Shown: positions 1 to 64,000 of the stretch, one piece after another
Layout of the letters: the number at the start of each line of letters is the position of its first letter
Position numbering within the stretch: position 1 is the stretch's first letter
Assembly (NCBI GenBank): GCA_028687545.1
Contig: JAQTZZ010000020.1
Coordinates: forward strand, 1 to 64,000
Direction: 5' to 3'
Source: Candidatus Wallbacteria bacterium
GTDB lineage: Bacteria; Muiribacteriota; JAQTZZ01
Length of the DNA: 64,000 nt
Program-made: the position numbers and the translations under genes
The notes under the pieces: model-generated
The model's input: the letters and a program-made list of their open reading frames with translations, nothing else
Told to the model about the DNA's origin: nothing
Database searches by the model: none

Positions 1-33
1 GACATCCAGTCCTACATGTAGTATCCTTTTCAT
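1..33 (-). CDS. IS110-family transposase, N-terminal 11 codons (cut by window edge)
   Basis: Only the first eleven codons lie in the window. On the minus strand an AGGAGG ribosome binding site is followed after six bases by ATG and the peptide MKRILHVGLDV. This matches the usual opening of IS110-type DEDD transposases, where the VGLDV strand carries the first catalytic aspartate of the RuvC-like fold. Known IS110 enzymes are guided by a structured bridge RNA encoded in a non-coding end of the element. The rest of the gene lies to the left, so family assignment rests on this short motif plus the strong ribosome binding site. Another protein starting with a similar beta strand cannot be excluded. 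Confidence 0.6.
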   Translation of the reverse strand, partial: MKRILHVGLDV

Positions 34-115
34 TGATGGCCTCCTGTTTGTAAGTGTTTATTACTTTACACTTATAGGGTAACCAGTCCCAGGTTTATAG
101 GAGGTCATCCATATT
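1..115 (-). mobile_element. Probable end of an IS110-type insertion sequence
   Basis: About 80 bases separate the transposase start from the point (about 115-118) where similarity to the dispersed repeat at 26431-26630 begins. Two other repeat copies open with a full hairpin. Here the left arm of that hairpin is absent and the sequence picks up only in the right arm, as expected if the element inserted into the palindrome. The non-coding stretch holds a 7-bp stem (TAAGTGT at 51-57 with ACACTTA at 68-74) just upstream of the transposase ribosome binding site. IS110 elements lack conspicuous inverted ends and usually make little or no target duplication, so the boundary is approximate. Confidence 0.45.
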
Positions 116-292
116 TTCTTGGCGAACCCTCCAATCAAGGGGACTCTGTCCCCTTGAATCCTCTTGCGGGGCGTGCCGGGATTGTGCTTCGCTCAAAGTT
201 CGTTCTTACCATCTGTTTGATAACGGAAATGATTACCTGACTAAGAAGGTTCCCGCGTCTTTACCCAAGGTCTGGAGCGACCCTCTCAACCT
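116..292 (+). repeat. Dispersed repeat R1, copy A (5' end truncated)
   Basis: This is one of three copies of an approximately 200-base non-coding repeat (others at 26431-26630 on plus and 27682-27880 on minus). Shared landmarks in order are CCCTCC, a GGGGAC-TCT-GTCCCC hairpin (a perfect 9-bp stem at 136-156 here), a CCCC-TTGC-GGGG type hairpin, ATCTGTTTGATAACAG-like sequence, GCGTCTTTACCCA, and a CCCTCTCAACC end. No open reading frame is conserved between copies. The first hairpin seen in the other copies is missing its left arm here, next to the IS110-type end. Confidence 0.75.
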
Positions 293-294
293 TT

Positions 295-420
295 AGAAGT
301 TGTTAATCTGAGCACTGACATCATTTCAGGATAAGAACCTCTAACGAAAGGACATTGCATGAGGTTCTATGCTTAGCGAAGATTTACAACTTCTTAATCC
401 CCTGAAAGGGGACCCTGATA
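295..420 (+). repeat. Dispersed hairpin repeat R2, copy A, with an insert in its loop
   Basis: Arms AGAAGTTGTTAATCTGAGC (295-313) and its near complement at 376-394 are followed by TTAATCCCC...GGGGACCC. The same module occurs on the minus strand at 27931-27993 and 12081-12154, where the loop is only 11 bases. In this copy about 60 bases separate the arms, and these contain a further hairpin (AGAACCTC with GAGGTTCT). The arms vary while keeping complementarity between copies, which points to selection on the folded form or to spread as a palindrome. Confidence 0.65.
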
Positions 421-656
421 TTATATGGGTGCAGCTAAGAGGGATTTCAAAAAACGAGCAGATACAGAAAATGAGGCTGTCTGGCTTTTGTTGCCCACTA
501 TGATTGACAGATGTTCGACAATCTCAATAAAATGTAAACATAGTGGCAGGTGCAATGTATAAAATCAAATTCATCCTTCAAATATTTCAGTTCGCTTGGA
601 TTGTATACGATATTCCAACTGACTTATGAATGTAATCATAGAGGAAAGGAAAGTAA
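421..656 (+). other. Intergenic region with a candidate promoter, no gene seen
   Basis: No coding sequence is evident on either strand. A TTGACA hexamer (504-509) is followed after 18 bases by TAAAAT (528-533), a good match to a sigma-70 type promoter reading toward the membrane-protein gene at 657. The remaining sequence is AT-rich and shows no RNA structure that I recognise. The ribosome binding site GAGGAAAGGAAAG ends just before the GTG start at 657. Confidence 0.4.
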
Positions 657-1439
657 GTGAGCGAAACATTAGCAGCAACTGAGAAAAATCGATTTTCGAC
701 CTACGGATGGATCAGCTTGATTCTGAATATTGTGCTGTTTTCTCATCTGTTGGATGTAAAACTTGCTGTTGGTAAAAATACTGATATGTATCCGGTTTTG
801 AAAATTTACACTTTTTTATCATTAATTCCTTCTGATTTTTTTATTAAAAAGTTCTGGATGGTTTATTTACTAGCGATTCTTTTTTTCGTACTTGAATGTT
901 TTCGAAAGTATCCAGATGTTTCAGTGCTTTTTCTAAGACTATTTGCAGGATATTTTATTTACATCAATGTATTTTTGAATTACTCTTGTTTAAATAGTTT
1001 TAATTTTGCAAGCTTAGGTGTAGAGGGAGTTGTAGACACTTATTGCTTTTTCTCAGTTATAGCAGAAGTGTTATTCAGTATTCTTTCAATCGGACTTTTC
1101 TTTGCAGTAATTTTACTTAGAAAAAAAATTAGTTTTGTCAAATCCATTTCTTTTTATGTAAACATTGCTAACATTTTTTCATTTATCTATTTCATTTATA
1201 CAACGCAATTGATGGGAAACATTCTAACTCATTTCTTAGATCCATATATTCCGCGTCCGATTTTATATGAAAATCCATTGGTTTTTTTCACCGCAATTTT
1301 TACTTTTTTAGTATTTTTCTTGTGCTTACTTGTCATGGAGAGGAAAAACATTCGCGAATTTTATATTTGTATAAATGGGATCTTGTTAAATTATTTGAAT
1401 CTTATATTTTATTTTTTAGCACATCCAGGGATGCTATAA
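657..1439 (+). CDS. Hypothetical polytopic membrane protein, AT-rich orphan
   Basis: The 260-residue product is strongly hydrophobic, with about six to seven likely membrane segments: roughly residues 17-37, 47-57, 65-85, 90-112, 130-153, 160-180 and 210-255. It has few charged residues outside the loops. The start is GTG at 657, chosen because a purine-rich ribosome binding site ends just upstream and no ATG fits. I recognise no family, and no catalytic or transport motif stands out. Its base composition is visibly richer in A and T (runs of TTTTT) than the neighbouring core genes. Together with its position beside an IS110-type end and the R1/R2 repeats, this suggests horizontal acquisition. 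It is transcribed toward the convergent PIN-toxin gene. Confidence 0.6.
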   Translation: MSETLAATEKNRFSTYGWISLILNIVLFSHLLDVKLAVGKNTDMYPVLKIYTFLSLIPSDFFIKKFWMVYLLAILFFVLECFRKYPDVSVLFLRLFAGYFIYINVFLNYSCLNSFNFASLGVEGVVDTYCFFSVIAEVLFSILSIGLFFAVILLRKKISFVKSISFYVNIANIFSFIYFIYTTQLMGNILTHFLDPYIPRPILYENPLVFFTAIFTFLVFFLCLLVMERKNIREFYICINGILLNYLNLIFYFLAHPGML

Positions 1440-1556
1440 AACCACTAAGGAAAACAGGCACTATATGTCTGAATTTTGCCTTAAATTGCCTCAGCCGGTG
1501 GCCGACTTGAAATACTAAAATGTGCATGACTTGAGAACTGGCCAAAATTCGCGATT

Positions 1557-1985
1557 TCAATTTTTAATTATCTTGATTTCCTTGAAAATTGCAAAATCGG
1601 CCCGATTATAAGTGAAAATCTTCTTGATCCCTGTTTCTATCATTGAAGCTACGATATTGGCATCGTGAATCCGTTTGCCTTTCAGATCGTACTTCTTAAT
1701 CAGGTTAAGCAAAATAGCGGTAGTTTCCGGGCTTTCTCCGGCAATCTTGAAAATTTTCAGCCATTTTTCAATGTCTTCCACAGCTTCAGACGGTTTTAAT
1801 GCACGCTTGAGATATCCAGTTCTTGTCATGACAACTGCATATTCCCGCAATACCTGAGTCGAAATCCACAGTTCAGCTTCTTTCATTATTCTGCTGAAGG
1901 CTGTTTTAACTTCTTCATGATTGTCCGCATCTTCGTTGGCCAGATAAACAAGAATATTGGTATCGAGAAACAGCTTATCTTTCAT
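1557..1985 (-). CDS. PIN-domain ribonuclease toxin (VapC-like)
   Basis: The 142-residue product has the acidic PIN constellation: Asp8 in FLDTNILVYL, Glu48 in VLREYAVV, Asp108 in HDANI and Asp130 in TYNRADF. PIN domains are Mg-dependent RNases, and in VapBC pairs the toxin cuts tRNA, rRNA or mRNA until bound by its antitoxin. The ATG at 1985 is preferred over the upstream alternative because the protein then begins directly with the first beta strand, and it overlaps the upstream antitoxin gene by 11 bases, implying translational coupling. Length is typical of the family. Function as a toxin is inferred from family and gene order, and the RNA target cannot be read from sequence. Confidence 0.85.
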   Translation of the reverse strand: MKDKLFLDTNILVYLANEDADNHEEVKTAFSRIMKEAELWISTQVLREYAVVMTRTGYLKRALKPSEAVEDIEKWLKIFKIAGESPETTAILLNLIKKYDLKGKRIHDANIVASMIETGIKKIFTYNRADFAIFKEIKIIKN

Positions 1986-2184
1986 CTTTATAAATATGCT
2001 CTCTGCAGAGCGGCAACTTGATTTCACCACAATGGTGCTTTGGAAGGCTGCCCAATTTTATTTTTTTGGAACCATTATCTTCTTTCAAAACAATCACTTC
2101 TACTTCGCCTGGTTCAATGTCGGGTAAATAAAGCACGATTTTATTGTCAAGCCCTACCGAAGCTTTGATACGCCTTGCCTGCAT
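1975..2184 (-). CDS. Small antitoxin partner of the PIN toxin (AF2212/PG0164-like)
   Basis: This 69-residue protein lies directly upstream of, and overlaps, the PIN gene, the usual order for VapB-like antitoxins. Its first half (VGLDNKIVLYLPDIEPGEVEVIVL) has the short beta-strand pattern ending in PGEVEVIVL that is typical of AF2212/PG0164-type antitoxins. The charged second half is presumably the disordered tail that wraps the toxin. No helix-turn-helix is obvious, but such antitoxins often bind DNA as dimers through the N-terminal part and autoregulate the operon. The family call comes from pattern recognition; the antitoxin role rests mainly on context. Confidence 0.7.
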   Translation of the reverse strand: MQARRIKASVGLDNKIVLYLPDIEPGEVEVIVLKEDNGSKKIKLGSLPKHHCGEIKLPLCREHIYKDER

Positions 2185-2206
2185 GGCATCTCCAATTTAT
2201 CTTAGA

Positions 2207-2578
2207 CTATTTCGGGAAATGCACGTCTTCCTGCCAGGCTGAGCTGCTGCCGATTTCCAGGATCACGGCTTCGCTGCTGCCTTTGTTTTCGATGCTGTGA
2301 ACCTGTCCGGCTGAGACAGGGACTGCGTCGAAGCGGCGGATCTCTATGCTCTCATTATCAACTGTCACCATCACCAGTCCGAAGATCAGATAATACACTT
2401 CTTCGTTTTCCTTGTGAAAATGAGCGAGGATTTTTTTACCCGGTGGAATTGTGATTTCGCGGATGCTGACTTTTTTCAGCTGGCTGTTGCTGCTGCCGAT
2501 GATTTCCAGGGAAGAATGGGCTTCCTTCAGATAGATCTGAGGATAGGGTTTCTGCTGTGAGCGCGGGACTATTTCCAT
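2207..2578 (-). CDS. Small cupin-domain protein
   Basis: A single-domain cupin of 123 residues. Motif 1 is visible as HFHKENEEVYYLIFG, giving two histidines and a glutamate as metal ligands, and motif 2 as PVSAGQVHSIEN with the fourth histidine. This layout is that of cupin_2 proteins related to mannose-6-phosphate isomerase tails and small sensor or isomerase cupins. The ATG at 2578 is chosen because AGGAGGA lies seven bases upstream; an earlier in-frame GTG at 2602 sits in front of that site and has no site of its own. It is co-directional with the downstream toxin-antitoxin pair, 22 bases away. The substrate is not readable from the sequence. Confidence 0.8.
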   Translation of the reverse strand: MEIVPRSQQKPYPQIYLKEAHSSLEIIGSSNSQLKKVSIREITIPPGKKILAHFHKENEEVYYLIFGLVMVTVDNESIEIRRFDAVPVSAGQVHSIENKGSSEAVILEIGSSSAWQEDVHFPK

Positions 2579-2645
2579 GGGTTGTTCCTCCTGTTTAGCC
2601 ACCCTTATATTCTCAAAACATGCGGCTTTCTGTCAAATCGAAGAT

Positions 2646-3626
2646 TCAGCGTTTTTTGCGGTAAAGCTTTTTTTTCTGCGCAGCTGGGGCCGACGGAAGA
2701 TCCCTGTAGTTCAAAAAACAATCAGTCAGGCCGATGAATGCTGTGATCCAGGCATACCGGAAAAGGAACGGCAGTGCGAACAGTCTCATGTACCACGGAA
2801 GATTGAAGCGGAAAAAGAAAAAATTCGCCACTCCGAAACCCAGAAAAAAATAGGTAAACAGGAAAATCATGTTAAGGTTAAAGTAAACAGCATCGGAAAA
2901 TTCGGTGTGATTGAAGAAGCGGTTGGAACCGGCCGAAAGCACCAGCAGAAAAGGAATCACCAGCCACCAGGGAGCACGCCAGAAAAAAACAGGTTCGATC
3001 AGTGGAAGCGGAGCGCCGAGCTTCATGAAAACCAGGCTGCTCGCGAAATAGTTGATGTAAATGCCTGCAAAGGATGCGAAAGTGAACAGGGTCAGGGGAA
3101 AGAGCAGGAGCTTCCTGACACATGATTTCCACCACATGATGAAAGCTTCCCGCTGAATTGGCGGGGTACGGGCCATGGTGTAATCCGCGAATTTTTGAAC
3201 AAAGGCATCGCTTGATTTGGAAAAATCCGCCAGAGTATCCTCAAGACCGAGGGTTTTTTCCACCCCATAATAGAAAAAGATGTTGAAGAACATCAGGAGA
3301 AGCGTTCCGACCATGATCGTCCTGGCCGGAGAATATTTTTTATAAACTGCATAGCCTGTGACGATTGCTACGATGCCGAAAAGGGAGAAGAAAATATAAG
3401 CCTGCACAGGACCCATGAACAGGAATACGAGCAGTGTGGAGACTGCAGTCGAGATGAGCAGGTATTTAATGCCATACTGGTATCCCACCCAGGTCAGAGG
3501 AACAGGGCAGAGCAGAATGCCGAGCAGCTGGATTACAGGTACAACTGTCAGCATGTTCAGGAGAGCGGCCAGGGCGGCCATCAGGGCTGAAGTGGCGATC
3601 TTTTTCGTTTCCTTGACTTCAGACAT
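2646..3626 (-). CDS. DUF2232 family predicted membrane protein
   Basis: A 326-residue polytopic inner-membrane protein with about eight hydrophobic segments, beginning with KIATSALMAALAALLNML, the typical opening of DUF2232/YybS-like proteins. These resemble ECF-transporter S components at the N-terminus, and no substrate is established for the family. A soluble loop of about 60 residues (roughly 125-180) lies between the two membrane halves. The gene start overlaps the end of the upstream GDT1-like gene by 8 bases, so the two are almost certainly co-translated. No catalytic motif is seen. Assignment is by family resemblance only. Confidence 0.7.
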   Translation of the reverse strand: MSEVKETKKIATSALMAALAALLNMLTVVPVIQLLGILLCPVPLTWVGYQYGIKYLLISTAVSTLLVFLFMGPVQAYIFFSLFGIVAIVTGYAVYKKYSPARTIMVGTLLLMFFNIFFYYGVEKTLGLEDTLADFSKSSDAFVQKFADYTMARTPPIQREAFIMWWKSCVRKLLLFPLTLFTFASFAGIYINYFASSLVFMKLGAPLPLIEPVFFWRAPWWLVIPFLLVLSAGSNRFFNHTEFSDAVYFNLNMIFLFTYFFLGFGVANFFFFRFNLPWYMRLFALPFLFRYAWITAFIGLTDCFLNYRDLPSAPAAQKKKLYRKKR

Positions 3627-3894
3627 TTTTTTTCAAGAGCAGCAGCAGGCCGATGATTATGAAAAGCAGACCGCCCAGTTTATGGATCAGAGCAGGGTTG
3701 ATGTATCTTGAAAGCAGATTTCCGGCAAAAACACCGATCGCGGTTGCAAGTATCAGTGCAGCGGAACTCGCCAGAAAAACCGTCAGGGCTGAATTTCTGC
3801 TGTCAGACGCGAAACAGAATGCCGCCAGTTGCGTCTTGTCCCCGAGTTCTGCCATGAAAACGCTGCAAAACACAGCTGTGAAAAGCTTCCACAT
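3619..3894 (-). CDS. GDT1/UPF0016 family cation transporter, half-size
   Basis: A 91-residue membrane protein containing the signature ELGDKTQL (residues 16-23), the E-x-G-D-K-[TS] motif of the UPF0016/GDT1/TMEM165 family. Characterised members export Mn2+ or exchange Ca2+ for protons. Most bacterial homologues contain two inverted copies of this unit in about 190 residues. Here only one copy is encoded, with three membrane segments, so it would have to act as a dimer or with another half-size partner. I found no second copy in the window. The ATG at 3894 has AGGCGG upstream. The 8-base overlap with the DUF2232 gene argues for joint expression. Confidence 0.8.
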   Translation of the reverse strand: MWKLFTAVFCSVFMAELGDKTQLAAFCFASDSRNSALTVFLASSAALILATAIGVFAGNLLSRYINPALIHKLGGLLFIIIGLLLLLKKNV

Positions 3895-3988
3895 GCAAGC
3901 CGCCTAATTTTTTTTTGATTATATCAGAGGTTTCCCTGAAATGCCAAAGACTTGGGCAGCAATTATTTTTTCAGGGCTGGTTTGATGG

Positions 3989-4017
3989 TTGACCTTTGAG
4001 CAAAAGACAGGTAAATT
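3989..4017 (+). promoter_or_regulatory. Candidate sigma-70-type promoter giving a leaderless start
   Basis: TTGACC at 3989-3994 and TAAATT at 4012-4017 are separated by 17 bases. Transcription would begin about seven bases after the -10 box, at the A of the ATG at 4024. No ribosome binding site is visible upstream of that ATG. Confidence 0.45.
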
Positions 4018-4023
4018 GTTCCC

Positions 4024-4809
4024 ATGGTAACCCACGACGAAAAAATTTCAGTCGAAGATAAGGAAATCGGTTTTTCAGTTGAAAACTACCAGGATAAATT
4101 CCGGTTCCACTGGATCGAGGAAGAAAAACCAAAGTTCATTGATATTACGGAACGTGAACTGGCTTCGCTGTATGAAATGCTGGTGGACGGCGAGGAAAAG
4201 CTCAAAAAACGCGTTTCGAAGAAATCCATGATGCTTTGCAAAGCCCACGGCTTCGCCAAAGGCAAGATCTGGGTCTATTACAAGGGCGATATCCAGGTGG
4301 AATGGGGTTATTTTCTTTACAAATTCACTCCTGTTGATTATTACAAACTGGTGACCCTGATCAATAAAGCCATGGAACAGCTGAAAATTGTCCAGGTCAA
4401 GGAAACCAGGAAAATGGAGGAAAAAGGCCATTACCTCCAGCTGTACTTTTATTCAGGACTGCTCAGCCTTGTGTTTACCGTGTTTTCACTTTCCGCGACA
4501 ATCGTGTTCCTGCTCTTCGCCTTGGAATACGTGACTTATCCGTTCGTGCTTTTTTCCGGTTCTGCAGTTTATTTCTCCATCTTCTTCTACTTCCAGCAGC
4601 AGGCTGCCAAGAACCTCAAGGACAATATGGAAGAAGATTTCTATACCAAATTACTGCCTGTTCTCCATACTTTACCGGTCAACAGCAGAAAACTGGTGGA
4701 AATGTTCTCAGTGATGCTGATCGTCTTCACCATCATGAGCATCTATTTTGCGAAATCCATCCCCAAGATCATTCAGTTCTACACCAAGTCCACCCATTTG
4801 GGTGCATGA
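4024..4809 (+). CDS. Hypothetical protein with soluble N-terminal domain and three membrane segments
   Basis: The 261-residue product has no signal peptide. It begins with a cytoplasmic domain of about 130 residues rich in Lys, Glu, Trp and Tyr. Two adjacent membrane helices follow (about 142-165 and 172-190), then a short amphipathic loop with KNLKDNMEEDFYTKLL, and a third helix near 225-245. The architecture, a small alpha/beta domain attached to a hydrophobic hairpin, resembles some putative sensor or scaffold proteins, but I recognise no family. The gene is transcribed alone, convergent with the radical SAM gene 13 bases past its end, and appears to be leaderless. Function is unknown. Confidence 0.65.
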   Translation: MVTHDEKISVEDKEIGFSVENYQDKFRFHWIEEEKPKFIDITERELASLYEMLVDGEEKLKKRVSKKSMMLCKAHGFAKGKIWVYYKGDIQVEWGYFLYKFTPVDYYKLVTLINKAMEQLKIVQVKETRKMEEKGHYLQLYFYSGLLSLVFTVFSLSATIVFLLFALEYVTYPFVLFSGSAVYFSIFFYFQQQAAKNLKDNMEEDFYTKLLPVLHTLPVNSRKLVEMFSVMLIVFTIMSIYFAKSIPKIIQFYTKSTHLGA

Positions 4810-4822
4810 CACAAGTGGCAGG

Positions 4823-5974
4823 TCACTGTTTTACTCTTTCCAGATATTTTGTGATCAGATCGTCCCGTTGAATGTCTTTTAAATAGGCTGTGATTTCTTC
4901 GTCTGAAATGGAGTGGAAGGCCTGATTCCTGCACCCTGCGCAGACCGGAATGCGATGGAATTCCCCCAGAATATGCCAGATCCGATATTGTTCAAGCAGT
5001 TCACCGGTCCAGATGGCCCAGATCCCCGAATCTTTAACGTTTCCAAGCTTTTGTCTGGCTTTGAAGTCAGTGCAGCAGGCTGACGCTTCTCCGTCATAGC
5101 GCACGCCGAAATGCTGCCACAGCCCGACGCATGGCCTGCGCACGGCTTTTTTCCCGGTAAAAATGTTCAACTGGCTCTCGACCCTGAACTCGTCGGACTG
5201 GATCGCCCGTTCAGTCTCTTCTTTCCACAGACCCAGTTCAATCAACACCGACTTATGCAGATCTTCGGCTCTTTTCTGATCCTGGTCAGTATCTACATTC
5301 ATGCGGCGGAAAAAAATCGTGTCGCAATCCATGTGCAGAGTGTCATCAAAGCCGATTTTATAGGGCAGAGCGAGATTTTTCAGTACATTCTCCCAGTAAT
5401 CCCTGAAAGGGACGGCTTCGTGACTGTTCTCGGGCATCACTATGAACTGGAAGATCAGGGAGGGATATTGAAGTCCTCTAAGCTTCCTGTATTGCAGAAA
5501 GAAATGGATGTTATTCATCACGCGGTTAAAGTCCCCGCCAATCCGGATCTTGCGGTATGTTTCCTCAGTCAGCGCGTCGAACGAGAGGGTGATTGGCCCG
5601 AAAATCCTTGAATCGATCATAGTCTTGAGTAATTCCTGATTCAGGCTGTTAAAATTGGTATGCAGGGAGAATACGTTGAAACCCTTGTTGCGATTGTTTC
5701 GTTCTGCTGCATATTCCACCATTTTTTTGAATTCAGGGTGCAGAGGTCCTTCCCCGTTCCAGAACGGGAGAATTGCATTGACCTTTTGAAAGCCTGTAGT
5801 CAGTTCATCCATGATTTTTTTATAAAGCGAAAAATCCATGATCCCCCGGCGATACTCCTGATCCGGGTCAGGCTTGCTCTGCGGACACATGATGCAGGAA
5901 AGTTCGCAGAAAGCAATCGTATCCAGAATCAGGAGCGGAATCTGGGAATTTCTGCCTGTAGCCTTGAAAGACAT
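4823..5974 (-). CDS. Radical SAM protein with SPASM-type C-terminal cluster region
   Basis: A 383-residue radical SAM enzyme. The canonical CxxxCxxC motif is FCELSCIMCP, with cysteines 23, 27 and 30, which binds the 4Fe-4S cluster that reductively cleaves S-adenosylmethionine. A C-terminal SPASM-like region shows RPCVGLW, EASACCTDF and VCAGCRNQ, cysteines suited to an auxiliary Fe-S cluster. SPASM enzymes modify peptides or proteins, or act on carbohydrates. No small cysteine-rich or precursor-peptide gene is seen nearby, so the substrate is open. The ATG at 5974 is preferred because AAGGTGA precedes it closely; an alternative GTG at 5980 has none. The gene follows the lipoprotein gene by seven bases. 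Confidence 0.85.
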   Translation of the reverse strand: MSFKATGRNSQIPLLILDTIAFCELSCIMCPQSKPDPDQEYRRGIMDFSLYKKIMDELTTGFQKVNAILPFWNGEGPLHPEFKKMVEYAAERNNRNKGFNVFSLHTNFNSLNQELLKTMIDSRIFGPITLSFDALTEETYRKIRIGGDFNRVMNNIHFFLQYRKLRGLQYPSLIFQFIVMPENSHEAVPFRDYWENVLKNLALPYKIGFDDTLHMDCDTIFFRRMNVDTDQDQKRAEDLHKSVLIELGLWKEETERAIQSDEFRVESQLNIFTGKKAVRRPCVGLWQHFGVRYDGEASACCTDFKARQKLGNVKDSGIWAIWTGELLEQYRIWHILGEFHRIPVCAGCRNQAFHSISDEEITAYLKDIQRDDLITKYLERVKQ

Positions 5975-5981
5975 CGTCACC

Positions 5982-6389
5982 TTATTTGGTCAGTTCGGCC
6001 CGATAGAATGTCAGATAATCCTCATTGACCGAGCCTTCGATAGCCGGGTCAGAGATTTTAGCCTTAAAATTGATCTTGTCGCCGATGTTCAGCAACTGGA
6101 TTTTGGCATTTTCGGCAGGTTTGAAATATACCCTGATGGTATATACCCTGGGTGGCTGTGCCAGATCCCTGAAATTTACCAGTACATACCAGTATTCAGA
6201 TAAATCCTGTTTGCTGTTCACCACCCCCCTGAAATCAAGCAGAGAGTCACCCGCTTTGTCTTTGAGGGTCTTCGCATTGGCGGCATCAGTATTCAGCAAC
6301 TTGACTGCCAGGTCGATTCCGGTGGGAAGTGAAGGACCGCATGCAGATAGAAGAGCTGAAAAAACCAAAAGCAGAATTGCCTTTTTCAT
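5982..6389 (-). CDS. Small lipoprotein of unknown function
   Basis: A 135-residue protein with a type II signal peptide: MKK, a hydrophobic stretch and the lipobox LLSAC with Cys17 as the lipidated residue. The mature part alternates polar and hydrophobic residues consistent with a small beta domain (for example YWYVLVNFRD and YTIRVYFKP) and has no cysteine other than the lipid-bearing one. It sits between the MlaE-type permease gene (44 bases upstream) and the radical SAM gene. A role at the envelope with MlaE is plausible but not shown by any motif. I recognise no family. Confidence 0.75.
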   Translation of the reverse strand: MKKAILLLVFSALLSACGPSLPTGIDLAVKLLNTDAANAKTLKDKAGDSLLDFRGVVNSKQDLSEYWYVLVNFRDLAQPPRVYTIRVYFKPAENAKIQLLNIGDKINFKAKISDPAIEGSVNEDYLTFYRAELTK

Positions 6390-6433
6390 GAAACCTCCTT
6401 TTCCGAATTCTATTCAAGTCATTTTAACTCAAT

Positions 6434-7225
6434 TCAGAGACTCAGCCAAATGTTATAGGCATTCTGCCAGAAAATGGAGAGCAGGTAATCTGAAACCAGG
6501 ATAGTCATAATGGCCAGTACTACGGCTTTAGTGGTTTCATGCCCTACACCCAGCGCTCCACCTTCTACTTTCAGGCCTCTCCATCCGCTGTAGGCGGCGA
6601 TGATGAAGCCGAAGAAAACGGCTTTAAAAAGGCCGGACAGAAAATCATTGGTCAAGAGATGCTGGAGGATGGAATCATAAAAAGTTCTGAAGGAAATGTG
6701 GAGCTGATAAACTGCCACCAGCAATCCTCCGAGGAATCCGACCAGGTCAGTGAAAATGGTTAAAAGCGGCAGGACAATGGTTAGTGCCACGAGTCTTGGC
6801 AGCAGCAGATAAAAATATGGATCGATGCCAAGCGCTTCCAGCGCATCCAGCTGCTCGGAAATTTTCATGCTTCCGATTTCCGCTGTAATTGACGATCCGA
6901 CACGACCGCTCACCACAATCGCAGCCAGCACCGGCGAAAGTTCCCGCGCCAGCGCTACAGCTACTACACCGCCGATATAGTTGGATGCCCCGAATTTCTG
7001 GAACTGGTATGCGATCTCAAATACAAGCACCATGCCGGTGGAAGTTCCGGTAATGATGATCAGGGGGAGCGATTGTACACCCAGACGGTAACATTCTTCG
7101 ACCAGGAGGCTCAAGAAGGAAAAATGGTAGGTCTTGATCTGGCTGAAACTGGCAAGCGTCCTGGAACAGAATTGCACCAGATCGCCGGTTTCTCTTAAAA
7201 AGTCGGGAACATCAATGAACTTCAT
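6434..7225 (-). CDS. mlaE: MlaE/YrbE-type ABC transporter permease
   Basis: A 263-residue permease of the MlaE (YrbE) family. The signature run includes VALARELSPVLAAIVVSGR and VGSSITAEIGSMKISEQ, followed by DALEALGIDP, close to the conserved core of MlaE. In diderms MlaE forms the membrane core of the MlaFEDB complex that moves phospholipids between the inner and outer membranes. The ATG at 7225 (MKFIDVPD) is chosen to fit family length; it overlaps the upstream S55-like gene by 14 bases. No ATPase (mlaF) or MCE-domain (mlaD) gene is adjacent, so partners must be encoded elsewhere or the protein works in a different pairing. The next gene encodes a lipoprotein. Confidence 0.88.
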   Translation of the reverse strand: MKFIDVPDFLRETGDLVQFCSRTLASFSQIKTYHFSFLSLLVEECYRLGVQSLPLIIITGTSTGMVLVFEIAYQFQKFGASNYIGGVVAVALARELSPVLAAIVVSGRVGSSITAEIGSMKISEQLDALEALGIDPYFYLLLPRLVALTIVLPLLTIFTDLVGFLGGLLVAVYQLHISFRTFYDSILQHLLTNDFLSGLFKAVFFGFIIAAYSGWRGLKVEGGALGVGHETTKAVVLAIMTILVSDYLLSIFWQNAYNIWLSL

Positions 7226-8942
7226 TGAAAATGAGCAGGTTCTCGAAATATCCATCCAGCACATACTCAGTGCTGATGACTTTGTTGGAACTGTTCGGGG
7301 CCGGTTCTACCGCACTGTTCTGGATTTCCCCTGTGTCCCCTTCGTCTTTCGGGACGCTCCATGAAACCACGATATCGTTGTATTTTGGGTACTGCTCGGC
7401 ACTCTGCACGATTTCTTCGAAAGATCCGAAATTTTCCTTGTCGTCTGTGCTGCTGCGATAGTTTTTCCCGCCGCGTACGGCAACATTGAGGCTTCCGCTG
7501 GTGTCTTCAGGGAGTTTAAGGAAGACAGTCTTGACGAATTCATTGGCTCTGAACGGCTTGATGGTAACGTTCAGACCGATCACTTCACCGGCAATCACAT
7601 TTCTGGAAGGGAATTTCACATTGGTGATCCTGGCAGTGCGTTTTTTCTTGGTAATAGAAAGCTGCCAGTCGATTTTTTGAATTTTGACAGGCTTGAATTC
7701 ATTTTCAGTAAGAAGGCCTACGGTCGCCAGCAGGTCCTGGCAGAGAGTGTCGCTTAGATTATCGCTGTAATAGAGATTGCTGTATTTAAGAGCCGAGCTT
7801 CCGCCGGCTACTGAATACCCGATCGTAAAGTAGGATTCAACACTCAGGGGACCGATGTAGTTTACTGTCTCGTCAAGAGCCTGTTTGACCATGGCGTTCA
7901 GCACATCCGAGAGCAGCTGGGTATCAGAAACTATATCCACGTTGATCTGGCGGGTTAAATTCTGGTCAAGGTCTTTGACCTGGAATTTGACCGGGATGGT
8001 CCTCGGTTTTTCTCCAACCAGTCCGACTATACCCTGCTGCCTGTCCTGGCAGACCCTGCCGATCAGTTCCAGCGGGGAACCCACTTTGAATGGCATGTCG
8101 ATACTGGAAAACGAATGGTAAATATAAGCATCAGAGAGGAAATAGTCGACTTCTCCCTTGTGCAGGAAAGGATGTCCGAATGCCAGGATCAGATTGCGCT
8201 GCTCGTCATAGTAGGTGAGTGTTCCGAGCGTGGTGATGTTGATGTCACCCCTGGCGATCTGTACCCCAAGAGCGGCACCCGGCACCAGCTTGGTCTTGTC
8301 CGAACTGTAAGCGGTTGCTGACGGAAAGACTGGAAAAAGTTGTCCGGCCACCTTGATCAGATTTGACCGCAAACCCTGCACCATCAGTGGAGATCCGGCG
8401 TAATAAAAATAAAGGACGCCTTCTGCTGCAGTGGCGGGGACTTGTCTGACCAGTTCGAGCTTTCCATAGGTTTTCCCCTTGATTTTAACAGGAGGCTCAA
8501 GCAGCCCGACTTCGCCGGAACTCTTCCCGTTTTCCATGTATGGTGGATAAGTCAGCTTCATCATGTCTTCGATAGGAGTCACCAGGCCTACTGTATGATC
8601 AGCCAGTGTCCAGCCGGCAGACAGTGCGCCCAGCAGCCTGTTTTTAATATAAACCGGAGCCCCGCTCATGCCGGCCGCGATGCCGCCGCTCTTGTCGATC
8701 AGCGGTCCGGAAGCCTGAATCAGAACTGATTCTCCGTTGATCACCAGGTTATCCGAAAACTTGTTGTTCTTTAGAACGCCCAGTACTTTGATCGGAAAGC
8801 TCTGAATCGCGGTGCCTTCAAACACTGTCTTTGCAATTCCCTGCATCTCAGGCAGCACTTCGCTGACAGAAATAAAATCCTGGGAATCCGCATGGAGTAT
8901 GAATGGCAACACCAAAAAGATCAAAAACAGCAGTGCTTTCAT
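7212..8942 (-). CDS. Secreted serine peptidase-like protein, SpoIVB (S55) type
   Basis: A 576-residue exported protein with a signal peptide (about residues 1-18). It carries the S55 signature GIAAGMSGAPVY, with Ser93 as the candidate nucleophile, followed by LLGALSAGW and VGLVTPIEDM. A second conserved block, GTLTYYD...LILAFGHPFL with His257, matches the catalytic histidine region of SpoIVB. In SpoIVB of endospore formers the histidine precedes the serine and a PDZ domain is present; here the serine block comes first and no PDZ is evident. That order is also seen in S55-annotated proteins of non-sporulating diderms. The last 160 residues look like a beta-rich domain. It is the first gene of the operon with MlaE, so an envelope signalling or maturation role is inferred. 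Confidence 0.75.
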   Translation of the reverse strand: MKALLFLIFLVLPFILHADSQDFISVSEVLPEMQGIAKTVFEGTAIQSFPIKVLGVLKNNKFSDNLVINGESVLIQASGPLIDKSGGIAAGMSGAPVYIKNRLLGALSAGWTLADHTVGLVTPIEDMMKLTYPPYMENGKSSGEVGLLEPPVKIKGKTYGKLELVRQVPATAAEGVLYFYYAGSPLMVQGLRSNLIKVAGQLFPVFPSATAYSSDKTKLVPGAALGVQIARGDINITTLGTLTYYDEQRNLILAFGHPFLHKGEVDYFLSDAYIYHSFSSIDMPFKVGSPLELIGRVCQDRQQGIVGLVGEKPRTIPVKFQVKDLDQNLTRQINVDIVSDTQLLSDVLNAMVKQALDETVNYIGPLSVESYFTIGYSVAGGSSALKYSNLYYSDNLSDTLCQDLLATVGLLTENEFKPVKIQKIDWQLSITKKKRTARITNVKFPSRNVIAGEVIGLNVTIKPFRANEFVKTVFLKLPEDTSGSLNVAVRGGKNYRSSTDDKENFGSFEEIVQSAEQYPKYNDIVVSWSVPKDEGDTGEIQNSAVEPAPNSSNKVISTEYVLDGYFENLLIFNEVH

Positions 8943-8987
8943 GAAACCAATATTAAATCAAGCCATTTGATTTGGCAATAGAGCAAT

Positions 8988-9016
8988 TTGAAATCATTCA
9001 TCCGCAGACTTATCAT
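8988..9016 (+). promoter_or_regulatory. Sigma-70-type promoter for the secreted rhodanese gene
   Basis: TTGAAA (8988-8993) and TATCAT (9011-9016) are separated by exactly 17 bases. The expected start near 9023 leaves a 20-base leader that contains the ribosome binding site GGAGGAAAA before the ATG at 9043. Confidence 0.55.
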
Positions 9017-9042
9017 GCTAAAAACATACACGGAGGAAAATC

Positions 9043-10212
9043 ATGAAGTTCACCGTCTGCCTCTTCCTTTTAGCCATAACTTTTTCAGTTTCGGCTCTCG
9101 ATACAGTCGAAAACTTTTATCTCGGACAACTGGTCTACAACCTGAAATTAAACTGCCTGGATCTGGAAAAACAGAAGGTTGAATCCCTTTTTGAGACGGA
9201 ACTGCATGCTATTCCCGGCCAGGAATCAGGAATCGAGCTGACTTCACAGGACGGAAAGGTCAATTACTGCTGCAAAGTGACCGGAGGCATAGTTGTTGTT
9301 GATAATGCCAAGAAAATCCTCAAAGGATCATTCTATGTCCGTTATAAAGGAAGCGACAACTTCAGCACCCAATTTTCGCTTTTTGCCTACCGTGGCGAGA
9401 CAAAAAAAATCGAACTTTATAAGACAGGGCTGAAAATCTATCAGCTGGAAATTTACACCACTTTCAACTGTTATGAATGCCCTAGCCCATGGGATTCGCG
9501 TCTTGACACAGAAAATACGGGGGAGGCAGTTCCCATCAGTCTGAAAATTTCAGAGAGTAAGAATGGAGCCATTCGGGAAATATCTCAGCAGAAAGTATTT
9601 GCGGGCGAGAGAGAGAAGGGAAATTTTCAGGTCAATGACAGTACCGGCGACCTGACTTTCGAGCTGGAAGCCAGGCGGCTGGGCGAAGCTGTGGACCTGA
9701 AACTGACGCTCTGGATGGTGAATGAGGAGAAAAAGACCAGGACCACTTTCAACGATGAGGCTCGTTTAATACTTCTGCCTGACGAACCAAGAAAAACTGC
9801 GTTCGGCGTTGGAAAAGGCATCACCCTGGAGCTTGAAATCTCCATGATCAAGGAAGCCTTCTTCAGCGGGACAGCGGGAGAAAAATTCAAGAACATTTCA
9901 GCCAAAGATGCCGCGGATATGATCACAGCCAACAAAGACAAGCCTGAGTTCGTGATCCTGGATGTGAGGACAGGCAAGGAATTTTCAGACGGACATCTGG
10001 AAAAAGCTGTAAATCTGGATTATTACGCAGCCGATTTTTCCGAGAGGCTTGCCACTCTGGACCATGCCAGGACATACCTTGTCTACTGTAAAAAAGGAGC
10101 CCGCAGCGGGGAAGCTGCCAGGATCATGCAGGGACTTGGATTTAAAAACGTGATCAACATCACAGACGGCTACACGGGATGGGTAGACAATAAACTTCAG
10201 ACAGTAAAATAG
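9043..10212 (+). CDS. Secreted protein with C-terminal rhodanese domain
   Basis: A 389-residue protein with a Sec signal peptide ending about Ala18. Residues 19-280 form a beta-rich region I do not recognise, with several cysteines (for example CKVTGG and FNCYECPSP). Residues from about 285 to 389 are a rhodanese domain: FVILDVRTGKEFSDGH, and the active-site loop CKKGARSGEAA with Cys349. Rhodanese domains transfer or carry sulfane sulfur; single-domain periplasmic forms also serve as redox or sulfur carriers. The cysteine loop is intact, so catalysis is possible. The gene has its own promoter and an excellent ribosome binding site, and runs convergent to the GH13 gene ten bases beyond. Confidence 0.85.
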   Translation: MKFTVCLFLLAITFSVSALDTVENFYLGQLVYNLKLNCLDLEKQKVESLFETELHAIPGQESGIELTSQDGKVNYCCKVTGGIVVVDNAKKILKGSFYVRYKGSDNFSTQFSLFAYRGETKKIELYKTGLKIYQLEIYTTFNCYECPSPWDSRLDTENTGEAVPISLKISESKNGAIREISQQKVFAGEREKGNFQVNDSTGDLTFELEARRLGEAVDLKLTLWMVNEEKKTRTTFNDEARLILLPDEPRKTAFGVGKGITLELEISMIKEAFFSGTAGEKFKNISAKDAADMITANKDKPEFVILDVRTGKEFSDGHLEKAVNLDYYAADFSERLATLDHARTYLVYCKKGARSGEAARIMQGLGFKNVINITDGYTGWVDNKLQTVK

Positions 10213-10221
10213 CCGGAAGTT

Positions 10222-12063
10222 TTATCTTTCCTCTATGATCGCGATTCCCGGAGACTTGAGTGTGATTTTATCGCCTCGCAGTGTGCTGTTAAACAGAGTA
10301 TCCACTTTTTTCCCAGCCGGACAGACCAGTACCTGGGTTTTTCCACCCGGAAAATTGGCGAAGACCGTGATTTCTTTTTTTCCGGAACGCAGTCTGTAAG
10401 AGAGAAATGCATCATCCCTGTCCGTGGATAAGAGTTCCCAGTCAGCTGAACCGAAGATTTTTTCCCGGGTGGAAATGAGCTGCTGCACGAACTCAAGCTT
10501 CTGATTCGACATTCTGTCCCAGCAGTCGGTCAGAAAATCATGGTTAAAATAAGCTATTTTGCGGCCTGCCTTATCCATTTTCTCCAGAAACTCCTCCTGC
10601 ATTTCCTTGGAAAATCCCAGTCCGAAGTTGAGTGGAAGATCATTTTCCAGCAGAGTATCTGCAGTCAGGCCGAAGGCGGAATTGGGGATAAAGGCTGATT
10701 GGGTGATCTGGAATTTCGCCAGCTCAGATCCTCTGGAGAATAAAGGGGGAGAGTCACCGATTACAGGCATGGCGAGGATGGAGGTTTTAAATTCTGCTGT
10801 TTCGTTGAGAAAATATTCCATGTTTTCCGCGGTTTCATTTACCACTGAAAAAAGATTACCTGAATAAAATCCGAAATTGTGACGGACTGAAAGTTCGTCA
10901 CCGTCTTTGTTGTTCAAATTTTCCATGATCAGGACAAAATCTTCTGGAACTGCTTTTGTGATCAGCTCGATCAGTTCACCAGGAAGGGCGTGGAACATGT
11001 CTCCACGCACTCCGTCCAGTTGAAATTTGTCAGCATAATAACCGCAGACTCCCGCGATTTTCTGCCAGAGGTCGCGCATCGGGATGCTCCCTTTGAAATT
11101 GGATGCCTTCAATACAGGCTGAATGAAGAAAGGAGCACTTTTTTCCAGGAAGTTTCTCCCCAGCACTTCGTAAAAATCCGGATCATAGTCCTGGTAAAGC
11201 CTCAATGGCGTGACGTCCAGCCAGGGGGGCTGGGAATCATTTGCACAATCGGAAGTGCAGGGAGGAGTGATCAGGTGAAATTCGCGTTCCAGTTCATCCA
11301 GAAAATCGTGATTTTTAAGATTATGCTTTTTGAAATTCTCCCAGCGTTCCGGGTAAAGATGTTTTGGAGAATGCGAAAACAAATGTGCAATTTCAGTGAC
11401 AGGCAGGTTTTCAACCATCATTTTCCCATATTCCCGTGTCAGTGTGGCTAAAGGTGGAATTCCGTCGATCTCGGTTTGCAGGAGTTCGATCAGCCTGTCG
11501 CAGTGCTCAGGCTTCACCCAGTAAAACCAGTCCGGATCCTCCAGAATCCAGAATGAGTCCCTGGCGGCAGTTCTTGGCACCATATCCAGAAAAACCTGGA
11601 TGCCCAGCCTGTGACTCGCTTCCACAAAAGCTGCAAACAGGTTGTCTGTGGAAAAATCAGAGAGTTCGTTCATCAGGGGGTCAATGGTGTAGTAATCTTT
11701 TACCGAATAGGGTGAACCGCGGTCTCCCTTTTTGAATTTTTCACTGCGCAGAAAATGCGGCAGCAGCATGATGGAATTGAATCCGCAGGAGGAGAAAAGC
11801 GGGAGAATGGAAATCGTACGCAGAAGAGTTCCTGGAATTTCATCATAGGAAGTGAAATGCTGGAGAAAAAGCTGGATCAGTTTTAATTCCGTGTTTTTAT
11901 AATGGGGCCGCTTCAGGTCTTTTTTCAGGATGGATTCGATCTGTCTGGTGTAATGTTCAATGGCAGGAGAGTTGTCTGAAATCCCGGACAGGGTTCTCCA
12001 GAATCCAGGAATTCTCTGATTGAATTTTTTTCCGTTCAAATGTTTCAGAAGTTCAGTTAACAT
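10222..12063 (-). CDS. GH13 maltosyltransferase-like alpha-glucan enzyme
   Basis: A 613-residue cytoplasmic GH13 protein. The barrel motifs are visible: GIQVFLDMVPRTAARDS (region I, about 154-170), DGVRGDMFHALP with Arg353 and the nucleophile Asp355, and LIMENL with the acid/base Glu381. From memory, the stretches PRTAARDS, DPDWFYW, KKGDxxSPYSVK and DVTxLRLY closely match the Thermotoga maritima maltosyltransferase, which moves maltosyl units between alpha-1,4-glucans. The third carboxylate is probably the aspartate in VIGDSPPL. A maltosyl-transfer role in storage or maltodextrin metabolism is therefore more likely than simple hydrolysis. The gene is alone on the strand between purH and a convergent neighbour; no other starch genes are near. 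Confidence 0.8.
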   Translation of the reverse strand: MLTELLKHLNGKKFNQRIPGFWRTLSGISDNSPAIEHYTRQIESILKKDLKRPHYKNTELKLIQLFLQHFTSYDEIPGTLLRTISILPLFSSCGFNSIMLLPHFLRSEKFKKGDRGSPYSVKDYYTIDPLMNELSDFSTDNLFAAFVEASHRLGIQVFLDMVPRTAARDSFWILEDPDWFYWVKPEHCDRLIELLQTEIDGIPPLATLTREYGKMMVENLPVTEIAHLFSHSPKHLYPERWENFKKHNLKNHDFLDELEREFHLITPPCTSDCANDSQPPWLDVTPLRLYQDYDPDFYEVLGRNFLEKSAPFFIQPVLKASNFKGSIPMRDLWQKIAGVCGYYADKFQLDGVRGDMFHALPGELIELITKAVPEDFVLIMENLNNKDGDELSVRHNFGFYSGNLFSVVNETAENMEYFLNETAEFKTSILAMPVIGDSPPLFSRGSELAKFQITQSAFIPNSAFGLTADTLLENDLPLNFGLGFSKEMQEEFLEKMDKAGRKIAYFNHDFLTDCWDRMSNQKLEFVQQLISTREKIFGSADWELLSTDRDDAFLSYRLRSGKKEITVFANFPGGKTQVLVCPAGKKVDTLFNSTLRGDKITLKSPGIAIIEER

Positions 12064-12080
12064 CAGACCTCCTTAGTCCC

Positions 12081-12154
12081 ACTCCGTCCTAAAGGACTGC
12101 GGGGATAATGTGCTGTAACAAAATCTTCGCTGCGCTCAGATTGTGTAACAGCAC
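12081..12154 (-). repeat. Dispersed hairpin repeat R2, copy between purH and the GH13 gene
   Basis: Arms at 12110-12126 and 12138-12154 form an imperfect 17-bp stem around the 11-base loop TCGCTGCGCTC, and a small GTCC-TAAA-GGAC hairpin lies at 12086-12097. The large hairpin abuts the purH stop codon. It matches R2 copies near 295-420 and 27931-27993. It may act as a 3' stabiliser or terminator for the purine operon, although no T-run follows on the minus strand. Confidence 0.65.
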
Positions 12155-13675
12155 CTAATGCCAGAAGTGCCGCTGGCCTGTGAATACCATGATCAGGCCG
12201 AGGGCATTGGCTTTTTCCACTACTTCGTTGTCGTTTACTGATCCACCGGGTTGGATCACGGCCCTGATTCCGGATTTGGCAGCCAGTTCCAGGCAGTCCG
12301 GGAACGGGAAGAAGGCGTCTGATGCGAGATAGGCACCCTTCGCTTTTTCCGCAGCCTTGCTGAGAGCAAGCTGTACAGCATCCACTCTGGAAACCTGCCC
12401 CATTCCCGCTCCGCGAAGAATATGCTCCTTTGTAATGGAAATTGCATTGGACTTGAGATGCTTGACAATGCGCTGGGCGAAAATCAGCTCTTCCAGATCC
12501 ACACCCGCTGGTTTCATCTCAGTGACAAATTCGAATTCGCTGCTGAACTCCTCGTTTTCATCCTGGACCAGGAATCCGCCATTTACACTTTTGATTTCCG
12601 GTATCCCATGTGGTATCAGATGCGGATCGAAACACAGGAGGCGCAGATTTTTTTTGCTTTTAAGGATTTCCAGAGCATCTTTGGAAAAGCCAGGAGCCAG
12701 AATTATTTCAAGGAACAGTTTTTTCATTTCAGAAGCAGTCTCTTTAGCGATTTCCCGGTTTGAAACCACGATTCCGCCAAATGCGGAAACAGGATCTCCT
12801 GAAAGCGCGCCGCGGTAAGAGGCCACCGGATCGTCGGCCAGCGCCAGACCGCAGGGATTGTTGTGTTTCAAGATCGCAGTGAAACAGCGTTGATCGTTGC
12901 AGAATGTTTTATAAAGCCTCACGCAGGCGTCCAGGTCCAGAATGTTGTTGTAAGACAGTTCTTTACCCTGAAGCTTTTCGAAGGTTGGAATTCCCCCCGA
13001 GGTTTTATACAGTGCCGCTCCCTGATGAGGATTTTCGCCGTAACGCAGGGTCTGCACCAGTTTCCCGCAAAGTGCAAAGCAGGAAGGAAACCTGTCGCTC
13101 GAGAAATGTCCTGCAATCATACCATCGTAAGCAGAAGTGAGGCTGAAGGTTTCCGCCATCATCTTCTTTCGGAAATCCTCACCTGGTTCACCACCGTGCG
13201 CGTCCAGCTCCTTAATCAGTTCTTCGTAAAATTGCGGAGACGGAACAGGCAGGACAAAATGGTAATTCTTGGCTGCTGCACGCAGCATGGCGGGGCCGCC
13301 GATATCTATGTATTCGATCAGTTCTTTGTCGTTCAGGCCTTTATTTTTATATTCCCAGAATGGATAGAGATTCACAATCACCATCTCGATCGGAGTGATA
13401 CCCTGGTCTTTGATTTCAGACAATGCTTCTGGAGTGCGGGGAGCCAGGATGCCGCCGTGAATATTAGGGTGCAGCGTTTTCACCCGCCCGTTAAGAATTT
13501 CCGGATAGCCGGTGACGGTTTCGACTTTCCTGACTTTGTATTTCATTTTCTTGATGTAATCTGCGGTTCCTGAACTGGAAATGAATTCATAACCATGGTG
13601 ACTCAGAGATTTCAGAAGTGGCTCCAGGCCGTCTTTATTCCAGACAGAGATCAGGACCCAACGTTCTTTTTTCAA
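12155..13675 (-). CDS. purH: Bifunctional AICAR transformylase / IMP cyclohydrolase PurH
   Basis: A 506-residue PurH catalysing the last two steps of de novo IMP synthesis: formylation of AICAR with 10-formyl-THF, then ring closure. The N-terminal cyclohydrolase domain opens with VLISVWNKDGLEPLL and contains LNGRVKTLHPNIHGG. The transformylase part contains LRYGENPHQ, the active-site KHNNPCG and the C-terminal SDAFFPFPD and IRAVIQPGGSVND motifs. It starts with TTG at 13675, preceded by GGGAGG and overlapping the purN stop as TTGA. It is the last gene of purM-purN-purH. All key motifs are present and length is normal. Confidence 0.97.
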   Translation of the reverse strand: MKKERWVLISVWNKDGLEPLLKSLSHHGYEFISSSGTADYIKKMKYKVRKVETVTGYPEILNGRVKTLHPNIHGGILAPRTPEALSEIKDQGITPIEMVIVNLYPFWEYKNKGLNDKELIEYIDIGGPAMLRAAAKNYHFVLPVPSPQFYEELIKELDAHGGEPGEDFRKKMMAETFSLTSAYDGMIAGHFSSDRFPSCFALCGKLVQTLRYGENPHQGAALYKTSGGIPTFEKLQGKELSYNNILDLDACVRLYKTFCNDQRCFTAILKHNNPCGLALADDPVASYRGALSGDPVSAFGGIVVSNREIAKETASEMKKLFLEIILAPGFSKDALEILKSKKNLRLLCFDPHLIPHGIPEIKSVNGGFLVQDENEEFSSEFEFVTEMKPAGVDLEELIFAQRIVKHLKSNAISITKEHILRGAGMGQVSRVDAVQLALSKAAEKAKGAYLASDAFFPFPDCLELAAKSGIRAVIQPGGSVNDNEVVEKANALGLIMVFTGQRHFWH

Positions 13676-14289
13676 GAAGTCCTCCCTGGAATTATACTGA
13701 CAACCCTGCCCCTGATTTTAACCCGTTTTTCAGCCAGCAGGGAAAGAGCCTCGGGAAAGAGCTTGTGTTCCTCGGCTAAAATACGCTCAGACAGGGACTC
13801 CTGGGTATCACCCTCCAGAACCGGTACTGCTTTCTGCAGAATGATTGGACCTGAATCGACCCCGGAATTAACAAAATGGACTGTGCAGCCGGAAATTTTG
13901 ACGCCGTATTCCAGAGCCTGACGCTGCGCAAGGAGACCGGGGAATGATGGCAGCAGCGACGGATGTATGTTCACGATTTTATCGGGGAAAGCCGACAGCA
14001 GTGTTTTTCCCGCTATGCGCATGAATCCGGCCAGAATCACTAATTCAACCTGAAATTCCCGCAGCTTTTCAACAACTGCGGCTTCAAATCCGGCGCGCTT
14101 TTGAAATCTGCCGGGATCGATGAAAATTGAAGAAATACCGTGTTCTCTTGCAATTACCAGGGCATTAGCGTCGCATTTATCCGAGATTAAAACTTTGACC
14201 TTACATTTCAGGCTGCCTTCGTCAATCTGATCCAGGATCGAGAGAAAATTGCTGCCCCGGCCGGATGCCAGCACTCCGAGACTCAACAT
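13672..14289 (-). CDS. purN: Phosphoribosylglycinamide formyltransferase PurN
   Basis: A 205-residue PurN, converting GAR to FGAR with 10-formyl-THF, the third step of purine synthesis. Visible motifs are the N-terminal phosphate loop LASGRGSNF, the folate-site region LAGFMRI, the catalytic NIHPSLLPSFPG with Asn and His, and CTVHFVNSGVDSGPII containing the general-acid aspartate. The gene overlaps purM by 7 bases upstream and purH by 4 bases downstream, so the three proteins are translationally coupled. Residues 188-205 form a basic tail. Confidence 0.96.
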   Translation of the reverse strand: MLSLGVLASGRGSNFLSILDQIDEGSLKCKVKVLISDKCDANALVIAREHGISSIFIDPGRFQKRAGFEAAVVEKLREFQVELVILAGFMRIAGKTLLSAFPDKIVNIHPSLLPSFPGLLAQRQALEYGVKISGCTVHFVNSGVDSGPIILQKAVPVLEGDTQESLSERILAEEHKLFPEALSLLAEKRVKIRGRVVSIIPGRTS

Positions 14290-15275
14290 ATTGTGACCCC
14301 GCCGCCGCTTACGATTTCACCGATTTTGAGGGAATCAGGAATCAGCTTACGGATGTTTTTCTCGATTTTTTTATCGCAGATCAGCATGAAGCCGATTCCC
14401 ATATTGAAGGTCCTGTACATATCCCGCTCAGAAATATCTCCCTTTTTCTGGATCAGGCTGATCACTTCTGGAATCGGCTGGCATTTCCTGATCAGGACGC
14501 CCAGCTTTCCGGGAATTACTCTGGGGATATTTTCATAAAATCCACCGCCAGTGATATGAACCATGGCTTTGATCGGGAGGCCGGCTTTGCGGATTTTTTT
14601 GACTTCCGGTACATAGATCCTGGTGGGTTTCAGCAAAGCTTCGCCCAGAGTGACTGCTCCTATTTTCTGATCCAGTCTAAGCTTTTTTTTTGTTAGCACC
14701 TGGCGTACGAGTGAAAAACCGTTGGAGTGGAATCCTGTTGATGGAATCCCGATCACAATATCGTTCTGCCTGACTTTAGAGTGGTTTAGAATTTCAGATT
14801 TATCACCAATGCCGATGGCGCAGCCGGCCAGATCGTATTCATCGTCAGGATAGAATCCGGGCATTTCCGCGGTTTCTCCGCCGATCAGCACTGCGTCCGA
14901 CTGCAGGCAGCCTTCTACTATGCCGGTCAACACCTGGCTGAAGTTTTTTTCGTTCAGTTTTCCACAGCCGTAATAATCTAGAAAAATATGCGGCAGGATC
15001 CCGCTGGTGAGCACGTCATTCACGTTCATGGCCACGCAGTCGATCCCGATCGTATCGTGTTTTTTCATGGCAAAAGCCAGTTTGAGCTTGGTGCCAACCC
15101 CGTCGATTCCGGCTGACACGACCTTTTTTGTGCCCGGTACGCGGTATAATCCGGAGAAGCCGCCGATCCCGCTGATCACATTCCGATTCATGGTTTTCTT
15201 GACCAGATTCATGATCCCGTCAATGGCCCGGTCAGCCTTGTCAATATCCACACCGCTGTCTTTGTAGTTGACCAT
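14283..15275 (-). CDS. purM: Phosphoribosylformylglycinamidine cyclo-ligase PurM
   Basis: A 330-residue AIR synthetase, closing FGAM to AIR with ATP. It begins MVNYKDSGVDIDKADRAI, the characteristic PurM N-terminus, and contains GIGGFSGLYRVP, DGVGTKLKLA, GIDCVAMNVND, GGETAEMPGFY and HITGGGFYENIPR. The ATG at 15275 is chosen because GGAGGGAG lies about six bases upstream; an in-frame earlier start would add 17 unrelated residues. It is the first gene of purM-purN-purH, an order in which the folate enzymes follow. No purine riboswitch is visible in the leader. Confidence 0.96.
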   Translation of the reverse strand: MVNYKDSGVDIDKADRAIDGIMNLVKKTMNRNVISGIGGFSGLYRVPGTKKVVSAGIDGVGTKLKLAFAMKKHDTIGIDCVAMNVNDVLTSGILPHIFLDYYGCGKLNEKNFSQVLTGIVEGCLQSDAVLIGGETAEMPGFYPDDEYDLAGCAIGIGDKSEILNHSKVRQNDIVIGIPSTGFHSNGFSLVRQVLTKKKLRLDQKIGAVTLGEALLKPTRIYVPEVKKIRKAGLPIKAMVHITGGGFYENIPRVIPGKLGVLIRKCQPIPEVISLIQKKGDISERDMYRTFNMGIGFMLICDKKIEKNIRKLIPDSLKIGEIVSGGGVTIC

Positions 15276-15330
15276 CACTTCTCCCTCCGGCATCAAAACG
15301 GGCGCGGCAATGCGGCGCCCCTGCACCTAA

Positions 15331-15359
15331 AATTTACCCAGAGTAGAGGATAAAAGCAA
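15331..15359 (-). promoter_or_regulatory. Candidate promoter of the purMNH operon
   Basis: Read on the minus strand, TTGCTT (15354-15359) and TAAATT (15331-15336) are spaced by 17 bases, about 55 bases upstream of the purM start. The leader between them and purM is GC-rich, with the run GGCGCCGC, and shows no recognised riboswitch. Confidence 0.4.
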
Positions 15360-15440
15360 GCCGGTATTCAAACCATTTTGTAAAGGAATCAGACTGGCGA
15401 TGACCGCCGGATCAGACCGCGAATTATTGGATGATACCGT

Positions 15441-16028
15441 TCAAGCTGCAAAAACCGGATTTCTGCCTGGCTCAATCATGAATACAATCCGTTTGGCGAT
15501 TGCTCTGCGGCTGAGGTTTTCCCGGGCCTGATCTATTTCCTGAAAAAAAAGATCGTCTCTCAGATAGCCTATTTCCTGCAGGTAGCGGTGCAATAATGTA
15601 ATCGCCTGGGGCCATTGATGGTCTCCCGGGTCTTCAGCTTTCCGTTTCAGAAAGGTCTTGAAGAAAAGTTCCAGATCATCGCTGTTCACTGAATTCAGGG
15701 AGGCTTTTCGATATTTGTAGATGAATTCCAGATAGATCTGCACAGTATCGTTCGGCAGACGTGAGTCAAGCGGGGTAAATTTTTTTGATAGCCAGCTTCT
15801 GAAATCGTGATTCAGATGTTTAATCAGTATTTCCAGATGTGAGAGCAACCGATTCCCGGATTTTCCGCAGCTGAGGTCCAGTTTTTTCAGGCTCCTGCAG
15901 AGCCTGCCGGATTGTGAAAGGGATTTATTCACAATCCCGCTCAACCAGGAGTCCAGAGCAAAATCCTGCAGATCCAGCAAGGTCTCCAGGCAAACAGATT
16001 TTTTGGTTCTGAATTCAAGGTCAAGCAT
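15441..16028 (-). CDS. Hypothetical helical protein
   Basis: The 195-residue product is predicted almost entirely alpha-helical from its leucine pattern (LETLLDLQDFALDSWL, YLEFIYKYRKASL, ITLLHRYLQEIGYL). It has no signal peptide or membrane segment and ends in a basic patch RRAIAKRIVF. The ATG at 16028 is chosen because GGGGGGTATC sits immediately upstream; an earlier ATG at 16061 would add 11 residues without a site. I recognise no family. It is monocistronic, lying between the PorV-like gene and the purine operon on the same strand. Function is unknown. Confidence 0.6.
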   Translation of the reverse strand: MLDLEFRTKKSVCLETLLDLQDFALDSWLSGIVNKSLSQSGRLCRSLKKLDLSCGKSGNRLLSHLEILIKHLNHDFRSWLSKKFTPLDSRLPNDTVQIYLEFIYKYRKASLNSVNSDDLELFFKTFLKRKAEDPGDHQWPQAITLLHRYLQEIGYLRDDLFFQEIDQARENLSRRAIAKRIVFMIEPGRNPVFAA

Positions 16029-16146
16029 GATACCCCCCCAGATTGTTTTGAGTTCTAACAATTTCCATGATTAGATTTTACTGTGGAAAGTCGAGAAAAT
16101 GAGCAAAATAGGAGTAAAAAGATTGTTACAGAATCAAAATGGGTTT

Positions 16147-17619
16147 TTAGAGATTTCCCAGGCGTTTCCGCGCCACATCCGCCTGCAGTGATTGCGGAGC
16201 CAGGATGATGACCTTATTGTAATAGATTACTGATTTGTCAGATTGCCCCTTGTTGTAATAAAGGTTGCCAAGTGCGAGCAGGGCGTTCAGATTATCGGGT
16301 TCGAGTTTCAAAGCATAGCGGTATTCATAGATGGATTTTTCATCCATTTCGATCTTCTGATATATGGCAGCAAGGTTGAAGTGGACTTTGGCGAAATTAG
16401 GATCTGTTTCGATAGTCTTGAGGTATTCTTCGATGGATTTGGTGTACATCTTCCTCAATAAATAGACATTGCCCAGATCGAAATGCTCTTTGCCTGGAGC
16501 AGTGAGATCCGATTCCGAGACTGCAGCTGCTTCGGATGTGCCGGCTTTGGCGTTTTCCGCGTCTTTGTAAACATAGTTGGAATGATTGTAGCGGGCGATT
16601 ACCTCGTCCATCGTGGTTTTAGAGGCTTCCGGCTTCTGTTCGATAGTCTCATCCCTCATTTCTTTCTTGATTTCGTTAAGCTCCGAGCCGATCAGCTGTT
16701 CGGATCTTTCAGCATGCTTTTTCCTGCGGGGATGGTCAAAGGCGACTGTAGCTCCGAACAGGTTGGAACTGCCAAGGTCTGAATCGGTCCAGGTGTAATC
16801 GAATTTCCAGTTTTCATGAGTCAGGCCGAAACCGAGTGAGACATTGCCACCTTCGCCGTAACCCAATTCATATCCTCCACGCAGAGCCAGAAAATTATTC
16901 ATTTTGTATTCCCCGCCGAACCTGGCAACGCTGTCCCGGTCGGCAGTGAACTCGCCGTCCAGCTCGGCTCTAAACTTTTCCTGCGGAGAATGATAAAGGA
17001 ATCCGCTTCTGACCGTAGTCGGGATGTATTCCTCTTTACCTGTTGTCCAGGTGAAGCTGGTTGGCCACCAGTCCGCGATCGTCAGGCCGAAATCGATGTA
17101 ACGATTGCCTTTGTAAAGCAAGCCTGTATCGCATTCCAGGCCTCTGGCAGTAACTGTATTCTTCTGCGCTAGATACTTGAAGTTGGTACCCACGCAGAAG
17201 TGATCGTTGGCAGTGTAGCCATAGCTGAGGACAAAATCGTGCTGGTCGTCCTTGACAGTGCCGGCCAGGTTTGGATTTGTCCCGAGCACAGTAATATCGT
17301 CGACAGTCTGATTGAAATATGAAAGCCCGAGTGTGCCATGCTTCTGAAAAGGATATAGATAAACCAGGTAATCATTGGTATATGCATTCCCCATTTTCTG
17401 AGAATGACAGCTGGAGAGGTCCATTTCCCTGGACAGGGCGATGCCTGCAGGATTCCAGTACACGCAGAGCGGATCGTCTGAGATTGCCGTGACCGCATTG
17501 CCAAGCGATTGAGCCCTGACTCCCTGGGGAGTTTTGACAAAGTATTCGGCGTTACTCTCTCTGGCGACCGCGGCGAGAGTCAAGCTAAACAAAATGGATA
17601 TAACTAGCAGTTTCTGCAT
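16147..17619 (-). CDS. PorV/UPF0164-like outer-membrane beta-barrel protein with C-terminal TPRs
   Basis: A 490-residue exported protein (signal peptide about 1-24). The mature N-terminus has the hallmark of PorV/PorQ and UPF0164 barrels: RAQSLGNAVTAISDDPLC followed by VYWNPAGIAL. Alternating hydrophobic strands ending in aromatic residues continue to about residue 290, as in FadL-like barrels. A charged linker (RRKKHAERSEQ) leads to about three TPR units in the last 120 residues (HFDLGNVYLLRKMYTKSIEEY and following). Barrel plus TPR is uncommon, and suggests a surface or periplasmic docking function. The ATG at 17619 has GAGGAAAA upstream and follows the secreted BNR-type protein by seven bases, so they form an operon. 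Confidence 0.75.
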   Translation of the reverse strand: MQKLLVISILFSLTLAAVARESNAEYFVKTPQGVRAQSLGNAVTAISDDPLCVYWNPAGIALSREMDLSSCHSQKMGNAYTNDYLVYLYPFQKHGTLGLSYFNQTVDDITVLGTNPNLAGTVKDDQHDFVLSYGYTANDHFCVGTNFKYLAQKNTVTARGLECDTGLLYKGNRYIDFGLTIADWWPTSFTWTTGKEEYIPTTVRSGFLYHSPQEKFRAELDGEFTADRDSVARFGGEYKMNNFLALRGGYELGYGEGGNVSLGFGLTHENWKFDYTWTDSDLGSSNLFGATVAFDHPRRKKHAERSEQLIGSELNEIKKEMRDETIEQKPEASKTTMDEVIARYNHSNYVYKDAENAKAGTSEAAAVSESDLTAPGKEHFDLGNVYLLRKMYTKSIEEYLKTIETDPNFAKVHFNLAAIYQKIEMDEKSIYEYRYALKLEPDNLNALLALGNLYYNKGQSDKSVIYYNKVIILAPQSLQADVARKRLGNL

Positions 17620-17626
17620 TTTTTCC

Positions 17627-19486
17627 TCAATCGGCCACCAGAAATTTTCCCTTGTATTCGTCGTGCTTGCCACTGTCCGTGCTGGCGCTGATCGTGTAGA
17701 AATAGATGCCGTTCGCAATCCGGTCATTGAAACGGTTGACGCCGTCCCAGACTGTAGTACATTCAACCCCAACCTTATCGGCATTATCGATCTTTTTCAT
17801 CAGTCTGCCATTCATGCTGTAGATTTTGATGATCACTGAAGTGATGCTGTCTGCAGGGTCAAAATTCAGTTTATAGGAGAAGGCGATGCTTGTGCCCTGG
17901 CGGTATGGTTTGACTGCGGAGAGTTTCAACCCCTGACCTGGCTGTCCGGCTTCAGGCGACACTGTGGTGAAGCGGCACACATAAGCGACAGACATGTTGC
18001 CCTGGGTGTCTGTGATCGCTGATGTGAGTTCGAAGCGATAGGTTGTGCCATACTTTAGGGTAGTCTGCGGATAGAAACTGATTTTTTTCTTGTCCGTGCT
18101 GAGTGAAACAGCGCCATTTACCTGTACGCTGGAAGTGTCTTCGAAAAGTTTTACCGTGTTGGCGGTGACTGTTGCCACATCCAGTTCCCTGGTGTATGTT
18201 GCCGAGGGGATCACAGCCGGGGCGATTCCAGTTTCACCATTCAATGGGTTGATCACTGCTGTCGGGGTATTCACTGATGCGCCGCCGGCCGGAAGATGGA
18301 TGTAATAAAGGTTGGAGCTTTCCTGCCAGACGATGTAGACACCGGTTCCGGCAAAGCTTGGATATGTCCCGGCTTCTGTCGGATATGGTGCCGCCACTGC
18401 GACCGGATGAGTGGCATTTTCGGAATTCTGGGTCAGCCTGATCTGTGAGGACCAGCCGACATTATCCTTTTTCATATAGTAGATTTCATAATTACCGTTT
18501 CTGTCATCCTGCCACACAAGATGGAAATTTCCATCCTTGTCGGAGATGATCGAAGAAGCGGTGGAATTGGCGGTATTTTTCACGAGTTCCTGCTTCTGGC
18601 CGGCAACTCCGGTGAGAGAATAACTCCTGGTGAAAAGATCGGTACCGTTCAAGCCAAAGTATTTGTAATCGTCCCAGACAATCTGCAGGGAACTGCTGGA
18701 AGCCGCCAGCGACGGAAATTGAGAGACAGCCGAGTCGTCGGTGCTGATCATGGTTTCGATCAGGACGCTGCCGCCGATTGAACTGTAATAAATCTCATTC
18801 TGCCCGCTGCGGTTGTCGGTCCAGGCGACATGAAAACAGCTCAGGTTTGAAGAGAGGTCTGCTGTGATCGCCGGTGCAGTGGAAGGGGAACCGTTCACCT
18901 GTGACAGTCTGATTTTGTTCGGCAGGGGGTTTGGTACTGTTACATCCTCCAGGTGATTGAATTGATTGTAATAGATTTCCGGTATGCCGCCGTTCCTCGA
19001 ATCTTCCCAGACTACGCAGACATTATTGGCCACGTTTTTCCGGAAAACAGCGATTCCAGGATTCTGGGAGGTGACTTCATCGGTATTCGATACTATCACC
19101 GGTGCAGTCCAGGAAGAACCAATGCCAGATTTTCTGCTGTAATATATTTCATAAACATTACCCGGTTTTTCCTGCCAGATGGCATGTGCTTCATTTTGAT
19201 AGACGGCAATCCTGGGTTTGGCGGCTGAATGGCTGTCATCGATGGAGATCGGCACAGGCGTAGACCAGGTGCGGCCTTCATTGGTGCTTTCGGTAAAAAA
19301 GATTTCCTGGGCTGAAGTGCCTTTGCTGCTTTCAAACACCAGCTCAATCGTGCCGTCCTGGGTCAGTGCTAGATCAGGATTCTTCGGCGCATATCCGGTT
19401 GGAAGAACGCTCGAAGCTGATGGATCAGCAGCCAGGCAAAGACCGCAGGCTGCAATCAGGATCAGTAGAATTAGTTGTGTTTTCAT
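17627..19486 (-). CDS. Secreted BNR-type beta-propeller protein with Ig-like and FlgD-type C-terminal domains
   Basis: A 619-residue exported protein; the signal peptide ends near ADPSA. Residues 30-400 contain repeated Asp-box-like units with W-x-D-x-R-x-G-x-x-E-I-Y-Y (VWEDSRNGGIPEIYYN, AWTDNRSGQNEIYYS, VWQDDRNGNYEIYYM), typical of sialidase/BNR propellers but without a sialidase active site that I can identify. A Big_5-like domain follows (about 410-510), and the last 80 residues are a FlgD Ig-like domain (IKIYSMNGRLMKKI and VWDGVNRFNDRIANGIYFY). That tail often marks exported surface proteins. It shares its C-terminal type with the 3531-residue protein at 47501-58096. The PorV-like protein is co-transcribed, and PorV in type IX secretion shuttles proteins with C-terminal Ig-like tails. 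Confidence 0.75.
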   Translation of the reverse strand: MKTQLILLILIAACGLCLAADPSASSVLPTGYAPKNPDLALTQDGTIELVFESSKGTSAQEIFFTESTNEGRTWSTPVPISIDDSHSAAKPRIAVYQNEAHAIWQEKPGNVYEIYYSRKSGIGSSWTAPVIVSNTDEVTSQNPGIAVFRKNVANNVCVVWEDSRNGGIPEIYYNQFNHLEDVTVPNPLPNKIRLSQVNGSPSTAPAITADLSSNLSCFHVAWTDNRSGQNEIYYSSIGGSVLIETMISTDDSAVSQFPSLAASSSSLQIVWDDYKYFGLNGTDLFTRSYSLTGVAGQKQELVKNTANSTASSIISDKDGNFHLVWQDDRNGNYEIYYMKKDNVGWSSQIRLTQNSENATHPVAVAAPYPTEAGTYPSFAGTGVYIVWQESSNLYYIHLPAGGASVNTPTAVINPLNGETGIAPAVIPSATYTRELDVATVTANTVKLFEDTSSVQVNGAVSLSTDKKKISFYPQTTLKYGTTYRFELTSAITDTQGNMSVAYVCRFTTVSPEAGQPGQGLKLSAVKPYRQGTSIAFSYKLNFDPADSITSVIIKIYSMNGRLMKKIDNADKVGVECTTVWDGVNRFNDRIANGIYFYTISASTDSGKHDEYKGKFLVAD

Positions 19487-19589
19487 CTCTTTTTTTTTAC
19501 CTGAATTTATGATTGATATCGGATAAAGCCGGTGTGGACTTAATTTTCAGGGACCGGATTACCAATTATGAATGCAGTTTTCATTCTGT

Positions 19590-19595
19590 TATACT
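19590..19595 (+). promoter_or_regulatory. -10 box of the SRP RNA promoter
   Basis: TATACT ends seven bases before the 5' end of the SRP RNA predicted from base pairing (19602). A -35 element is not convincing. Confidence 0.4.
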
Positions 19596-19601
19596 GATTC
19601 C

Positions 19602-19870
19602 GGCTGTGCTAACCGGGGAGGTAGCGGTGCCCTGTAACTTGCAACCCGCTATAGCAAGGGTGAAGCCTGTTTGAGGCTCGCATTGTTTGGTGCTGCCTCT
19701 GGAAAGTGGCGTTGAAGGCCAGGTCTTGCGCAGCGGAGCCTTGTGAACCCCGTCAGGTCCGGAAGGAAGCAGCGGTAAACAAGTCACTCCGGGTGCCGCA
19801 GGGTTGCCTGGCTGGAGCTGGCTGCCAGGGTTACGACCGGATGGTCCTGTCGAGGGCAGGTGCACGGCCT
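19602..19870 (+). ncRNA. ffs: Signal recognition particle RNA, bacterial large type
   Basis: The 5' part reads GTGCTAACCGGGGAGGTAG followed by CGGTGCCCTGTA, the Alu-domain consensus of long bacterial SRP RNAs. The S domain shows CGTCAGGTCCGGAAGGAAGC with the GGAA tetraloop and the symmetric loop that binds Ffh. The ends pair (GGCTGTGC with GCACGGCC) and a run of eight T residues follows at 19873-19880. At about 269 bases it is the Firmicutes/Thermotoga-like long form and not the 4.5S hairpin of proteobacteria. Ffh is not in this window. Confidence 0.95.
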
Positions 19871-19891
19871 AATTTTTTTTCTGGGGGGCAA

Positions 19892-20824
19892 ATGAAAATT
19901 CTGATCTGCGATCCGATTGCCAAGGAAGCTGTGGAAAAGATGAAACAGAGCGGTTTCGAAGTCTCAGACAAGGGTGGAATCACTCCAGACGAATTACTCA
20001 AGATCATTTCTGACTATGAAATAATGATTGTCCGCTCAGCCACAAAAGTCACTAAGGATGTGATCAATGCCGGCAAGAAGCTCAAAGTGATCTTCAGGGG
20101 CGGTGTGGGCACAGATAATATAGACAAGGAAGCAGCGAAGGCGAACAAGATTGAAGTGCTCAATACCCCGGGCGCCAGCTCGATTTCTGTCGCTGAACTC
20201 GCCATCGGCTACATGTTCGCGATGGCCAGGGAAATCCCCCAGGCCACAGCTTTGATGAAGCAGAGCAAATGGGAAAAGAAAGCCTTCAAAGGCTATGAGC
20301 TTTATCAGAAAACCCTGGGACTTCTGGGGATCGGCCGCATAGGGTCTGAAGTGGCTAAACGCGCCGCAGCCCTTGGCATGAAAGTACTGGCTTATGATCC
20401 ATTTGTTAAAAAGACGGATCTGCCGAATACCAAACTTGTCAGCTGGGAAGAGCTTCTGAAAAATTCAGACTATATCTCCCTGCATCTTCCTTTGACCAAT
20501 GAGACAAAGTATTTCCTGAACAAAGACAAATTCGCGATGATGAAGAAGGGCGTCCGGATCATCCAGTGCGCCCGCGGCGGGATCATCAATGAAAACGATC
20601 TTTATGAGGCAATCAAAGCCGGACAGGTCGCAGGCGCGGCAATAGATGTTTACGAGAAAGAGCCGCCCGAGAACTGGAAGCTGTTTGAGCTTCCTCAGGT
20701 GATCGGAACTCCGCATCTTGGCGCCACGACTGTGGAAGGCCAGTTCCGCGTGGGCATGGAAATGGCTGAAGTGCTGGCCGGGAAATTCGGCAAAGAATGT
20801 GGCTGCAGCTGCGGCTGTAAATAA
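19892..20824 (+). CDS. serA: D-3-phosphoglycerate dehydrogenase-like D-isomer hydroxyacid dehydrogenase
   Basis: A 310-residue 2-hydroxyacid dehydrogenase. Rossmann motif GLLGIGRIGSEVAKRAA, substrate-side residues FRGGVGTDNID, and the catalytic Arg in QCARGGIINE, Glu in YEKEPPE and His in TPHLGATT are all present. Such enzymes oxidise 3-phosphoglycerate as the first step of serine synthesis. It lacks the C-terminal ACT regulatory domain, so the short SerA type or another hydroxyacid specificity is possible. It ends with an odd cysteine tail, CGCSCGCK, a potential metal-binding site. The ATG at 19892 lies 12 bases past the SRP RNA T-run and has GGGGGGCAA upstream; extending further would read into the RNA gene. 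Confidence 0.85.
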   Translation: MKILICDPIAKEAVEKMKQSGFEVSDKGGITPDELLKIISDYEIMIVRSATKVTKDVINAGKKLKVIFRGGVGTDNIDKEAAKANKIEVLNTPGASSISVAELAIGYMFAMAREIPQATALMKQSKWEKKAFKGYELYQKTLGLLGIGRIGSEVAKRAAALGMKVLAYDPFVKKTDLPNTKLVSWEELLKNSDYISLHLPLTNETKYFLNKDKFAMMKKGVRIIQCARGGIINENDLYEAIKAGQVAGAAIDVYEKEPPENWKLFELPQVIGTPHLGATTVEGQFRVGMEMAEVLAGKFGKECGCSCGCK

Positions 20825-20850
20825 CAAAAAAAACGATTAAGTATGATAAA

Positions 20851-20875
20851 AAGGGCGTGACTACGCCCTTTTTAT
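20851..20875. terminator. Bidirectional intrinsic terminator
   Basis: AAGGGCGT-GACT-ACGCCCTT (20851-20870) has an 8-bp stem, with T residues on the right (serving the serA-like gene) and A residues on the left (serving the minus-strand gene). It overlaps the last codons of the GH35 gene. Confidence 0.75.
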
Positions 20876-23230
20876 TTTAATCAGCAGTTCATTCAGCGGG
20901 CCTTCGCCTTTTCCGTGAAGGACAGTTACTTTCACTAGTAACTTGCCGGTTTTAACCAGGTTTGCTTTCCCGTGCTTCACAGACACTGATTTGACTGCCA
21001 GATTTCTGAACACAAGCTCGAATCCGGTTTCAGTGGGTGCAAAAAGTTCTAATTTCAGCGTACCCTTCTTTTCGGAGGAATGCAGGATTTCGGCTGTGGA
21101 ATAGACAAGTTCGCCGCTTTTCCCGACCAGCTGATTGAGAGGCAGGATAACTCCGCTTCTCATGTTCAGGGACAGATCAAAACTGATTTTCTCCGCTCCG
21201 ATATCGATGCCGACTCTGCCACAGGCTTTGTCTTCGTGGAAGTTGCCGGCAAAAAGGAATCCGCGTCCTTCATGCTCCCGCAGCACTGTTACAAGATCCC
21301 TGGTGGAGCAGATCACTTTTTTTACTACTCCAAGGTCTTTCATCAGTTCGTCCATGATTTCCACGAAGTAATCGAATTTGTCCCAGAGATTGAATCCGAG
21401 CAGGATCAGTTTCCCTTTGCCGAATTTTCCGGATAAACCGCAGGGTTTGTTTCCGCAGCTGGCGATGGCTTTACAGGATTTAGGAATGTCTTTGAAGCAG
21501 TCCACAGGCTGATTGTCGAGATAGATTTCCCTCTTACCAAGCATCACGGTGCGCATGGAAGGTATTCTGACTGCCGACAGACCCATTTCCTTCAGAAATA
21601 CCGGCGCTTTTTTTGCGTATTCGTCGCAGATCAGAAGTTCGCCTGATAGAAGCAGCCGGCCACCTCTCTTTACGAAATCCGCCAGATTCTGCTGAGCTTT
21701 TACTGACATCAGGCTGAAGGAGCAGACTGCCAGGAATTTCACATCTTCGGGAATTGGATTGTTGATGTCTGTTGCAGAATAGCTGTATCCGGCAAGGGAG
21801 AGAAGCCTGGCCAGGCCATCGTAATAATAACGGTTTCGCCGGTTGTAGAGTTCCTCGGCCAGCTCGCCTTCGAGATATTCGGTCTTCAGGTGATCCTCGT
21901 AAAACCCAAGCGTGAGATCCGTCTGCTTCCGGCAGACTGCAATCTGTTCACCGATCTGGCTGACGAGCTTTCCGAATCTCTGCATGGGTTCATAATGGCT
22001 CTTCAGAGCTCCGTGGCTGTCCACAGGCGCCTGCCATTCATGATATGGTCCGAACTGGCCCATGCCCCGCTGATTGGTTCCGCCTGCGAACATGTAGCAG
22101 TTCACAGCGTTCAGCCCGCTGATCATGGAGGTTTTGAGATTCAGCTCCACATCAGGCGGGTAAAGCCTGGGCCTGTCAGCCAGCACTCCGCTCTGCAGCT
22201 CGGCGCAGATCGCGGGCAAACCTTCTGCAGTAATTGATTTCACATGCTCAGAAGTCAGGAGTATGTCATGGAAGTTTTCGTAATCCAGCCGTCTCATCTG
22301 ATAGGCTCCTCCGAAGATGACTCCTTCGGTGAGCTTACTGAAATCGCGGAAAATCGAAGTAGTGGTCGTTGAGTAAAGCCCTCTGCCGCGCACGTCGAAA
22401 TCGTAAAACTGAGGTATGTTGGCGATCAGCAGGGTGCGGATGCCGCGCTTTCTGGCCATGCCTGACAGTTTTGAATAATAAGTGGCGTAATAGTGGCGGT
22501 AAAAATCCCCCCAGTCCAGCCATTTGCGGAAGCACTCACGTTTGCAGTTCTTGTCCGGCTGTTTGAGCGCTGAAATATCTTTCAAAGATATCCCGTAAGC
22601 CGAGTTGATTGCTTTCACTTTTTTATATCTCTTGAGGATGAAATCACGATACATGGCCTGGGCGTCAGGCGTGTAATCTGGCATTTTACCCACCCAGTTC
22701 ACGCAGCCGATTTCATTGCAGAGCTGGAAGACGATGATGTTACCCTCAGGATGCTGAAGAGGCGTAAGCAGCGGGATCACCTGGTCATACCAGGCCTCTA
22801 CCTTTTTCAGGAACACTTTGCTGTTATAAGCAGGCGCACCCTGCTGATGCGCTGCTTTACCGTCTGAACTGCGGTTGAAAGCGCCTGGATAGTTTTCCAG
22901 CAGCCAGGAAGGAAGGCCTTCATTGATCATCTCGCCGTTGCTGACAGGCCCGATGCGGGCGATGAAATACATTCCATTTTCCTGCACCAGTTTAATAAAG
23001 CGCATCACGTCCAGATTCTTCCAGGTGCGGCCGTTGAAATCGAATTTGCCTTCCTCAGGCTCATGCAGCATCCAGGGGATATAGGAAGCGACGGCGTTCA
23101 GGCCGGCAGCTTTGGCTTTTTTCAGTCTGTCGTTCCATTGATCCGGCGGAATCCGGAAATAATGGATTTCGCCGGAATAGATGAAGAAAGGCTTGCCATT
23201 GATCGTAAAGTGTCCGCCATTTGGTTTCAT
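20861..23230 (-). CDS. Glycoside hydrolase family 35 beta-galactosidase
   Basis: A 789-residue cytoplasmic protein with no signal peptide. The N-terminal TIM barrel is GH35: IYSGEIHYFRIPPDQWNDRL, LNAVASYIPWMLHEPEEG, the acid/base Glu173 in QLCNEIG and the likely nucleophile Glu344 in ICAELQSG. GH35 enzymes release terminal beta-galactose; some members prefer other beta-linked sugars. C-terminal regions (about 450-789) contain a beta-galactosidase-jelly-roll type fold without clear motifs. The ATG at 23230 has GGAGG upstream. It follows the GH94 phosphorylase by 100 bases on the same strand, suggesting joint use of an imported oligosaccharide. Its 3' end lies in a bidirectional terminator. Confidence 0.88.
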   Translation of the reverse strand: MKPNGGHFTINGKPFFIYSGEIHYFRIPPDQWNDRLKKAKAAGLNAVASYIPWMLHEPEEGKFDFNGRTWKNLDVMRFIKLVQENGMYFIARIGPVSNGEMINEGLPSWLLENYPGAFNRSSDGKAAHQQGAPAYNSKVFLKKVEAWYDQVIPLLTPLQHPEGNIIVFQLCNEIGCVNWVGKMPDYTPDAQAMYRDFILKRYKKVKAINSAYGISLKDISALKQPDKNCKRECFRKWLDWGDFYRHYYATYYSKLSGMARKRGIRTLLIANIPQFYDFDVRGRGLYSTTTTSIFRDFSKLTEGVIFGGAYQMRRLDYENFHDILLTSEHVKSITAEGLPAICAELQSGVLADRPRLYPPDVELNLKTSMISGLNAVNCYMFAGGTNQRGMGQFGPYHEWQAPVDSHGALKSHYEPMQRFGKLVSQIGEQIAVCRKQTDLTLGFYEDHLKTEYLEGELAEELYNRRNRYYYDGLARLLSLAGYSYSATDINNPIPEDVKFLAVCSFSLMSVKAQQNLADFVKRGGRLLLSGELLICDEYAKKAPVFLKEMGLSAVRIPSMRTVMLGKREIYLDNQPVDCFKDIPKSCKAIASCGNKPCGLSGKFGKGKLILLGFNLWDKFDYFVEIMDELMKDLGVVKKVICSTRDLVTVLREHEGRGFLFAGNFHEDKACGRVGIDIGAEKISFDLSLNMRSGVILPLNQLVGKSGELVYSTAEILHSSEKKGTLKLELFAPTETGFELVFRNLAVKSVSVKHGKANLVKTGKLLVKVTVLHGKGEGPLNELLIKIKRA

Positions 23231-23330
23231 GCTACCTCCATAATTTATTGATTAAATGGCTGATAAAAGCGACTATCGGCCGGAGGCCCGTCTTGAACTC
23301 TTTATTCATGAATAAGTCCAACTATCTATT

Positions 23331-25637
23331 TTATTTCTTTTCGTGAACCTTAATTTTAGGTTCTTTTGCCTTCTTTTCTCTCTTGACCTCAACCAGATAC
23401 TTTTTATTCCTGAAAAGCCTCTCCACTGTGAATCCCTTCCAGCCCTTTGGCAGGCAGGGTTTTGCCACTAGTTTGTCGTTTTCCACTCTCACGCCAAGAA
23501 GGTACTCCACTATGGCACGGTAAAGCCAGGCGGCTGAGCCTGAATACCAGGTCCAGGCGCCTTTGCCTTCTTCCAGCGATTCCGGGCCTTCGATATTGCC
23601 TGGCGTGACATACGGTTCGCCTTTGTAGCGGTCTGCATCGGCATTTGATAGCAGAGTCGGGCAGAGGCGGCGGAAGGTTTCAAAAACCATTTCAGTGTTT
23701 CCAGCTTTAGCCTGGGCGATCATAGTCCAGATCGCGGCATGGGTGTAGACCCCGCCGTTTTCGCGTACTCCAGGTGCATACCGCGAGAGATAGCCGATGT
23801 TTTTGTCAGGAACATCAAAAGCCGGGGTAAATAGCAGCACGCCATAGTCTTTATACAGATGTTTTTTCACCTGCGAAAGAAGATTTCTGGCTTCTTCGCC
23901 TTTGACCAGGCCAGTGATCACCGCCCAAGACTGGGGATTGACAAAGATCTTACCTTTTTTGGAAGTCAGGGTTCCAAGGACTTTGCCGTGATCGTCTGTG
24001 GCCCGGTCAAACCATTTGCCGTTAAAGGCGTGTTTCTTGACCGCTTTTCCAAGTGCGACAGAGGCGTTTCTGTATTTTGTAGCGGATTTCTTGTCTCCAA
24101 GCTTATCGAGCAGGGCAGCCAGGCGCTCCAGGATGCCGAACAGGAAAATCGACAGCCAGATCGACTCGCCTTTCCAGTTGTTGCCCACTCCATTCAGCCC
24201 GTCGTTCCAGTCGCCTTCCCCGATCAGGGAAAGGCCGCGGCGGCTCATACGCGAAAGCGCCATGTCGACTGATTTGCGGCAATGCTCCAGAATCGTCCCT
24301 TTGCCTTTATCAAGGTATGGGACTGTATTTTTTAAAATGCCGTTATCAGCTGTTTCATCCAGATATTCGAGCGTGACATAGGTCAGCCAGAGCAGATTGT
24401 CGGAAACGTCATTGATCCGGCCTTCACCTGAGACAGGGTGCCACCAGTGCTGGACAATGCCGTCGCTTCTCTGGTGCGAGGCATGATCGAGAATCTGCTT
24501 TTTTGTCCGTTCCGGATCGAGTGACAGGAACAATTGACTGTCCTGAAGCTGGTCGCGGAAGCCATAGGCTCCACCGCACTGGTAGTATGCGCTGCGACCC
24601 AGCACGCGGCAGGAGAAAGCCTGATATTTCAGCCAGTAATTGACCAGTACGTCCAGGGCCGGTTCAGGAGTTTTCACGAGCAACTTTTCGCAGAATTCCA
24701 GCCAAAAAGCTTTGCTTTCGCTGAAGAGTTTATCTGCATTTGAAAGTGCCTTGGAATATCTGGCAAGTGTTTTTCCGGTCTGGCCAAGCGCTTCTGCGCC
24801 AAGGCAGAAATCGACACGGATTTCCTTGCCCTTGGGAAGAGAGATTTCATACTGCATGGCTGCGCATTGCTCAAAGCCTGTGCCGCTGACGCCTGACAGG
24901 TGTTTTTTCGTGAAAGCTGCGGCATTGTTGACGGTATTGTACTGGCCGAGAAAGTGCTCCCTGGAACACTCAAAGGAAGCCGGTTTCAGGTTAGCCATGA
25001 AGAACATTTCATAGGGCCATTCCTTGTTCCAGCCCGGGTCTTTGAGCAATGGTGCAGTCCAGAGTCGTTTCCCAAAAACCAGCGCATTGTATTTCTTGTC
25101 AAAATGGGACTGGATGAAAGTCTTGTGAAATTCCCTGTGCCAGTCCGGGAAAGTGTCCAGAACCGGGTAAAACAAAGGATAAACGGATAGTTTTCTGGGC
25201 TTGTCTGAAACATTTTTAAGTTTAAGTGTCCAGATCTCGCATTGATGCTTCTGCGGCACAAACACGCGCAGATTGCTTCTGATCCCGTTGAACTCAGTGG
25301 TGATTTCAGTATAGCCAAGGCCATGGCGGCATTCATAAAAATCGAAGTCTGTCTGCAGAGGCATAGGAGTGACGGACCAGTATTTTCCGCTCTGATCGTC
25401 CCGCAGGAACAGGTATTTGCCGTGATTGTCTGAAATCAGGTCCTGGTCCCAGCGCGTGATGCGGTTATACATGGCGTGCTCCAGCCAGGAATAGCCGCTG
25501 CCTGTCTGGGAAAAGGTCAAACCCCATTTTCCGTTGGAAATCACGTTGATCCACGGTTTCGGGGTTTTCCAGTCAGTGATCAGATAGGTTTTGCCGTCAT
25601 CCTCGAAATGGCCATACTTGCCCTTCAGAAGTTTCAT
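23331..25637 (-). CDS. Glycoside hydrolase family 94 phosphorylase
   Basis: A 768-residue GH94 protein (cellobiose/chitobiose phosphorylase superfamily). It begins with the beta-sandwich domain (GKWGLTFSQTGSGYSWLEHA, NRITRWDQD). The alpha/alpha barrel contains YYQCGGAYGFRDQLQDS and the catalytic LIGEGDWNDGLN with the general-acid Asp479, followed by FVNPQSWAVI, RENGGVYTHAAIW and the C-terminal cap. These enzymes use phosphate to split a beta-glucosidic disaccharide into glucose-1-phosphate and free sugar. The linkage (beta-1,4, 1,3 or 1,2) cannot be decided here. The linked GH144-like glucanase favours beta-1,2 glucan but does not prove it. GAGAGGGGACTATC precedes the ATG. Confidence 0.9.
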   Translation of the reverse strand: MKLLKGKYGHFEDDGKTYLITDWKTPKPWINVISNGKWGLTFSQTGSGYSWLEHAMYNRITRWDQDLISDNHGKYLFLRDDQSGKYWSVTPMPLQTDFDFYECRHGLGYTEITTEFNGIRSNLRVFVPQKHQCEIWTLKLKNVSDKPRKLSVYPLFYPVLDTFPDWHREFHKTFIQSHFDKKYNALVFGKRLWTAPLLKDPGWNKEWPYEMFFMANLKPASFECSREHFLGQYNTVNNAAAFTKKHLSGVSGTGFEQCAAMQYEISLPKGKEIRVDFCLGAEALGQTGKTLARYSKALSNADKLFSESKAFWLEFCEKLLVKTPEPALDVLVNYWLKYQAFSCRVLGRSAYYQCGGAYGFRDQLQDSQLFLSLDPERTKKQILDHASHQRSDGIVQHWWHPVSGEGRINDVSDNLLWLTYVTLEYLDETADNGILKNTVPYLDKGKGTILEHCRKSVDMALSRMSRRGLSLIGEGDWNDGLNGVGNNWKGESIWLSIFLFGILERLAALLDKLGDKKSATKYRNASVALGKAVKKHAFNGKWFDRATDDHGKVLGTLTSKKGKIFVNPQSWAVITGLVKGEEARNLLSQVKKHLYKDYGVLLFTPAFDVPDKNIGYLSRYAPGVRENGGVYTHAAIWTMIAQAKAGNTEMVFETFRRLCPTLLSNADADRYKGEPYVTPGNIEGPESLEEGKGAWTWYSGSAAWLYRAIVEYLLGVRVENDKLVAKPCLPKGWKGFTVERLFRNKKYLVEVKREKKAKEPKIKVHEKK

Positions 25638-25678
25638 GATAGTCCCCTCTCTAATGTTGGCTGAATGAAGCCTGAAAA

Positions 25679-26053
25679 TTAGTTGTTCAGTCCGTTTATC
25701 ATTTCTTCTATTGTTTCAGAAAGAGAATCCACTTTGTTTTTCACTATCCAGAAGACCTGGTCAGCATCAACGTCAAAGTAATGATGAGCAATGATGTCTC
25801 TCATTCCTTTCACTCCTGACCAGTCGATATTCGGGTATTTCGGAAGCAGGGTGGAATCAGTGATTTTGTCGATGTTTTTCACGCCTTCACCGACGGCGAT
25901 TAAAAGCATGCAGATGCTGTCAAGTTTTTCAGCTCCGGCTGGTGTGGAAGTAAAGTCTTCTGCTTTAGTGATCGAAATGGCGCGTTTGCTAATCTTGTCC
26001 AGGGCATCACTGATCTGTTTCAGGATTGTCAGGACCAGATCTCTGTCATACAT
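25679..26053 (-). CDS. hepT: HepT-like toxin (HEPN ribonuclease)
   Basis: A 124-residue helical HEPN protein with the catalytic R-x4-H-x-Y motif in MRDIIAHHYFDVD. In MNT-HEPT systems HepT is an RNase toxin whose tyrosine is AMPylated by the partner nucleotidyltransferase, which silences it. Its start overlaps the mntA-like gene by 8 bases, the standard order. Size and motif spacing are normal. It lies 41 bases upstream of the GH94 gene on the same strand, and forms the edge of an accessory island inside the glycan locus. Confidence 0.9.
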   Translation of the reverse strand: MYDRDLVLTILKQISDALDKISKRAISITKAEDFTSTPAGAEKLDSICMLLIAVGEGVKNIDKITDSTLLPKYPNIDWSGVKGMRDIIAHHYFDVDADQVFWIVKNKVDSLSETIEEMINGLNN

Positions 26054-26336
26054 AAAGGCACTCTCTGCCGATTCTTTCTTTCAGAAACTGATTCATGTTT
26101 TCCCGGTAACGGATCAGATCCACACGGCGGTTAGTCCTGTTTTCAAGATCTTCCTTGATGTGGACAAGGGCGAATGCATCGGGTGATTCAGTTTTGACGC
26201 AGATGTCAAGATCACTGTCTTCTCCAGCTTCTTCACGGGCGAAAGAACCGAAAACACCGATTGACAGTATCCCGTACTTTTTGCCAAATTTATTTTTGAA
26301 TTCCCTCAGGATCTCCAGTATCGCTTCTCTGCCCAT
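26046..26336 (-). CDS. mntA: MntA-like minimal nucleotidyltransferase antitoxin
   Basis: A 96-residue minimal nucleotidyltransferase. GSFAREEAGEDSDLDI gives the GSx10DxD motif that binds metal and ATP. MntA AMPylates the tyrosine of HepT and so acts as an enzymatic antitoxin (type VII system). The ATG at 26336 is chosen because GGGGGT lies four bases upstream and the fold starts immediately; upstream in-frame sequence runs into the R1 repeat. The 8-base overlap with hepT ensures coupled synthesis. Confidence 0.9.
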   Translation of the reverse strand: MGREAILEILREFKNKFGKKYGILSIGVFGSFAREEAGEDSDLDICVKTESPDAFALVHIKEDLENRTNRRVDLIRYRENMNQFLKERIGRECLYV

Positions 26337-26430
26337 TGCACCCCCGGCAACACTGCATCGACATTCAGTTTCTACAATATATTTTATCACAGGATTGGGT
26401 AAAGTGCAGTTGCTTTGATACACATACAGG

Positions 26431-26630
26431 CCAAGGGAGGATTTTCGACCCTCCCTTGGCGATCCCTCCCAGCATGGGGACTCCGTCCCCCTGCACCCCC
26501 TTGCGGGGTGGGCCGGGATGGTGCTACTATCAAAGTTCGTTCTTACCATCTGTTTGAGAACAGAATTGATTATCTGACTAAAAGGTTCCAGCGTCTTTAC
26601 CCAGGGTCTGGAGCTACCCTCTCAACCCCT
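26431..26630 (+). repeat. Dispersed repeat R1, copy B (complete)
   Basis: It opens with a hairpin, CCAAGGGAGG paired with CCTCCCTTGG (26431-26459), followed by the GGGGAC-TCC-GTCCCC hairpin, the CCCC-TTGC-GGGG hairpin and the conserved tail ending CCCTCTCAACCCC. It points toward the gene at 26673-27563 and is inverted relative to copy C on that gene's other side. It fills almost the whole 336-base gap between mntA and that gene; no promoter for mntA is clear within it. Confidence 0.75.
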
Positions 26631-26672
26631 AACATTGGTTGGAGCAGCTAAGGAGGATTGAATCGGAATTAA

Positions 26673-27563
26673 TTAATACTCACCAGGTCTTTTGCATCTG
26701 ACATTGTTTTTCGAAGCTAAAGGCAGGATACGGCGCTTGTCCGCATATTTAGCGGATGACCATGGTAAAGATATCGCGGCAGGTGAGAAGCAGATGTAAA
26801 CATCGGCCTGAAATGATGATCCGGGATCACGGGAAACTATCAGATTGACAAAATCATACCTGCCGTCCAATTCGCCTGGAACAGCTCCCGCAACAGGCGG
26901 TTGCACAGTCAACAATCCGATGTCGTCACCGTTTGCAGGGTTACCCTGGCTGTCTATGCCGGTTGCTGCAGAATCTTTACTTAAAGCGTGAAATTTCACC
27001 ATCGGGATACTATTGTTATCGATATGTCCACTAAATTCAAAGTCGTTTGAGCTGGCCGCAGTAGGAGTCGCCGGTTTTTTACTGAAATAGATGGTGATAA
27101 CATCGCCAGTGTCGATCAGTTTGTTTCCATTGGCATCAACAGTGAGCGCGAAATCCAAGATTGCAAGCGGCGGAAGAAAGGAAACCGTTGTATTGTCTTG
27201 ATTGGCCTGGCTTGAATAATCATTCAAGTCAATTTTACCATCCGGTCCGGCCGAGAGAATGACGCCGTCAGAAGGGATGATTGTATAGTCATTGCCCCAT
27301 TTATCTTTCTGCAATTCTGGTAGATACTTAGGAACAAGGTTCTCCAGATTTTCGCAGGATCTGCCTTCGCTTTGATGATATCTAATCAATGAGTCACGAA
27401 TATGGTTCATTGATTGAATACTTGCGCTGTTTTTTTCATTATTCAAGTTTACCAATGTGCCAATTAATACAATCAGAAAAACGTAAAGTAAAACAAGAAA
27501 AAAAGGAACAAACAGTAAGTATTCTTTAGGGAATTTCTTCAAGAAATTTACCGGGTTAAACAA
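26673..27563 (-). CDS. Membrane-anchored protein with GspG-like pseudopilin periplasmic segment
   Basis: A 296-residue protein. A basic N-terminus is followed by one long membrane segment (about 16-38). Then comes a helix (MNHIRDSLIRYHQSEGRSCE) and a segment LQKDKWGNDYTIIPSDG with LSAGPDGKIDLNDY, which resembles the C-terminal part of type II secretion GspG pseudopilins (DPWGNxY and SxGPDGK). The N-terminal prepilin motif (G followed by FTLIE) is absent, so PilD would not process it. The remaining 180 residues are a beta-rich domain with Asp/Asn-rich loops (DANGNKLIDTGD) suggestive of calcium binding. It lies between two inverted R1 repeats. Function is unknown. Confidence 0.6.
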   Translation of the reverse strand: MFNPVNFLKKFPKEYLLFVPFFLVLLYVFLIVLIGTLVNLNNEKNSASIQSMNHIRDSLIRYHQSEGRSCENLENLVPKYLPELQKDKWGNDYTIIPSDGVILSAGPDGKIDLNDYSSQANQDNTTVSFLPPLAILDFALTVDANGNKLIDTGDVITIYFSKKPATPTAASSNDFEFSGHIDNNSIPMVKFHALSKDSAATGIDSQGNPANGDDIGLLTVQPPVAGAVPGELDGRYDFVNLIVSRDPGSSFQADVYICFSPAAISLPWSSAKYADKRRILPLASKNNVRCKRPGEY

Positions 27564-27681
27564 GGGTGATTACCTGACTATAATTTTCTAAAGGATAACA
27601 TTAAAGGGACATTATTCGAAGAAGATCATTTAAATTTTGTGCACCCATTTTCTTATCTTGTCAGACGCACAAGCATATGGC

Positions 27682-27880
27682 GGGGTTGAGAGGGTTGAAC
27701 CAAACCTTGGGTAAAGACGCACAACCTTGTTTTGTTGCGAAGATCATTTCTGTTATCAAACAAATGGCAATGGCGTTCTTTGACAGAGGCTGAATCCTTC
27801 AACTCCCCGCAAGGGGGTTCTGGGGGACAGAGTCCCCCGGATTGGAGGGATTGTCAAGGGGGGATGACGTCCCCCCTTGA
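27682..27880 (-). repeat. Dispersed repeat R1, copy C (inverted)
   Basis: On the minus strand it carries the same order as copy B: an opening hairpin TCAAGGGGGGA paired with TCCCCCCTTGA (27853-27880), GGGGGAC-TCT-GTCCCCC, CCCC-TTGC-GGGG, TTTGATAACAGAAATGAT and a tail ending CCCTCTCAACCCC. With copy B it brackets the pseudopilin-like gene as an inverted pair. Most of the 478-base gap 27564-28041 is made of this copy and the adjacent R2 copy; nothing else is recognised there. Confidence 0.75.
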
Positions 27881-27930
27881 CTGATTGTTGTATGCCTTCC
27901 AACGGGGACAAGCCGTAATTTGGGTAAAGA

Positions 27931-27993
27931 TAAGGGTCCCCTTCGGGGATTAAGAAGCTGTAAATCTTCACTGCGTTCAGATTAACAGCTTCT
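27931..27993 (-). repeat. Dispersed hairpin repeat R2, copy next to R1-C
   Basis: Arms 27953-27967 and 27979-27993 pair around TCACTGCGTTC. A CCCC-TTC-GGGG hairpin (27938-27948) accompanies them, as at 295-420. It is separated from R1-C by about 50 bases and shares its strand, as R1-A and R2-A do, although the order of the two modules is reversed between the sites. Confidence 0.65.
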
Positions 27994-28041
27994 AAAGAAC
28001 AACATGTCCCCGATCTATGCGAGTGGACCCCCGGATGCTGC

Positions 28042-28863
28042 TCAGCCTTTAACGGCTCCTGCGGCGATGCCCTTGATGTAGTGCTTCTGTGCCATCAGGA
28101 AGACTGCGATTACAGGGAGGATTACCACGACCGAGCCGGCCATCAGCAGGCCCCATTCGGTGTTATACTGTCCGTTGAGATTGGCAAGAGCCACTGGAAG
28201 CGTGTATTTTCCTTCGTCCAGCATCACGATCAGGGGCCAGAGGAATTCATTCCAGGAGCCCAGGAAGCTGAAGATCAGGATCGTGGCCAGCACAGGCCTG
28301 CAGAGCGGCAGCATGATTTTCCAGTAAATCCCGTATTCGCTGCACCCGTCGATGCGGGCCGCTTCCAGGAGCGATTCAGGGATTTCGGACATGAACTGGC
28401 GCAGCATGAAGATGGAGAATACGCTGGCGCTGCCTGGTATGATCAGGCCGAGATAGGAATTGAGCAGACCCATGTATTTCAAAATGATGAAAACAGGCAT
28501 CATAGTCACCTGGCCAGGCACCATCATGGTGATCAGAAGCAATGTGAAAAGCCGTTCCCTGCCGCGGAAATACATCTTGGCAAAGGCAAAGGCAGCCATG
28601 GAGTTGATCAGAAGCGACATTATGGTCAGTCCCAGGGCTACAGTCAGGCTGTTGAGAAACTGCCTGGTGAAAGCCATGGCTCCAAACAGCTGCCTGTAAT
28701 GCTCGAGCGTGGGGTGTTTGGGGATCAGGGATGGAATTTTAGAAAAGATTTCCGAGGTTTCCTTGAAAGAGGTAGAGACCATGAAGATCAGCGGCAGCAG
28801 CGTGGCTGTCACGCAGACCAGGATCAGGATATGCAGGGCGATCGTTTCAAAGACTTTTTTCAA
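28042..28863 (-). CDS. ABC sugar transporter permease, MalG type (CUT1)
   Basis: A 273-residue permease with six membrane helices. The EAA loop ESLLEAARIDGCSEYGIYWK (about 163-182), which contacts the ATPase, continues IMLPLCRPVL, as in MalG-like carbohydrate permeases. MalG-type proteins form the inner-membrane channel with a MalF-type partner, encoded here by the preceding fusion gene (7-base gap). No ATP-binding subunit is encoded in the window; CUT1 systems often share an MsmK-like ATPase encoded elsewhere. It is the last gene of the three-gene operon starting with the glucanase. Confidence 0.92.
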   Translation of the reverse strand: MKKVFETIALHILILVCVTATLLPLIFMVSTSFKETSEIFSKIPSLIPKHPTLEHYRQLFGAMAFTRQFLNSLTVALGLTIMSLLINSMAAFAFAKMYFRGRERLFTLLLITMMVPGQVTMMPVFIILKYMGLLNSYLGLIIPGSASVFSIFMLRQFMSEIPESLLEAARIDGCSEYGIYWKIMLPLCRPVLATILIFSFLGSWNEFLWPLIVMLDEGKYTLPVALANLNGQYNTEWGLLMAGSVVVILPVIAVFLMAQKHYIKGIAAGAVKG

Positions 28864-28870
28864 ATCACAC

Positions 28871-31066
28871 CTACCAGTCGTTTTTCTTGGAGAACTTGAA
28901 CTGCAGCACAGTGAAGGCGCAGATCAGGGCGCAGAGCACATAGGCGACAGATGATGCATAGCCGAGATTGTAGAACTTGAATCCGTGATTGTACATGTAT
29001 AAAACCACGGACATGGTGCTGTTGAGCGGACCGCCTTCTGTCATCACATAGGGTTCAGTGAAAAACTGCAGGTATCCGATGGTGGTCATCACCAGCACGA
29101 AAACCATGGTGCGCGAAAGCATGGGCAGAGTGATCCTGAAAAACTGCTGCAGGCGGCTCGCTCCGTCGATATCTGCAGCTTCGTATATTTCAGTGGGGAT
29201 CGACTGAAGGGCTGCGATAAAAATGATCATGTTGTAGCCGAAACCCTTCCAGACCGACATCATGATCAGAGAAAACAGCGCCAGAGCCGGTCCGGAAAGC
29301 CAGTGGAAAGGACCGAAACCCAGCAATCCGCAGAACCAGTTGAAGATTCCGTATTCCTCGTTGTACAGCCAGCGCCAGACTACTGCGACTGCCACCATGG
29401 TGGTGATCACCGGCAGGAAAAGAGAGGTGCGGAAAAAAGGCTTCAGCCTGACTACACCCTGATTGATGGCAACAGCCATGATCAGAGCTGTGATAATGTT
29501 TAGCGGCACTCCGGTTACAGCAAAAAGCAAAGTGTTTCTGAGCGAGATCCAGAAAACAGGGTCACTGAACAGGGCAATGTAATTTTGGAGCCCTATGAAA
29601 ACCACCCGGCCAGGATTGTTAACCGCCGAAACGTTCCAGTTGGTCAGGCTCATGATGAATGAAGCAGCGAGCGGGATGAAGAGAAATATTGTCAGGATCG
29701 CGATCGCAGGAAAGAGGAAGATCCAGGCCTGTTTTGATCCTGGAGTCTCACCGAGCCTGGGTTTGAGGTAGAAAAAGGCTGAACCGAAGAGCAGGGCGGA
29801 CAGGATGGAAACTAGGAAAGTCTTGAATCCAGTGGATTGTTCTGCAGGCCTGTCTGAGAGCATCTTATTTACTGACACACTTGCATCGTGCAAAGCTTCC
29901 CCTGCGCTCTGTTTGTCGTAAATGACTTTTTCCATGGTCTGGGAAATCAGGGAGGCGATCCTCTCCCATTCAGGAATGGCAGGCGGGGATTTGGTGCAGT
30001 TGAGCTGTTCCCTGAATGCCTGCAGGAGTCCGTTGCTCTTGATGTTCTGGTCTTCCCAGGCCGGGATTGAGGCAGGCAGATTGCGGGAGACTGCATACCA
30101 TTTTGCCTGAACTTCAGGCCTGCTTAGAAAATCGATGAATTTCCAGGCATCAGCCTTGTGCTTCGAATCCTTGAAGATCACCAGATTACAGCCGCCGATA
30201 AAGGAAGTGTGGTCTTTTTTAACAGGCATGGGGGCGGTTTTCCAGAGTCCGTCGATCCCCGGCTTGTTTCTGGAAATTTCGGAAACCATCCAGGGGCCTG
30301 AGATGAACATCGGGTAATAACAGGATTCGAAGGCGTTAAAAAGGTCCATGTCCTTGGCTGATTCCCTCGGAGTGGCACCTTTTTCGAAAAAAGACTTGTA
30401 AAAGGAAAGGGCTTCTATGGCTTCAGGGCCGTCCAGCCTGCAGATTGTGTCGCCTGTTTCCATGATGCTGCCACCGTTCTGCCAGAGGAACAATAGATAC
30501 GGCTGCCAGTCATTGATGGGAAGTGAGATCGCGTATCCGGGAAGGTTGTTTTGTTTTTTATAGGACAAGATCGCGTCAGTGGCCTGTGACAGTTCATCCC
30601 AGGTTTTTGGAAAATTCGAAATCCCGGCCTTCTGGAAAAGATCCTCACGATAGAAATAGACGCGGGTGTCAACTGTCCAGGGGACTCCATACACTCCGTC
30701 AGTCCTGCGGCAGCTCTCCAGGGAACCAGGAAAGAAGTTTTCTAAAACCGTGGTTTTAGACGCTTTCAGATAATCATCCAGCCGCTCCAGGGCATTCATG
30801 GAATTGAGTTCGGACATCCAGGTGGTGCCCATCTGGCAGACATCAGGAGGAATGCCGCCCACTACGGAGGTGACGATTTTCTCATGCGCTCCTGTCCAGG
30901 GAATGGACTGGGTCTTGACCCTGATGTCCGGGTACTCTTTTTCAAAATCTGCAGTCATCGCGGAAATCAGTTTTCCTTCTGCGCCCATCGCCCAGACCGT
31001 GATTTCACCGGCAGAGCAGAGACCCGCCCAAAGCAGGCAGAATAAGATTGTCAGCAGGTTTTTCAT
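28871..31066 (-). CDS. Fusion of extracellular solute-binding protein and MalF-type permease
   Basis: A 731-residue single-chain fusion. Residues 1-19 are a signal peptide. Residues 20-405 are a family-1 sugar-binding protein (ITVWAMGAEGKL, GIPPDVCQMGTTWMSELN, GVPWTVDTRVYFYREDLF). Residues 414-434 form an extra membrane helix. Residues 447-731 are a MalF-like permease with six helices and the EAA loop EIYEAADIDGASRLQQFFRI (about 627-646). The extra helix brings the chain back to the cytoplasm so that the permease keeps its normal N-in topology. The ATG overlaps the glucanase stop as ATGA. SBP-permease fusions are well known in glycine-betaine and glutamine importers, but look unusual for CUT1 sugar systems. 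Confidence 0.9.
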   Translation of the reverse strand: MKNLLTILFCLLWAGLCSAGEITVWAMGAEGKLISAMTADFEKEYPDIRVKTQSIPWTGAHEKIVTSVVGGIPPDVCQMGTTWMSELNSMNALERLDDYLKASKTTVLENFFPGSLESCRRTDGVYGVPWTVDTRVYFYREDLFQKAGISNFPKTWDELSQATDAILSYKKQNNLPGYAISLPINDWQPYLLFLWQNGGSIMETGDTICRLDGPEAIEALSFYKSFFEKGATPRESAKDMDLFNAFESCYYPMFISGPWMVSEISRNKPGIDGLWKTAPMPVKKDHTSFIGGCNLVIFKDSKHKADAWKFIDFLSRPEVQAKWYAVSRNLPASIPAWEDQNIKSNGLLQAFREQLNCTKSPPAIPEWERIASLISQTMEKVIYDKQSAGEALHDASVSVNKMLSDRPAEQSTGFKTFLVSILSALLFGSAFFYLKPRLGETPGSKQAWIFLFPAIAILTIFLFIPLAASFIMSLTNWNVSAVNNPGRVVFIGLQNYIALFSDPVFWISLRNTLLFAVTGVPLNIITALIMAVAINQGVVRLKPFFRTSLFLPVITTMVAVAVVWRWLYNEEYGIFNWFCGLLGFGPFHWLSGPALALFSLIMMSVWKGFGYNMIIFIAALQSIPTEIYEAADIDGASRLQQFFRITLPMLSRTMVFVLVMTTIGYLQFFTEPYVMTEGGPLNSTMSVVLYMYNHGFKFYNLGYASSVAYVLCALICAFTVLQFKFSKKNDW

Positions 31067-32979
31067 TTTATGGCTTCTGTCTGGAAATTAATTCTTCCCA
31101 GCAATGTGCAGGGCCTGGGGAAAAACCAGTTCATTTTTCCTTCCGAATTTTTATCCAGGTTGTGGAATCCGATGGTCAGAGCGATTCCGTTTTCCTGCAT
31201 CTGCGTTTCAGTTCTGGGAATCGCGAGGATTGCCTCATACCCGTCAGCAGATTTCCGGTATGCTTTGGTGATATTAAGCTGTACCTGATGAAAAAAGTCC
31301 CGCACCCTGAGATCGGTAAGGGTCTGATCCGGTGAAACAATAATCTGGAAATCTTTCGGTCCGCACCAGGTAAGGCCATTGTCCTCTGTATCCAGGAAAA
31401 TTTCCAGGCAGTCGTCGAACTGCATTTCTTCAGTATCATGCACACTGACCAGTTCCTGATCGCGGACCCGGACCCGGATCAGAAGTTGCTTATCTGTATA
31501 TGCGATCTTAGCATCGCAATAACAGTCCGGGTGTGAGAGTGAACCTGATTCCAGGTCTGCCTGAGTCAGCCTGAAATGAGCGATTCCCTGGCTGTTCCAT
31601 TCAGGCGAATCAAAGTTCAGAAAATCCTGACCTCTGAAGCTGTGGGTTGTAAGTTCAGGCCTTTTTTCCCTGGAGTACACTTTGGAGTGGGTTCTGGTAA
31701 GTGACTGAGAGAGAAATCCTGACTTTCCTGGTTTGAAGCCGACTTTCTGCATCGCCTGGGTAATGTAGGCGCATTTCATGAAATCATGCCAGATCAGTCC
31801 AGTGCGGTAGTTCTCGATCATCAGGAGGATTGGTCCCTGATTGATGGCATAGGCATAATCAGCAAACCAGTTACGGTCCAGGTTGAATGAATCTGTGAAG
31901 CCGAAACGGCCCCACATCTTTTCGCTCTGGCTGGACAGGATGTTTCTGAGCACTTTGATGGATTCGGCAGGAGTAAAAACGATCGATCCGCCTGCTGCTG
32001 CAGGAGCTACGGTCCCGTCGCAGACTGCAACGCCTGGAGGAGCGCCGTAAGCTGTGTATCCGTCAGGACCGAGACAGGCGGTCAGACCCCAGCAGTTTTC
32101 GTTGAAAGTGTGAAATGTGCCTGAATTGTCGAGGCAGTATCTGCGGTTCGCCAGAGTGGCTTTTACGGAGTTAGTGAAATAATCTGCATACTTGTCATGG
32201 ATGTTTTTGAAATCCACCCAGACATGGGAATACTGATGGGTGAAAAGCGGAGGGCTGGAAATCAGTTCGAATTCACCGTATTTTTCCACCAGACGGGCAA
32301 AGCCATCCCAGCATGTGGGAGGAATCGGATGTGTGGGGCTGCCGATGGCCATCAGGTACATGATCAGGGATTCGCAATACATGTTCCAGTATGAACTGAT
32401 GAATCCTTTTTCCGGCCGCCAGCCCATGCAGAGGATGTTTTTACCGTTCGTCATCCACTGCCAGTCTACTCTGCGGTAGATTGAGTCTGCCAGATCCCGG
32501 ATTTCTCCGCTTCCATAATACTCGGCTGCGTGCAGAGCTCCGGCGAGAAAAAGAGCGGTGTCTATGGAAGAAATTTCGCAAGTCCAGACGCGTTCTCCGC
32601 TCTTCATGTCCACGAAATGATAGAAAAAGCCATGCTCATTGCGGAAGTCTTCCCAGAAAAATCTGAGAGTGTTCAGGGTAATCCGTTCAGCTTCAGTTCT
32701 GTCGATCCAGCCACGGTCGATACCGACGATCAGGGAGCTGAGAAAGAAGCCTGTCCCTGCTACTGTAGCCGGGGAAGAATCAAAATCCGGTTTTCCGAAA
32801 TTGCCAGTGCGATCCATCACCAGTCCGTTTTCCATATTTACACATTCAAGAAAATAGTTAAAGGTGCGGTGCTGGACCATGTCCAGGAAAAGATCATCAT
32901 TGTCAGGTATTAATGCTGCAGACACAGAAAAAGCTCCCAGAAAAGCCGTCAGGGCAAAACATATGCGTGAAATAGACAT
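31063..32979 (-). CDS. Secreted GH144-like glucanase (glycoamylase fold) with CBM9-like C-terminal domain
   Basis: A 638-residue exported enzyme (signal peptide about 1-21). Residues 25-450 match the Glycoamylase family (PF10091) that founded GH144: QHRTFNYFLECV, SSPATVAGTGFFLSSLIVG, TCEISSIDTALFLAG, FTHQYSHVWVDF and GLTACLGPDGYTAYGAPPG. Characterised GH144 members are endo- or exo-acting beta-1,2-glucanases; PF10091 is broader, so specificity is inferred. The last about 170 residues (from ISxx near DCYCDAKIAYTD to FLDTEDNG and the end) resemble a CBM9/DOMON sugar-binding domain. GGAG precedes the ATG. It leads the operon with the SBP-permease fusion, consistent with external cleavage followed by import. 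Confidence 0.8.
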   Translation of the reverse strand: MSISRICFALTAFLGAFSVSAALIPDNDDLFLDMVQHRTFNYFLECVNMENGLVMDRTGNFGKPDFDSSPATVAGTGFFLSSLIVGIDRGWIDRTEAERITLNTLRFFWEDFRNEHGFFYHFVDMKSGERVWTCEISSIDTALFLAGALHAAEYYGSGEIRDLADSIYRRVDWQWMTNGKNILCMGWRPEKGFISSYWNMYCESLIMYLMAIGSPTHPIPPTCWDGFARLVEKYGEFELISSPPLFTHQYSHVWVDFKNIHDKYADYFTNSVKATLANRRYCLDNSGTFHTFNENCWGLTACLGPDGYTAYGAPPGVAVCDGTVAPAAAGGSIVFTPAESIKVLRNILSSQSEKMWGRFGFTDSFNLDRNWFADYAYAINQGPILLMIENYRTGLIWHDFMKCAYITQAMQKVGFKPGKSGFLSQSLTRTHSKVYSREKRPELTTHSFRGQDFLNFDSPEWNSQGIAHFRLTQADLESGSLSHPDCYCDAKIAYTDKQLLIRVRVRDQELVSVHDTEEMQFDDCLEIFLDTEDNGLTWCGPKDFQIIVSPDQTLTDLRVRDFFHQVQLNITKAYRKSADGYEAILAIPRTETQMQENGIALTIGFHNLDKNSEGKMNWFFPRPCTLLGRINFQTEAIK

Positions 32980-33057
32980 TTAAACTCCTTTGATGAATTA
33001 TAATTGAATCTTATCAAAAAACCGGAAAAATGTCAGATGGTAAAAGCCAAATCTTTC

Positions 33058-35439
33058 TTATTCCAGTGTTTTTTTTATCACTTCAATTTTCTCGCCTGCG
33101 AATCCTTTTTCCAGGCATTTTTTGTTTAACACGTCCAGGGCTGTTTCACCGGCCTTGTTTTTTAATGCCGGGTTGCTTCCTGCCTCTTTGAGAATCTTCA
33201 GCAGATCCAGAAAAATTTTATAGCCGGATTGATCATGTCCTCCACCGTCGTCCCGCCACATGTGAAAAAAAGCGCTGACCGCTTCATGCAGGACTGTGTT
33301 CCCCGATTTATCCAAAATGCGAGGATCTGCCCCTGCAGCCAGTAAGCTGTTTACTTTTTTCAGGCTGTAAGCTGCTGATCCTCCGCAGCGCCCGACATCA
33401 TAGTGCAAAGCTGTCCTGCCCTCGCTGTCGGCTGCGTTGATAGGAATCCCGAACTTGGTGAGCATTTCTACATACTCAGGCAGGCAGTCCATTAGGAGGG
33501 TGAGATTTTTTATCTCATTCGATCTTCCGGCGACATATCGTGCAGCCTCTTTCAGGCCTGGTCCGCCTTTATCCAACAGATACTGGATGAATTCAGAATT
33601 GGCAGGCTCGTTGACAGCTCGTTCCAGCAGCCTGGTGATGTCCTTTGCCGGGTCAAAGCCTTTTTTTTCCAGCATTCTGGCCACTTCGAGACAGGGGTAG
33701 AGCTCCAGAATATTCCGCCCCTGCTTGCCCTTGATTTTCGGGTCTCCACCTTTGTCGAGAAACTCCCTGATCAGATCGAGGTAAGTTCTGTCTTGCGGAT
33801 CGACCTGTCCTGATGAAACGCCGAGAGATCTCCATTCCAGCAGAACAAGCAAAGGAAGCTGCCCCTCGAAATGCTTGGAAAAACCGTCTTTTTCAGAGCT
33901 GAAATCGAACGGTGCCAGAATGTCACCGCCGTTTTCCAGGACTTTTTTAAAAGTGAGTGGATCGGTGATTACTGTGCGGTTCTTCTGCAGGGGACAGGAA
34001 ATACCCTTAGCTCCTGCGGAGCGCAGCAGTTCCTGCTGCGCCGGAGACGGCTGGAACTCCAGGATGCCATGCCCGTCTTTATCGACAGCTGAAGCGTCAG
34101 CTCCTTTATCCAGCAGGAATTTTATTTCTTCAGTTCCAAGCAGGCTGTTGAAGAGGGGTGTGCGGCCCAGATCGTCTCTGGCATTGACGTCTGCCCCGGC
34201 GCTGATCAGGGCTTCGATCACTTCAAGGCGTGTCGCGCAATGCAATGGTGTTTCATTATGTTCACCCCCTCTGAGATTCGGGTCCAGACCGTGTTTCACC
34301 ATCAGTCTGACGAAATCACCGCGCAGGGATCGGTGGAGCAAGGTGTAGCCGGTTTTCTCCTGTTCCACTTTTAAACTGCCTTGGACTGGTGTGCGGCAGA
34401 ATGGATCAGCCCCATGATCTAATAATATGCCGGCTTTTTCCACGGAATCAGTGAAAAAAAACAGAGGAGTCAGGCCTTTCTTGTCCAGGAGGTCAGGAGA
34501 CATTCCCTTATCCAGAAGTAAATTCAACACAGTGGTAGAAATGCCTGCCTCATGGATAGGATACTCTCCCCAGTCGTCCTGAAAGTCATATCTGCAACCC
34601 AGACTGATCAGCAATTCAGCTATTTCCTTTTTCTGGACATTGGTTAAAATTTCCCAGCCCCACATGCTGACCGGTGGGGCGGATTTGAACTTTGCGCCAT
34701 TGCGGATCAGTACTTCGGCCACATCAACACTCTGGGTCATTGCCAGGGGACGCTGTCCGGGAAATTCGCCGTGATCAGGAGAATGACCGCAGTCAATCAG
34801 GTATTGAGCGACTTCCGGGTTTCTGACAAAGCAAAGCGGGCTTTCCACGTCCAGCCTTTTATCCCAGGTTTCCAGCTTGAGCTGCCTGGCAAGTGCAACG
34901 CTCTTGACTGCGGGTAGAATATCCGGGTGAAGCTGGAGACTGCCTTTGGCTGCCATCAGCATCAGCAGTTCCTCGTCACCTGATTCGCGCAGAAGGGCAT
35001 AAAGGTTTTCGTGTTTGCTCATGGAGAAATCACTTAACGGAAATTCAGGTCTTTTCAACAGATATTTCAAAACATCAGGATTCTTTACACGTTGTCCGGA
35101 ATCAAAGGCGCAATTGATGATTTCGACTGAACAGCCTGCATTGAGCAGGCATTCCAGCATCTGTATTTCACCTGATCCTGCGGCCAGATAAGCCAGTTGT
35201 GGGAGAAGCGGTTGACAGACATTCACCAGCAGAGGTGTTTTAAGCAGTTCGGCGAATTTGGTGGCATTGTTTTCCAGAAAAGCAGTTAATATTTCCTGAG
35301 TGGATCCGATCCGTTCTGCTTCACTGGTATCGGAAAGCAGGACAATTTCCCGTGAATCATTGGAAGATTGGGAACTACCACCAAAGCAGAGGCTCGACAG
35401 AAACAAAAGCAATAACAGAACGATGTTTTGGATAAGAAT
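33058..35439 (-). CDS. Exported ankyrin-repeat protein
   Basis: A protein of about 790 residues built from ankyrin repeats after a hydrophobic leader (VLLLLFLSSLCFGG). Typical units are DARDDLGRTPLFNSL-like, DKKGLTPLFFFTD, HNETPLHCATRLEVIEALI, DSEGRTALHYDV and DKSGNTVLHEAVS. Ankyrin arrays bind proteins; periplasmic ones are seen in several diderms. The usual start would be TTG (35412), but no ribosome binding site precedes it. AGGAG sits five bases before an in-frame ATT at 35439, and starting there gives a full-length signal sequence; the coordinates follow that reading. A stop codon closes the frame just upstream. The partner protein is unknown. Confidence 0.75.
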   Translation of the reverse strand: MLIQNIVLLLLLFLSSLCFGGSSQSSNDSREIVLLSDTSEAERIGSTQEILTAFLENNATKFAELLKTPLLVNVCQPLLPQLAYLAAGSGEIQMLECLLNAGCSVEIINCAFDSGQRVKNPDVLKYLLKRPEFPLSDFSMSKHENLYALLRESGDEELLMLMAAKGSLQLHPDILPAVKSVALARQLKLETWDKRLDVESPLCFVRNPEVAQYLIDCGHSPDHGEFPGQRPLAMTQSVDVAEVLIRNGAKFKSAPPVSMWGWEILTNVQKKEIAELLISLGCRYDFQDDWGEYPIHEAGISTTVLNLLLDKGMSPDLLDKKGLTPLFFFTDSVEKAGILLDHGADPFCRTPVQGSLKVEQEKTGYTLLHRSLRGDFVRLMVKHGLDPNLRGGEHNETPLHCATRLEVIEALISAGADVNARDDLGRTPLFNSLLGTEEIKFLLDKGADASAVDKDGHGILEFQPSPAQQELLRSAGAKGISCPLQKNRTVITDPLTFKKVLENGGDILAPFDFSSEKDGFSKHFEGQLPLLVLLEWRSLGVSSGQVDPQDRTYLDLIREFLDKGGDPKIKGKQGRNILELYPCLEVARMLEKKGFDPAKDITRLLERAVNEPANSEFIQYLLDKGGPGLKEAARYVAGRSNEIKNLTLLMDCLPEYVEMLTKFGIPINAADSEGRTALHYDVGRCGGSAAYSLKKVNSLLAAGADPRILDKSGNTVLHEAVSAFFHMWRDDGGGHDQSGYKIFLDLLKILKEAGSNPALKNKAGETALDVLNKKCLEKGFAGEKIEVIKKTLE

Positions 35440-35460
35440 GCAGTCTCCTGATTTCTAAAA

Positions 35461-36012
35461 TCAGATCAGCCGATCCTGAATCTCTCCCATTGCGGCCAGC
35501 GAAAGGTCTACAAATTCATCGAACGGCACGCCGATCTTTTCGCATTCCATGATAGTTTCGCGCGAAACATTTTTGGCAAAGGCTTTTTCTTTCATTCGCT
35601 TTTTGATCGACTTTGGCTGCACTGAAGTAATTTTTTTATCTGGATAGACCAGGGCACAGGCTACAATCAGACCGGTAATGCTCTCTGCACAGGCCAGCGC
35701 AAAATCCAGCTTTTCTTTTCTGATCATGCCTGTCATTTCATTGTGAGCTACAATCGCGTCCAGATAATTTCTGGGAAAGTCTTCCCTGCTTAATATTTCT
35801 TCAGTCAGCCTGGAATGTTTTTCCGGATTGTCCCTGGTGAGATCAAAATCCAGATCATGCAGTAACCCGATGATTTCCCAGTCAGACTCAGGTTCTCCGA
35901 ATTTCGCGGCCAGCCTTTTCATGATCACTGAAGCTGCCAGGCAGTGTTTTTTAAGATTCTCGGATTTCAGGTGCTGGTTAATCAGAATTTGGGCTTGATC
36001 TTTCGTAATCAT
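35461..36012 (-). CDS. HD-domain phosphohydrolase (HDIG-type)
   Basis: A 183-residue HD-superfamily metal-dependent hydrolase. His23 (KKHCLAAS), His52-Asp53 (LLHDLDFDL), His90 (VAHNEM) and a downstream aspartate form the HD ligand set. Family members act on phosphate esters, often nucleotides or dinucleotides. The sequence resembles the short stand-alone HD proteins annotated as HDIG hydrolases, with KKITSVQPKSIKKRM near the end. Being in a long minus-strand gene run that includes the c-di-AMP cyclase, a nucleotide-clearing role is conceivable, but the substrate cannot be deduced. It is 15 bases downstream of gcvT. Confidence 0.8.
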   Translation of the reverse strand: MITKDQAQILINQHLKSENLKKHCLAASVIMKRLAAKFGEPESDWEIIGLLHDLDFDLTRDNPEKHSRLTEEILSREDFPRNYLDAIVAHNEMTGMIRKEKLDFALACAESITGLIVACALVYPDKKITSVQPKSIKKRMKEKAFAKNVSRETIMECEKIGVPFDEFVDLSLAAMGEIQDRLI

Positions 36013-36027
36013 CTGAATGCCTCTTTT

Positions 36028-37152
36028 TTACGCTTCAGCCTGTTTTTCCTGCACGGCCAGCTTAGTCAGAGCTGGTTTCTTATAGAACGGTGTTTTCACT
36101 ACTTTGGCTTCCAGTTTCTTGCCGTGGATTTCCACGAAAAGCCTGGAATCGATTTCGCCAAGCTCCGGTTTCAGATAGGCTAGTGCCAGAAATTTGTCTA
36201 GGAATGGAGCTTTGCAGCCACTGGTGACAACGCCGACTTCCTGATCTTTGTCAAAAACTTTGTATCCCTGCCTCGGTACTCCAGCAGTAAGCATTTCCAG
36301 TCCCACCAGTTTTTTACGCAGACCCTCTTCCTTTTCCTTGAGCAGGGCATTTTTTCCGTTGAAATCCGAATCCCAGTCAATGGCCCAGTTGAGCCGTGCG
36401 TTAAGAGGAGTTGTCTGATCGTCAAGTTCGTGTCCGTAAAGCACCAGCTTGTTTTCAAATCTTAAAGTGTCGCGGCTGCCCAGTCCGCATGGTTGTATTT
36501 CATACTTGGTACCGGCTTTCATCAGATTCTGCCAGATGGAGGGGGCAGCTTTAGGGGAGCAGTAGATCTCGAAGCCATCTTCTCCGGTATAGCCTGTTCT
36601 GCTCACGATGCAGTCGAATCCGCTGATTTTTGTTTCCCTGAACCAGTAAAAACTGATCGAATCAAGGTCGATCTCGGTGAGCTTGGCTACTACGAAAATC
36701 GCCTTTGGACCCTGAACAGCAATCTGGGCATAATTGTCAGAGTCATTTTTGACTGTGACTTTGAATTTTTTTGAAATGGTCTGGATATGCTTGAAATCCT
36801 TATCGATGTTTGAGGCATTTACTACGAGCAGAAATTTTTCTGAATTGAAGCGGTAAACAAGCAGATCATCAACAATTCCACCATGTTCATGGCACATGGG
36901 AGAATATAGTACCTGATTGTCGGAGATTGAGCGCACTTTATTTGTGACGAGAAAATCCACAAATTTCAAGGCATCACTGCCGGTGACAGTAATTTCGCCC
37001 ATGTGCGAAACATCGAACAGGCCCACATTTTTGCGGACTGTCATGTGTTCATTAATAATACCGGAAAATTGAACCGGCATCATAAAACCCGCAAATTCCA
37101 CCATTCTCCCTTTGGCTTTCACCATTTCTTCGTAAAGTGGAGTTTTTTTCAT
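36028..37152 (-). CDS. gcvT: Aminomethyltransferase GcvT (glycine cleavage T protein)
   Basis: A 374-residue T protein that transfers the aminomethyl carbon from lipoyl-H protein to tetrahydrofolate. Visible motifs: MKKTPLYEEMVKAKGRMVEF, NVGLFDVSHMGEI, VDDLLVYRF, SRTGYTGEDGFEIY and GLGSRDTLRFE. An AGGTG ribosome binding site precedes the ATG. The last 12 residues (LAVQEKQAEA) extend beyond the usual end. The partner genes gcvH and gcvP are not in the window, and no glycine riboswitch fits in the 17-base gap upstream, so it seems expressed with its upstream neighbours. Confidence 0.95.
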   Translation of the reverse strand: MKKTPLYEEMVKAKGRMVEFAGFMMPVQFSGIINEHMTVRKNVGLFDVSHMGEITVTGSDALKFVDFLVTNKVRSISDNQVLYSPMCHEHGGIVDDLLVYRFNSEKFLLVVNASNIDKDFKHIQTISKKFKVTVKNDSDNYAQIAVQGPKAIFVVAKLTEIDLDSISFYWFRETKISGFDCIVSRTGYTGEDGFEIYCSPKAAPSIWQNLMKAGTKYEIQPCGLGSRDTLRFENKLVLYGHELDDQTTPLNARLNWAIDWDSDFNGKNALLKEKEEGLRKKLVGLEMLTAGVPRQGYKVFDKDQEVGVVTSGCKAPFLDKFLALAYLKPELGEIDSRLFVEIHGKKLEAKVVKTPFYKKPALTKLAVQEKQAEA

Positions 37153-37169
37153 GCTGCACCTCGATTTGA

Positions 37170-37928
37170 TTAGAAAATATAGAATGCTTTCGGTGAATTA
37201 CCGGCAGCATCACCAATCACAAGGTTGAGATTTGCCGGCAGATTGCTCTTGTTCCCGTTAAAGTAAAGATAGCCACAGCCTGGTGCATAAAGGCAGGAAT
37301 CAGGTGAAATTTCGCTCTGGATTGACTGCGATGAACCATTCCTTTGAAAACTCAACCTCAGATTGTCCAGCAGATTCTGGTCGCCTATACCAAGCAGAAT
37401 CAATTTCCGCTGGGGCTCATTTATAACCGATTCCTTGATGATTTTTTTACTGATCATCTGATAGTTGAAATAGGTCTCCTGATAGTATGTTATTTTTTTT
37501 CCTTGTTGTTCAGGCCAGATTACACGCTGTTCGCCATAGGCCAACAGTTTTGTTTTCTTGATCTCAGGTGTGGACGGCGAAAGAAAAGAAGTCTGGCAGA
37601 CGATCTGGTTCTGGACTTTGATCACCTGGATCACACAGTTGCTGTTTAATGCAGAAGTCAGGTCCGGTATTACGAGATAGTTTTTTTCCAGATCTATACC
37701 TGCGTCGTTGAGAGCTTCGCGGACATTTCCCGCTCGTGTGAGAAGGGATAGTTTGTAATCAGGCATCATGATTGTCACAAAGCATTTTGGAGCCAGGAAA
37801 TCACAGGCAATGAAGAACATGATCGTGAATGACAGAAAGACCAGAAAACTGATTAAGGGTAAACTGAGAATGTCACGGATCCGATAATTACCTGACAAAG
37901 GGATCAGCATATAATTGATGTTAAACAA
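37170..37928 (-). CDS. Membrane-anchored DUF348/G5 domain protein (RpfB/YabE-like) lacking a catalytic domain
   Basis: A 252-residue protein with one membrane anchor (about 21-44). Residues about 50-105 fit a DUF348 module (LLTRAGNVREALNDAGI then LVIPDLTSALNSNCVIQVIKV). Residues about 106-182 fit a G5 domain ending IIKESVINEPQRKLILLGIG. These modules occur in cell-wall-acting proteins such as RpfB and YabE, where a lytic or 3D domain follows. Here the remaining 70 residues show no SLT, 3D or NlpC/P60 motif. The start is uncertain: TTG at 37928 or ATG at 37910, neither with a strong ribosome binding site. Peptidoglycan binding is inferred from the family. Confidence 0.6.
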   Translation of the reverse strand: MFNINYMLIPLSGNYRIRDILSLPLISFLVFLSFTIMFFIACDFLAPKCFVTIMMPDYKLSLLTRAGNVREALNDAGIDLEKNYLVIPDLTSALNSNCVIQVIKVQNQIVCQTSFLSPSTPEIKKTKLLAYGEQRVIWPEQQGKKITYYQETYFNYQMISKKIIKESVINEPQRKLILLGIGDQNLLDNLRLSFQRNGSSQSIQSEISPDSCLYAPGCGYLYFNGNKSNLPANLNLVIGDAAGNSPKAFYIF

Positions 37929-38001
37929 TCATTGCTGTTTTGGCAAGAGATTTTTAAAGTTAAGATGGGATGAATCTGGCTGGCATCGTTTAGAGCGTGG
38001 T

Positions 38002-39300
38002 CTAAACCAACTCTAAACGCTGGCGATAAAGCTTGATTGAAGCCAGGGCTCTCTGGCGGATAAGCTCTTTTTTCTCGCTTTTTAGCCGGACCTTGCCTTC
38101 CAATGGAGGATAAAGAGAGTAGTTGATGTTCATCGGGTTGAAAAATTTCTGTTTCAGGCTTAAATGATTGATCAGTGAACCGATCGAACTTTCCGGAGGG
38201 AAAGGGATGGACACATTTTTTTCTTTCTGGTAAAGATAGTGCGCAGCAGCAAGACCCATGGAAGCCGATTCGCAATAACCCTCTACTCCTGTGAGTTGTC
38301 CGGATAGAAAAAGGCCGGGGATGGCAATAAATTCCAGCTGATTGAGTATTTGGGGAGAATTGAAGTATGAATTGCGGTGCATTTTACCGAATCTGAGGAA
38401 TTCGGCATTTTCAAGGCCCGGGATCAGCCTGAAAATTCGTTTTTGCTCAGGAATCAGTAAATTGGTTTGAAACCCTACTAAATTAAAGGCCTGGTTGGTC
38501 GAATCTTCCTTACGGAGCTGGACTATCGCTTTGACTGATTTATCGGAAGTCAGCCCCACCGGTTTGAGAGGGCCAAAGCATAGAGTTTCACGACCGCGCC
38601 CTGCAATCACTTCAACCGGCAGGCAGCCTTCAAAAAAAATGCTTTTCTCGAATTCCCGTCTGGGATAGCTTTCAGCATTGATCAGAGCCTGATAAAAGCG
38701 ATCATATTCTTTGTGATTCATCGGCAGGTTGAGGTAATCTGCATCCTGCTCGTACCTTCCTGCCCAGAAGGATTTCGCGAAGTCGATGGACTCTCCTGCT
38801 ACCAGTGGAGCGACAGCATCATGGAAATACAAGTTGCTGTCACCAGTGATCTGACTGATTTCTGAAAACAGAGGACCTTCGGATAGAGGGCCTGAAGCCA
38901 AGACTGCCGGTAGGGAAAATTCGGAAAGAGAATTGATTTTTTGACGGAAAACTTTAACTTGGGGCAGTTTAGAAAGGCTGTCTTCGATTTTTCCGGAAAA
39001 AGCAAGTCTGTCTACCGCAAGAGCTCCTCCGGCAGGCACACTGGTTTCAAAGGCAGTCTTGATGATCAAAGAGTTCAGGAGCTGCATTTCTTCTTTCAGG
39101 AGTCCTGGGGCTGTGGTCGGCGCGGATGAGTGCAGTGAATTGCTGCAGACAAGTTCAGCGAGACCACCTGTGCAATGGGCGGGGCTTGAGTGTTCAGGGC
39201 GCATCTCAAAGAGATTGACTTGAAACCCGAATCCGGCAAGCTGCCAGGCTGCTTCGCAACCAGCCAGTCCGCCTCCGATCACATTAATAGTCTTTAGCAC
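38002..39300 (-). CDS. trmFO: tRNA (uracil-5-)-methyltransferase TrmFO (folate/FAD-dependent)
   Basis: A 432-residue TrmFO, which methylates U54 of tRNA to ribothymidine using methylene-THF and FADH2. It shows the FAD-binding INVIGGGLAGCEAAWQLA, then EMRPEHSSPAHCTGGLAELV, CSNSLHS and a C-terminal GQLTGVEGYCESASMGLAA. The GTG at 39300 is chosen because AGGAG lies four bases upstream and it yields the normal short N-terminus; ATG codons at 39321 and 39318 sit inside the end of topA without such a site. The topA-trmFO order is also seen in Firmicutes. All hallmark motifs are present. Confidence 0.95.
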   Translation of the reverse strand: MLKTINVIGGGLAGCEAAWQLAGFGFQVNLFEMRPEHSSPAHCTGGLAELVCSNSLHSSAPTTAPGLLKEEMQLLNSLIIKTAFETSVPAGGALAVDRLAFSGKIEDSLSKLPQVKVFRQKINSLSEFSLPAVLASGPLSEGPLFSEISQITGDSNLYFHDAVAPLVAGESIDFAKSFWAGRYEQDADYLNLPMNHKEYDRFYQALINAESYPRREFEKSIFFEGCLPVEVIAGRGRETLCFGPLKPVGLTSDKSVKAIVQLRKEDSTNQAFNLVGFQTNLLIPEQKRIFRLIPGLENAEFLRFGKMHRNSYFNSPQILNQLEFIAIPGLFLSGQLTGVEGYCESASMGLAAAHYLYQKEKNVSIPFPPESSIGSLINHLSLKQKFFNPMNINYSLYPPLEGKVRLKSEKKELIRQRALASIKLYRQRLELV

Positions 39301-39317
39301 AGAACTCCTGCTGAACA

Positions 39318-41561
39318 TCAAGTTTTGTCAGGAGTTCCACAATTGAGGCAGATCCAAGTTTTATCTTTGAGCTTCATCGGCTGGTTGCAGTCAGGGCAGA
39401 GAGTAAGTTCCGGTTTCTGGAAAGAAGTGTAACTGCAGTCCGGATAACGTGAACAGCCATAGAAAAATCTTCCCTTTTTACCCCTCCGTCTCGAGAGATT
39501 GCCTGAGCAGTCCAGCACAGGGCAGGGAATGGGTGTTTTGTCCTTACGGGTATATTTACATTTAGGATAATTAGAGCAGGCTACGAAATCACCGAAACGG
39601 CCGGTTCGCTGGACAAGGTTTCCCTGGCATTCAGGGCAGGTTCCAAGAACCTCGAGAGAGTTTTCTTTGGCTGCCAGAAATTCGGTGACATCCAGCTGAT
39701 CTTCTTCGGTAGAGCTGGTTGTTTTTAAAAGCCGGGCATGCTGGGGAACAGGTCTGGTGAATTTACAGAGCGGATATTTTGAACAGGCGATGAAACGTCC
39801 GTTTCTGCCATAAATGATTTCAAGAGCACCCTGGCAGGTAGGACATGGATTTGAAACTTTGAGCCTGATCTTGATTAATTTTTTCTTGGCGGTCTCAATT
39901 TCCGACAGCAGAGATTGATAAAAGCTGTCCAGCATTTTTTCTGAAGTTTCAGAGCCCAATTCAATTTTATCCAGTTTTTCTTCCATCCGGGCGGTGAATT
40001 TGATGTCAATCAATTCCTTGAAAAATTTTTTTAATACATCGTTCACTATTATCCCTAAATCAGTAGGATGGAATTTCCGCTCATTTTTATCCACATATTT
40101 TCGATCCTGGATCGTTTTGAGGATCAGGGCATAAGTGGATGGGCGTCCGACTCCTTCTTTTTCAAGGGCTTTGATCAGAGTCGCTTCAGTAAAACGAGGT
40201 GGAGGCTGGGTTTCCTTGTCTTCCCTTTCCACAGAAGAGGGAGTCAGCTTGCAGCCTGCTGTCAGGGAACCAAAGTTGTTTTTCTGTGTTTCCGAGGCTT
40301 CACTTTTGTAGACAGCACGGAATCCCAGGAAAGTCTGGCGCAGGCATTTGCTTTCCAGGCCATAAATTCCTGAAGACTGGCTCAGGCTGATCTCTTCAAA
40401 TTCCCTTGGTGCCATCTGGGAAGCAGTAAATCGCTGCCAGATCATATTGTAAAGCTGCAGTTCTTCTCTGCTTAAAAATTTAGCGACAGAGTCCGGGTCA
40501 CGGCTGAGATAGGTTGGCCTGATGGCTTCGTGGGCATCCTGGGTGAATTTGGAATCCTTCTTGGGACGGACATATTTACCTGCACCAAGATACTCGGAAC
40601 CGAAACGAGCTTTGATATAGTCAACTGCAACCGCTTTAGCTTCTTCGGAAATTCTGACGGAATCGGTACGCATATACGTGATGAGGGCGACTGAGCCTTC
40701 TGAGCCGAAGTCAACTCCTTCATAAAGTTTCTGGGCAATGCGCATGGTCCTTTCTGCTGAAAAACCAAAACGCTGGTTCCCCTCCTGCTGCAGAGTGGAA
40801 GTAATAAAGGGATCCGGCGGATTCTCTTTCTTGCTTTTAATCTCAACACTGTCAATCGGCTGTGGTTCAGCCTTTAATTTTTCAATGATCTGACAGGCTT
40901 CAGCCGTATCGTCGATCCGGAATTTTTTTCCGTCCCGCAAGACGACTTCTGAAGTGAATGAATAATCAGCACCCTTGTATTCTGCGAAGATCTTATGAAA
41001 TTTTTCCGGTATAAAACGTTCGACTTCCTGCTCCCGTTCGCAGATAAGCAGAAGTGCGACTGACTGAACCCTGCCGGCAGATGTGCCTTTGGCGACTTTG
41101 CTCCAGAGAACTGGTGAAATCATATATCCGGCCAGCCTGTCCAGCACTCTTCTCGATTTTTGGGCTTCTACTTTGGACTGGTCGATACGGCGTGGATTAT
41201 CGATCGCTTTTTTAACTGCTGATTCTGTGATTTCCTGGAAAACTATTCTGCAGGAACTGTCAGGGGCGATGTTCAGAACTTGCGCCAGGTTGCTCGCAAT
41301 CGCTTCCCCTTCCCGGTCAGGGTCAGGTGCCAGGAGAACTTCAGTTGCGGATTCTTTGGCTTTTTTCAAATCCTGGATTACTTTTTTCCGTCCAGGAATC
41401 ACCACGTATTCCGGAATGAATCCTTTCTTAGGGTCTACACCCAAGGCATTGTCGGGTAAATTCATGATATGACCGTTGGAAGCGGCAATCAGAAAGTCGC
41501 TGCCAAGAAATTTCTGAATTGTCTTGATCTTGCCTGGAGACTCTACAATGATTAGTTTCAT
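39318..41561 (-). CDS. topA: DNA topoisomerase I (type IA)
   Basis: A 747-residue TopA that relaxes negative supercoils. The Toprim domain opens KLIIVESPGKIKTIQKFLG and contains APDPDREGEAIA; the active-site tyrosine is in ALITYMRTDSVRIS; and GRVQSVAL and EGVGRPSTYA are present. The C-terminus has four zinc-ribbon-like repeats (CPTCQG with CSKYPLC, CPECQG with CSNYPKC, CPVLDCSG with CSRYPDC, and CPDCNQ with CLNC), one more than the three of E. coli. It is four bases downstream of smg and 17 bases upstream of trmFO, in one operon. Confidence 0.97.
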   Translation of the reverse strand: MKLIIVESPGKIKTIQKFLGSDFLIAASNGHIMNLPDNALGVDPKKGFIPEYVVIPGRKKVIQDLKKAKESATEVLLAPDPDREGEAIASNLAQVLNIAPDSSCRIVFQEITESAVKKAIDNPRRIDQSKVEAQKSRRVLDRLAGYMISPVLWSKVAKGTSAGRVQSVALLLICEREQEVERFIPEKFHKIFAEYKGADYSFTSEVVLRDGKKFRIDDTAEACQIIEKLKAEPQPIDSVEIKSKKENPPDPFITSTLQQEGNQRFGFSAERTMRIAQKLYEGVDFGSEGSVALITYMRTDSVRISEEAKAVAVDYIKARFGSEYLGAGKYVRPKKDSKFTQDAHEAIRPTYLSRDPDSVAKFLSREELQLYNMIWQRFTASQMAPREFEEISLSQSSGIYGLESKCLRQTFLGFRAVYKSEASETQKNNFGSLTAGCKLTPSSVEREDKETQPPPRFTEATLIKALEKEGVGRPSTYALILKTIQDRKYVDKNERKFHPTDLGIIVNDVLKKFFKELIDIKFTARMEEKLDKIELGSETSEKMLDSFYQSLLSEIETAKKKLIKIRLKVSNPCPTCQGALEIIYGRNGRFIACSKYPLCKFTRPVPQHARLLKTTSSTEEDQLDVTEFLAAKENSLEVLGTCPECQGNLVQRTGRFGDFVACSNYPKCKYTRKDKTPIPCPVLDCSGNLSRRRGKKGRFFYGCSRYPDCSYTSFQKPELTLCPDCNQPMKLKDKTWICLNCGTPDKT

Positions 41562-41565
41562 GCTT

Positions 41566-42009
41566 TTAATTCAAGTAAAGTGAGGCAGGGATGAAATCAT
41601 TGTCTCTATCCCTGATTCCTGAGGTCTGTTCCAGCAGTTCTAGCACTTCGGCGCTGTCAATCTGTTCACTGCTTTCCTGGACGATTTCAAGCAGTTCTTC
41701 CATTTCAGACAGAGAGATGTAGCCGTTCACATGAAAATCGAGCAGGAGTCCCTGTGCTGCTGTCGTCAGATTTTTCAATTCCTTCGGGTGCAGCACTCTA
41801 AGGGGGTCGTTGACCTTTTTTTCTTTGAGGCGCGGTAGAAAGCTGTGACTGGAAAAGAAAAAATGCAGTGCCGCTTCAGCGGTGTTGGCGTCAAATCCTG
41901 CCTGCACCAGTTTGCTGATCACCTGCTCCTTGTTCTCCCTGGGATCGACTTCGGTCTCCGCGATGATCCTGAGAATCTGGGTGATGATTTCCAGAAGTTT
42001 TTCCATCAT
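41566..42009 (-). CDS. smg: Smg/DUF494 family protein
   Basis: A 147-residue small helical protein of the Smg (DUF494) family, beginning MMEKLLEIITQILR and containing VISKLVQAGFDANTAEAAL and LHPKELKNLTTAAQGLLL. Its biochemical role is not established. The dprA-smg-topA order matches that of E. coli and relatives, an old synteny that supports the assignment. The ATG at 42009 overlaps the dprA stop (ATGA), with GGAG upstream inside dprA. Confidence 0.88.
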   Translation of the reverse strand: MMEKLLEIITQILRIIAETEVDPRENKEQVISKLVQAGFDANTAEAALHFFFSSHSFLPRLKEKKVNDPLRVLHPKELKNLTTAAQGLLLDFHVNGYISLSEMEELLEIVQESSEQIDSAEVLELLEQTSGIRDRDNDFIPASLYLN

Positions 42010-43055
42010 TTCTCCGCTTTGTAACAATTTCCAGGTACTTTCCTGATCATGCCGGAGCTCTCCAGTCTGATCAGGATGCTGGCCAGTGTCCCCTGTGAAA
42101 AACCGGATTCGCGCAACAGCCGATCAAACGGGATAGCTTTGCCGGTTTTGATTAAATTAAAAATCAAGGCCTGTTCTTCTGTCAAACCGGTGTTGGTATG
42201 TGGTAGTTTTTGAATTTCTGAGCTGTAGTCAGGCAGGACTTCATGCAATATTTCCATCTTCCAGAGGGCTTTCGCCTTGTTTTCGAAGATCATTTTCAAG
42301 CAGCCGAGCGATGACCTGTCGGTGATTCTGCCGGGTACTGCAAAGACTTCTCTATGCTGGTTGAAAGCGCAGTTCCCGGTGATCAGGCTGCCGCTTTTCT
42401 CCGCGGCTTCTACTATGACAGTCCCCAGAGAAAGTCCGCTGATCAGTCTGTTCCTGATCGGATAATTGAATCTCGTAGGACGTGAATGCGGCAGAAATTC
42501 CGACAGCAGAAGGCCGCTGCCGGTAATCTTTTCCATCAGTCGGGTGCTTACATTGGCTCCGGGATCCGCATTGATCCCGCAGGCCAGCACTCCGATGGTC
42601 GGGATTTTACACGCAAGTGCTGTTTCGTGGGCTACTGTGTCGATTCCGCGGGCCAGTCCGCTGACGATCGTGTAGCCTTTCTCGGACAGAAGGGTAGAAA
42701 TGGTGCGGGCTTGTTCTCTGCCATAATCGGTACATTCTCTGGATCCCACTACAGCCATGGCAGGGAGAGGCAGGACATCCAGGTTCCCAAGCAGGAAGAG
42801 AAGATAGGGAGGATTCTGGATTTTTTTCAGAAGTTTTGGATATTCTTGAGAAAAAAAACTGATGATCCTGCAATCTGAGAAATTTTCGGCGGAAACTTCG
42901 CTGGAGAGGAATGACATCTTTTCTGGAGGGATTGTCTTCCAGATGCTGTCCTGGAAAGAAATCTCATCTGTCGCTTCTTTTAGACGGGCGTGAAAACCCT
43001 TGACTGACCGGTTCAAGCCGGCAAGATGGACAATGATTTTCCTCTGATCAGTCAT
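42006..43055 (-). CDS. dprA: DNA processing protein DprA/Smf
   Basis: A 349-residue DprA. The Rossmann core shows AVVGSRECTDYG, VSGLARGIDTVAHETAL, GVLACGINADPG, SEFLPHSRPTRFNYPIRNR, LIVEAAEKSGS and EVFAVPGR. DprA loads RecA on incoming single-stranded DNA during transformation. The last about 60 residues are a winged-helix-like domain (FDRLLRESGFSQGTLASIL). No other competence gene lies in the window, though pseudopilin genes are present further right. It is co-transcribed with smg and topA. Confidence 0.96.
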   Translation of the reverse strand: MTDQRKIIVHLAGLNRSVKGFHARLKEATDEISFQDSIWKTIPPEKMSFLSSEVSAENFSDCRIISFFSQEYPKLLKKIQNPPYLLFLLGNLDVLPLPAMAVVGSRECTDYGREQARTISTLLSEKGYTIVSGLARGIDTVAHETALACKIPTIGVLACGINADPGANVSTRLMEKITGSGLLLSEFLPHSRPTRFNYPIRNRLISGLSLGTVIVEAAEKSGSLITGNCAFNQHREVFAVPGRITDRSSLGCLKMIFENKAKALWKMEILHEVLPDYSSEIQKLPHTNTGLTEEQALIFNLIKTGKAIPFDRLLRESGFSQGTLASILIRLESSGMIRKVPGNCYKAEK

Positions 43056-43061
43056 TGCGGC

Positions 43062-44807
43062 TCATTTGAAAGACTTGTTCAGATCAAGCTGCTTCTGAAT
43101 CGTTTTGAGGAAGGTGACTGCAGATTCAACCCTGGTACTTTCCAGGAATTTATTCAAAATTTCCGGTCGTTTTTTTCCTTGATCGATCAGGATTTTTTTT
43201 ACCCTTTCGCGGAGCGGGTCCCTGACATCGTTCCAGCATTTGAACAAGATCGGAGCATACAGATCCGGATCTTCCTGCAGAAGGGAGATGCCTGCTTCGT
43301 TGGAGTCCTGATTCTGAGATTTGATCAGCTTCCCGATCTCATCCGGTCCGGCCAGCTTGGCAAGCGATAAGCGTGAAAATTTACGCACCCAGTCATTGCC
43401 GTCATTGCTGAGGTTTTCCAGTTTGTCTTTCAGGTCATATAAATAGAGTTGACCGACAAGATAGGCAGCCTGAAATTTTTCGGTCTGATTCCCAAGTTCC
43501 AGTTTATGGGATATGATGCGCACTGATTCCTTGCCCATCCGGCTGATCAGGGCCAGGCAATTTTTACGGATCTCAGGGTTGCCGGAAAGAGATGCTTCCA
43601 TGATCTGATCGAAGAATTCCCTGGTCATTTTGCACAGGATATTAAAAGCGGATTGCTTGACGAAAGGATCCTCGTCTTTGAGCATATCAATATAGAGTGT
43701 GAAATTCTCTTTCTTGGGCTGGGAAGTTTTAATGATTGTTGCCATCAGTTTGTCGGCTGTGCTGCCCCTCAGATGTTCTGCAATCACATCGTCAGCAATT
43801 TCTGCCTTGTTGGCGATAAAGAGAGCGAAGTATTTAGTGTTCGAATCGATCGGGCTGAACAGAAGGCGCTTGGCCTCAAAGATCAGGCTGGAGTCGTTGG
43901 AGTCCAGAATTTTACGGGAAGCGATTTCCTTCAGTTTCAGGTTGCCTTTTGTGAGGCTCTGCAGATAGAGATCCTTGATTTCCTGTTCCGGTTTGTATTC
44001 CAGGACATCCAGAATGTTGCAGAGCAGATCAGGGGGAGCCTGCTTGAGCTTGGAAAGCAGAATTGTTTTGCCTGTTTCAAGGAATTTAACCAGTACCTGA
44101 GGAAGCCAGTAATTATATTCGTGATTGCCGAGTGTGATAAAATCTCCGAGTAAATCTGCGTATTTAGGACCCAGACTGATCAGGGCATCCCGCACAGCAC
44201 GCGAAAGAGCGTGGTTCTTGGCGTCTAAAAACCCCACCAGGAACTGGACTGATTCCGGATCGTCCACGCTGCCTATGATCCTGGCAATCAGCGGATTCTT
44301 GATGGTAGTGATTTTATCCAGATCCGCCAAAGTCTTACCAGGAATCTGCACGATTATTTCAGCGATCAGTTCAGCGAACACATGATCCGTTTCCAGGCAC
44401 TTGAACATGATCATCAGAAGTTCTTTCAGCGCTGGACTTCCGATCAATTGTAATGCCAGTACCGCTTTGAGGCGCATCAGATAATTTTCACTCCTGATCA
44501 GTTCGATCAGGCTGGAAATTATTTTCCGGTTGCCGCACCTGCCTAGTGCCACGGTCAGCAGAAGTTTTGCGTCAGGGTCTTTTTCCTTGCCGAAAACCTC
44601 CACCAGAGTATTCTGAATCGGAAGGTTACGGATTTCCATCACAATCCGCAACAGCTTCATTTTCAGATTCTTATCCGCACTCAGGGAGGCGGCAAGCAGT
44701 TTGTGGGCGTTCTCAACGGACAGGTCCGTGAGGATATCCTTCTTGATGGAATGGATTTCATCATCCTGGGCAGTGCTCAGTTCTACCAGAAGTTTATCTA
44801 GATTCAT
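43062..44807 (-). CDS. HEAT-repeat protein
   Basis: A 581-residue soluble protein made of paired helices with HEAT-like periodicity (for example LLLTVALGRCGNRKIISSLI, LMRLKAVLALQLIGSPALKE and DEDPFVKQSAFNILCKM). There is no signal peptide or catalytic motif. HEAT solenoids serve as protein-binding scaffolds. Its ATG overlaps the cdaR stop by four bases and its stop is six bases before dprA, so it belongs to the cdaA-topA operon. Placement between the c-di-AMP genes and dprA is unusual, and I know of no named homologue. Confidence 0.8.
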   Translation of the reverse strand: MNLDKLLVELSTAQDDEIHSIKKDILTDLSVENAHKLLAASLSADKNLKMKLLRIVMEIRNLPIQNTLVEVFGKEKDPDAKLLLTVALGRCGNRKIISSLIELIRSENYLMRLKAVLALQLIGSPALKELLMIMFKCLETDHVFAELIAEIIVQIPGKTLADLDKITTIKNPLIARIIGSVDDPESVQFLVGFLDAKNHALSRAVRDALISLGPKYADLLGDFITLGNHEYNYWLPQVLVKFLETGKTILLSKLKQAPPDLLCNILDVLEYKPEQEIKDLYLQSLTKGNLKLKEIASRKILDSNDSSLIFEAKRLLFSPIDSNTKYFALFIANKAEIADDVIAEHLRGSTADKLMATIIKTSQPKKENFTLYIDMLKDEDPFVKQSAFNILCKMTREFFDQIMEASLSGNPEIRKNCLALISRMGKESVRIISHKLELGNQTEKFQAAYLVGQLYLYDLKDKLENLSNDGNDWVRKFSRLSLAKLAGPDEIGKLIKSQNQDSNEAGISLLQEDPDLYAPILFKCWNDVRDPLRERVKKILIDQGKKRPEILNKFLESTRVESAVTFLKTIQKQLDLNKSFK

Positions 44808-45967
44808 GGTTCCCCCTGTTTTGTAATTGAAATCTTTTCGGGTCTGAGCTTCAGAAGAGTGCAGTTTTTCCCTGAAAAATAATTCTGGATCAAACCCTCG
44901 GGCACTGCGTCTGCAGTTACTTCCAGTGTCACCGGATCTTGAAGATTCGATAGATCAGCGCACTCGATCTCCGCTTCCACAGTGCATTTAGGCTGGATCG
45001 TATAGCCAGGTTCTGCCACCAGCAAGACCGTGATGGTTTTACGGGTCATTTTCTGGACAATCTTGAGGGTGACCATTGCCTCCTTGGGTTGCAGTGTGAT
45101 GTTCTGGTCTGGAGGAATCAGATTGGACTTGATCTTCAGACTTTGGCTGACATTGGATAAATCAATCGGTTCAGTCCGGACCTCGCTGATCTTGTCTAAC
45201 AGTTCCGGGATGGCTTTGATCGCGACTGTGTCCGGTTCCAGGATGGTCTCTTTCAACAGGAAATTCTGGGCGAGCGAACCTTTGAAATCAGGGGTTACCC
45301 TGACTTTCTTCTCAGGCAGTGTTTTTACTGTGTAAACAACTTGCAGCATGGGAGGGGAGACGATCACGCCTGACTCGATTTTGTTTTTATCATTATCGAG
45401 GAGATAAACTTTCAGCGGCAGGTTGAAATTCCCCTGACTCTGGGCTTCGATGAAGATGACGGCATCGTGGATCTGCTCCAGCACGTCCTTTTTTCCTTTG
45501 ATTGCAATGGTTTTGGGGTTAATTTCCATTTTCTCCAGATACAATTCCTGATTCCCAAGAGTCATGTGTGGGGTGGGAGAGAGGTTTTTGATTTCCAGTT
45601 TACCGAGCGATACCCGGACGCTGGATGGGTTGAAAGAGATGATTTCCAGTCCGGCCGGTACATTGGCGGATATTTTGAGGTCATATTCCCCTTCATTCAA
45701 TCCTTTCAGATTGATCTGCGCTGTGACGTTTTTCTCGATTTCTGCCTCGAGGACTTGCCTTCTGCGTGCCTGATATCTGATCTTGATTTCAGGTAGGGGA
45801 CTGTTCATGAAATAGATATTCTGATCAAAATTGGTGGCTTGAAGAGTAATTTTCACTTCACGATTGACAAGCGGGTTTTCGGTGATCACTACATAAGCCC
45901 AGAGGAAAAAAGCGATCAGGAAGGATACGATTTTAAGTCCGATGTTTTCCCGAAAAAGATTTTTCAC
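44804..45967 (-). CDS. cdaR: YbbR-domain protein, CdaA regulator CdaR
   Basis: A 387-residue membrane-anchored protein with one N-terminal transmembrane helix (LKIVSFLIAFFLWAYVVIT) followed by about four YbbR-type beta domains (VARRRQVLEAEIEKN-like arches, PxTIAIKGKKDVLEQI, PDTVAIKAIPELLDKI). In Firmicutes YbbR/CdaR binds and modulates the diadenylate cyclase CdaA. The GTG at 45967 overlaps the cdaA stop (GTGA) with GAGGGTG upstream; the alternative ATG at 46009 would run deep into cdaA. The adjacency of cdaA and cdaR is the conserved arrangement. Confidence 0.9.
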   Translation of the reverse strand: MKNLFRENIGLKIVSFLIAFFLWAYVVITENPLVNREVKITLQATNFDQNIYFMNSPLPEIKIRYQARRRQVLEAEIEKNVTAQINLKGLNEGEYDLKISANVPAGLEIISFNPSSVRVSLGKLEIKNLSPTPHMTLGNQELYLEKMEINPKTIAIKGKKDVLEQIHDAVIFIEAQSQGNFNLPLKVYLLDNDKNKIESGVIVSPPMLQVVYTVKTLPEKKVRVTPDFKGSLAQNFLLKETILEPDTVAIKAIPELLDKISEVRTEPIDLSNVSQSLKIKSNLIPPDQNITLQPKEAMVTLKIVQKMTRKTITVLLVAEPGYTIQPKCTVEAEIECADLSNLQDPVTLEVTADAVPEGLIQNYFSGKNCTLLKLRPEKISITKQGEP

Positions 45968-46773
45968 GGCTTTTTCACCCTCTTCTGCTTCATTGATTCC
46001 TGCCACCAACTCTTGGACTGGAAGAGGCGCTTCATTAACCTGGAAATCACGTCCAGATTCACGTTTTTATAGATTTTTCCCCCCAGGCAATAGGAAATTT
46101 CTCCGGTCTCCTCTGAAACGATCAGGGAGAGCGCGTCACTGATTTCTGTAATTCCGAGCGCTGCGCGGTGCCTGGTGCCGAGATTGATGTTAAGATCCGA
46201 CCTGTCGGTGAGAGGAAGATAGCAGCTGGCGGCCCTTACAGTGCCCTGCGATATGATCACCGCACCGTCATGCAGCAGAGAGGGCGGTGTAAAAATCGTA
46301 AGAAGCAGTTCCTTGGAAATCTTAGCATCCAGTATCAACCCCGTTTCAATTATGTCCTGAAGGCCTGTGGTGCGCTCAATCAGGATGATGGCTCCGATCT
46401 GGCGTTTGCTTAAAATGTTAAGGGTGGTCACCAGTTCATCCACGAGCTTGGAAAATTCCGGGTAGATACCTAAGAATTTCTGGCCAACTATTGGCGTGCG
46501 GCCAAGTTTTTCCAGTGTCTTACGAATTTCAGGTTGAAAGATGATGATCAGGGAAACAATTCCGATCGGGAAGATGTTTTTTAAAAGCCAGGCGATAGTG
46601 TGCAGGGGGAACCAGGGTGAAATGGCGAGTGGGGTCAGCAGGATGAAAATTCCAGCCAGAATCTGGAAGGCCCGGGTGTTCGTGATCAGGATAAAAAAAT
46701 TATACAAAACCAGCGACACGATACAGATGTCGATGATGTCATTTATTTTTATATCTTTGACCAGCTCAAACAT
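45964..46773 (-). CDS. cdaA: Diadenylate cyclase CdaA (c-di-AMP synthase)
   Basis: A 269-residue membrane-bound DAC-domain enzyme that makes cyclic di-AMP from two ATP. Three N-terminal helices (about 14-33, 38-55 and 62-80) precede the DisA_N domain with PSLLHDGAVII (the DGA motif), INLGTRHRAALGITEISDA (the RHR motif) and LIVSEETGEISY. No c-di-AMP phosphodiesterase is identifiable nearby, though an HD hydrolase lies about 10 kb downstream. cdaR overlaps the end. The ATG at 46773 has no clear ribosome binding site and lies nine bases after the NTPase gene, so coupling to it is likely. Confidence 0.95.
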   Translation of the reverse strand: MFELVKDIKINDIIDICIVSLVLYNFFILITNTRAFQILAGIFILLTPLAISPWFPLHTIAWLLKNIFPIGIVSLIIIFQPEIRKTLEKLGRTPIVGQKFLGIYPEFSKLVDELVTTLNILSKRQIGAIILIERTTGLQDIIETGLILDAKISKELLLTIFTPPSLLHDGAVIISQGTVRAASCYLPLTDRSDLNINLGTRHRAALGITEISDALSLIVSEETGEISYCLGGKIYKNVNLDVISRLMKRLFQSKSWWQESMKQKRVKKP

Positions 46774-46782
46774 GTCTGTATT

Positions 46783-47349
46783 TTATACGATTGAGGGTTT
46801 ATTTGAAAGTGAGAAGGAATTATCTGAAAGAACGAGATCAGAAAACTCTTTTTGGGTACCCCCTTTTTCGACCTGGAATTCATGGATGAAACCCGGGGGG
46901 ATTTCGGAGAAGTATTTCTTTTTTGAAGATTCCACAATTTTTTTTCTGACCACGATCACCAGGGTTTTATCCTGTGTCAGGGCAGCAGTGATTTCTTCTG
47001 CCAGCCCCATGCCCTGCAGTTCCAGCAGCCCCAGTTCGTCTATCAACAGCGTGTCGTATTTTCGAAGGTCCTCTCTGATCCTCCGGTTCATCCTTTCGAA
47101 TGCAGCATCCAGCAGATAATGGCAGTCGAGAATTGTTCCAGGCTGAGATCTGTCGTCAGACATCAGCGGGTATGTATCCCTTGTCGAAAGTTCGTGGACT
47201 TGATAAATTTTGTTTCCTGAATCGAAAAGGGGAAGACAGACGAATCCACCGATTCTTTCTTGTTGAGCCTGTGTCAATCCATTGAACCAGTTCCAGAGGA
47301 ATGTGCTTTTGCCGGAATTGACTGAGCCGGTTACAAGAATGATCTTCAA
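46783..47349 (-). CDS. NTPase of the THEP1 / nucleoside-triphosphatase family
   Basis: A 188-residue P-loop protein: Walker A LVTGSVNSGKST at the N-terminus and Walker B LLIDELGLLELQG, followed by VIVVRKKIV. This matches the NTPase_1 (THEP1) family, small ATP/GTPases of unclear cellular role. The start is TTG at 47349 with AGG about nine bases upstream; no ATG is available. It heads the minus-strand run that continues with cdaA. The last 30 residues are Ser-rich and variable. Confidence 0.78.
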   Translation of the reverse strand: MKIILVTGSVNSGKSTFLWNWFNGLTQAQQERIGGFVCLPLFDSGNKIYQVHELSTRDTYPLMSDDRSQPGTILDCHYLLDAAFERMNRRIREDLRKYDTLLIDELGLLELQGMGLAEEITAALTQDKTLVIVVRKKIVESSKKKYFSEIPPGFIHEFQVEKGGTQKEFSDLVLSDNSFSLSNKPSIV

Positions 47350-47368
47350 CAGTATACCTATTTAATGT

Positions 47369-47474
47369 AAAGGGGTTTATAGGTTTATAAGTTTTTAAGT
47401 TTATAAGATTTGGAGCTTTCTTCCTAACTTACCAACTTATAAACTTACCCTCTTACAAACTTACAAACCCCTTT
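47369..47474. repeat. Long imperfect hairpin R3, left copy
   Basis: Arms of about 43 bases face each other: AAAGGGGTTTATAGGTTTAT at 47369 onward pairs with the complement of the segment ending 47474. Each arm is built from short GTTTxTAA-like units. A related hairpin at 58292-58425 shares the units and the right-arm run ACTTACCCTCTT. The two lie on either side of the giant gene 47501-58096. It could act as a terminator for the giant gene, but it lacks a simple T-run and is longer than usual. Confidence 0.65.
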
Positions 47475-47500
47475 TGAATTGTTATTCACTGGCGAAGCCA

Positions 47501-50500
47501 TTATTGCAATACTGCCAATTTAGCGCTCGCCTGAAGGCGCTGTTCACCAGAAACAGCTTCAAGCTTGATCAGATAAGTGCCGTTGGACACTTTTCTTCCA
47601 CTGCTGTTTCGCAGATCCCAGGTCATGAAGTTTGAACCTGCGGTGATGTCTCCGCTGAAGGTCTTTACTCTTTTGCCTGAAGCATCGTATATTTTGATGG
47701 TTACAGAATCAGCAGCTGCGCCGAGTGTGTAGTGAATCATCGTGACGTCACCCGCGGGATTGGGTACCATGTAAACTTTGCTCAGGGTGAATCCTGCGGC
47801 GACCCGCAGTGGAGCTTTGACAACGCTCTCGTTCCCGAACAGGTCTCTGACTTTCAGTGACAGGCTGTAATCTCCGCTCTTCAATGTCATGCCTTCCGAG
47901 TCGAGAGTCAGGATGCCTGTTTCAGAGTTGTAGGAAGGCTTCAGCGGCAGGTTGTCCGCCGTCAGGCTGATGGAACCCGGGTCGATGCCGACACCGTTGT
48001 CAGAGATCTTGAATTTCAACACTGAAAGTCCGGTGACGAACTCCTTTAATTCACCATCCTGCGACAGTGACGGAGGAGTATTGTCCTGGAAATATCCGAT
48101 AGACGACAGATATCCGACTTCAGCGGTGATTGTGCTGCCGGAAACTTTTTCATGCAGCCATTTCCATTTTCCATTGAGATCCAGGTAGAACAGTCCAGCT
48201 TTCTCAACAGGCTGCTGGTTAAGCGAAAAGATGAGCGGCAGTTCCGGTTTCAGTCCGTTGCCGATCAGGTAGGTTGGACTGACTGATACCAGTTCGCCGT
48301 CTGTGCTGGAAGGAGCGGAAAGTTTGGCGGGATCAGAGGAGACTCCCCCCTGAGGAAGCAGGAACAGGAGCGTCTGATCCTTGAAAGCCCTTGCCGGATA
48401 GGTCAGGCCTGCCAGGCGGTCAGGGGAGCTCAGGCTTCCGCCGGTCGCTCTGGTCTTGACGACAGTGAACGAAACCTCAGTACTGCCTGCGAGATCATCG
48501 TGGTCAATGCCTGAAGCTGCAATCACGCCGTCTCCAAGGTAATAATCCTCGGTGCTGACTTTCAGCGTTCCTTTGTAATAAGATCCTGTCAACTGGGAAA
48601 GAGTGACCTTGACCGATTCTTTGTTGTTCTGGGTGACCCAGATTTCCGGAATTGAAGCGGATTTAAGGGTTTCTGAAGGCTGGCAGACCAGCATCAGCTG
48701 GTCGTTGACCAGAGGGGCGAAGAAGTAACCTATGGCAAAGCCTGGGTGCAGGTTGGAGGTGAATTGCAGATTATTGAGATTGCCATACACATCCTTGCAA
48801 TTGCTGCCATAGATTTCTATGCTGCCGCCGAATGTGGTGTCGCTGTAATTGATTGTGCCTTCGCCCACATAGAGATTTCCGTTGTAGCTGATCTGAGTCA
48901 GCGGGTATCTGGTACCGGAATGGGCCGATGAAGCGAACAGGATCGAAGGTGTTTGAGAAGTGTCCATGTCTGAACTGAAGCGCACTTTTAACTGGACCTT
49001 CCATTTCTTGCTATAGGTGGCCTGCACGATCGAATCTACGGAAATGATCTGAGTTACATTGGCTACGATTCTCAGGCTGTTGGAGGAGATGTAATTGACC
49101 ACATCGCCAGAGGCTGCACTGATAGACGCCGGATAGTTTTTATTATCCAGCAGGACTCCCAGTGCGGTACCTGAGGGAGCGTCGATTGCGGAAGGCGTGC
49201 TCATGGCGAAGATAATTCTGACAACTGAGGCTGATGTGCTCTCAAGGGTATCGCCCAGCAGGATTTCGAAGCTGCCCCGGCCGCTCTGGTAGTTGACCAC
49301 GTATGTGTGCCCGGTAAGAGCCGCTTCACTGGTGACATAGGTGTACTGGGTCGAGCCTACGCTCAGATAGGAGATCACTTCCGATGAGGAAGCGGCTTTG
49401 AAATGATAAGTACTGGCAGGAGTGACGATTATCTTGTTGAGTCCGTTGTCATTGCTCTGAACCGTGGGTAGAATTGCCAGATTGAAGGTGATATCCGCAG
49501 AAAGCGGGACAGTGTTTGGTGTCACCTCTGCCATTACGCTTGTCGCATTGGCCGAAACCTTGACAGTCCGGTCTGTTGTTCCGTCACCGTTATAATCCTT
49601 GGCTTGCGGGGCGATCACTGAAATCGTGTCTCCTGAGTTCCTGATCTGGGATGGGAAGTCGAGACTTGCATACTTCTGAGAAGGAGCGACCAGGGTGATG
49701 GTTGTTTGAACTTCGAAAGTAGCGCCGGTCATGAAATCACCTGTTTTGAAGCTCAGGGTATGGCTGGAAGAGTTATAAACCGGGGGTGAGACCGGGTCAT
49801 AGTAATTGTCATGCAGGGAGTTTCTATAGACCGCGACAGTCGGTGCCGGACTGCTCTGATAAGTGAACTGAGACGGGATAGTGATTTCCACGGAATCGAT
49901 GCCTGCAAAGGATGAGCCGGGATTTGCGTCGAAACTGATATAGTAGGTATAGGTCTTCGTTTGAGTAGTCAGGGCATAACCCGGCGTGATCCAGGCATAG
50001 GCAGTGTTGGGCTTAATGATTGATTTCACGCCTTTCAGGCTGTTGCTGTTGTTGGAATAATTCGGGTCTACGTCGCCTGGCACGCTGATTGTGACTGGCA
50101 GAGATCCGGTGATCCCGCTGTTGTAAACATCAGCTGCGAAATTGAACTGGCCCTGTGCCAGTGCAGTAATCGGGAACCAGACCTGGAAAAGGCGGTCGCT
50201 GTAAGTTGAGCCGTAAACAGAGCCCAGTGTAATTTCCAGCGTGTTTCCGCTTGCGGATGCCAGAGCTTCACCGGCTGCAGGTGTACCGGAATAGATTGTG
50301 TTGAGGTTGACTCCATTGATTGCTATAGTAATCTCGGTAGTTCCCATGGTTGCATTGGAAGTATAGATTTTGAAGCTCTTGATGCCGGCATGGGTGACAG
50401 GGATGGAGGGCTTGAAAGTCAGGGTCACTATTTCCCTGCTGTTGACCGTGATGTTTGCAGGGGCGGCTGTGTTATATGGATTGTTGATTTCCAGGGTTCC

Positions 50501-53500
50501 GCCTGCGATTACTCCCGCTACAGCGATGTTGCTGCTGCCTCCTGAACGGATGTTTGTGACGAGTTTAGGAGAGATGATGGAAGGATTATCGACCCAGAGA
50601 GAGAGAGTCTGGCCCGTCGGGTAGTCGAGCACAGAAATTCCTCCGGTTCTGGGAGGCTGAGCCTTGAAATTGATGGTGACGATACGGCTGTCCGTGATAG
50701 GTGTAGTGAGGGTGACTTCCTTGCTGTTGATGATTGCCACAGAGTCTGTCCCGATTCCGCTTACCGCTATGGCCTCAACCGTAAGATTCAGATGATTGGG
50801 CAGAGACAGCTTGAACTTCTGAATACCTGCATCGCTGCCTCCGGTAAGGGTGGCGTCGACCTGCACCTGATAGTGATGATAGGAAATGGCGTCCAGCGGA
50901 GCTACCAGATTTGGTGTGACTGAATAAGCCAGGTTGGTTACCAGGCGTTTTGTGTTCAACTGCTGCTGGACAAAGAGTCCGTTATAAACGCAGGGGACAG
51001 GGCTGGAAGCCTGGACATTGTCTACATACAGGTTGAAAGGCAGGACATCGTTGGCTGTGGATGTGGTATGGCCGCTGAAATAGATTTCCACTGTGGCTTT
51101 CCTGAGTGTGCTGGTGGTGATGGCATTCTTAAGCCTGATTTCCATTGTGGAACCGCTGACTGAAGCGCTCAGCACTTCTACAGTGGACGAATCAACGATC
51201 AGCTGATTCAGGACCGGAGAACTCAGTTTATTATTGGAAGGGAGGATCATGAGTAATCTGTCGACTCCTGTATTGAGAGCATCGACTTCCAGAGTCGTGG
51301 TATACCTGAGAGTTACGTCGCTGTCGGTGGATACATTGAATTTTCCGGTCGGGACTCCGTCCATCAGCACTTCCAGTGTCGTCATGGCAGTGGAATTGGC
51401 CGGATAGCCGGACTTGATCTCAACTGTGCCTGCAGGGACGAATTCCATATTCTGGGAATTGGCGATGCCGCAGACCAGCTCGCCTGTGACCTCACCTCTG
51501 GTGGCGAGCATTTTAAAGGCGATTTCAACCGGCATCTGGCTGACTGAGACTGCGTTGTCCAGCGTGATTTCTATGGTATGTGCACCCGGGAACTGAGCGC
51601 TGTTGTAACTGAATCCAACAGTCTGGCTGGCGACCTTGACGCTGGTCAGGGAGAATGCTTCGAATGAGTCCGGGTCCTGCGGGGAAACGAAGTAGAGGCG
51701 GAAGAAGTTGATACCCGGGCTGCCTGCAGGGATCAGCGGGCTTACAGTAGCCGTGAGATCGATTTTATTGACTCTGTAGGGATCAGGAGTCATCACTGTT
51801 GGAGTGAGTGCGAGTGAGCCTCCGCCTGCAGACTGCATGATATAGAGAGTCTGCGTGTTGGCATTATTCGGATTGGAGTCAGCGTTGCCGACCGCAGTCT
51901 GCATGTTGATCTGAGGATAATTCATGCCTGGATAGCAGAAGTCGATCCAGGATTTCTGAGCCTTGCCAGTCAGGTTTTCAGGGCCGCTGTCCACATAGAA
52001 AGTGGCCTCAATGGTCTGCGAGAGCTTGAGAGGTTCCGAATCCGAGAAAATCAATTCCGCAGTGGAATTATAGGCGCTGGTTTCCCAGGTGCAGCTCAGG
52101 CCGCTCCAGCTGCTTCCTCCAACCAGTGTTCCTCCGATTCTGATTTCCTTAGTGCCCTTGATTTTAAGCCCGTCCAGCAGGATTACAGCCCTGTTGACCC
52201 AGGCATTGTTGGTGATGCTGATGGTCGGATAGATGTAATAAGTGACTTCTGCAGAAGTCCGGTTGGGCCAGACGAGATAGGGGTTGATTTCAGCCACTGC
52301 CGAGTCTGCCGGTTTCCTGGTCTGAATGTTCAGCCTGCTGAAAATATAGATAGGGGTGTTACCGTCATTGTCTACGCCGTCGATTTCACCTGCGACTGCC
52401 TTTACTTCACAGCTGGGATTAGTATAACCTCCAGAATAGGATGAAGTAGTGACATTGTCGGCCTTTACTTCCACAGTAACTCCTGCAGGCGCGTCTACAG
52501 CGCTCTTCGCAGTGACTGTGAAGAATACTTCCAGAGTCTTGACCAGGTCTGCTGCATCCAGGTTGTTTCCGCCATACAGCGACAAGGTTGCTGATGTGGG
52601 AGTAGTCAGGTCCACTGAAATTGTGAGCGGATGTGTAACGCTTGCCTGGTCTATGTAATCCATGCTGAAATTGCTGGGGGTGGACGGCAGGTTATTGATG
52701 ATCAGTTTTTCAATGCCTGAGTCGTAAAAGTTGAATTTCGGTGCTAAGGACACTTTCATCTGGAAATCGCGTCCAGGGTAAACGATACGCGGGTTGACTT
52801 CAGCTTCCAGGGTAGTGACAGGCTGGAGCCAGCGCACCTCAGCCGTGGCTGCAGGGCTGGTTTCACTGTTGCCGAATGAGAAGGGATTTCCAATGGTGTC
52901 GCTGCCTGTGACCCAGAACTTTACTATCCCGGATCTGCCGATATTACCGCAACCCGCAGCCAGATTCACGGCTTTGACAGTCACTGAAATCGTCCCCTGA
53001 TTGCCTGAAAATGACATCAGGGACGCGGAAAGTGAATTGGACTCTCCGAACGCATCTTTCCAGTAAAGTCTGGTCGAAGTGGTGTCAAACTGATCAGGTT
53101 CATAGATCACAAAGTCCGCTTCCACACTGTCTGCATTGCTGTGCACAAGGTCGTTGGTATGGTATTTTAAAAACCAGTTTACAGAATCTATGTTGTGGCA
53201 CAAGCTCGGATTAGCAGGATCATAGTAATCCTTGATCACGAAGCTGCTGAGCACAGGAGCCTTGAAGTCGATTTCCTTCTTGTAAAGGGAAACGTCTGAA
53301 GTGTCCAGTGTGTTCCAGGCCATGTCTGTAACAGATACTGATGTGGTGTCTCCCACCACGATTTCATAAGTGGCGTCTGCAAGAGCCTGTTTCAAGGTAA
53401 CAGTCATGGTCCGGTTGCTGATGGTATAACCCTGGAATTTTGTGGAAGTACCTGCAAAGATGTCCACATTCTTTGTGTCATAGAAAAGATGCAGGTTGGG

Positions 53501-56500
53501 ATTGACGGACGCCGGTGTGGCTGAGCTGCGTATATTTTCGCTGAAAGTGAGGTAAATCAGCCTGTTGTTCTTGTCATAGACAACTGTCTCCAGGGTGGGA
53601 CGGATGTTGTCGAAGATGAAACCTTTGTAGTCTGTAGTCACCATTTTGTTCAAGGCTTTGTCATACGCATTGGCGACCTCGACTGTCACGGCGCCTGCTG
53701 CAAGCGTGTAGACCGGAGCAGTTGTTTCAACGGTTCCGGAGCGGTAAGTGTCGTTCAAGCGGGCGGTAGTGACAAATGTTCCTTCGGATGTTGAGAACCG
53801 GACCACGCTGAGGCCGTCGTCAATGGAAATTTCAGGGGTAAAACTCGTTTCCATGGTATCAGAAAAGATTATTTCTGCAGTCAGTTTCCCGATTCCGATG
53901 TAATCCAGCGAGTTATTGAGCAGACGGCCGTTGTGGTACATCTTGAAGGTAGAGACTGTCGGAGCACCAATGTTCACTTCATAAGTGTAACCTGAGGTGA
54001 CTGCAGTCATCACATTGCCTGCCACGTCATAGGCTCTGGAGATCTGCAACGCCAGGTTGCCCTGCATTGAAGGCACTATGCTCAGCTCACCCGTATATTT
54101 TTCATAGACATGGCCATTGATGACTTCAGCAGTATAGCCTTTGTTGGTAAGCGTATAACTTCCAAGCATCACAGTCGGCACTCTTGTGTAATCCATTCCA
54201 TATTCGACTGTATCTGCTGCTTCTGAAGAGTCATAGAAATAGATGGTGAAGACTGCAGTCTCCTGGGTCAGAATGTTGCCGGAAATGGAAGGTGTGACTG
54301 ACACAGCCCAGGTGTCGGGAGCTACTATGGGAGCAATATTGTCCAGATAGACTTCCAGAGTTTTCATTGTCAGGTTTTCAGCTGTATCAAAACCATAGAA
54401 CTGCACTTCGTGCGAGCCTGTGGTCGCTGTATTGGTCGAATGGATCGTCAATGTGCCCTTGTAAATCCCAAGCGGGCTCTCGGCCAGCTCAATCGTGTCT
54501 GTCTGCTTGCTGTCCGGCCCATTGGAATTGACAGTGAAGTTGGCGACTTCCACTGATCTCAGGTGCGCTTCGCTGCTGGCCCAGAAATGCATGGTGTCCG
54601 TATTTTTGTAAATAAGATCCTCGCCTGTCATAGCGATTTCCAGGGTTGGAGATTTGAAATCTGTGTAAAAGAGTTTGGACAGATTGATTTCCATGGTATT
54701 GCCTGCAGCGTCGTGACCGAGCATCACTTCCAGGGAAAGCGTGGCTTCGGAAGTAAAGATGGTACCGTCGATCGTAACGCTTCCTGTCCAGGTTTTGCAG
54801 TCGTCGCTCCAGATGATGTTGTCTTTCACTTCCAGGGTCGCCTTGGGATTGATTTGAAGCAGAAATACTTCAGGCGTCAAAGGAAGCGGTGGCGTCAGTG
54901 TACTTTCTGTAGTCATAGCTTCTGTGAAAGTGATACCGAAAGTCACTATTTCACCGGAACGGAACCAGTCCGGAGAAGTCGGTTTGATGCTGGAGATTAT
55001 TGGTTTTGTAACATCCACTGGATACTTATGTGATGTGTCCGGATCAGTTTCCAACGGGTTCCCGTTTTTGTCGTGAGCTCCTGAGATCGACAGCTCTTTG
55101 GTGCCGTCGCCGAGCGAGCTTTCGATCGTATAGACTCCGATCCAGGAAGTCTCGGAAGTGGTCCAGCCTTTGTTTGCACCGACAGCAACTACGGTTTTAC
55201 CGCCGAATTTCACAGTCAGGGTTTCGCTGGTTTTCATGATTTCAGTGAAAACTATTTCAAAGGTGACTTTCTGGTTGAGAATGAAAGGCCCGTCAGCAGG
55301 CAGATCTACTCCAAGAGAATGATATGGCTGTGAGGGAGTTGTAACAACTTCTAATGTAGGAGGGGTAGCGTCAATGGAATATTGGAAAGTCGCAGGATCA
55401 GGGGTCTGCAGATTGCCTGCTGTGTCCTTAGCGCCGGAAACCGAGAGTTCCTTGGTGCCATTGAAACTTTCGTCAATCGTGATCTGACCGTTCCATTTCT
55501 TTTTATCTCCAGACCAGCCCGGATTGGCGGTCAGGGCTTGCCCGTTCAGTGTAATTGTAGGCACAATCGCTATATCCATGGTATCGCTGAACCGGACTTC
55601 AAAAGTCGTCAGCCCGAAATGCAGCGGACCTGGAGGAGTCGGCGAGACTTCCACTGTAGGCTGACTGGTATCGACTGCGAAAGTGGTTTCATATGTGTCT
55701 GTGGAAAGAGTTTTTCCTTCCAGCCAGTGCCAGACCTGGTCGCGTGCGCCGATGATCAGCAGTTTGCAGTCTCCGTTCCAGCCTGCAGGTATGGCTGATG
55801 CGGCTGTCCCTTTCCAGGTAAGACTGTCAGCCTGCCAGCCTCCGCTGGACGGATTTACTAAAATCTCAGGGCTGCTGCTGAATACGAGCGATACTTTCAT
55901 TTCAGCAGTTGTACTCATTTTTGTCCCATTGGGATCGCTGAAAACTATGGTGAAAGATTCCGATGCTCCCCCGATGAAAGGTGCTGCCGGAAGAGGTGTG
56001 ACGCTTGCCACTGTAGGATTAGAGGTGTCGAGCACATGCGTAGTGGTATCATTTGGCCTGGCATTTCCTGCTATATCTTTGACTCCTCCTACGGTTAACG
56101 TGGAAGTTCCGTTAAATGCGTCATGCGGGACTGTGATTTCTCCTGACCAGATATTGTAAGTATAGTTATTGATCCCGTCATTGTATGTTCCTGTTCCGAA
56201 GTAGGTAACAGTGATCGCGCCTACACCTGAAAGATTCGCTACTACCACTGAAGAAGTGTCGATCCCGGTGTTGTACGGGCTTGCACTGTAAGTAGATCCG
56301 CCGATATTGTCGTCTTTGTAATAGATTTTCAGGCAGAGCACTTCATCGCTGAATGGCGAATTGTGATTTGTGTCTTTTGCTCTGAGGAGGAAGGCTGAGC
56401 AATAAGGGACAGTGGCGTCAAGAGTGATGTCGATAGTGGTGTTCTTACCGTTTCCATAGTAAAAGTAAACTCTGTAAGTTCCGCTTTCCCTGCCTGTAGT

Positions 56501-58096
56501 GTTCCAGGTGGTAGTATAGCCGTATTCGCTGGAGCCGTATGGTCCGCTTGCAACCATGGCTGTTTGAACCATTGCCGATCCTGCCGATGGGGCTATTTCT
56601 CTTACCTCTGCTGTCGCCTTTCCGCCAGTGGTATCGTTTTTAGTATGCAGATAAAGCACAATCTGCTGGCCTGCATGGTATTTTTCGTCGCAGTCAGAAG
56701 GGGTAGCAGAATCATAGGTTTCCACGCTGTCCAGATCAGCATCTCCGATACTGGCGTCCACCCAGTATGAATGAGCCGTATCTGTATCCATTGTGTTGCC
56801 GACAGTGTCTTTGGCGGTTGAAATTGAGAGCGTACGCGCAGACAGTCCGCCCCAGACGGCAAAGGTTGTGACAGTGACATTGCCGCTCCAATGTGTGGTA
56901 TCCGAATAGCTTCCGCTCACTGAATGTCCGTCCAGTGTGACGGTCGGAGCGACACTGCCATTCATATCTTTTGAAAAAGTCAGTGCCAGTGTGATTGTGC
57001 ATTGGGTAAAAGGATGAGAGGCATCAGCTCCTCCAGGAGGATTCGGGGTTGCAACAACACCGGTTACTGTTGGCTTGACAGAATCCACGTTGAAAGTGTG
57101 GGTGGCATCAGATGCCATCACATTGCCCATCGTATCCTGGGCATTGGTGATAGTGAGAGCCTGGGAACCACTTTTTCCAGAGGGAATAGTCACACTTCCG
57201 CTCCAGTGCGTGGCGTCCTGCCAGGATCCGGCCAATGCAACTCCGCAGAAAGAAGCGCTACAGGCTACACTCTGATTCATGTCTTCGCTGAAGGTGATAT
57301 TGAAAGTCACGCTCTGTCCGTTGTAAAAAGTGGTGGGCTGGGCCGGGACAGTAGCCACGCCGCTTACAGTTGGAAGATCGGTATTTACAGAATATGACGA
57401 CCCATTGTATGTATCCATCACATTGCCTGCTCTATCAGTCACGCCGGTGGCTACTATCTGGCAGGAACCATTCAAGCCGGCTGTGCTGCAGCTGCCTGTC
57501 CAGGATGTGCCAGACCAGCCAGTGGTGGCTGTAAGTACTGTGCCACTTACTCCACCTAATTTAACAGTCGGTGCAATGGTTGTATCAAGGCCTGAGCCGC
57601 CTGTGTCGCTGAAATTGAGCGTGAAGGTGACTGTTTCATTGCCCCAGGGAGCATTTGCATGCACGCTTCCTGAAGCTGATGTGACACCAGTGCAGGTGGG
57701 TTTTGTATTATCTAGGATTACACTGGATTGAGATACTGACTGATTGCGGATTTCATCGGTACTGTATAATGAATCAATCGTATATGTTCCCTGAGCTAGG
57801 CTTGTGGTATTCCAGACATAATAAAATTCACTGTATCCGATATGTGCGACATAAGTCATTCTTTTTACGCCACTTCCATCAGATACTTCGCAGGTGCCAT
57901 ATTGATAAAGAACAGGCGGATTTGAGGTGTCTTTTTCGGTTGTGAGCAGCTTGATGCGGATGTTTTGTCCTGCATGATAAAATCCGTCATTATCTGTCGG
58001 GGTAGCATTATCATAGGTGGACACCGTAGGATAGGCCCAGACAGTGGTTGTAGAAATAAATATCAGAATCAAAACAAGGGACAGAAATCTGCTCAT
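47501..58096 (-). CDS. Giant secreted Ig-like repeat protein with FlgD-type C-terminus
   Basis: A 3531-residue exported protein (signal peptide about 1-21). The first third has many Big_5/Ig-like units of about 95 residues with the pattern FSxxMNxxVxP, HWSGxVTI, and AxDxxGNxM; an initial module with YHAGQxIxxxL appears near residues 20-110 and again near 455-560. From about 1750 to 3000, a second repeat class recurs (VxPxxVxPxxxIxFxxxxxPxxxNDxGIxxxxIxxP), resembling DUF11-like arches. The last 90 residues are a FlgD Ig-like domain (VTIKIYDASGKRVKTF and SGRKVSNGTYLIKLEA). It has no obvious enzymatic domain; a role as surface adhesin or structural filament is inferred. It has a GGAGG ribosome binding site. 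Long R3 hairpins flank the gene on both sides. Confidence 0.9.
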   Translation of the reverse strand: MSRFLSLVLILIFISTTTVWAYPTVSTYDNATPTDNDGFYHAGQNIRIKLLTTEKDTSNPPVLYQYGTCEVSDGSGVKRMTYVAHIGYSEFYYVWNTTSLAQGTYTIDSLYSTDEIRNQSVSQSSVILDNTKPTCTGVTSASGSVHANAPWGNETVTFTLNFSDTGGSGLDTTIAPTVKLGGVSGTVLTATTGWSGTSWTGSCSTAGLNGSCQIVATGVTDRAGNVMDTYNGSSYSVNTDLPTVSGVATVPAQPTTFYNGQSVTFNITFSEDMNQSVACSASFCGVALAGSWQDATHWSGSVTIPSGKSGSQALTITNAQDTMGNVMASDATHTFNVDSVKPTVTGVVATPNPPGGADASHPFTQCTITLALTFSKDMNGSVAPTVTLDGHSVSGSYSDTTHWSGNVTVTTFAVWGGLSARTLSISTAKDTVGNTMDTDTAHSYWVDASIGDADLDSVETYDSATPSDCDEKYHAGQQIVLYLHTKNDTTGGKATAEVREIAPSAGSAMVQTAMVASGPYGSSEYGYTTTWNTTGRESGTYRVYFYYGNGKNTTIDITLDATVPYCSAFLLRAKDTNHNSPFSDEVLCLKIYYKDDNIGGSTYSASPYNTGIDTSSVVVANLSGVGAITVTYFGTGTYNDGINNYTYNIWSGEITVPHDAFNGTSTLTVGGVKDIAGNARPNDTTTHVLDTSNPTVASVTPLPAAPFIGGASESFTIVFSDPNGTKMSTTAEMKVSLVFSSSPEILVNPSSGGWQADSLTWKGTAASAIPAGWNGDCKLLIIGARDQVWHWLEGKTLSTDTYETTFAVDTSQPTVEVSPTPPGPLHFGLTTFEVRFSDTMDIAIVPTITLNGQALTANPGWSGDKKKWNGQITIDESFNGTKELSVSGAKDTAGNLQTPDPATFQYSIDATPPTLEVVTTPSQPYHSLGVDLPADGPFILNQKVTFEIVFTEIMKTSETLTVKFGGKTVVAVGANKGWTTSETSWIGVYTIESSLGDGTKELSISGAHDKNGNPLETDPDTSHKYPVDVTKPIISSIKPTSPDWFRSGEIVTFGITFTEAMTTESTLTPPLPLTPEVFLLQINPKATLEVKDNIIWSDDCKTWTGSVTIDGTIFTSEATLSLEVMLGHDAAGNTMEINLSKLFYTDFKSPTLEIAMTGEDLIYKNTDTMHFWASSEAHLRSVEVANFTVNSNGPDSKQTDTIELAESPLGIYKGTLTIHSTNTATTGSHEVQFYGFDTAENLTMKTLEVYLDNIAPIVAPDTWAVSVTPSISGNILTQETAVFTIYFYDSSEAADTVEYGMDYTRVPTVMLGSYTLTNKGYTAEVINGHVYEKYTGELSIVPSMQGNLALQISRAYDVAGNVMTAVTSGYTYEVNIGAPTVSTFKMYHNGRLLNNSLDYIGIGKLTAEIIFSDTMETSFTPEISIDDGLSVVRFSTSEGTFVTTARLNDTYRSGTVETTAPVYTLAAGAVTVEVANAYDKALNKMVTTDYKGFIFDNIRPTLETVVYDKNNRLIYLTFSENIRSSATPASVNPNLHLFYDTKNVDIFAGTSTKFQGYTISNRTMTVTLKQALADATYEIVVGDTTSVSVTDMAWNTLDTSDVSLYKKEIDFKAPVLSSFVIKDYYDPANPSLCHNIDSVNWFLKYHTNDLVHSNADSVEADFVIYEPDQFDTTSTRLYWKDAFGESNSLSASLMSFSGNQGTISVTVKAVNLAAGCGNIGRSGIVKFWVTGSDTIGNPFSFGNSETSPAATAEVRWLQPVTTLEAEVNPRIVYPGRDFQMKVSLAPKFNFYDSGIEKLIINNLPSTPSNFSMDYIDQASVTHPLTISVDLTTPTSATLSLYGGNNLDAADLVKTLEVFFTVTAKSAVDAPAGVTVEVKADNVTTSSYSGGYTNPSCEVKAVAGEIDGVDNDGNTPIYIFSRLNIQTRKPADSAVAEINPYLVWPNRTSAEVTYYIYPTISITNNAWVNRAVILLDGLKIKGTKEIRIGGTLVGGSSWSGLSCTWETSAYNSTAELIFSDSEPLKLSQTIEATFYVDSGPENLTGKAQKSWIDFCYPGMNYPQINMQTAVGNADSNPNNANTQTLYIMQSAGGGSLALTPTVMTPDPYRVNKIDLTATVSPLIPAGSPGINFFRLYFVSPQDPDSFEAFSLTSVKVASQTVGFSYNSAQFPGAHTIEITLDNAVSVSQMPVEIAFKMLATRGEVTGELVCGIANSQNMEFVPAGTVEIKSGYPANSTAMTTLEVLMDGVPTGKFNVSTDSDVTLRYTTTLEVDALNTGVDRLLMILPSNNKLSSPVLNQLIVDSSTVEVLSASVSGSTMEIRLKNAITTSTLRKATVEIYFSGHTTSTANDVLPFNLYVDNVQASSPVPCVYNGLFVQQQLNTKRLVTNLAYSVTPNLVAPLDAISYHHYQVQVDATLTGGSDAGIQKFKLSLPNHLNLTVEAIAVSGIGTDSVAIINSKEVTLTTPITDSRIVTINFKAQPPRTGGISVLDYPTGQTLSLWVDNPSIISPKLVTNIRSGGSSNIAVAGVIAGGTLEINNPYNTAAPANITVNSREIVTLTFKPSIPVTHAGIKSFKIYTSNATMGTTEITIAINGVNLNTIYSGTPAAGEALASASGNTLEITLGSVYGSTYSDRLFQVWFPITALAQGQFNFAADVYNSGITGSLPVTISVPGDVDPNYSNNSNSLKGVKSIIKPNTAYAWITPGYALTTQTKTYTYYISFDANPGSSFAGIDSVEITIPSQFTYQSSPAPTVAVYRNSLHDNYYDPVSPPVYNSSSHTLSFKTGDFMTGATFEVQTTITLVAPSQKYASLDFPSQIRNSGDTISVIAPQAKDYNGDGTTDRTVKVSANATSVMAEVTPNTVPLSADITFNLAILPTVQSNDNGLNKIIVTPASTYHFKAASSSEVISYLSVGSTQYTYVTSEAALTGHTYVVNYQSGRGSFEILLGDTLESTSASVVRIIFAMSTPSAIDAPSGTALGVLLDNKNYPASISAASGDVVNYISSNSLRIVANVTQIISVDSIVQATYSKKWKVQLKVRFSSDMDTSQTPSILFASSAHSGTRYPLTQISYNGNLYVGEGTINYSDTTFGGSIEIYGSNCKDVYGNLNNLQFTSNLHPGFAIGYFFAPLVNDQLMLVCQPSETLKSASIPEIWVTQNNKESVKVTLSQLTGSYYKGTLKVSTEDYYLGDGVIAASGIDHDDLAGSTEVSFTVVKTRATGGSLSSPDRLAGLTYPARAFKDQTLLFLLPQGGVSSDPAKLSAPSSTDGELVSVSPTYLIGNGLKPELPLIFSLNQQPVEKAGLFYLDLNGKWKWLHEKVSGSTITAEVGYLSSIGYFQDNTPPSLSQDGELKEFVTGLSVLKFKISDNGVGIDPGSISLTADNLPLKPSYNSETGILTLDSEGMTLKSGDYSLSLKVRDLFGNESVVKAPLRVAAGFTLSKVYMVPNPAGDVTMIHYTLGAAADSVTIKIYDASGKRVKTFSGDITAGSNFMTWDLRNSSGRKVSNGTYLIKLEAVSGEQRLQASAKLAVLQ

Positions 58097-58291
58097 TTAT
58101 CCTCCGAAACTAAATAATTCCCGTGAAAATATAAAAAGAATCGTGAAAACCCTCTCTTTTCGTGTGCATAAAGACGCCCGAAAATTTCCTGATTCAGGCT
58201 CATGCAAATTATATCGGGAAACAGTGAAAAAATATAATATCTGCAAGTTGAAAACGGCTGTTTTCAGAACCGCCTGACCAAAAAAAGAGGA

Positions 58292-58425
58292 AGGAAGTTT
58301 TTAAGTTTGTAAGTTCTTAAGTTGTTAAGAAGGATAACAGGTCACAATTTCTCGAGTTATCATAATCTCAACTTACCCTCTTCTAAACATACCAACATAC
58401 AAACCTACTGACTTACCAACTTCCT
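58292..58425. repeat. Long imperfect hairpin R3, right copy
   Basis: AGGAAGTTTTTAAGTTTGTA (58292 onward) pairs imperfectly with the complement of the segment ending at 58425, both arms being strings of GTTxxTAA and GTTTGTAA units. The right arm shares ACTTACCCTCTT and (C/A)AAAC-type units with the left copy at 47369-47474. The apical region is about 50 bases. It lies upstream of the giant gene on its strand, so it is not a terminator of that gene. Confidence 0.6.
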
Positions 58426-58552
58426 GCATAGAACCTGCCCTTACACGAAACATCGTTTACAAACCATTAGGTTTTCTGGTAATAACATGCAATATTTATT
58501 CAGGAAAGGATAAATTTATAGACCCGAATAAAACCCTATGGTTGAGCCAAAG

Positions 58553-58581
58553 TTGTCAAAATCGTCTTTTCGAGTTATAAT
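58553..58581 (+). promoter_or_regulatory. Strong sigma-70-type promoter of the secreted-protein pair
   Basis: TTGTCA (58553-58558) and a perfect TATAAT (58576-58581) are spaced by 17 bases. The expected start near 58588 gives a leader of about 47 bases, with GGGGGT as ribosome binding site before the ATG at 58635. Confidence 0.65.
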
Positions 58582-58634
58582 TATTACAGATAAGGCATTA
58601 GATATAAGAGGAACCTTTGACGTGGGGGTAGTAA

Positions 58635-59450
58635 ATGAATAAGACAAAGCTCAGTATTCTCCTATTATTGATTCTATTTTCAATTCCGTCAATGGCTGTC
58701 ACAACCAATCCGGTCTGGCTGTATCCGAACCAGAACTATGCCTTCTACGTTTCCCCCACCAAGCTTCTCCGTTATGTCGAAGTCGAATGGAACGACATGG
58801 GCGGCAAAGCCATGGGTTACCTCTATGTCAACGGCATGTCCTACGGCGGCTATGACGTGGGCAACGGCATGGTCTACGGCAACCAGATCGTGCCTGACCT
58901 CGACGTCTGGACCAACATCAATGTTTTCGCCAATACAGCCTATATCAACATCCAGAACGATACAGTCCAGCTGTATGCCTGCAGAGTTCTATATTGGGAT
59001 CCTGTTGACCTGTATTCTTCTCCATGGTATTACAACGGCTGGAGCATGACCATCCCGATCGACAAGACCAAACTGGTGCGCTATATTGAGGTAGACTGGC
59101 GCAACAACGGCTTCTATACTTACGGCACTCTCTGGGCTAATGGATTCAATTACGGTTCGCTTTCAGTGGATTCCGGAAACTATCTTTATACCAATCTGTT
59201 TATCCCTGATACTGACCGCTGGTATATCAATAACTATATTGCAGGCAATGCGATCATTACCCTTACAGGCGGTTCTGCCCAGATATTTGCGGTACGCGTT
59301 ATCTATGCAGACAATGTCTCGCTCAATCCCTATCCGTTCCCGCAGCTGCCGCCCGGACCGTTCCCGCAGACCATTCCAGGCAGCTATCCTGTGCCTGCTG
59401 CCGGATCTCAGCCCACCGGCGGGCCGCATATAGTACCCAGGAAACTCTAA
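58635..59450 (+). CDS. Secreted two-repeat protein, paralog 1 (unrecognised family)
   Basis: A 271-residue exported protein (signal peptide about 1-21). It contains two tandem repeats of about 105 residues (about 24-130 and 131-235). Each has LLRYVEVEW or LVRYIEVDWR, a Gly/Tyr strand (GYLYVNGMSYGG, GTLWANGFNYGS), an IVPD or IPDTDRW segment, and ends with ALYACRVLYW or IFAVRVIYAD. The alternating pattern suggests a beta-sandwich, perhaps jelly-roll. The tail (236-271) is rich in proline (PYPFPQLPPGPFPQ). No cysteine pairs or catalytic motif are seen, and I recognise no family. The second paralog follows after 12 bases, sharing the same promoter. Confidence 0.75.
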   Translation: MNKTKLSILLLLILFSIPSMAVTTNPVWLYPNQNYAFYVSPTKLLRYVEVEWNDMGGKAMGYLYVNGMSYGGYDVGNGMVYGNQIVPDLDVWTNINVFANTAYINIQNDTVQLYACRVLYWDPVDLYSSPWYYNGWSMTIPIDKTKLVRYIEVDWRNNGFYTYGTLWANGFNYGSLSVDSGNYLYTNLFIPDTDRWYINNYIAGNAIITLTGGSAQIFAVRVIYADNVSLNPYPFPQLPPGPFPQTIPGSYPVPAAGSQPTGGPHIVPRKL

Positions 59451-59462
59451 AGGAGGCGGTCA

Positions 59463-60392
59463 ATGAATAAAACTATCCTGCTTTCGCTTCTGCTGCTAAC
59501 TCTGTCCGTGACAGCCGCCCCCCTGTATCTTCCTGGCGACGCTTATTTTATCAATGTGGACGCCGGACGCGTTGTGCGCTATATCGAGGTGGACTGGCGG
59601 AATTTTGACGGAGTTGCCGCCACAGGCACTCTTTATCTGAACAGTGTACCTTACTCCACTCTCCAGGTCGGGGCTGGTTCGAACTACCCCAACACCACAG
59701 TTTTCATGCCTGACATCAAACGCTGGGATGGTCTCAATACCTATATTTACAACTCTTACATTCTGATCGGCGGGTCTACAGTGGAGGTTTTCAACAGCAA
59801 GATCGTCTATCTTGATTATGTAGACCTGTACAACACCACCTGGTATTATCCCGGCTGGTCCGTATATCTGTCCCTGGATTCCAGCCGAATCCTCCGCTAC
59901 ATCGAAGTGGACTGGCGCAGCGGTTACTGGTGGGGGGCTGCCAATGCAACAGGTACACTCTATTGGGACACCAGCACTCTGGTCGGAGCAAAGAACATAG
60001 GGCCTGGAACTTATTTGTTCGGCAATCTCTTTCTGCCGGATTGTGCGCACTGGGGTGAAGAAGATTATGACTACGCCAATTTTCCAGGCATGCACTCATC
60101 AGGATTCATTTACATCCAGAACATGCCGGTCCAGATATTTGCCATCAGGATTGTTTACAACGACACAGGGTCTTTCGTGCCCTATCCGTTACCCACCACA
60201 GCGGGTGGATCTACCAGCTGGTCGTATCATTATAACCAGTATGTGGAGCCGTCACCTTCTCCCTACTATAACTATCCTTCCTATTCAACTTCCAGTTACA
60301 GTCCGCCGGTTCCTGCTTACCCGTATCCGCCCTACCATCCGACAGCTCCGGCCCCGGACAACACCCATCCGCCGAATTTCTCACCAAACTAA
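59463..60392 (+). CDS. Secreted two-repeat protein, paralog 2 with Tyr/Pro-rich tail
   Basis: A 309-residue exported protein (signal peptide about 1-18) paralogous to the preceding gene. Two repeats again show RVVRYIEVDWRNF and ILRYIEVDWRSG, TGTLYLN and TGTLYWD strands, MPDIKRW or LPDCAHW, and terminal FNSKIVYLD or FAIRIVYND. The tail is long (about 235-309) and rich in Tyr, Pro and Ser (SPSPYYNYPSYSTSSYSPP), suggesting an extended or surface-exposed stalk. A ribosome binding site AAAGGAGG precedes the ATG. A strong terminator follows at 60411. Conserved tryptophan and tyrosine positions suggest carbohydrate or polymer binding, which is speculation. Confidence 0.75.
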   Translation: MNKTILLSLLLLTLSVTAAPLYLPGDAYFINVDAGRVVRYIEVDWRNFDGVAATGTLYLNSVPYSTLQVGAGSNYPNTTVFMPDIKRWDGLNTYIYNSYILIGGSTVEVFNSKIVYLDYVDLYNTTWYYPGWSVYLSLDSSRILRYIEVDWRSGYWWGAANATGTLYWDTSTLVGAKNIGPGTYLFGNLFLPDCAHWGEEDYDYANFPGMHSSGFIYIQNMPVQIFAIRIVYNDTGSFVPYPLPTTAGGSTSWSYHYNQYVEPSPSPYYNYPSYSTSSYSPPVPAYPYPPYHPTAPAPDNTHPPNFSPN

Positions 60393-60410
60393 ACCTGAAA
60401 TGATTTAATA

Positions 60411-60446
60411 AAAAAAGGCTGAGAGTGTAAACTCCCAGCCTTTTTT
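60411..60446 (+). terminator. Intrinsic terminator after the secreted-protein pair
   Basis: AAAAAAGGCTGAGAGT-GTAA-ACTCCCAGCCTTTTTT forms a 16-bp stem with one mismatch, ending in a T-run. It separates the secreted pair from the pseudopilin operon. Confidence 0.88.
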
Positions 60447-60448
60447 AG

Positions 60449-60477
60449 TTAACAATTTTGTAAAATCAAGGTATAGT
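60449..60477 (+). promoter_or_regulatory. Candidate promoter of the minor-pseudopilin operon
   Basis: TTAACA (60449-60454) and TATAGT (60472-60477) are spaced by 17 bases, directly after the terminator. Transcription would begin near 60484, 25 bases before the TTG start at 60509, which has GAGGTG five bases upstream. Confidence 0.5.
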
Positions 60478-60508
60478 AATATATACAAGCTGCTGACGAG
60501 GTGTTTTT

Positions 60509-60943
60509 TTGCGGGAAAAGCGAGGGTTCACTTATATCGAAGCTCTGATTATCCTGATGGTGGTAGGACTTGGATTGATCCCTCTGATCGATCTCTGGAT
60601 CACCTCCTACAGGATGAACAATGCAGGATATCAGTATTTGCAGGCAAACCTGACTTCCCAGGAAATTCTGGCTTTATTGAAAAGCGCACAGCCCGAAGTT
60701 GTGAAAAAGGCATCGGAAAGTGGTGTTCCTCTCAAATCCCAGGACATCGGATATATCTTTAAGAGTGAATTTCAGAAATTTAATCCCCAGGCAGAGATCA
60801 AGGTCAGCGATTACGATCTTACTAACCTCTATCAGGTGGTGATCAGACTCAGCTGGGTGGAAGGAACGAAACGCAAACAGAGCGTCACTTACTACATCCT
60901 GAATTTCGCCTCCTGTAATTTCCTGAAAATTGGTGACTTATGA
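60509..60943 (+). CDS. Minor pseudopilin, PilV/GspI-like
   Basis: A 144-residue prepilin-like protein. The type III signal is MREKRG followed by FTYIEALIILMVVGLGLIP, with the cleavage glycine and the conserved glutamate at mature position 5. The rest is a small polar domain with QEILALLKSAQPEVV. Minor pseudopilins prime type IV pili or type II secretion pseudopili. It starts with TTG and has GAGGTG upstream. It is first of four tightly overlapping genes; the pair order I-like, J-like, K-like resembles GspI-J-K priming subunits. Confidence 0.82.
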   Translation: MREKRGFTYIEALIILMVVGLGLIPLIDLWITSYRMNNAGYQYLQANLTSQEILALLKSAQPEVVKKASESGVPLKSQDIGYIFKSEFQKFNPQAEIKVSDYDLTNLYQVVIRLSWVEGTKRKQSVTYYILNFASCNFLKIGDL

Positions 60944-61524
60944 GAGGTTTTACCCTGATCGAGGTTTTGATCTCTTTTGCGATAGTCAGCATTATCTTCG
61001 GATCAGTAGTTGGCGTGTTCAGAAATTTCATGTACACCCGGGGGAAGAACGATGACATGATGCGATACAGCCAGGAAATCCAGTTCCTGGAAAAGCAGAT
61101 CTATCTGGACTGCATCAGAATTTCGCCTGCACTCAGGCTTAATACTAGCGGTGATCTCTTTGTGGCTGGAGAAGAAACCGACCAGCCGATTCCTGAAGAA
61201 ATTCTTCTCTATGACACTGACGCCAACACGCAGAATGGTTATGAAGTGATGAGGATGTTTCTAGGAACGCTCAGCGCCCTGGACAGGAGAGAAAAAGTGG
61301 AATATTCCTTCAAGCAGGAAACCGGCAAATTGATTCGCAAATCAGGCAGCAAGAGTTACACTCTGGGGGAAAATCTTACTGAGTTCCACTTTTTTCCGCT
61401 GAAGCGGGGATTGAAACTTACCGGCAAGGAAAAAAAAGGCAAGACAGTCGAGGATTTTTCCACTGCCTTTTCTTTTCTGGACGGTTTTGTCAGGATCGAA
61501 CCAGGGGGAGAATACACGGAATGA
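60940..61524 (+). CDS. Minor pseudopilin, PilW/GspJ-like
   Basis: A 194-residue prepilin-like protein beginning MRGFTLIEVLISFAIVSIIF, a classical type III signal with Glu5 of the mature chain. The C-terminal part has the GspJ-like pattern EKVEYSFKQETGKLIRKSG. Its start overlaps the previous gene by four bases and its stop overlaps the next by four. It would be processed by a prepilin peptidase, which is not in the window. Confidence 0.85.
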   Translation: MRGFTLIEVLISFAIVSIIFGSVVGVFRNFMYTRGKNDDMMRYSQEIQFLEKQIYLDCIRISPALRLNTSGDLFVAGEETDQPIPEEILLYDTDANTQNGYEVMRMFLGTLSALDRREKVEYSFKQETGKLIRKSGSKSYTLGENLTEFHFFPLKRGLKLTGKEKKGKTVEDFSTAFSFLDGFVRIEPGGEYTE

Positions 61525-62006
61525 TGGCAAAACGCGGGTTGATGGGTCTGGCGGTGATAGTGGTGCTGGCTTTGGCTGCCGCCATTGCCTTAATCTACTG
61601 GAAAATGTCGTCTCAGGACCTGTTCATGGTTTTCAGGGAGGGTGAAAAGCTGAAGGCAGTGAATCTTGCCGAATCAGGTTTAAATTATGCTGTGGAAATG
61701 CTCAATGAGTCATACTACAGCGGCAAATGGCCTGTGCAGTCTCCAGGTCCCTCGCATCCCAAAGTCAGAAAAGAATTTGAAAACGGTTCTTTCACGATCG
61801 AGGACATCCATCCTGCCAGGGAACTTCCGCTCGATGGAAGAATCATGGATAAATTTTTCTTTCATCAGCCTTACAGGAATGGATATGGCACGATTTCAGG
61901 ATTTTACGATATTTACAGCGTTACAGTTGTGGCCAGAATGAACGCCAGCGGAGTTTCGGTCAAACTTTCCTCCCTGGTGAAAACGATCCAACTGGAGAAA
62001 AAATGA
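61521..62006 (+). CDS. Minor pseudopilin, GspK/PilX-like
   Basis: A 161-residue protein. MMAKRG is followed by LMGLAVIVVLALAAAIALIYW, a prepilin-type signal without glutamate at position 5, as in GspK, which caps the pseudopilus. The segment KAVNLAESGLNYAVEML matches the PilX_N/GspK-like helix. It is shorter than GspK and lacks the large alpha domain. Its gene overlaps both neighbours by four bases. Confidence 0.78.
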   Translation: MMAKRGLMGLAVIVVLALAAAIALIYWKMSSQDLFMVFREGEKLKAVNLAESGLNYAVEMLNESYYSGKWPVQSPGPSHPKVRKEFENGSFTIEDIHPARELPLDGRIMDKFFFHQPYRNGYGTISGFYDIYSVTVVARMNASGVSVKLSSLVKTIQLEKK

Positions 62007-63274
62007 ATAAATCAGTATTTTTTCTTCTCTTCATCAGTGTCTGCCTTTTTGCGGAGAGCACCCTTCCACTGGGCATGGACATGTCCCTCTCACAACCGGC
62101 AGTTGCCGACATCAATGGGGACGGCAAAAAGGAACTTATCATTGGCACTGTGGGTGGAAAGGTGTGGATATATGACTCCAAGACACTGAGCGGAATCCAG
62201 GTAGAACACTGGCCTGCGCAGCTTGAGGATGAATTCGGAGCACCACCCCAGGTGATCACCAATCCTAACGGCAGTTTGAGCATCGGCCTGCTCGGCATGA
62301 AGGGCAAGTTTTATGTTCTGGACTCCAAAGGCGCACAACTCGGAGAATACGATACAGGATGTCTCAACGGTTCTTACCTCGCCACAGGCGATTACAACAA
62401 TGATCTGAAACTGGATTTCGCGTTCGGGACTCCGCAGGGTAAAGTTTACAAATTGACGGACACGGCTTCAGTACAGGGACTTCTTCTGGTGGAATCAATG
62501 GTGTCCACCAATGTAATGTCATTTGACTGGGACGAGGACGGCCAGAAGGAGACGATCGTCAAGGGAGACGATGGTGTTCTGCATATTTTTAAAAACAACC
62601 TGGAAGATAAAAAATTTATTCCAGAGGGGTTGCCCACAGGGAAAAGCATGGGTCTGATGTCCATCAGGGACACCAACAACGACATGAAGCCTTCCCTGGT
62701 TTATGAAGTTATCGATAACAGCCAGCGCGTGAATATCCTGAAGGTTTCAACAGATAAGAACTTTGAAGTTTGCGCCAGATTATCCTTGAAGCTCAAATCC
62801 AATCTGCTCTATGAAGACTTTGATGGAGACGGCAAGACTGATCTTCTGTTCGTGGACAAGGAAGATCAGGTGCATTTGCTGCTTGGCATGAAGACTGAGG
62901 CCAGCGGTTACCCGAAATATGTCACGAATATTCAGGAGCTGTCAGGGATGCTGGAAGCTGCTGACATCAACAATGACGGCAGACTGGAAGTGCTGTTCGC
63001 AAGCAACCACGTGGAAAAAGAGGACATGACAGGATCACTGAATGCCTTTTCGCCTCTAACAGGCGACAACTGCAGCGATTTTCCCAGGGAAGTCGGTTAT
63101 AATAACGGACAACTGCTTGTGAACGATATCAACGGGGATGGCCTCCTGGAAGTAGTAATAACAGGAATGGGTGACGCTGCTTCCTGCGGAATGCCGAATC
63201 TGAAGCTCGTGAAGACGGTTGGGCGTCTGCCGTTAAAGACCATAATCCTGGCCCGTGAATTCACGTTTCAATGA
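62003..63274 (+). CDS. Secreted FG-GAP/VCBS-repeat protein
   Basis: A 423-residue exported protein (signal peptide about 1-17). FG-GAP units with calcium-binding DxNxDGxxD/E loops recur: VADINGDGKKELIIGT, ATGDYNNDLKLDFAFG, DFDGDGKTDLLFVD, ADINNDGRLEVLFAS, NDINGDGLLEVVITG. This predicts a beta-propeller for surface binding. It overlaps the pseudopilin gene by four bases, so it is likely exported by, or attached to, that pseudopilus. No enzymatic motif is seen. Confidence 0.82.
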   Translation: MNKSVFFLLFISVCLFAESTLPLGMDMSLSQPAVADINGDGKKELIIGTVGGKVWIYDSKTLSGIQVEHWPAQLEDEFGAPPQVITNPNGSLSIGLLGMKGKFYVLDSKGAQLGEYDTGCLNGSYLATGDYNNDLKLDFAFGTPQGKVYKLTDTASVQGLLLVESMVSTNVMSFDWDEDGQKETIVKGDDGVLHIFKNNLEDKKFIPEGLPTGKSMGLMSIRDTNNDMKPSLVYEVIDNSQRVNILKVSTDKNFEVCARLSLKLKSNLLYEDFDGDGKTDLLFVDKEDQVHLLLGMKTEASGYPKYVTNIQELSGMLEAADINNDGRLEVLFASNHVEKEDMTGSLNAFSPLTGDNCSDFPREVGYNNGQLLVNDINGDGLLEVVITGMGDAASCGMPNLKLVKTVGRLPLKTIILAREFTFQ

Positions 63275-63290
63275 TTTGTAGGGCCGCTGC

Positions 63291-63320
63291 TTGCCAGCGC
63301 CCGTATTTCAAATGTATAAT
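63291..63320 (+). promoter_or_regulatory. Candidate promoter of the M48 peptidase gene
   Basis: TTGCCA (63291-63296) and TATAAT (63315-63320) are spaced by 18 bases. Transcription would begin at about 63327-63330, at or just before the ATG, with no ribosome binding site visible, so the mRNA may be leaderless. Confidence 0.5.
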
Positions 63321-63329
63321 CCAGATGTT

Positions 63330-64000
63330 ATGAAAAAGACTATTATCGTGATTGTACTTATACTAATGATTCACCCTGCCTCAGCTGCGCCTAATCCGGA
63401 AGACTTCATCAAGGCGCTATACCTTCTTCAGACAGCTCAGGTCTGGAACGTGTCGCCTGCAGAAGAAAAGAAGATCGGCAGCGGAGTTTTTCAACAATAT
63501 TGCAAGCATTACAAGAAGCTGCAGGATCCCCGGAGAACAGCCTGGGTACAGCAGATTTTCGCGAAGCTGGTAGCTCATGCGGAGCGGACCCGAAAAAAAG
63601 AAGTGGAGTACCAGCTGGCGATTCTGGTCGACAAAACTGTCAATGCCATGTCTCTTCCGGGTGGATTTGTGGTCGTGTTCACCGGCCTTTTGGACAGGAT
63701 CGAGTCTGATGACGAACTGGCTGTGATCCTGGCTCATGAACTGACCCATGTCGACAAAAAGCATTCCCTGAAAATGATGAAGAGCGATTCTGCGCTCGGC
63801 ACATTGGTGCTTCTTGGCACCAAGAACAGTGAATCGAAGCAGGGGCTGGATGCCATCCGGCAATTTGGGATGCTTGCTTATTCAAGGGACGACGAGGATG
63901 AAGCCGACACAGGCGGTGTGGCTCTTGCAGCCAAGGCGGGTTACAATGGTTATGCCATGGTCAGCTTCATGGAAAAATTGATGAAACTGGAGGGTCCGGC
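63330..64000 (+). CDS. Secreted M48-family zinc metalloprotease (cut by right edge)
   Basis: The first 223 codons lie in the window. The product has a signal peptide (MKKTIIVIVLILMIHPASA) and the M48 signature: NAMSLPGGFVVVFTGLL, the zinc motif HELTHVDKKH and the third ligand in YSRDDEDEADTGGV. This is the Oma1/BepA-like or YggG-type periplasmic peptidase family involved in quality control of outer-membrane proteins. The reading frame runs open to the window edge, so the C-terminal part (often TPRs) is missing. It is 55 bases downstream of the FG-GAP gene. Confidence 0.92.
   Translation, partial: MKKTIIVIVLILMIHPASAAPNPEDFIKALYLLQTAQVWNVSPAEEKKIGSGVFQQYCKHYKKLQDPRRTAWVQQIFAKLVAHAERTRKKEVEYQLAILVDKTVNAMSLPGGFVVVFTGLLDRIESDDELAVILAHELTHVDKKHSLKMMKSDSALGTLVLLGTKNSESKQGLDAIRQFGMLAYSRDDEDEADTGGVALAAKAGYNGYAMVSFMEKLMKLEGP

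What the first reader, a model, noticed from the sequence alone, without database searches (positions are those of the whole stretch)
28871..31066. CUT1 sugar-binding protein fused to its MalF-type permease through an extra helix
A signal peptide and full solute-binding domain are joined by one additional membrane helix to a six-helix permease. The extra helix is what the topology needs to keep the permease N-terminus inside. SBP-TMD fusions are established for amino-acid and betaine importers; for carbohydrate CUT1 transporters this arrangement appears uncommon.
Basis: partly seen in the sequence, partly recalled or inferred. Interest (0 to 1): 0.6.

Follow-up and report, generated by a model that had tools for sequence, protein, structure and literature searches.

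The report
Sugar-binding protein fused to its permease
In a little-known bacterial phylum the protein that catches beta-1,2-glucan fragments outside the cell membrane is built into the membrane channel that imports them, held by one extra membrane helix that seems to replace the fatty anchor its relatives use.

Summary
Window 28871-31066 (-) is one open frame of 731 aa: Sec/SPI signal peptide, a complete CUT1 solute-binding domain, one extra helix (412-437) and a six-helix MalF/UgpA-type permease with a canonical EAA motif. Sequencing error is excluded: 49 distinct uninterrupted fused ORFs were found, in 29 of 37 genomes of the window's phylum plus Lindowbacteria and Elusimicrobiota, and every one has the extra helix. 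The binding domain belongs to the sophorooligosaccharide (beta-1,2-glucan) binding clade (Lin1841). Neighbouring genes agree: GH144 endo-beta-1,2-glucanase, MalG, a GH94 of cyclic-glucan-synthase type and a GH35 beta-1,2-glucosyltransferase homologue. So this is a known kind of beta-1,2-glucan uptake locus with an unusual importer. New here: (i) the permease tree rejects a single origin, so SBP-MalF fusion arose at least twice; (ii) the 16 separate sister binding proteins all look like lipoproteins, as do the genome's own separate sugar-binding proteins, while 18 of 19 fused members of this clade lack the lipobox. Fusion looks like an exchange of lipid anchor for permease anchor, and a MalF/MalG heterodimer would carry one tethered SBP, unlike OpuA or GlnPQ. 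No fusions were seen in samples of Pseudomonadota, Bacillota or Gemmatimonadota. Function is inferred, not assayed.

The parts
28871..31066 (-). SBP-MalF fusion gene (731 aa), CUT1 importer subunit
   Evidence: one open frame; Pfam SBP_bac_1 + BPD_transp_1; fused orthologues; AF2 model
31010..31066 (-). signal peptide, residues 1-19 (MKNLLTILFCLLWAGLCSA), SPI-type, no usable lipobox
   Evidence: sequence; motif scan against relatives; cleavage site inferred by motif only
29855..31009 (-). solute-binding domain, residues 20-404, sophorooligosaccharide-binding clade
   Evidence: PDB matches 3uor 1.7e-83 and Lin1841 5ysb 4.8e-77; tree; fold match TM 0.92 to 5ysb
29756..29833 (-). extra anchoring helix, residues 412-437, joined to the last SBP helix by about 7 residues
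   Evidence: AF2 helix 412-437; hydropathy 2.09 over 17 aa, net charge +2 on the following side
28880..29737 (-). six-helix MalF/UgpA-type permease domain, residues 444-729
   Evidence: NCBIfam UgpA 1.7e-38, MalF 1e-27; AF2 helices
29168..29194 (-). EAA coupling helix, residues 625-633, within YEAADIDGASRLQQFFRITLPML
   Evidence: sequence; AF2 helix 625-633
28042..28863 (-). MalG/UgpE-type partner permease (273 aa, TTG start), 7 bases after the fusion gene
   Evidence: Pfam and NCBIfam; conserved next to the fusion in relatives
31063..32979 (-). secreted GH144 endo-beta-1,2-glucanase homologue with CBM9-like domain; stop overlaps the fusion's ATG (ATGA)
   Evidence: PF10091 + PF06452; best PDB XcSGL 8xul 3e-77; clan residues E203, F246, Y308 kept; the only PF10091 gene in the genome
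23331..25637 (-). [quoted passage not shown]
   Evidence: directly after MalG in L028-L031 and L033
20861..23230 (-). GH35 beta-1,2-glucosyltransferase (IaSGT) homologue
   Evidence: best PDB 7vkw 8.7e-92; active-site region AELQSG and LCNEIG kept

Best explanation
The gene encodes a CUT1 (MalFGK2-type) ABC importer subunit in which the sophorooligosaccharide-binding protein is covalently part of the MalF-type permease. Proposed working: the secreted GH144 enzyme cuts beta-1,2-glucan; the N-terminal binding domain, outside the inner membrane, captures the oligosaccharides; a short linker and one out-to-in helix hold it directly above the channel; it hands the sugar to a MalF/MalG heterodimer driven by a MalK-type ATPase encoded elsewhere in the genome; in the cytoplasm the GH94 and GH35 enzymes process the sugar. 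One tethered SBP per transporter replaces the lipid-anchored, diffusing SBP of its relatives. Shown: architecture, conservation, phylogeny, operon context, helix-fusion coupling, absence of the lipobox. Inferred: substrate, topology in vivo, 1:1 stoichiometry, the identity of the ATPase.
For: Architecture and model. Fused orthologues. SBP within the sophorooligosaccharide-binding clade: 5ysb Lin1841 sister to the fused clade (support 79), whole clade support 98; closest folds 3uor and 5ysb/5ysd. Operon GH144-(SBP-MalF)-MalG-GH94 conserved in Riflebacteria/Wallbacteria loci, and GH144 beside the separate sister genes in most sister loci. A comparable published cluster exists in Ignavibacterium album with GH144, GH94, GH35 IaSGT and an SBP homologue (PMC8861115). 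All 49 fused linkers hydrophobic. Lipobox in 16/16 separate sisters against 1/19 fused clade members. MalK-type OB domains at C3 and C33. Omp85 present, so probably a diderm cell.
Against: No biochemical data. The GH94 is not closest to 1,2-beta-oligoglucan phosphorylase (5h3z only 2.1e-4; that 5h3z is such an enzyme is from memory), so the fate of the sugar in the cell is less certain. Several fused clade relatives (L035, L036, L038, L041, L042) have no GH144 within the DNA fetched, so not every member need bind the same glycan. Ligand-contact residues were not compared (the Lin1841 paper is not held). In this genome about 2.4 kb of other genes separate MalG from GH94. Signal-peptide type was judged by motif only.
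Confidence: 0.82

Rival explanations
1. Sequencing or assembly error joined two adjacent genes (lost stop or frameshift).
For: Separate adjacent SBP and MalF genes exist in sister groups, so a lost stop could mimic a fusion; one Gemmatimonadota relative has the two genes in one frame with a single stop between.
Against: 49 distinct fused ORFs from many assemblies; each has an extra hydrophobic helix that the separate genes lack, which a lost stop could not create.
Confidence: 0.01
2. Same architecture and tethering, but the substrate is another beta-glucan or glucoside oligosaccharide rather than beta-1,2-glucan.
For: The second-tier SBP folds are beta-glycoside binders such as 7c6x and CbpB; GH94 has several specificities; some fused relatives lack GH144 nearby.
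Against: SBP, GH144, GH94 and GH35 each have a beta-1,2-glucan-acting protein as best or near-best solved relative; GH144 clan residues are intact.
Confidence: 0.12
3. The fusion is a precursor that is cleaved between SBP and permease; the extra helix is then a C-terminal membrane anchor of the SBP and the mature importer has separate subunits.
For: Linker sequences vary freely across clades; two SBPs inside fused clades end in a hydrophobic tail with the permease in another frame or after a stop (L109, L022/L083).
Against: The segment joining SBP to helix is short and ordered in the model; no conserved cleavage motif was seen in the linkers; the split cases may be frameshifts.
Confidence: 0.05

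Closest known systems
Listeria innocua Lin1841 sophorooligosaccharide-binding protein (5ysb/5ysd) and its ABC importer
   Same: binding-domain sequence (4.8e-77), fold (TM 0.92) and clade
   Different: in the solved and published system the SBP is a separate polypeptide; here it is fused to MalF through a helix and has no lipobox
Ignavibacterium album beta-1,2-glucan gene cluster (PMC8861115)
   Same: GH144, GH94 of cyclic-glucan-synthase type, GH35 IaSGT and a sophorooligosaccharide SBP homologue together
   Different: separate SBP and MalF genes in the Ignavibacteriota relatives examined here
OpuA (OpuABC) betaine importer
   Same: [quoted passage not shown] PMC11065425)
   Different: OpuA has two OpuABC chains and therefore two SBDs, and its SBD follows the TMD (general knowledge); here the SBP is N-terminal, the family is CUT1 and the permease is a MalF/MalG heterodimer, so one SBP per complex is expected
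GlnPQ amino-acid importer
   Same: SBDs N-terminal to the permease in one chain (PMC8025302)
   Different: two tandem SBDs, amino-acid family
E. coli MalEFGK2 / UgpBAEC (CUT1)
   Same: permease pair with EAA motifs, SBP fold
   Different: separate SBP; E. coli MalF has extra N-terminal helices and a P2 loop instead of an SBP (general knowledge)

Membership tests
CUT1 ABC importer (MalFGK2/UgpBAEC type) | CUT1 SBP (SBP_bac_1/8 fold) | tested here: met
CUT1 ABC importer (MalFGK2/UgpBAEC type) | two different BPD_transp_1 permeases (MalF and MalG types) with EAA motifs | tested here: met
   sequences
CUT1 ABC importer (MalFGK2/UgpBAEC type) | MalK-type ATPase with OB domain | tested here: inconclusive
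   none in the operon; two in the genome at C3 and C33; which one is used is unknown
Sophorooligosaccharide-binding protein (Lin1841 type) | phylogenetic placement with Lin1841 | tested here: met
   clade support 98; sister to the fused clade, support 79
Sophorooligosaccharide-binding protein (Lin1841 type) | binds Sop3-5 | not testable with these tools
   needs a binding assay; ligand-contact residues not compared because the paper is not held
GH144 endo-beta-1,2-glucanase (neighbour 31063-32979) | PF10091 domain and the SGL-clan residues E239, F286, Y367 of XcSGL | tested here: met
   E203, F246, Y308 aligned
SBP-fused importers of OpuA/GlnPQ type | SBD in the same chain as the permease | tested here: met
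SBP-fused importers of OpuA/GlnPQ type | betaine or amino-acid importer family | tested here: not met
   both halves are CUT1 sugar type; it works like them but is not a member

The most novel reading that the evidence does not exclude
In this phylum and its associates, sugar importers repeatedly exchanged a lipid-anchored binding protein for one built into the permease (at least two independent fusions, each with a new out-to-in helix), giving CUT1 importers that work with one tethered SBP per transporter in diderm cells.
Probability: 0.65. Interest if true: 0.5.

Novelty: new variant of a known kind. Interest (0 to 1): 0.42.

Why it matters
The well-studied SBP-fused importers carry two or four binding domains per complex. 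A fused MalF with a separate MalG should give one tethered SBP on an asymmetric CUT1 importer, the family whose mechanism (MalFGK2) is best understood. That offers a natural test of how local SBP concentration, stoichiometry and lipid anchoring affect sugar import, and of why some diderm bacteria tether their SBPs at all. It also identifies a beta-1,2-glucan uptake system in lineages known almost only from metagenomes.

Tried and rejected
Sequencing error: rejected by 49 distinct fused relatives. Reading 'open_frame_aa' of the genome search as proof of fusion: rejected, because the tool reads through stops and high-GC frames are long; the Gemmatimonadota candidates turned out to be separate genes. 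A single origin of all fused proteins: rejected by the permease tree (p-AU 6.7e-5); the SBP tree does not reject it (p 0.12), so 'at least two origins' rests on the permease half. Comparison of ligand-contact residues with Lin1841: the paper is not held. Literature searches for CUT1 SBP-permease fusions found no description in the held library; subscription journals are mostly missing, and one search was swamped by unrelated words, so this is weak evidence of novelty. The second structure job was not used.

Full report
Observation. Window 28871-31066 on the minus strand is one open frame of 731 aa from ATG to stop. Pfam places SBP_bac_1 at 32-321 and BPD_transp_1 at 528-718 in the same protein; NCBIfam best matches are UgpA and, further down, MalF for the permease half. 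The AlphaFold2 model is confident (pLDDT 92, pTM 0.86): SBP 20-404, a separate helix 412-437, and six permease helices from 444 to 729. About seven residues separate the last SBP helix from the extra helix. The first 19 residues read as an SPI signal peptide ending CSA|GE; the cysteine does not sit in a proper lipobox.

It is not an artefact. The nearest relative (61% identical) has the same full-length fusion, and a whole-genome search of the window's phylum returned many more. Retrieving DNA and checking open frames with profiles built here gave 64 fused ORFs, 49 distinct. They come from 29 of the 37 genomes of the phylum held here, plus Lindowbacteria and Elusimicrobia. Named records in the public collection are Candidatus Wallbacteria, Riflebacteria, Lindowbacteria and Elusimicrobia. 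The genome's own other CUT1 systems are unfused.

The extra helix goes with fusion. Every distinct fused protein has a hydrophobic stretch between the two halves (17-residue mean Kyte-Doolittle 1.55 to 3.2, median 2.55), with more positive charge after it than before it on average. Separate SBPs have no such tail, except L109 and L022/L083, which lie inside fused clades and may be split or frameshifted copies. This is what topology demands: the SBP is outside, the permease must start inside.

Origins. Trees of the SBP half and the permease half agree on the main groups: the window's fused clade (A) is sister to a clade of separate SBP and MalF genes from Bacteroidota, Ignavibacteriota, KSB1, Marinimicrobia, Gemmatimonadota and Krumholzibacteriota; two other fused groups (B and C) lie elsewhere. 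Forcing all fused permeases into one clade is rejected (p-AU 6.7e-5); for the SBP half it is not (p 0.12). At least two fusions is the supported count. These are quick trees with some long branches.

Lipid anchor exchanged. All 16 separate sister SBPs have a lipobox cysteine just before the mature domain; only 1 of 19 fused clade A members shows a possible one (Fisher p 4e-9, which ignores shared ancestry and so describes the contrast rather than tests it). The separate SBPs of the window's own genome also show lipoprotein-like ends (..VTGCGG, FIAGCGG, ITGCGG; judged by eye for two of the three). Fusion therefore seems to replace a lipid anchor. Omp85 proteins in the genome indicate an outer membrane, and SBPs of Gram-negative bacteria are described as typically soluble (PMC9732360).

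What it transports. The SBP's closest solved relatives are 3uor (X. citri 'MalE') and the Listeria sophorooligosaccharide-binding protein Lin1841; in the tree Lin1841 is sister to the fused clade (79) inside a clade of support 98; the model matches 5ysb at TM 0.92. Upstream, overlapping by four bases, is a secreted GH144 homologue with a CBM9-like domain, nearest to XcSGL, with the three residues that define the clan. [quoted passage not shown] The order GH144, fusion, MalG, GH94 is conserved in L029, L030, L031 and L033, and L028 shows the same order as far as its contig reaches. A cluster of the same content is published for Ignavibacterium album (PMC8861115). The locus itself is therefore a known kind.

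Rarity. With the fused protein as query, stop-free matches across both halves were found in 7 of 150 Elusimicrobiota genomes at 46-52% identity, plus three more distant ones confirmed as fused frames, 2 of 198 Bacteroidota (not checked further), and none in 299 Pseudomonadota, 200 Bacillota or 200 Gemmatimonadota. Only the best few candidates per genome were scored in the large samples, so distant fusions could be missed.

Mechanism. Most likely a standard CUT1 cycle with a captive SBP: capture, docking through a short tether, transfer to a MalF/MalG channel, ATP hydrolysis by a MalK encoded elsewhere (two candidates). OpuA offers the precedent for an anchoring helix and an 11-residue linker (PMC11065425), but has two SBDs per complex; here a heterodimer should have one. 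Stoichiometry, topology and substrate are inferred.

Noticed in passing
window 25638-28041: About 2.4 kb lies between MalG and GH94, which are 14 bases apart in the nearest relative (L028). It holds a HepT/MNT-type toxin-antitoxin pair (25679-26053 PF01934, 26046-26549 PF01909) and an ORF of 296 aa without Pfam match whose start looks pseudopilin-like; imperfect inverted repeats flank that ORF (26591-26629 / 27682-27720, 87%), which suggests an insertion.
   Followed up: partly
window 19604-19867 (+): Bacterial large SRP RNA (RF01854, 187.7 bits) overlaps the first bases of the listed ORF 19706-20824; the 2-hydroxyacid dehydrogenase match starts at about residue 62-65, so the true start of that gene is probably downstream.
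   Followed up: no
PDB 3uor, loci L039, L043-L058: The X. citri protein named MalE falls among the separate sophorooligosaccharide-binding relatives that mostly sit beside GH144 (support 99 with L057, 100 for the clade), so its maltose name may be wrong.
   Followed up: partly
L022/L083 (G012) and L109 (G034): SBPs inside fused clades that end in a hydrophobic tail with the permease in another frame or after a stop: split genes or frameshifts; could be natural fission intermediates.
   Followed up: no
window 47501-58096 (-): Giant ORF of 3531 aa with an MG2-like stretch and a C-terminal FlgD_ig / Por_Secre_tail match, suggesting a secreted or surface protein.
   Followed up: no
L133-L141 (Gemmatimonadota): CUT1 permeases with an additional N-terminal hydrophobic helix ahead of the permease, next to separate SBPs; not SBP fusions.
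   Followed up: partly

Follow-up and report, generated by a model that had tools for sequence, protein, structure and literature searches.

The window analysed here, a stretch of 64,000 nucleotides from a Candidatus Wallbacteria contig, carries two adjacent genes, hereafter W1 and W2, whose features are collected in Table 1. Both start with hydrophobic leaders, as read from their translations, and they are separated by a gap of 12 bases. The terminator hairpin that follows W2 was found by comparing folding energies with shuffled sequences (0/200 shuffles were equally stable) and was missed by a pattern scan. Since this terminator stands after W2 and a further promoter-like site precedes the pseudopilin-like genes, the pair looks like a transcription unit of its own. 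An earlier note, made from the letters alone, had described tandem secreted paralogs sharing one strong promoter and a strong terminator, next to a giant protein and a pseudopilin operon; this layout was recovered, the promoter being a sigma-70-like site by consensus match only.

Table 1. Features of the W1/W2 locus, with positions in the window. E-values of the repeats refer to profile A1, of which all four repeats were part.
Feature	Position	Strand	Remarks
Giant ORF, divergent from W1	47501..58096	-	538 bases away
Promoter-like site, TTGTCA-17-TATAAT	58553..58581	+	sigma-70-like, 11/12 matches; consensus match only
Gene W1	58635..59450	+	leader, two repeats, Pro-rich 43-aa tail; 271 aa; ortholog in G001 (L010)
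W1 repeat 1, predicted jelly-roll domain	58713..59000	+	HMM A1 E 2.8e-35
W1 repeat 2	59022..59315	+	HMM A1 E 4.0e-31
W1 Pro-rich C-terminal tail	59319..59447	+	13 Pro / 43 aa
AAGGAGG upstream of W2	59450..59456		
Gene W2	59463..60392	+	leader, two repeats, Pro/Ser/Tyr-rich 73-aa tail; 309 aa; G001 ortholog at 4.2e-70
W2 repeat 1	59520..59819	+	HMM A1 E 1.7e-28
W2 repeat 2	59838..60167	+	HMM A1 E 1.7e-26
W2 Pro/Ser/Tyr-rich tail	60171..60389	+	19 Pro, 12 Ser, 12 Tyr / 73 aa
Intrinsic terminator hairpin, then T run	60411..60446	+	-20.3 kcal/mol, z -7.05
Further promoter-like site	60449..60477		10/12 matches; ahead of the pseudopilin-like genes
Pseudopilin-like operon, downstream neighbour, separate unit	60509..62006	+	first two genes conserved beside the pair in G001

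Each protein contains two repeats of about 90-110 residues and ends with a low-complexity tail, and the tails differ in length as had been claimed. All six local alignments between pairs of the four repeats exceeded the maximum of 300 shuffles each, with z from 15.7 to 24.4 and 33-42 identities over 92-99 residues. The two-repeat architecture proposed on first reading was upheld, as was the PDxxxW segment, present in 4/4 repeats. The other proposed marks are not invariant: RYIEVDWR is exact in 3/4 repeats (W1 repeat 1 reads RYVEVEWN in translation), TGTLY in two of the four (the other two having GYLY and YGTLW) and the (F/Y)AxRIxY end in a single one, with near forms in the remaining three.

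Sequence searches led to no named family, in agreement with the suspicion that the family was undescribed. The full W1 and W2 proteins had no Pfam and no NCBIfam match at E <= 10, and 28 copies of the domain gave nothing significant against Pfam (E <= 5; best E 0.016, in 1/28) or NCBIfam (E <= 1; best E 0.036, in 1/28). Similarly, PHROGs returned none for W1 and a non-significant best E of 0.13 for W2, and a profile search of PDB sequences gave no significant match (best E 1.1). There were no relatives in the viral contigs scanned, no phage homolog of W1 by tblastn and no plasmid match for a single domain from the sister genus. DUF2541 (PF10807), which by eye we took to resemble the domain, was rejected, its model having no match in the window's own genome at E <= 10. 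Listings of papers on Wallbacteria showed nothing about this family.

Relatives in the window's own genome (G000) had been turned up by single-protein queries, and profile A1 was built from 17 domain copies. Searched with A1, G000 yielded 20 copies at E <= 1 (weakest 2e-5), spread over 11 loci and 13 predicted proteins, both counted by hand from the list; these E-values are partly circular, since A1 was itself built with many of the strongest copies, those outside it being C8, C39, C15, C81, C2, C18b and the second of C30. The C81 copy runs past the end of its contig. Among 39 genomes sampled from the phylum, A1 matched three, namely G000 (20 copies), a genome of the sister genus (G001, 6 copies) and a third genome (G002, 4 copies), and none of the other 36. 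Five of 381 relatives matched: these three, and G115 and G257 with single distant copies. Profile A12, which extends A1 by the latter two copies, found single distant relatives in 4/8 genomes of another phylum, that of G115 and G257, and among 385 relatives of G115 only those same four genomes matched. Such HMM samples, which cover a fraction of known genomes, bound the spread better than a scan of genome contigs with two short peptide patterns, which reached only the sister genome and does not bound the spread of the family.

The same gene pair occurs in the same order in G001, with matches to the first two pseudopilin-like genes after it and, farther downstream, FG-GAP-like and later genes in similar order (by eye, from ORF lists). 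Differences from the G001 orthologs at codon positions 1/2/3 amount to 0.21/0.19/0.57 for W1 and 0.41/0.31/0.60 for W2, a third-position excess as in genes under purifying selection that is clear for W1 and fainter for W2. In a tree of 28 domains, whose bootstrap was not fully settled and whose inner forks are mostly weak, the eight domains of RYIEVDWR pairs form one branch (support 95/92), within which the second repeats of W1 and W2 cluster (99/92), suggesting that the inner duplication predates that of the gene. RYIEVDWR is thus the mark of one subclade and not, as first supposed, of the family, the commoner core of the wider family being W-x-D-A-G-G...G-x-L-Y. Judging from the tree and the orthologous pair, the repeat would have been duplicated within a gene first and the gene next, both events preceding the split of the two genera.

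The settings of the domain are diverse. Family proteins hold one to four copies (four in the C30 protein), and Pro/Asn/Tyr-rich tails are found in several members (C99, C8). The C99 protein of the same genome (L004:106-1755) associates the domain with a Glyco_hydro_26 match (PF02156; 27.9 bits for a cut-off of 20.2, E 1.9e-6) and with such a tail, made of NPYNPNPY-type repeats, and it adjoins ORFs resembling, by eye, a peptidoglycan amidase and a NagB-like protein. Compared by eye with the usual GH26 motifs, the acid/base Glu context of its GH26-like domain seems altered or missing; catalysis is therefore doubtful and the fusion may not be an enzyme. In G002, the C41 member (L050:1522-2601) presents the domain ahead of two thioredoxin-like (AhpC-TSA) domains; the match spans one in-frame TGA, so that the start of this gene is unsure. 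This member lies directly downstream of an ORF resembling an alpha-amylase. Five members (L024:1126-2172, L006:1093-2535, L044:1168-2163, L012:1-783 and L054:829-2136) have in common a further N-terminal stretch, about 100 residues long, before the jelly-roll domain, with a leader and then EK(V)-R--ISH----F-D----E-I-----, which had no Pfam match in the four of the five that were scanned. Two adjacent members (L005:411-1073 and 1057-1755) present a long Asn/Gln-rich low-complexity region before the domain, and the latter carries GKWNQNQNPAQTG-type repeats.

Structure prediction, which the earlier note had proposed together with HMM searches, gave a confident jelly roll. Indeed, the AlphaFold model of W1 repeat 1 (residues 24-124, five rows; pLDDT 91.5, pTM 0.82) is a beta-sandwich of ten strands and no helix. 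The model of two repeats together was weak (pLDDT 72.2, two rows), and for this reason no arrangement of the repeats is claimed. With the W1 repeat 1 model, Foldseek found nothing in the PDB at E <= 0.001, the best row being Cry3Aa at 1.5e-3, followed by CBM36, CBM6 and others, and nothing at the same threshold among viral models. VIA-align scored 76 of 989 chains at Z >= 8, with a best Z of 10.8; as, by the tool's own statement, the best Z is usually 7-8 when a model has no clear match, the jelly-roll assignment is strong. The list of VIA-align does not name every CBM family, and absence from it means nothing. W1 repeat 1 is thus predicted, with strong support, to be a CBM6/CBM36-type jelly-roll beta-sandwich, and the sequence similarity of the other W1 and W2 repeats suggests that they share this fold.

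The best fold match was the C-terminal domain (390-489) of Kp32gp38 (6tku, 9qrm; Z 10.7-10.8, 93 aligned residues, rmsd 2.3-2.4, 14% identity), which differs in belonging to a Klebsiella phage depolymerase. A pectate-lyase CBM (8x8h) reached Z 9.9. The CBM36 modules of XynJ (2dcj/6kjl), Xyn43A (1w0n/1ux7) and Xyl (CBM36-1, 7ay3) present the same jelly roll (Z 9.3-9.9 over 89-92 residues; Z 9.9 for 1w0n, 7ay3 and 2dcj; rmsd 2.1-2.2 at Z 9.9), but the likeness is one of fold only: the family proteins have no significant profile similarity to them and no attached xylanase. CBM6 modules (such as 1gmm, 1uxx, 1nae and 2cdp; Z 8.4-9.6) also share the fold, whereas identity in the structural alignments is 6-10% and the family has no Pfam match. 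The CBM-like last domain of Cry delta-endotoxins (chain range 496-611) ranked high in the Foldseek search (TM 0.63-0.70, E 1.5e-3 to 8e-3), but with 11-13% identity, and W1 and W2 have neither the other Cry domains nor any sign of a toxin. The novelty supposed in the earlier note therefore held up in the sequence searches made and not for the fold: the W1/W2 repeat represents a new family within a known fold rather than a new type of protein.

As to function, the most likely role of W1 and W2 is to bind sugars at the cell surface or outside the cell; to the more precise reading, that they are secreted two-domain lectin-like binders of polysaccharide, we give a probability of about 0.5. Sugar binding is suggested by analogy, from the fold and from one fusion to a GH26-like domain. 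Presumably exported by their leaders, proteins with two jelly rolls per chain and a flexible Pro-rich tail would act as bivalent lectin-like binders of a cell-surface or environmental polysaccharide, or of the cell's own matrix, and may serve to attach the cell or to hold the matrix, as non-catalytic carbohydrate-binding modules do.

The leaders and tails, the confident all-beta model, the CBM36, CBM6, pectate-lyase CBM and depolymerase domains in the top VIA-align rows, the C99 copy that shares its protein with a Glyco_hydro_26 match beside amidase- and NagB-like ORFs, the conservation of the pair in the sister genus and the expansion in G000 argue for this reading. On the contrary, no CBM is linked to the family in sequence, no Foldseek match reached E <= 0.001, the GH26-like domain of C99 may be no enzyme and the thioredoxin-like domains of the G002 member are not the setting of a CBM. 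Moreover, the jelly roll is also that of proteins binding no sugar, two of which (IFT25, Eph receptor) are among the VIA-align rows. It is possible, without being probable, that the jelly rolls make protein-protein contacts, as structural or protein-binding modules within a surface or matrix protein, with the Pro/Tyr tail spanning or cross-linking the envelope and no sugar involved. The missing CBM sequence signature, the occurrence of the domain in very different proteins (alone, in four copies, before thioredoxin domains) and the Pro/Asn/Tyr-rich tails of several members would fit such modules, but most of the best-scoring solved relatives of the fold are carbohydrate modules. True but diverged membership in CBM36/CBM60, with binding of xylan-type polymers through calcium, is very improbable. 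The fold (Z 9.9) and 22-24% identity to the XynJ CBM36 over 89 residues of structural alignment speak for it. However, the profiles do not: hhalign gave probabilities of 4.9 against a 60-residue partial CBM36 pair and 3.2 against four CBM60-like rows, two CBM36 rows obtained 5.7 and 5.0 bits with the family HMM, compared to up to 5.5 and 9.8 for shuffles, and the CBM60 model (PF16841) had no match in G000 at E <= 0.001. The calcium site in the sugar pocket of CBM36-1 consists of Asp367, Trp371, Asp372 and the carbonyl of Tyr291 (PMC9165906); these ligands could not be placed in the family alignment, the loop falling in gaps of the joint alignment.

The neighbours of the pair also offer an explanation, namely that the adjacent pseudopilin apparatus (type II secretion / type IV pilus-like) has W1 and W2 as its cargo or as accessory adhesins, which we consider unlikely. 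Pseudopilin-like genes follow the pair in both G000 and G001, an N_methyl match is located about 4.5 kb from the C28 copy, and the C8 copy and the C401 copy of G001 adjoin CpaB/CpaC-like genes (by eye), but between the pair and the operon stand a terminator and a new promoter-like site. With about 22 clusters of N_methyl matches over the cut-off in G000 (hand count), 2/11 domain loci have one within 5 kb, compared to about 0.6 expected by hand arithmetic; enrichment is thus not clear, and a link to pilus loci in general may be due to chance. At G000:C17:30803-30868, an N_methyl match is located within a 6779-codon open frame, a giant protein with a possibly pilin-like start. The giant protein beside W1 (3531 aa) ends with an FlgD Ig-like / secretion-tail-like domain (FlgD_ig E 4.3e-13; Por_Secre_tail 27.1 bits for a cut-off of 27). 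Its C-terminal 1000 residues match 37/39 genomes of the phylum, compared to 3/39 for the domain family; this region being nearly phylum-wide, the giant protein is no specific partner of W1 and W2, and the co-occurrence that the earlier note had proposed to look for came down to plain neighbourhood.

The best reading of W1, W2 and their relatives remains that of a new family of secreted CBM-like (lectin-like) domains which has expanded in one lineage. More tentatively, they would form a new carbohydrate-binding (lectin-like) family that current libraries lack, multiplied in one lineage of an uncultured phylum, whose 20 copies in 13 predicted proteins may be used for matrix building or for gripping polysaccharides, through a site unlike those of CBM36 and CBM6. 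An unexplained repeat has thereby become a domain family that can be defined, of known fold, with 28 aligned copies and a testable function. Should sugar binding be shown, the repeat would become the founder of a new CBM or lectin family and open a first way into the surface biology of this lineage, which is known from metagenomes only.
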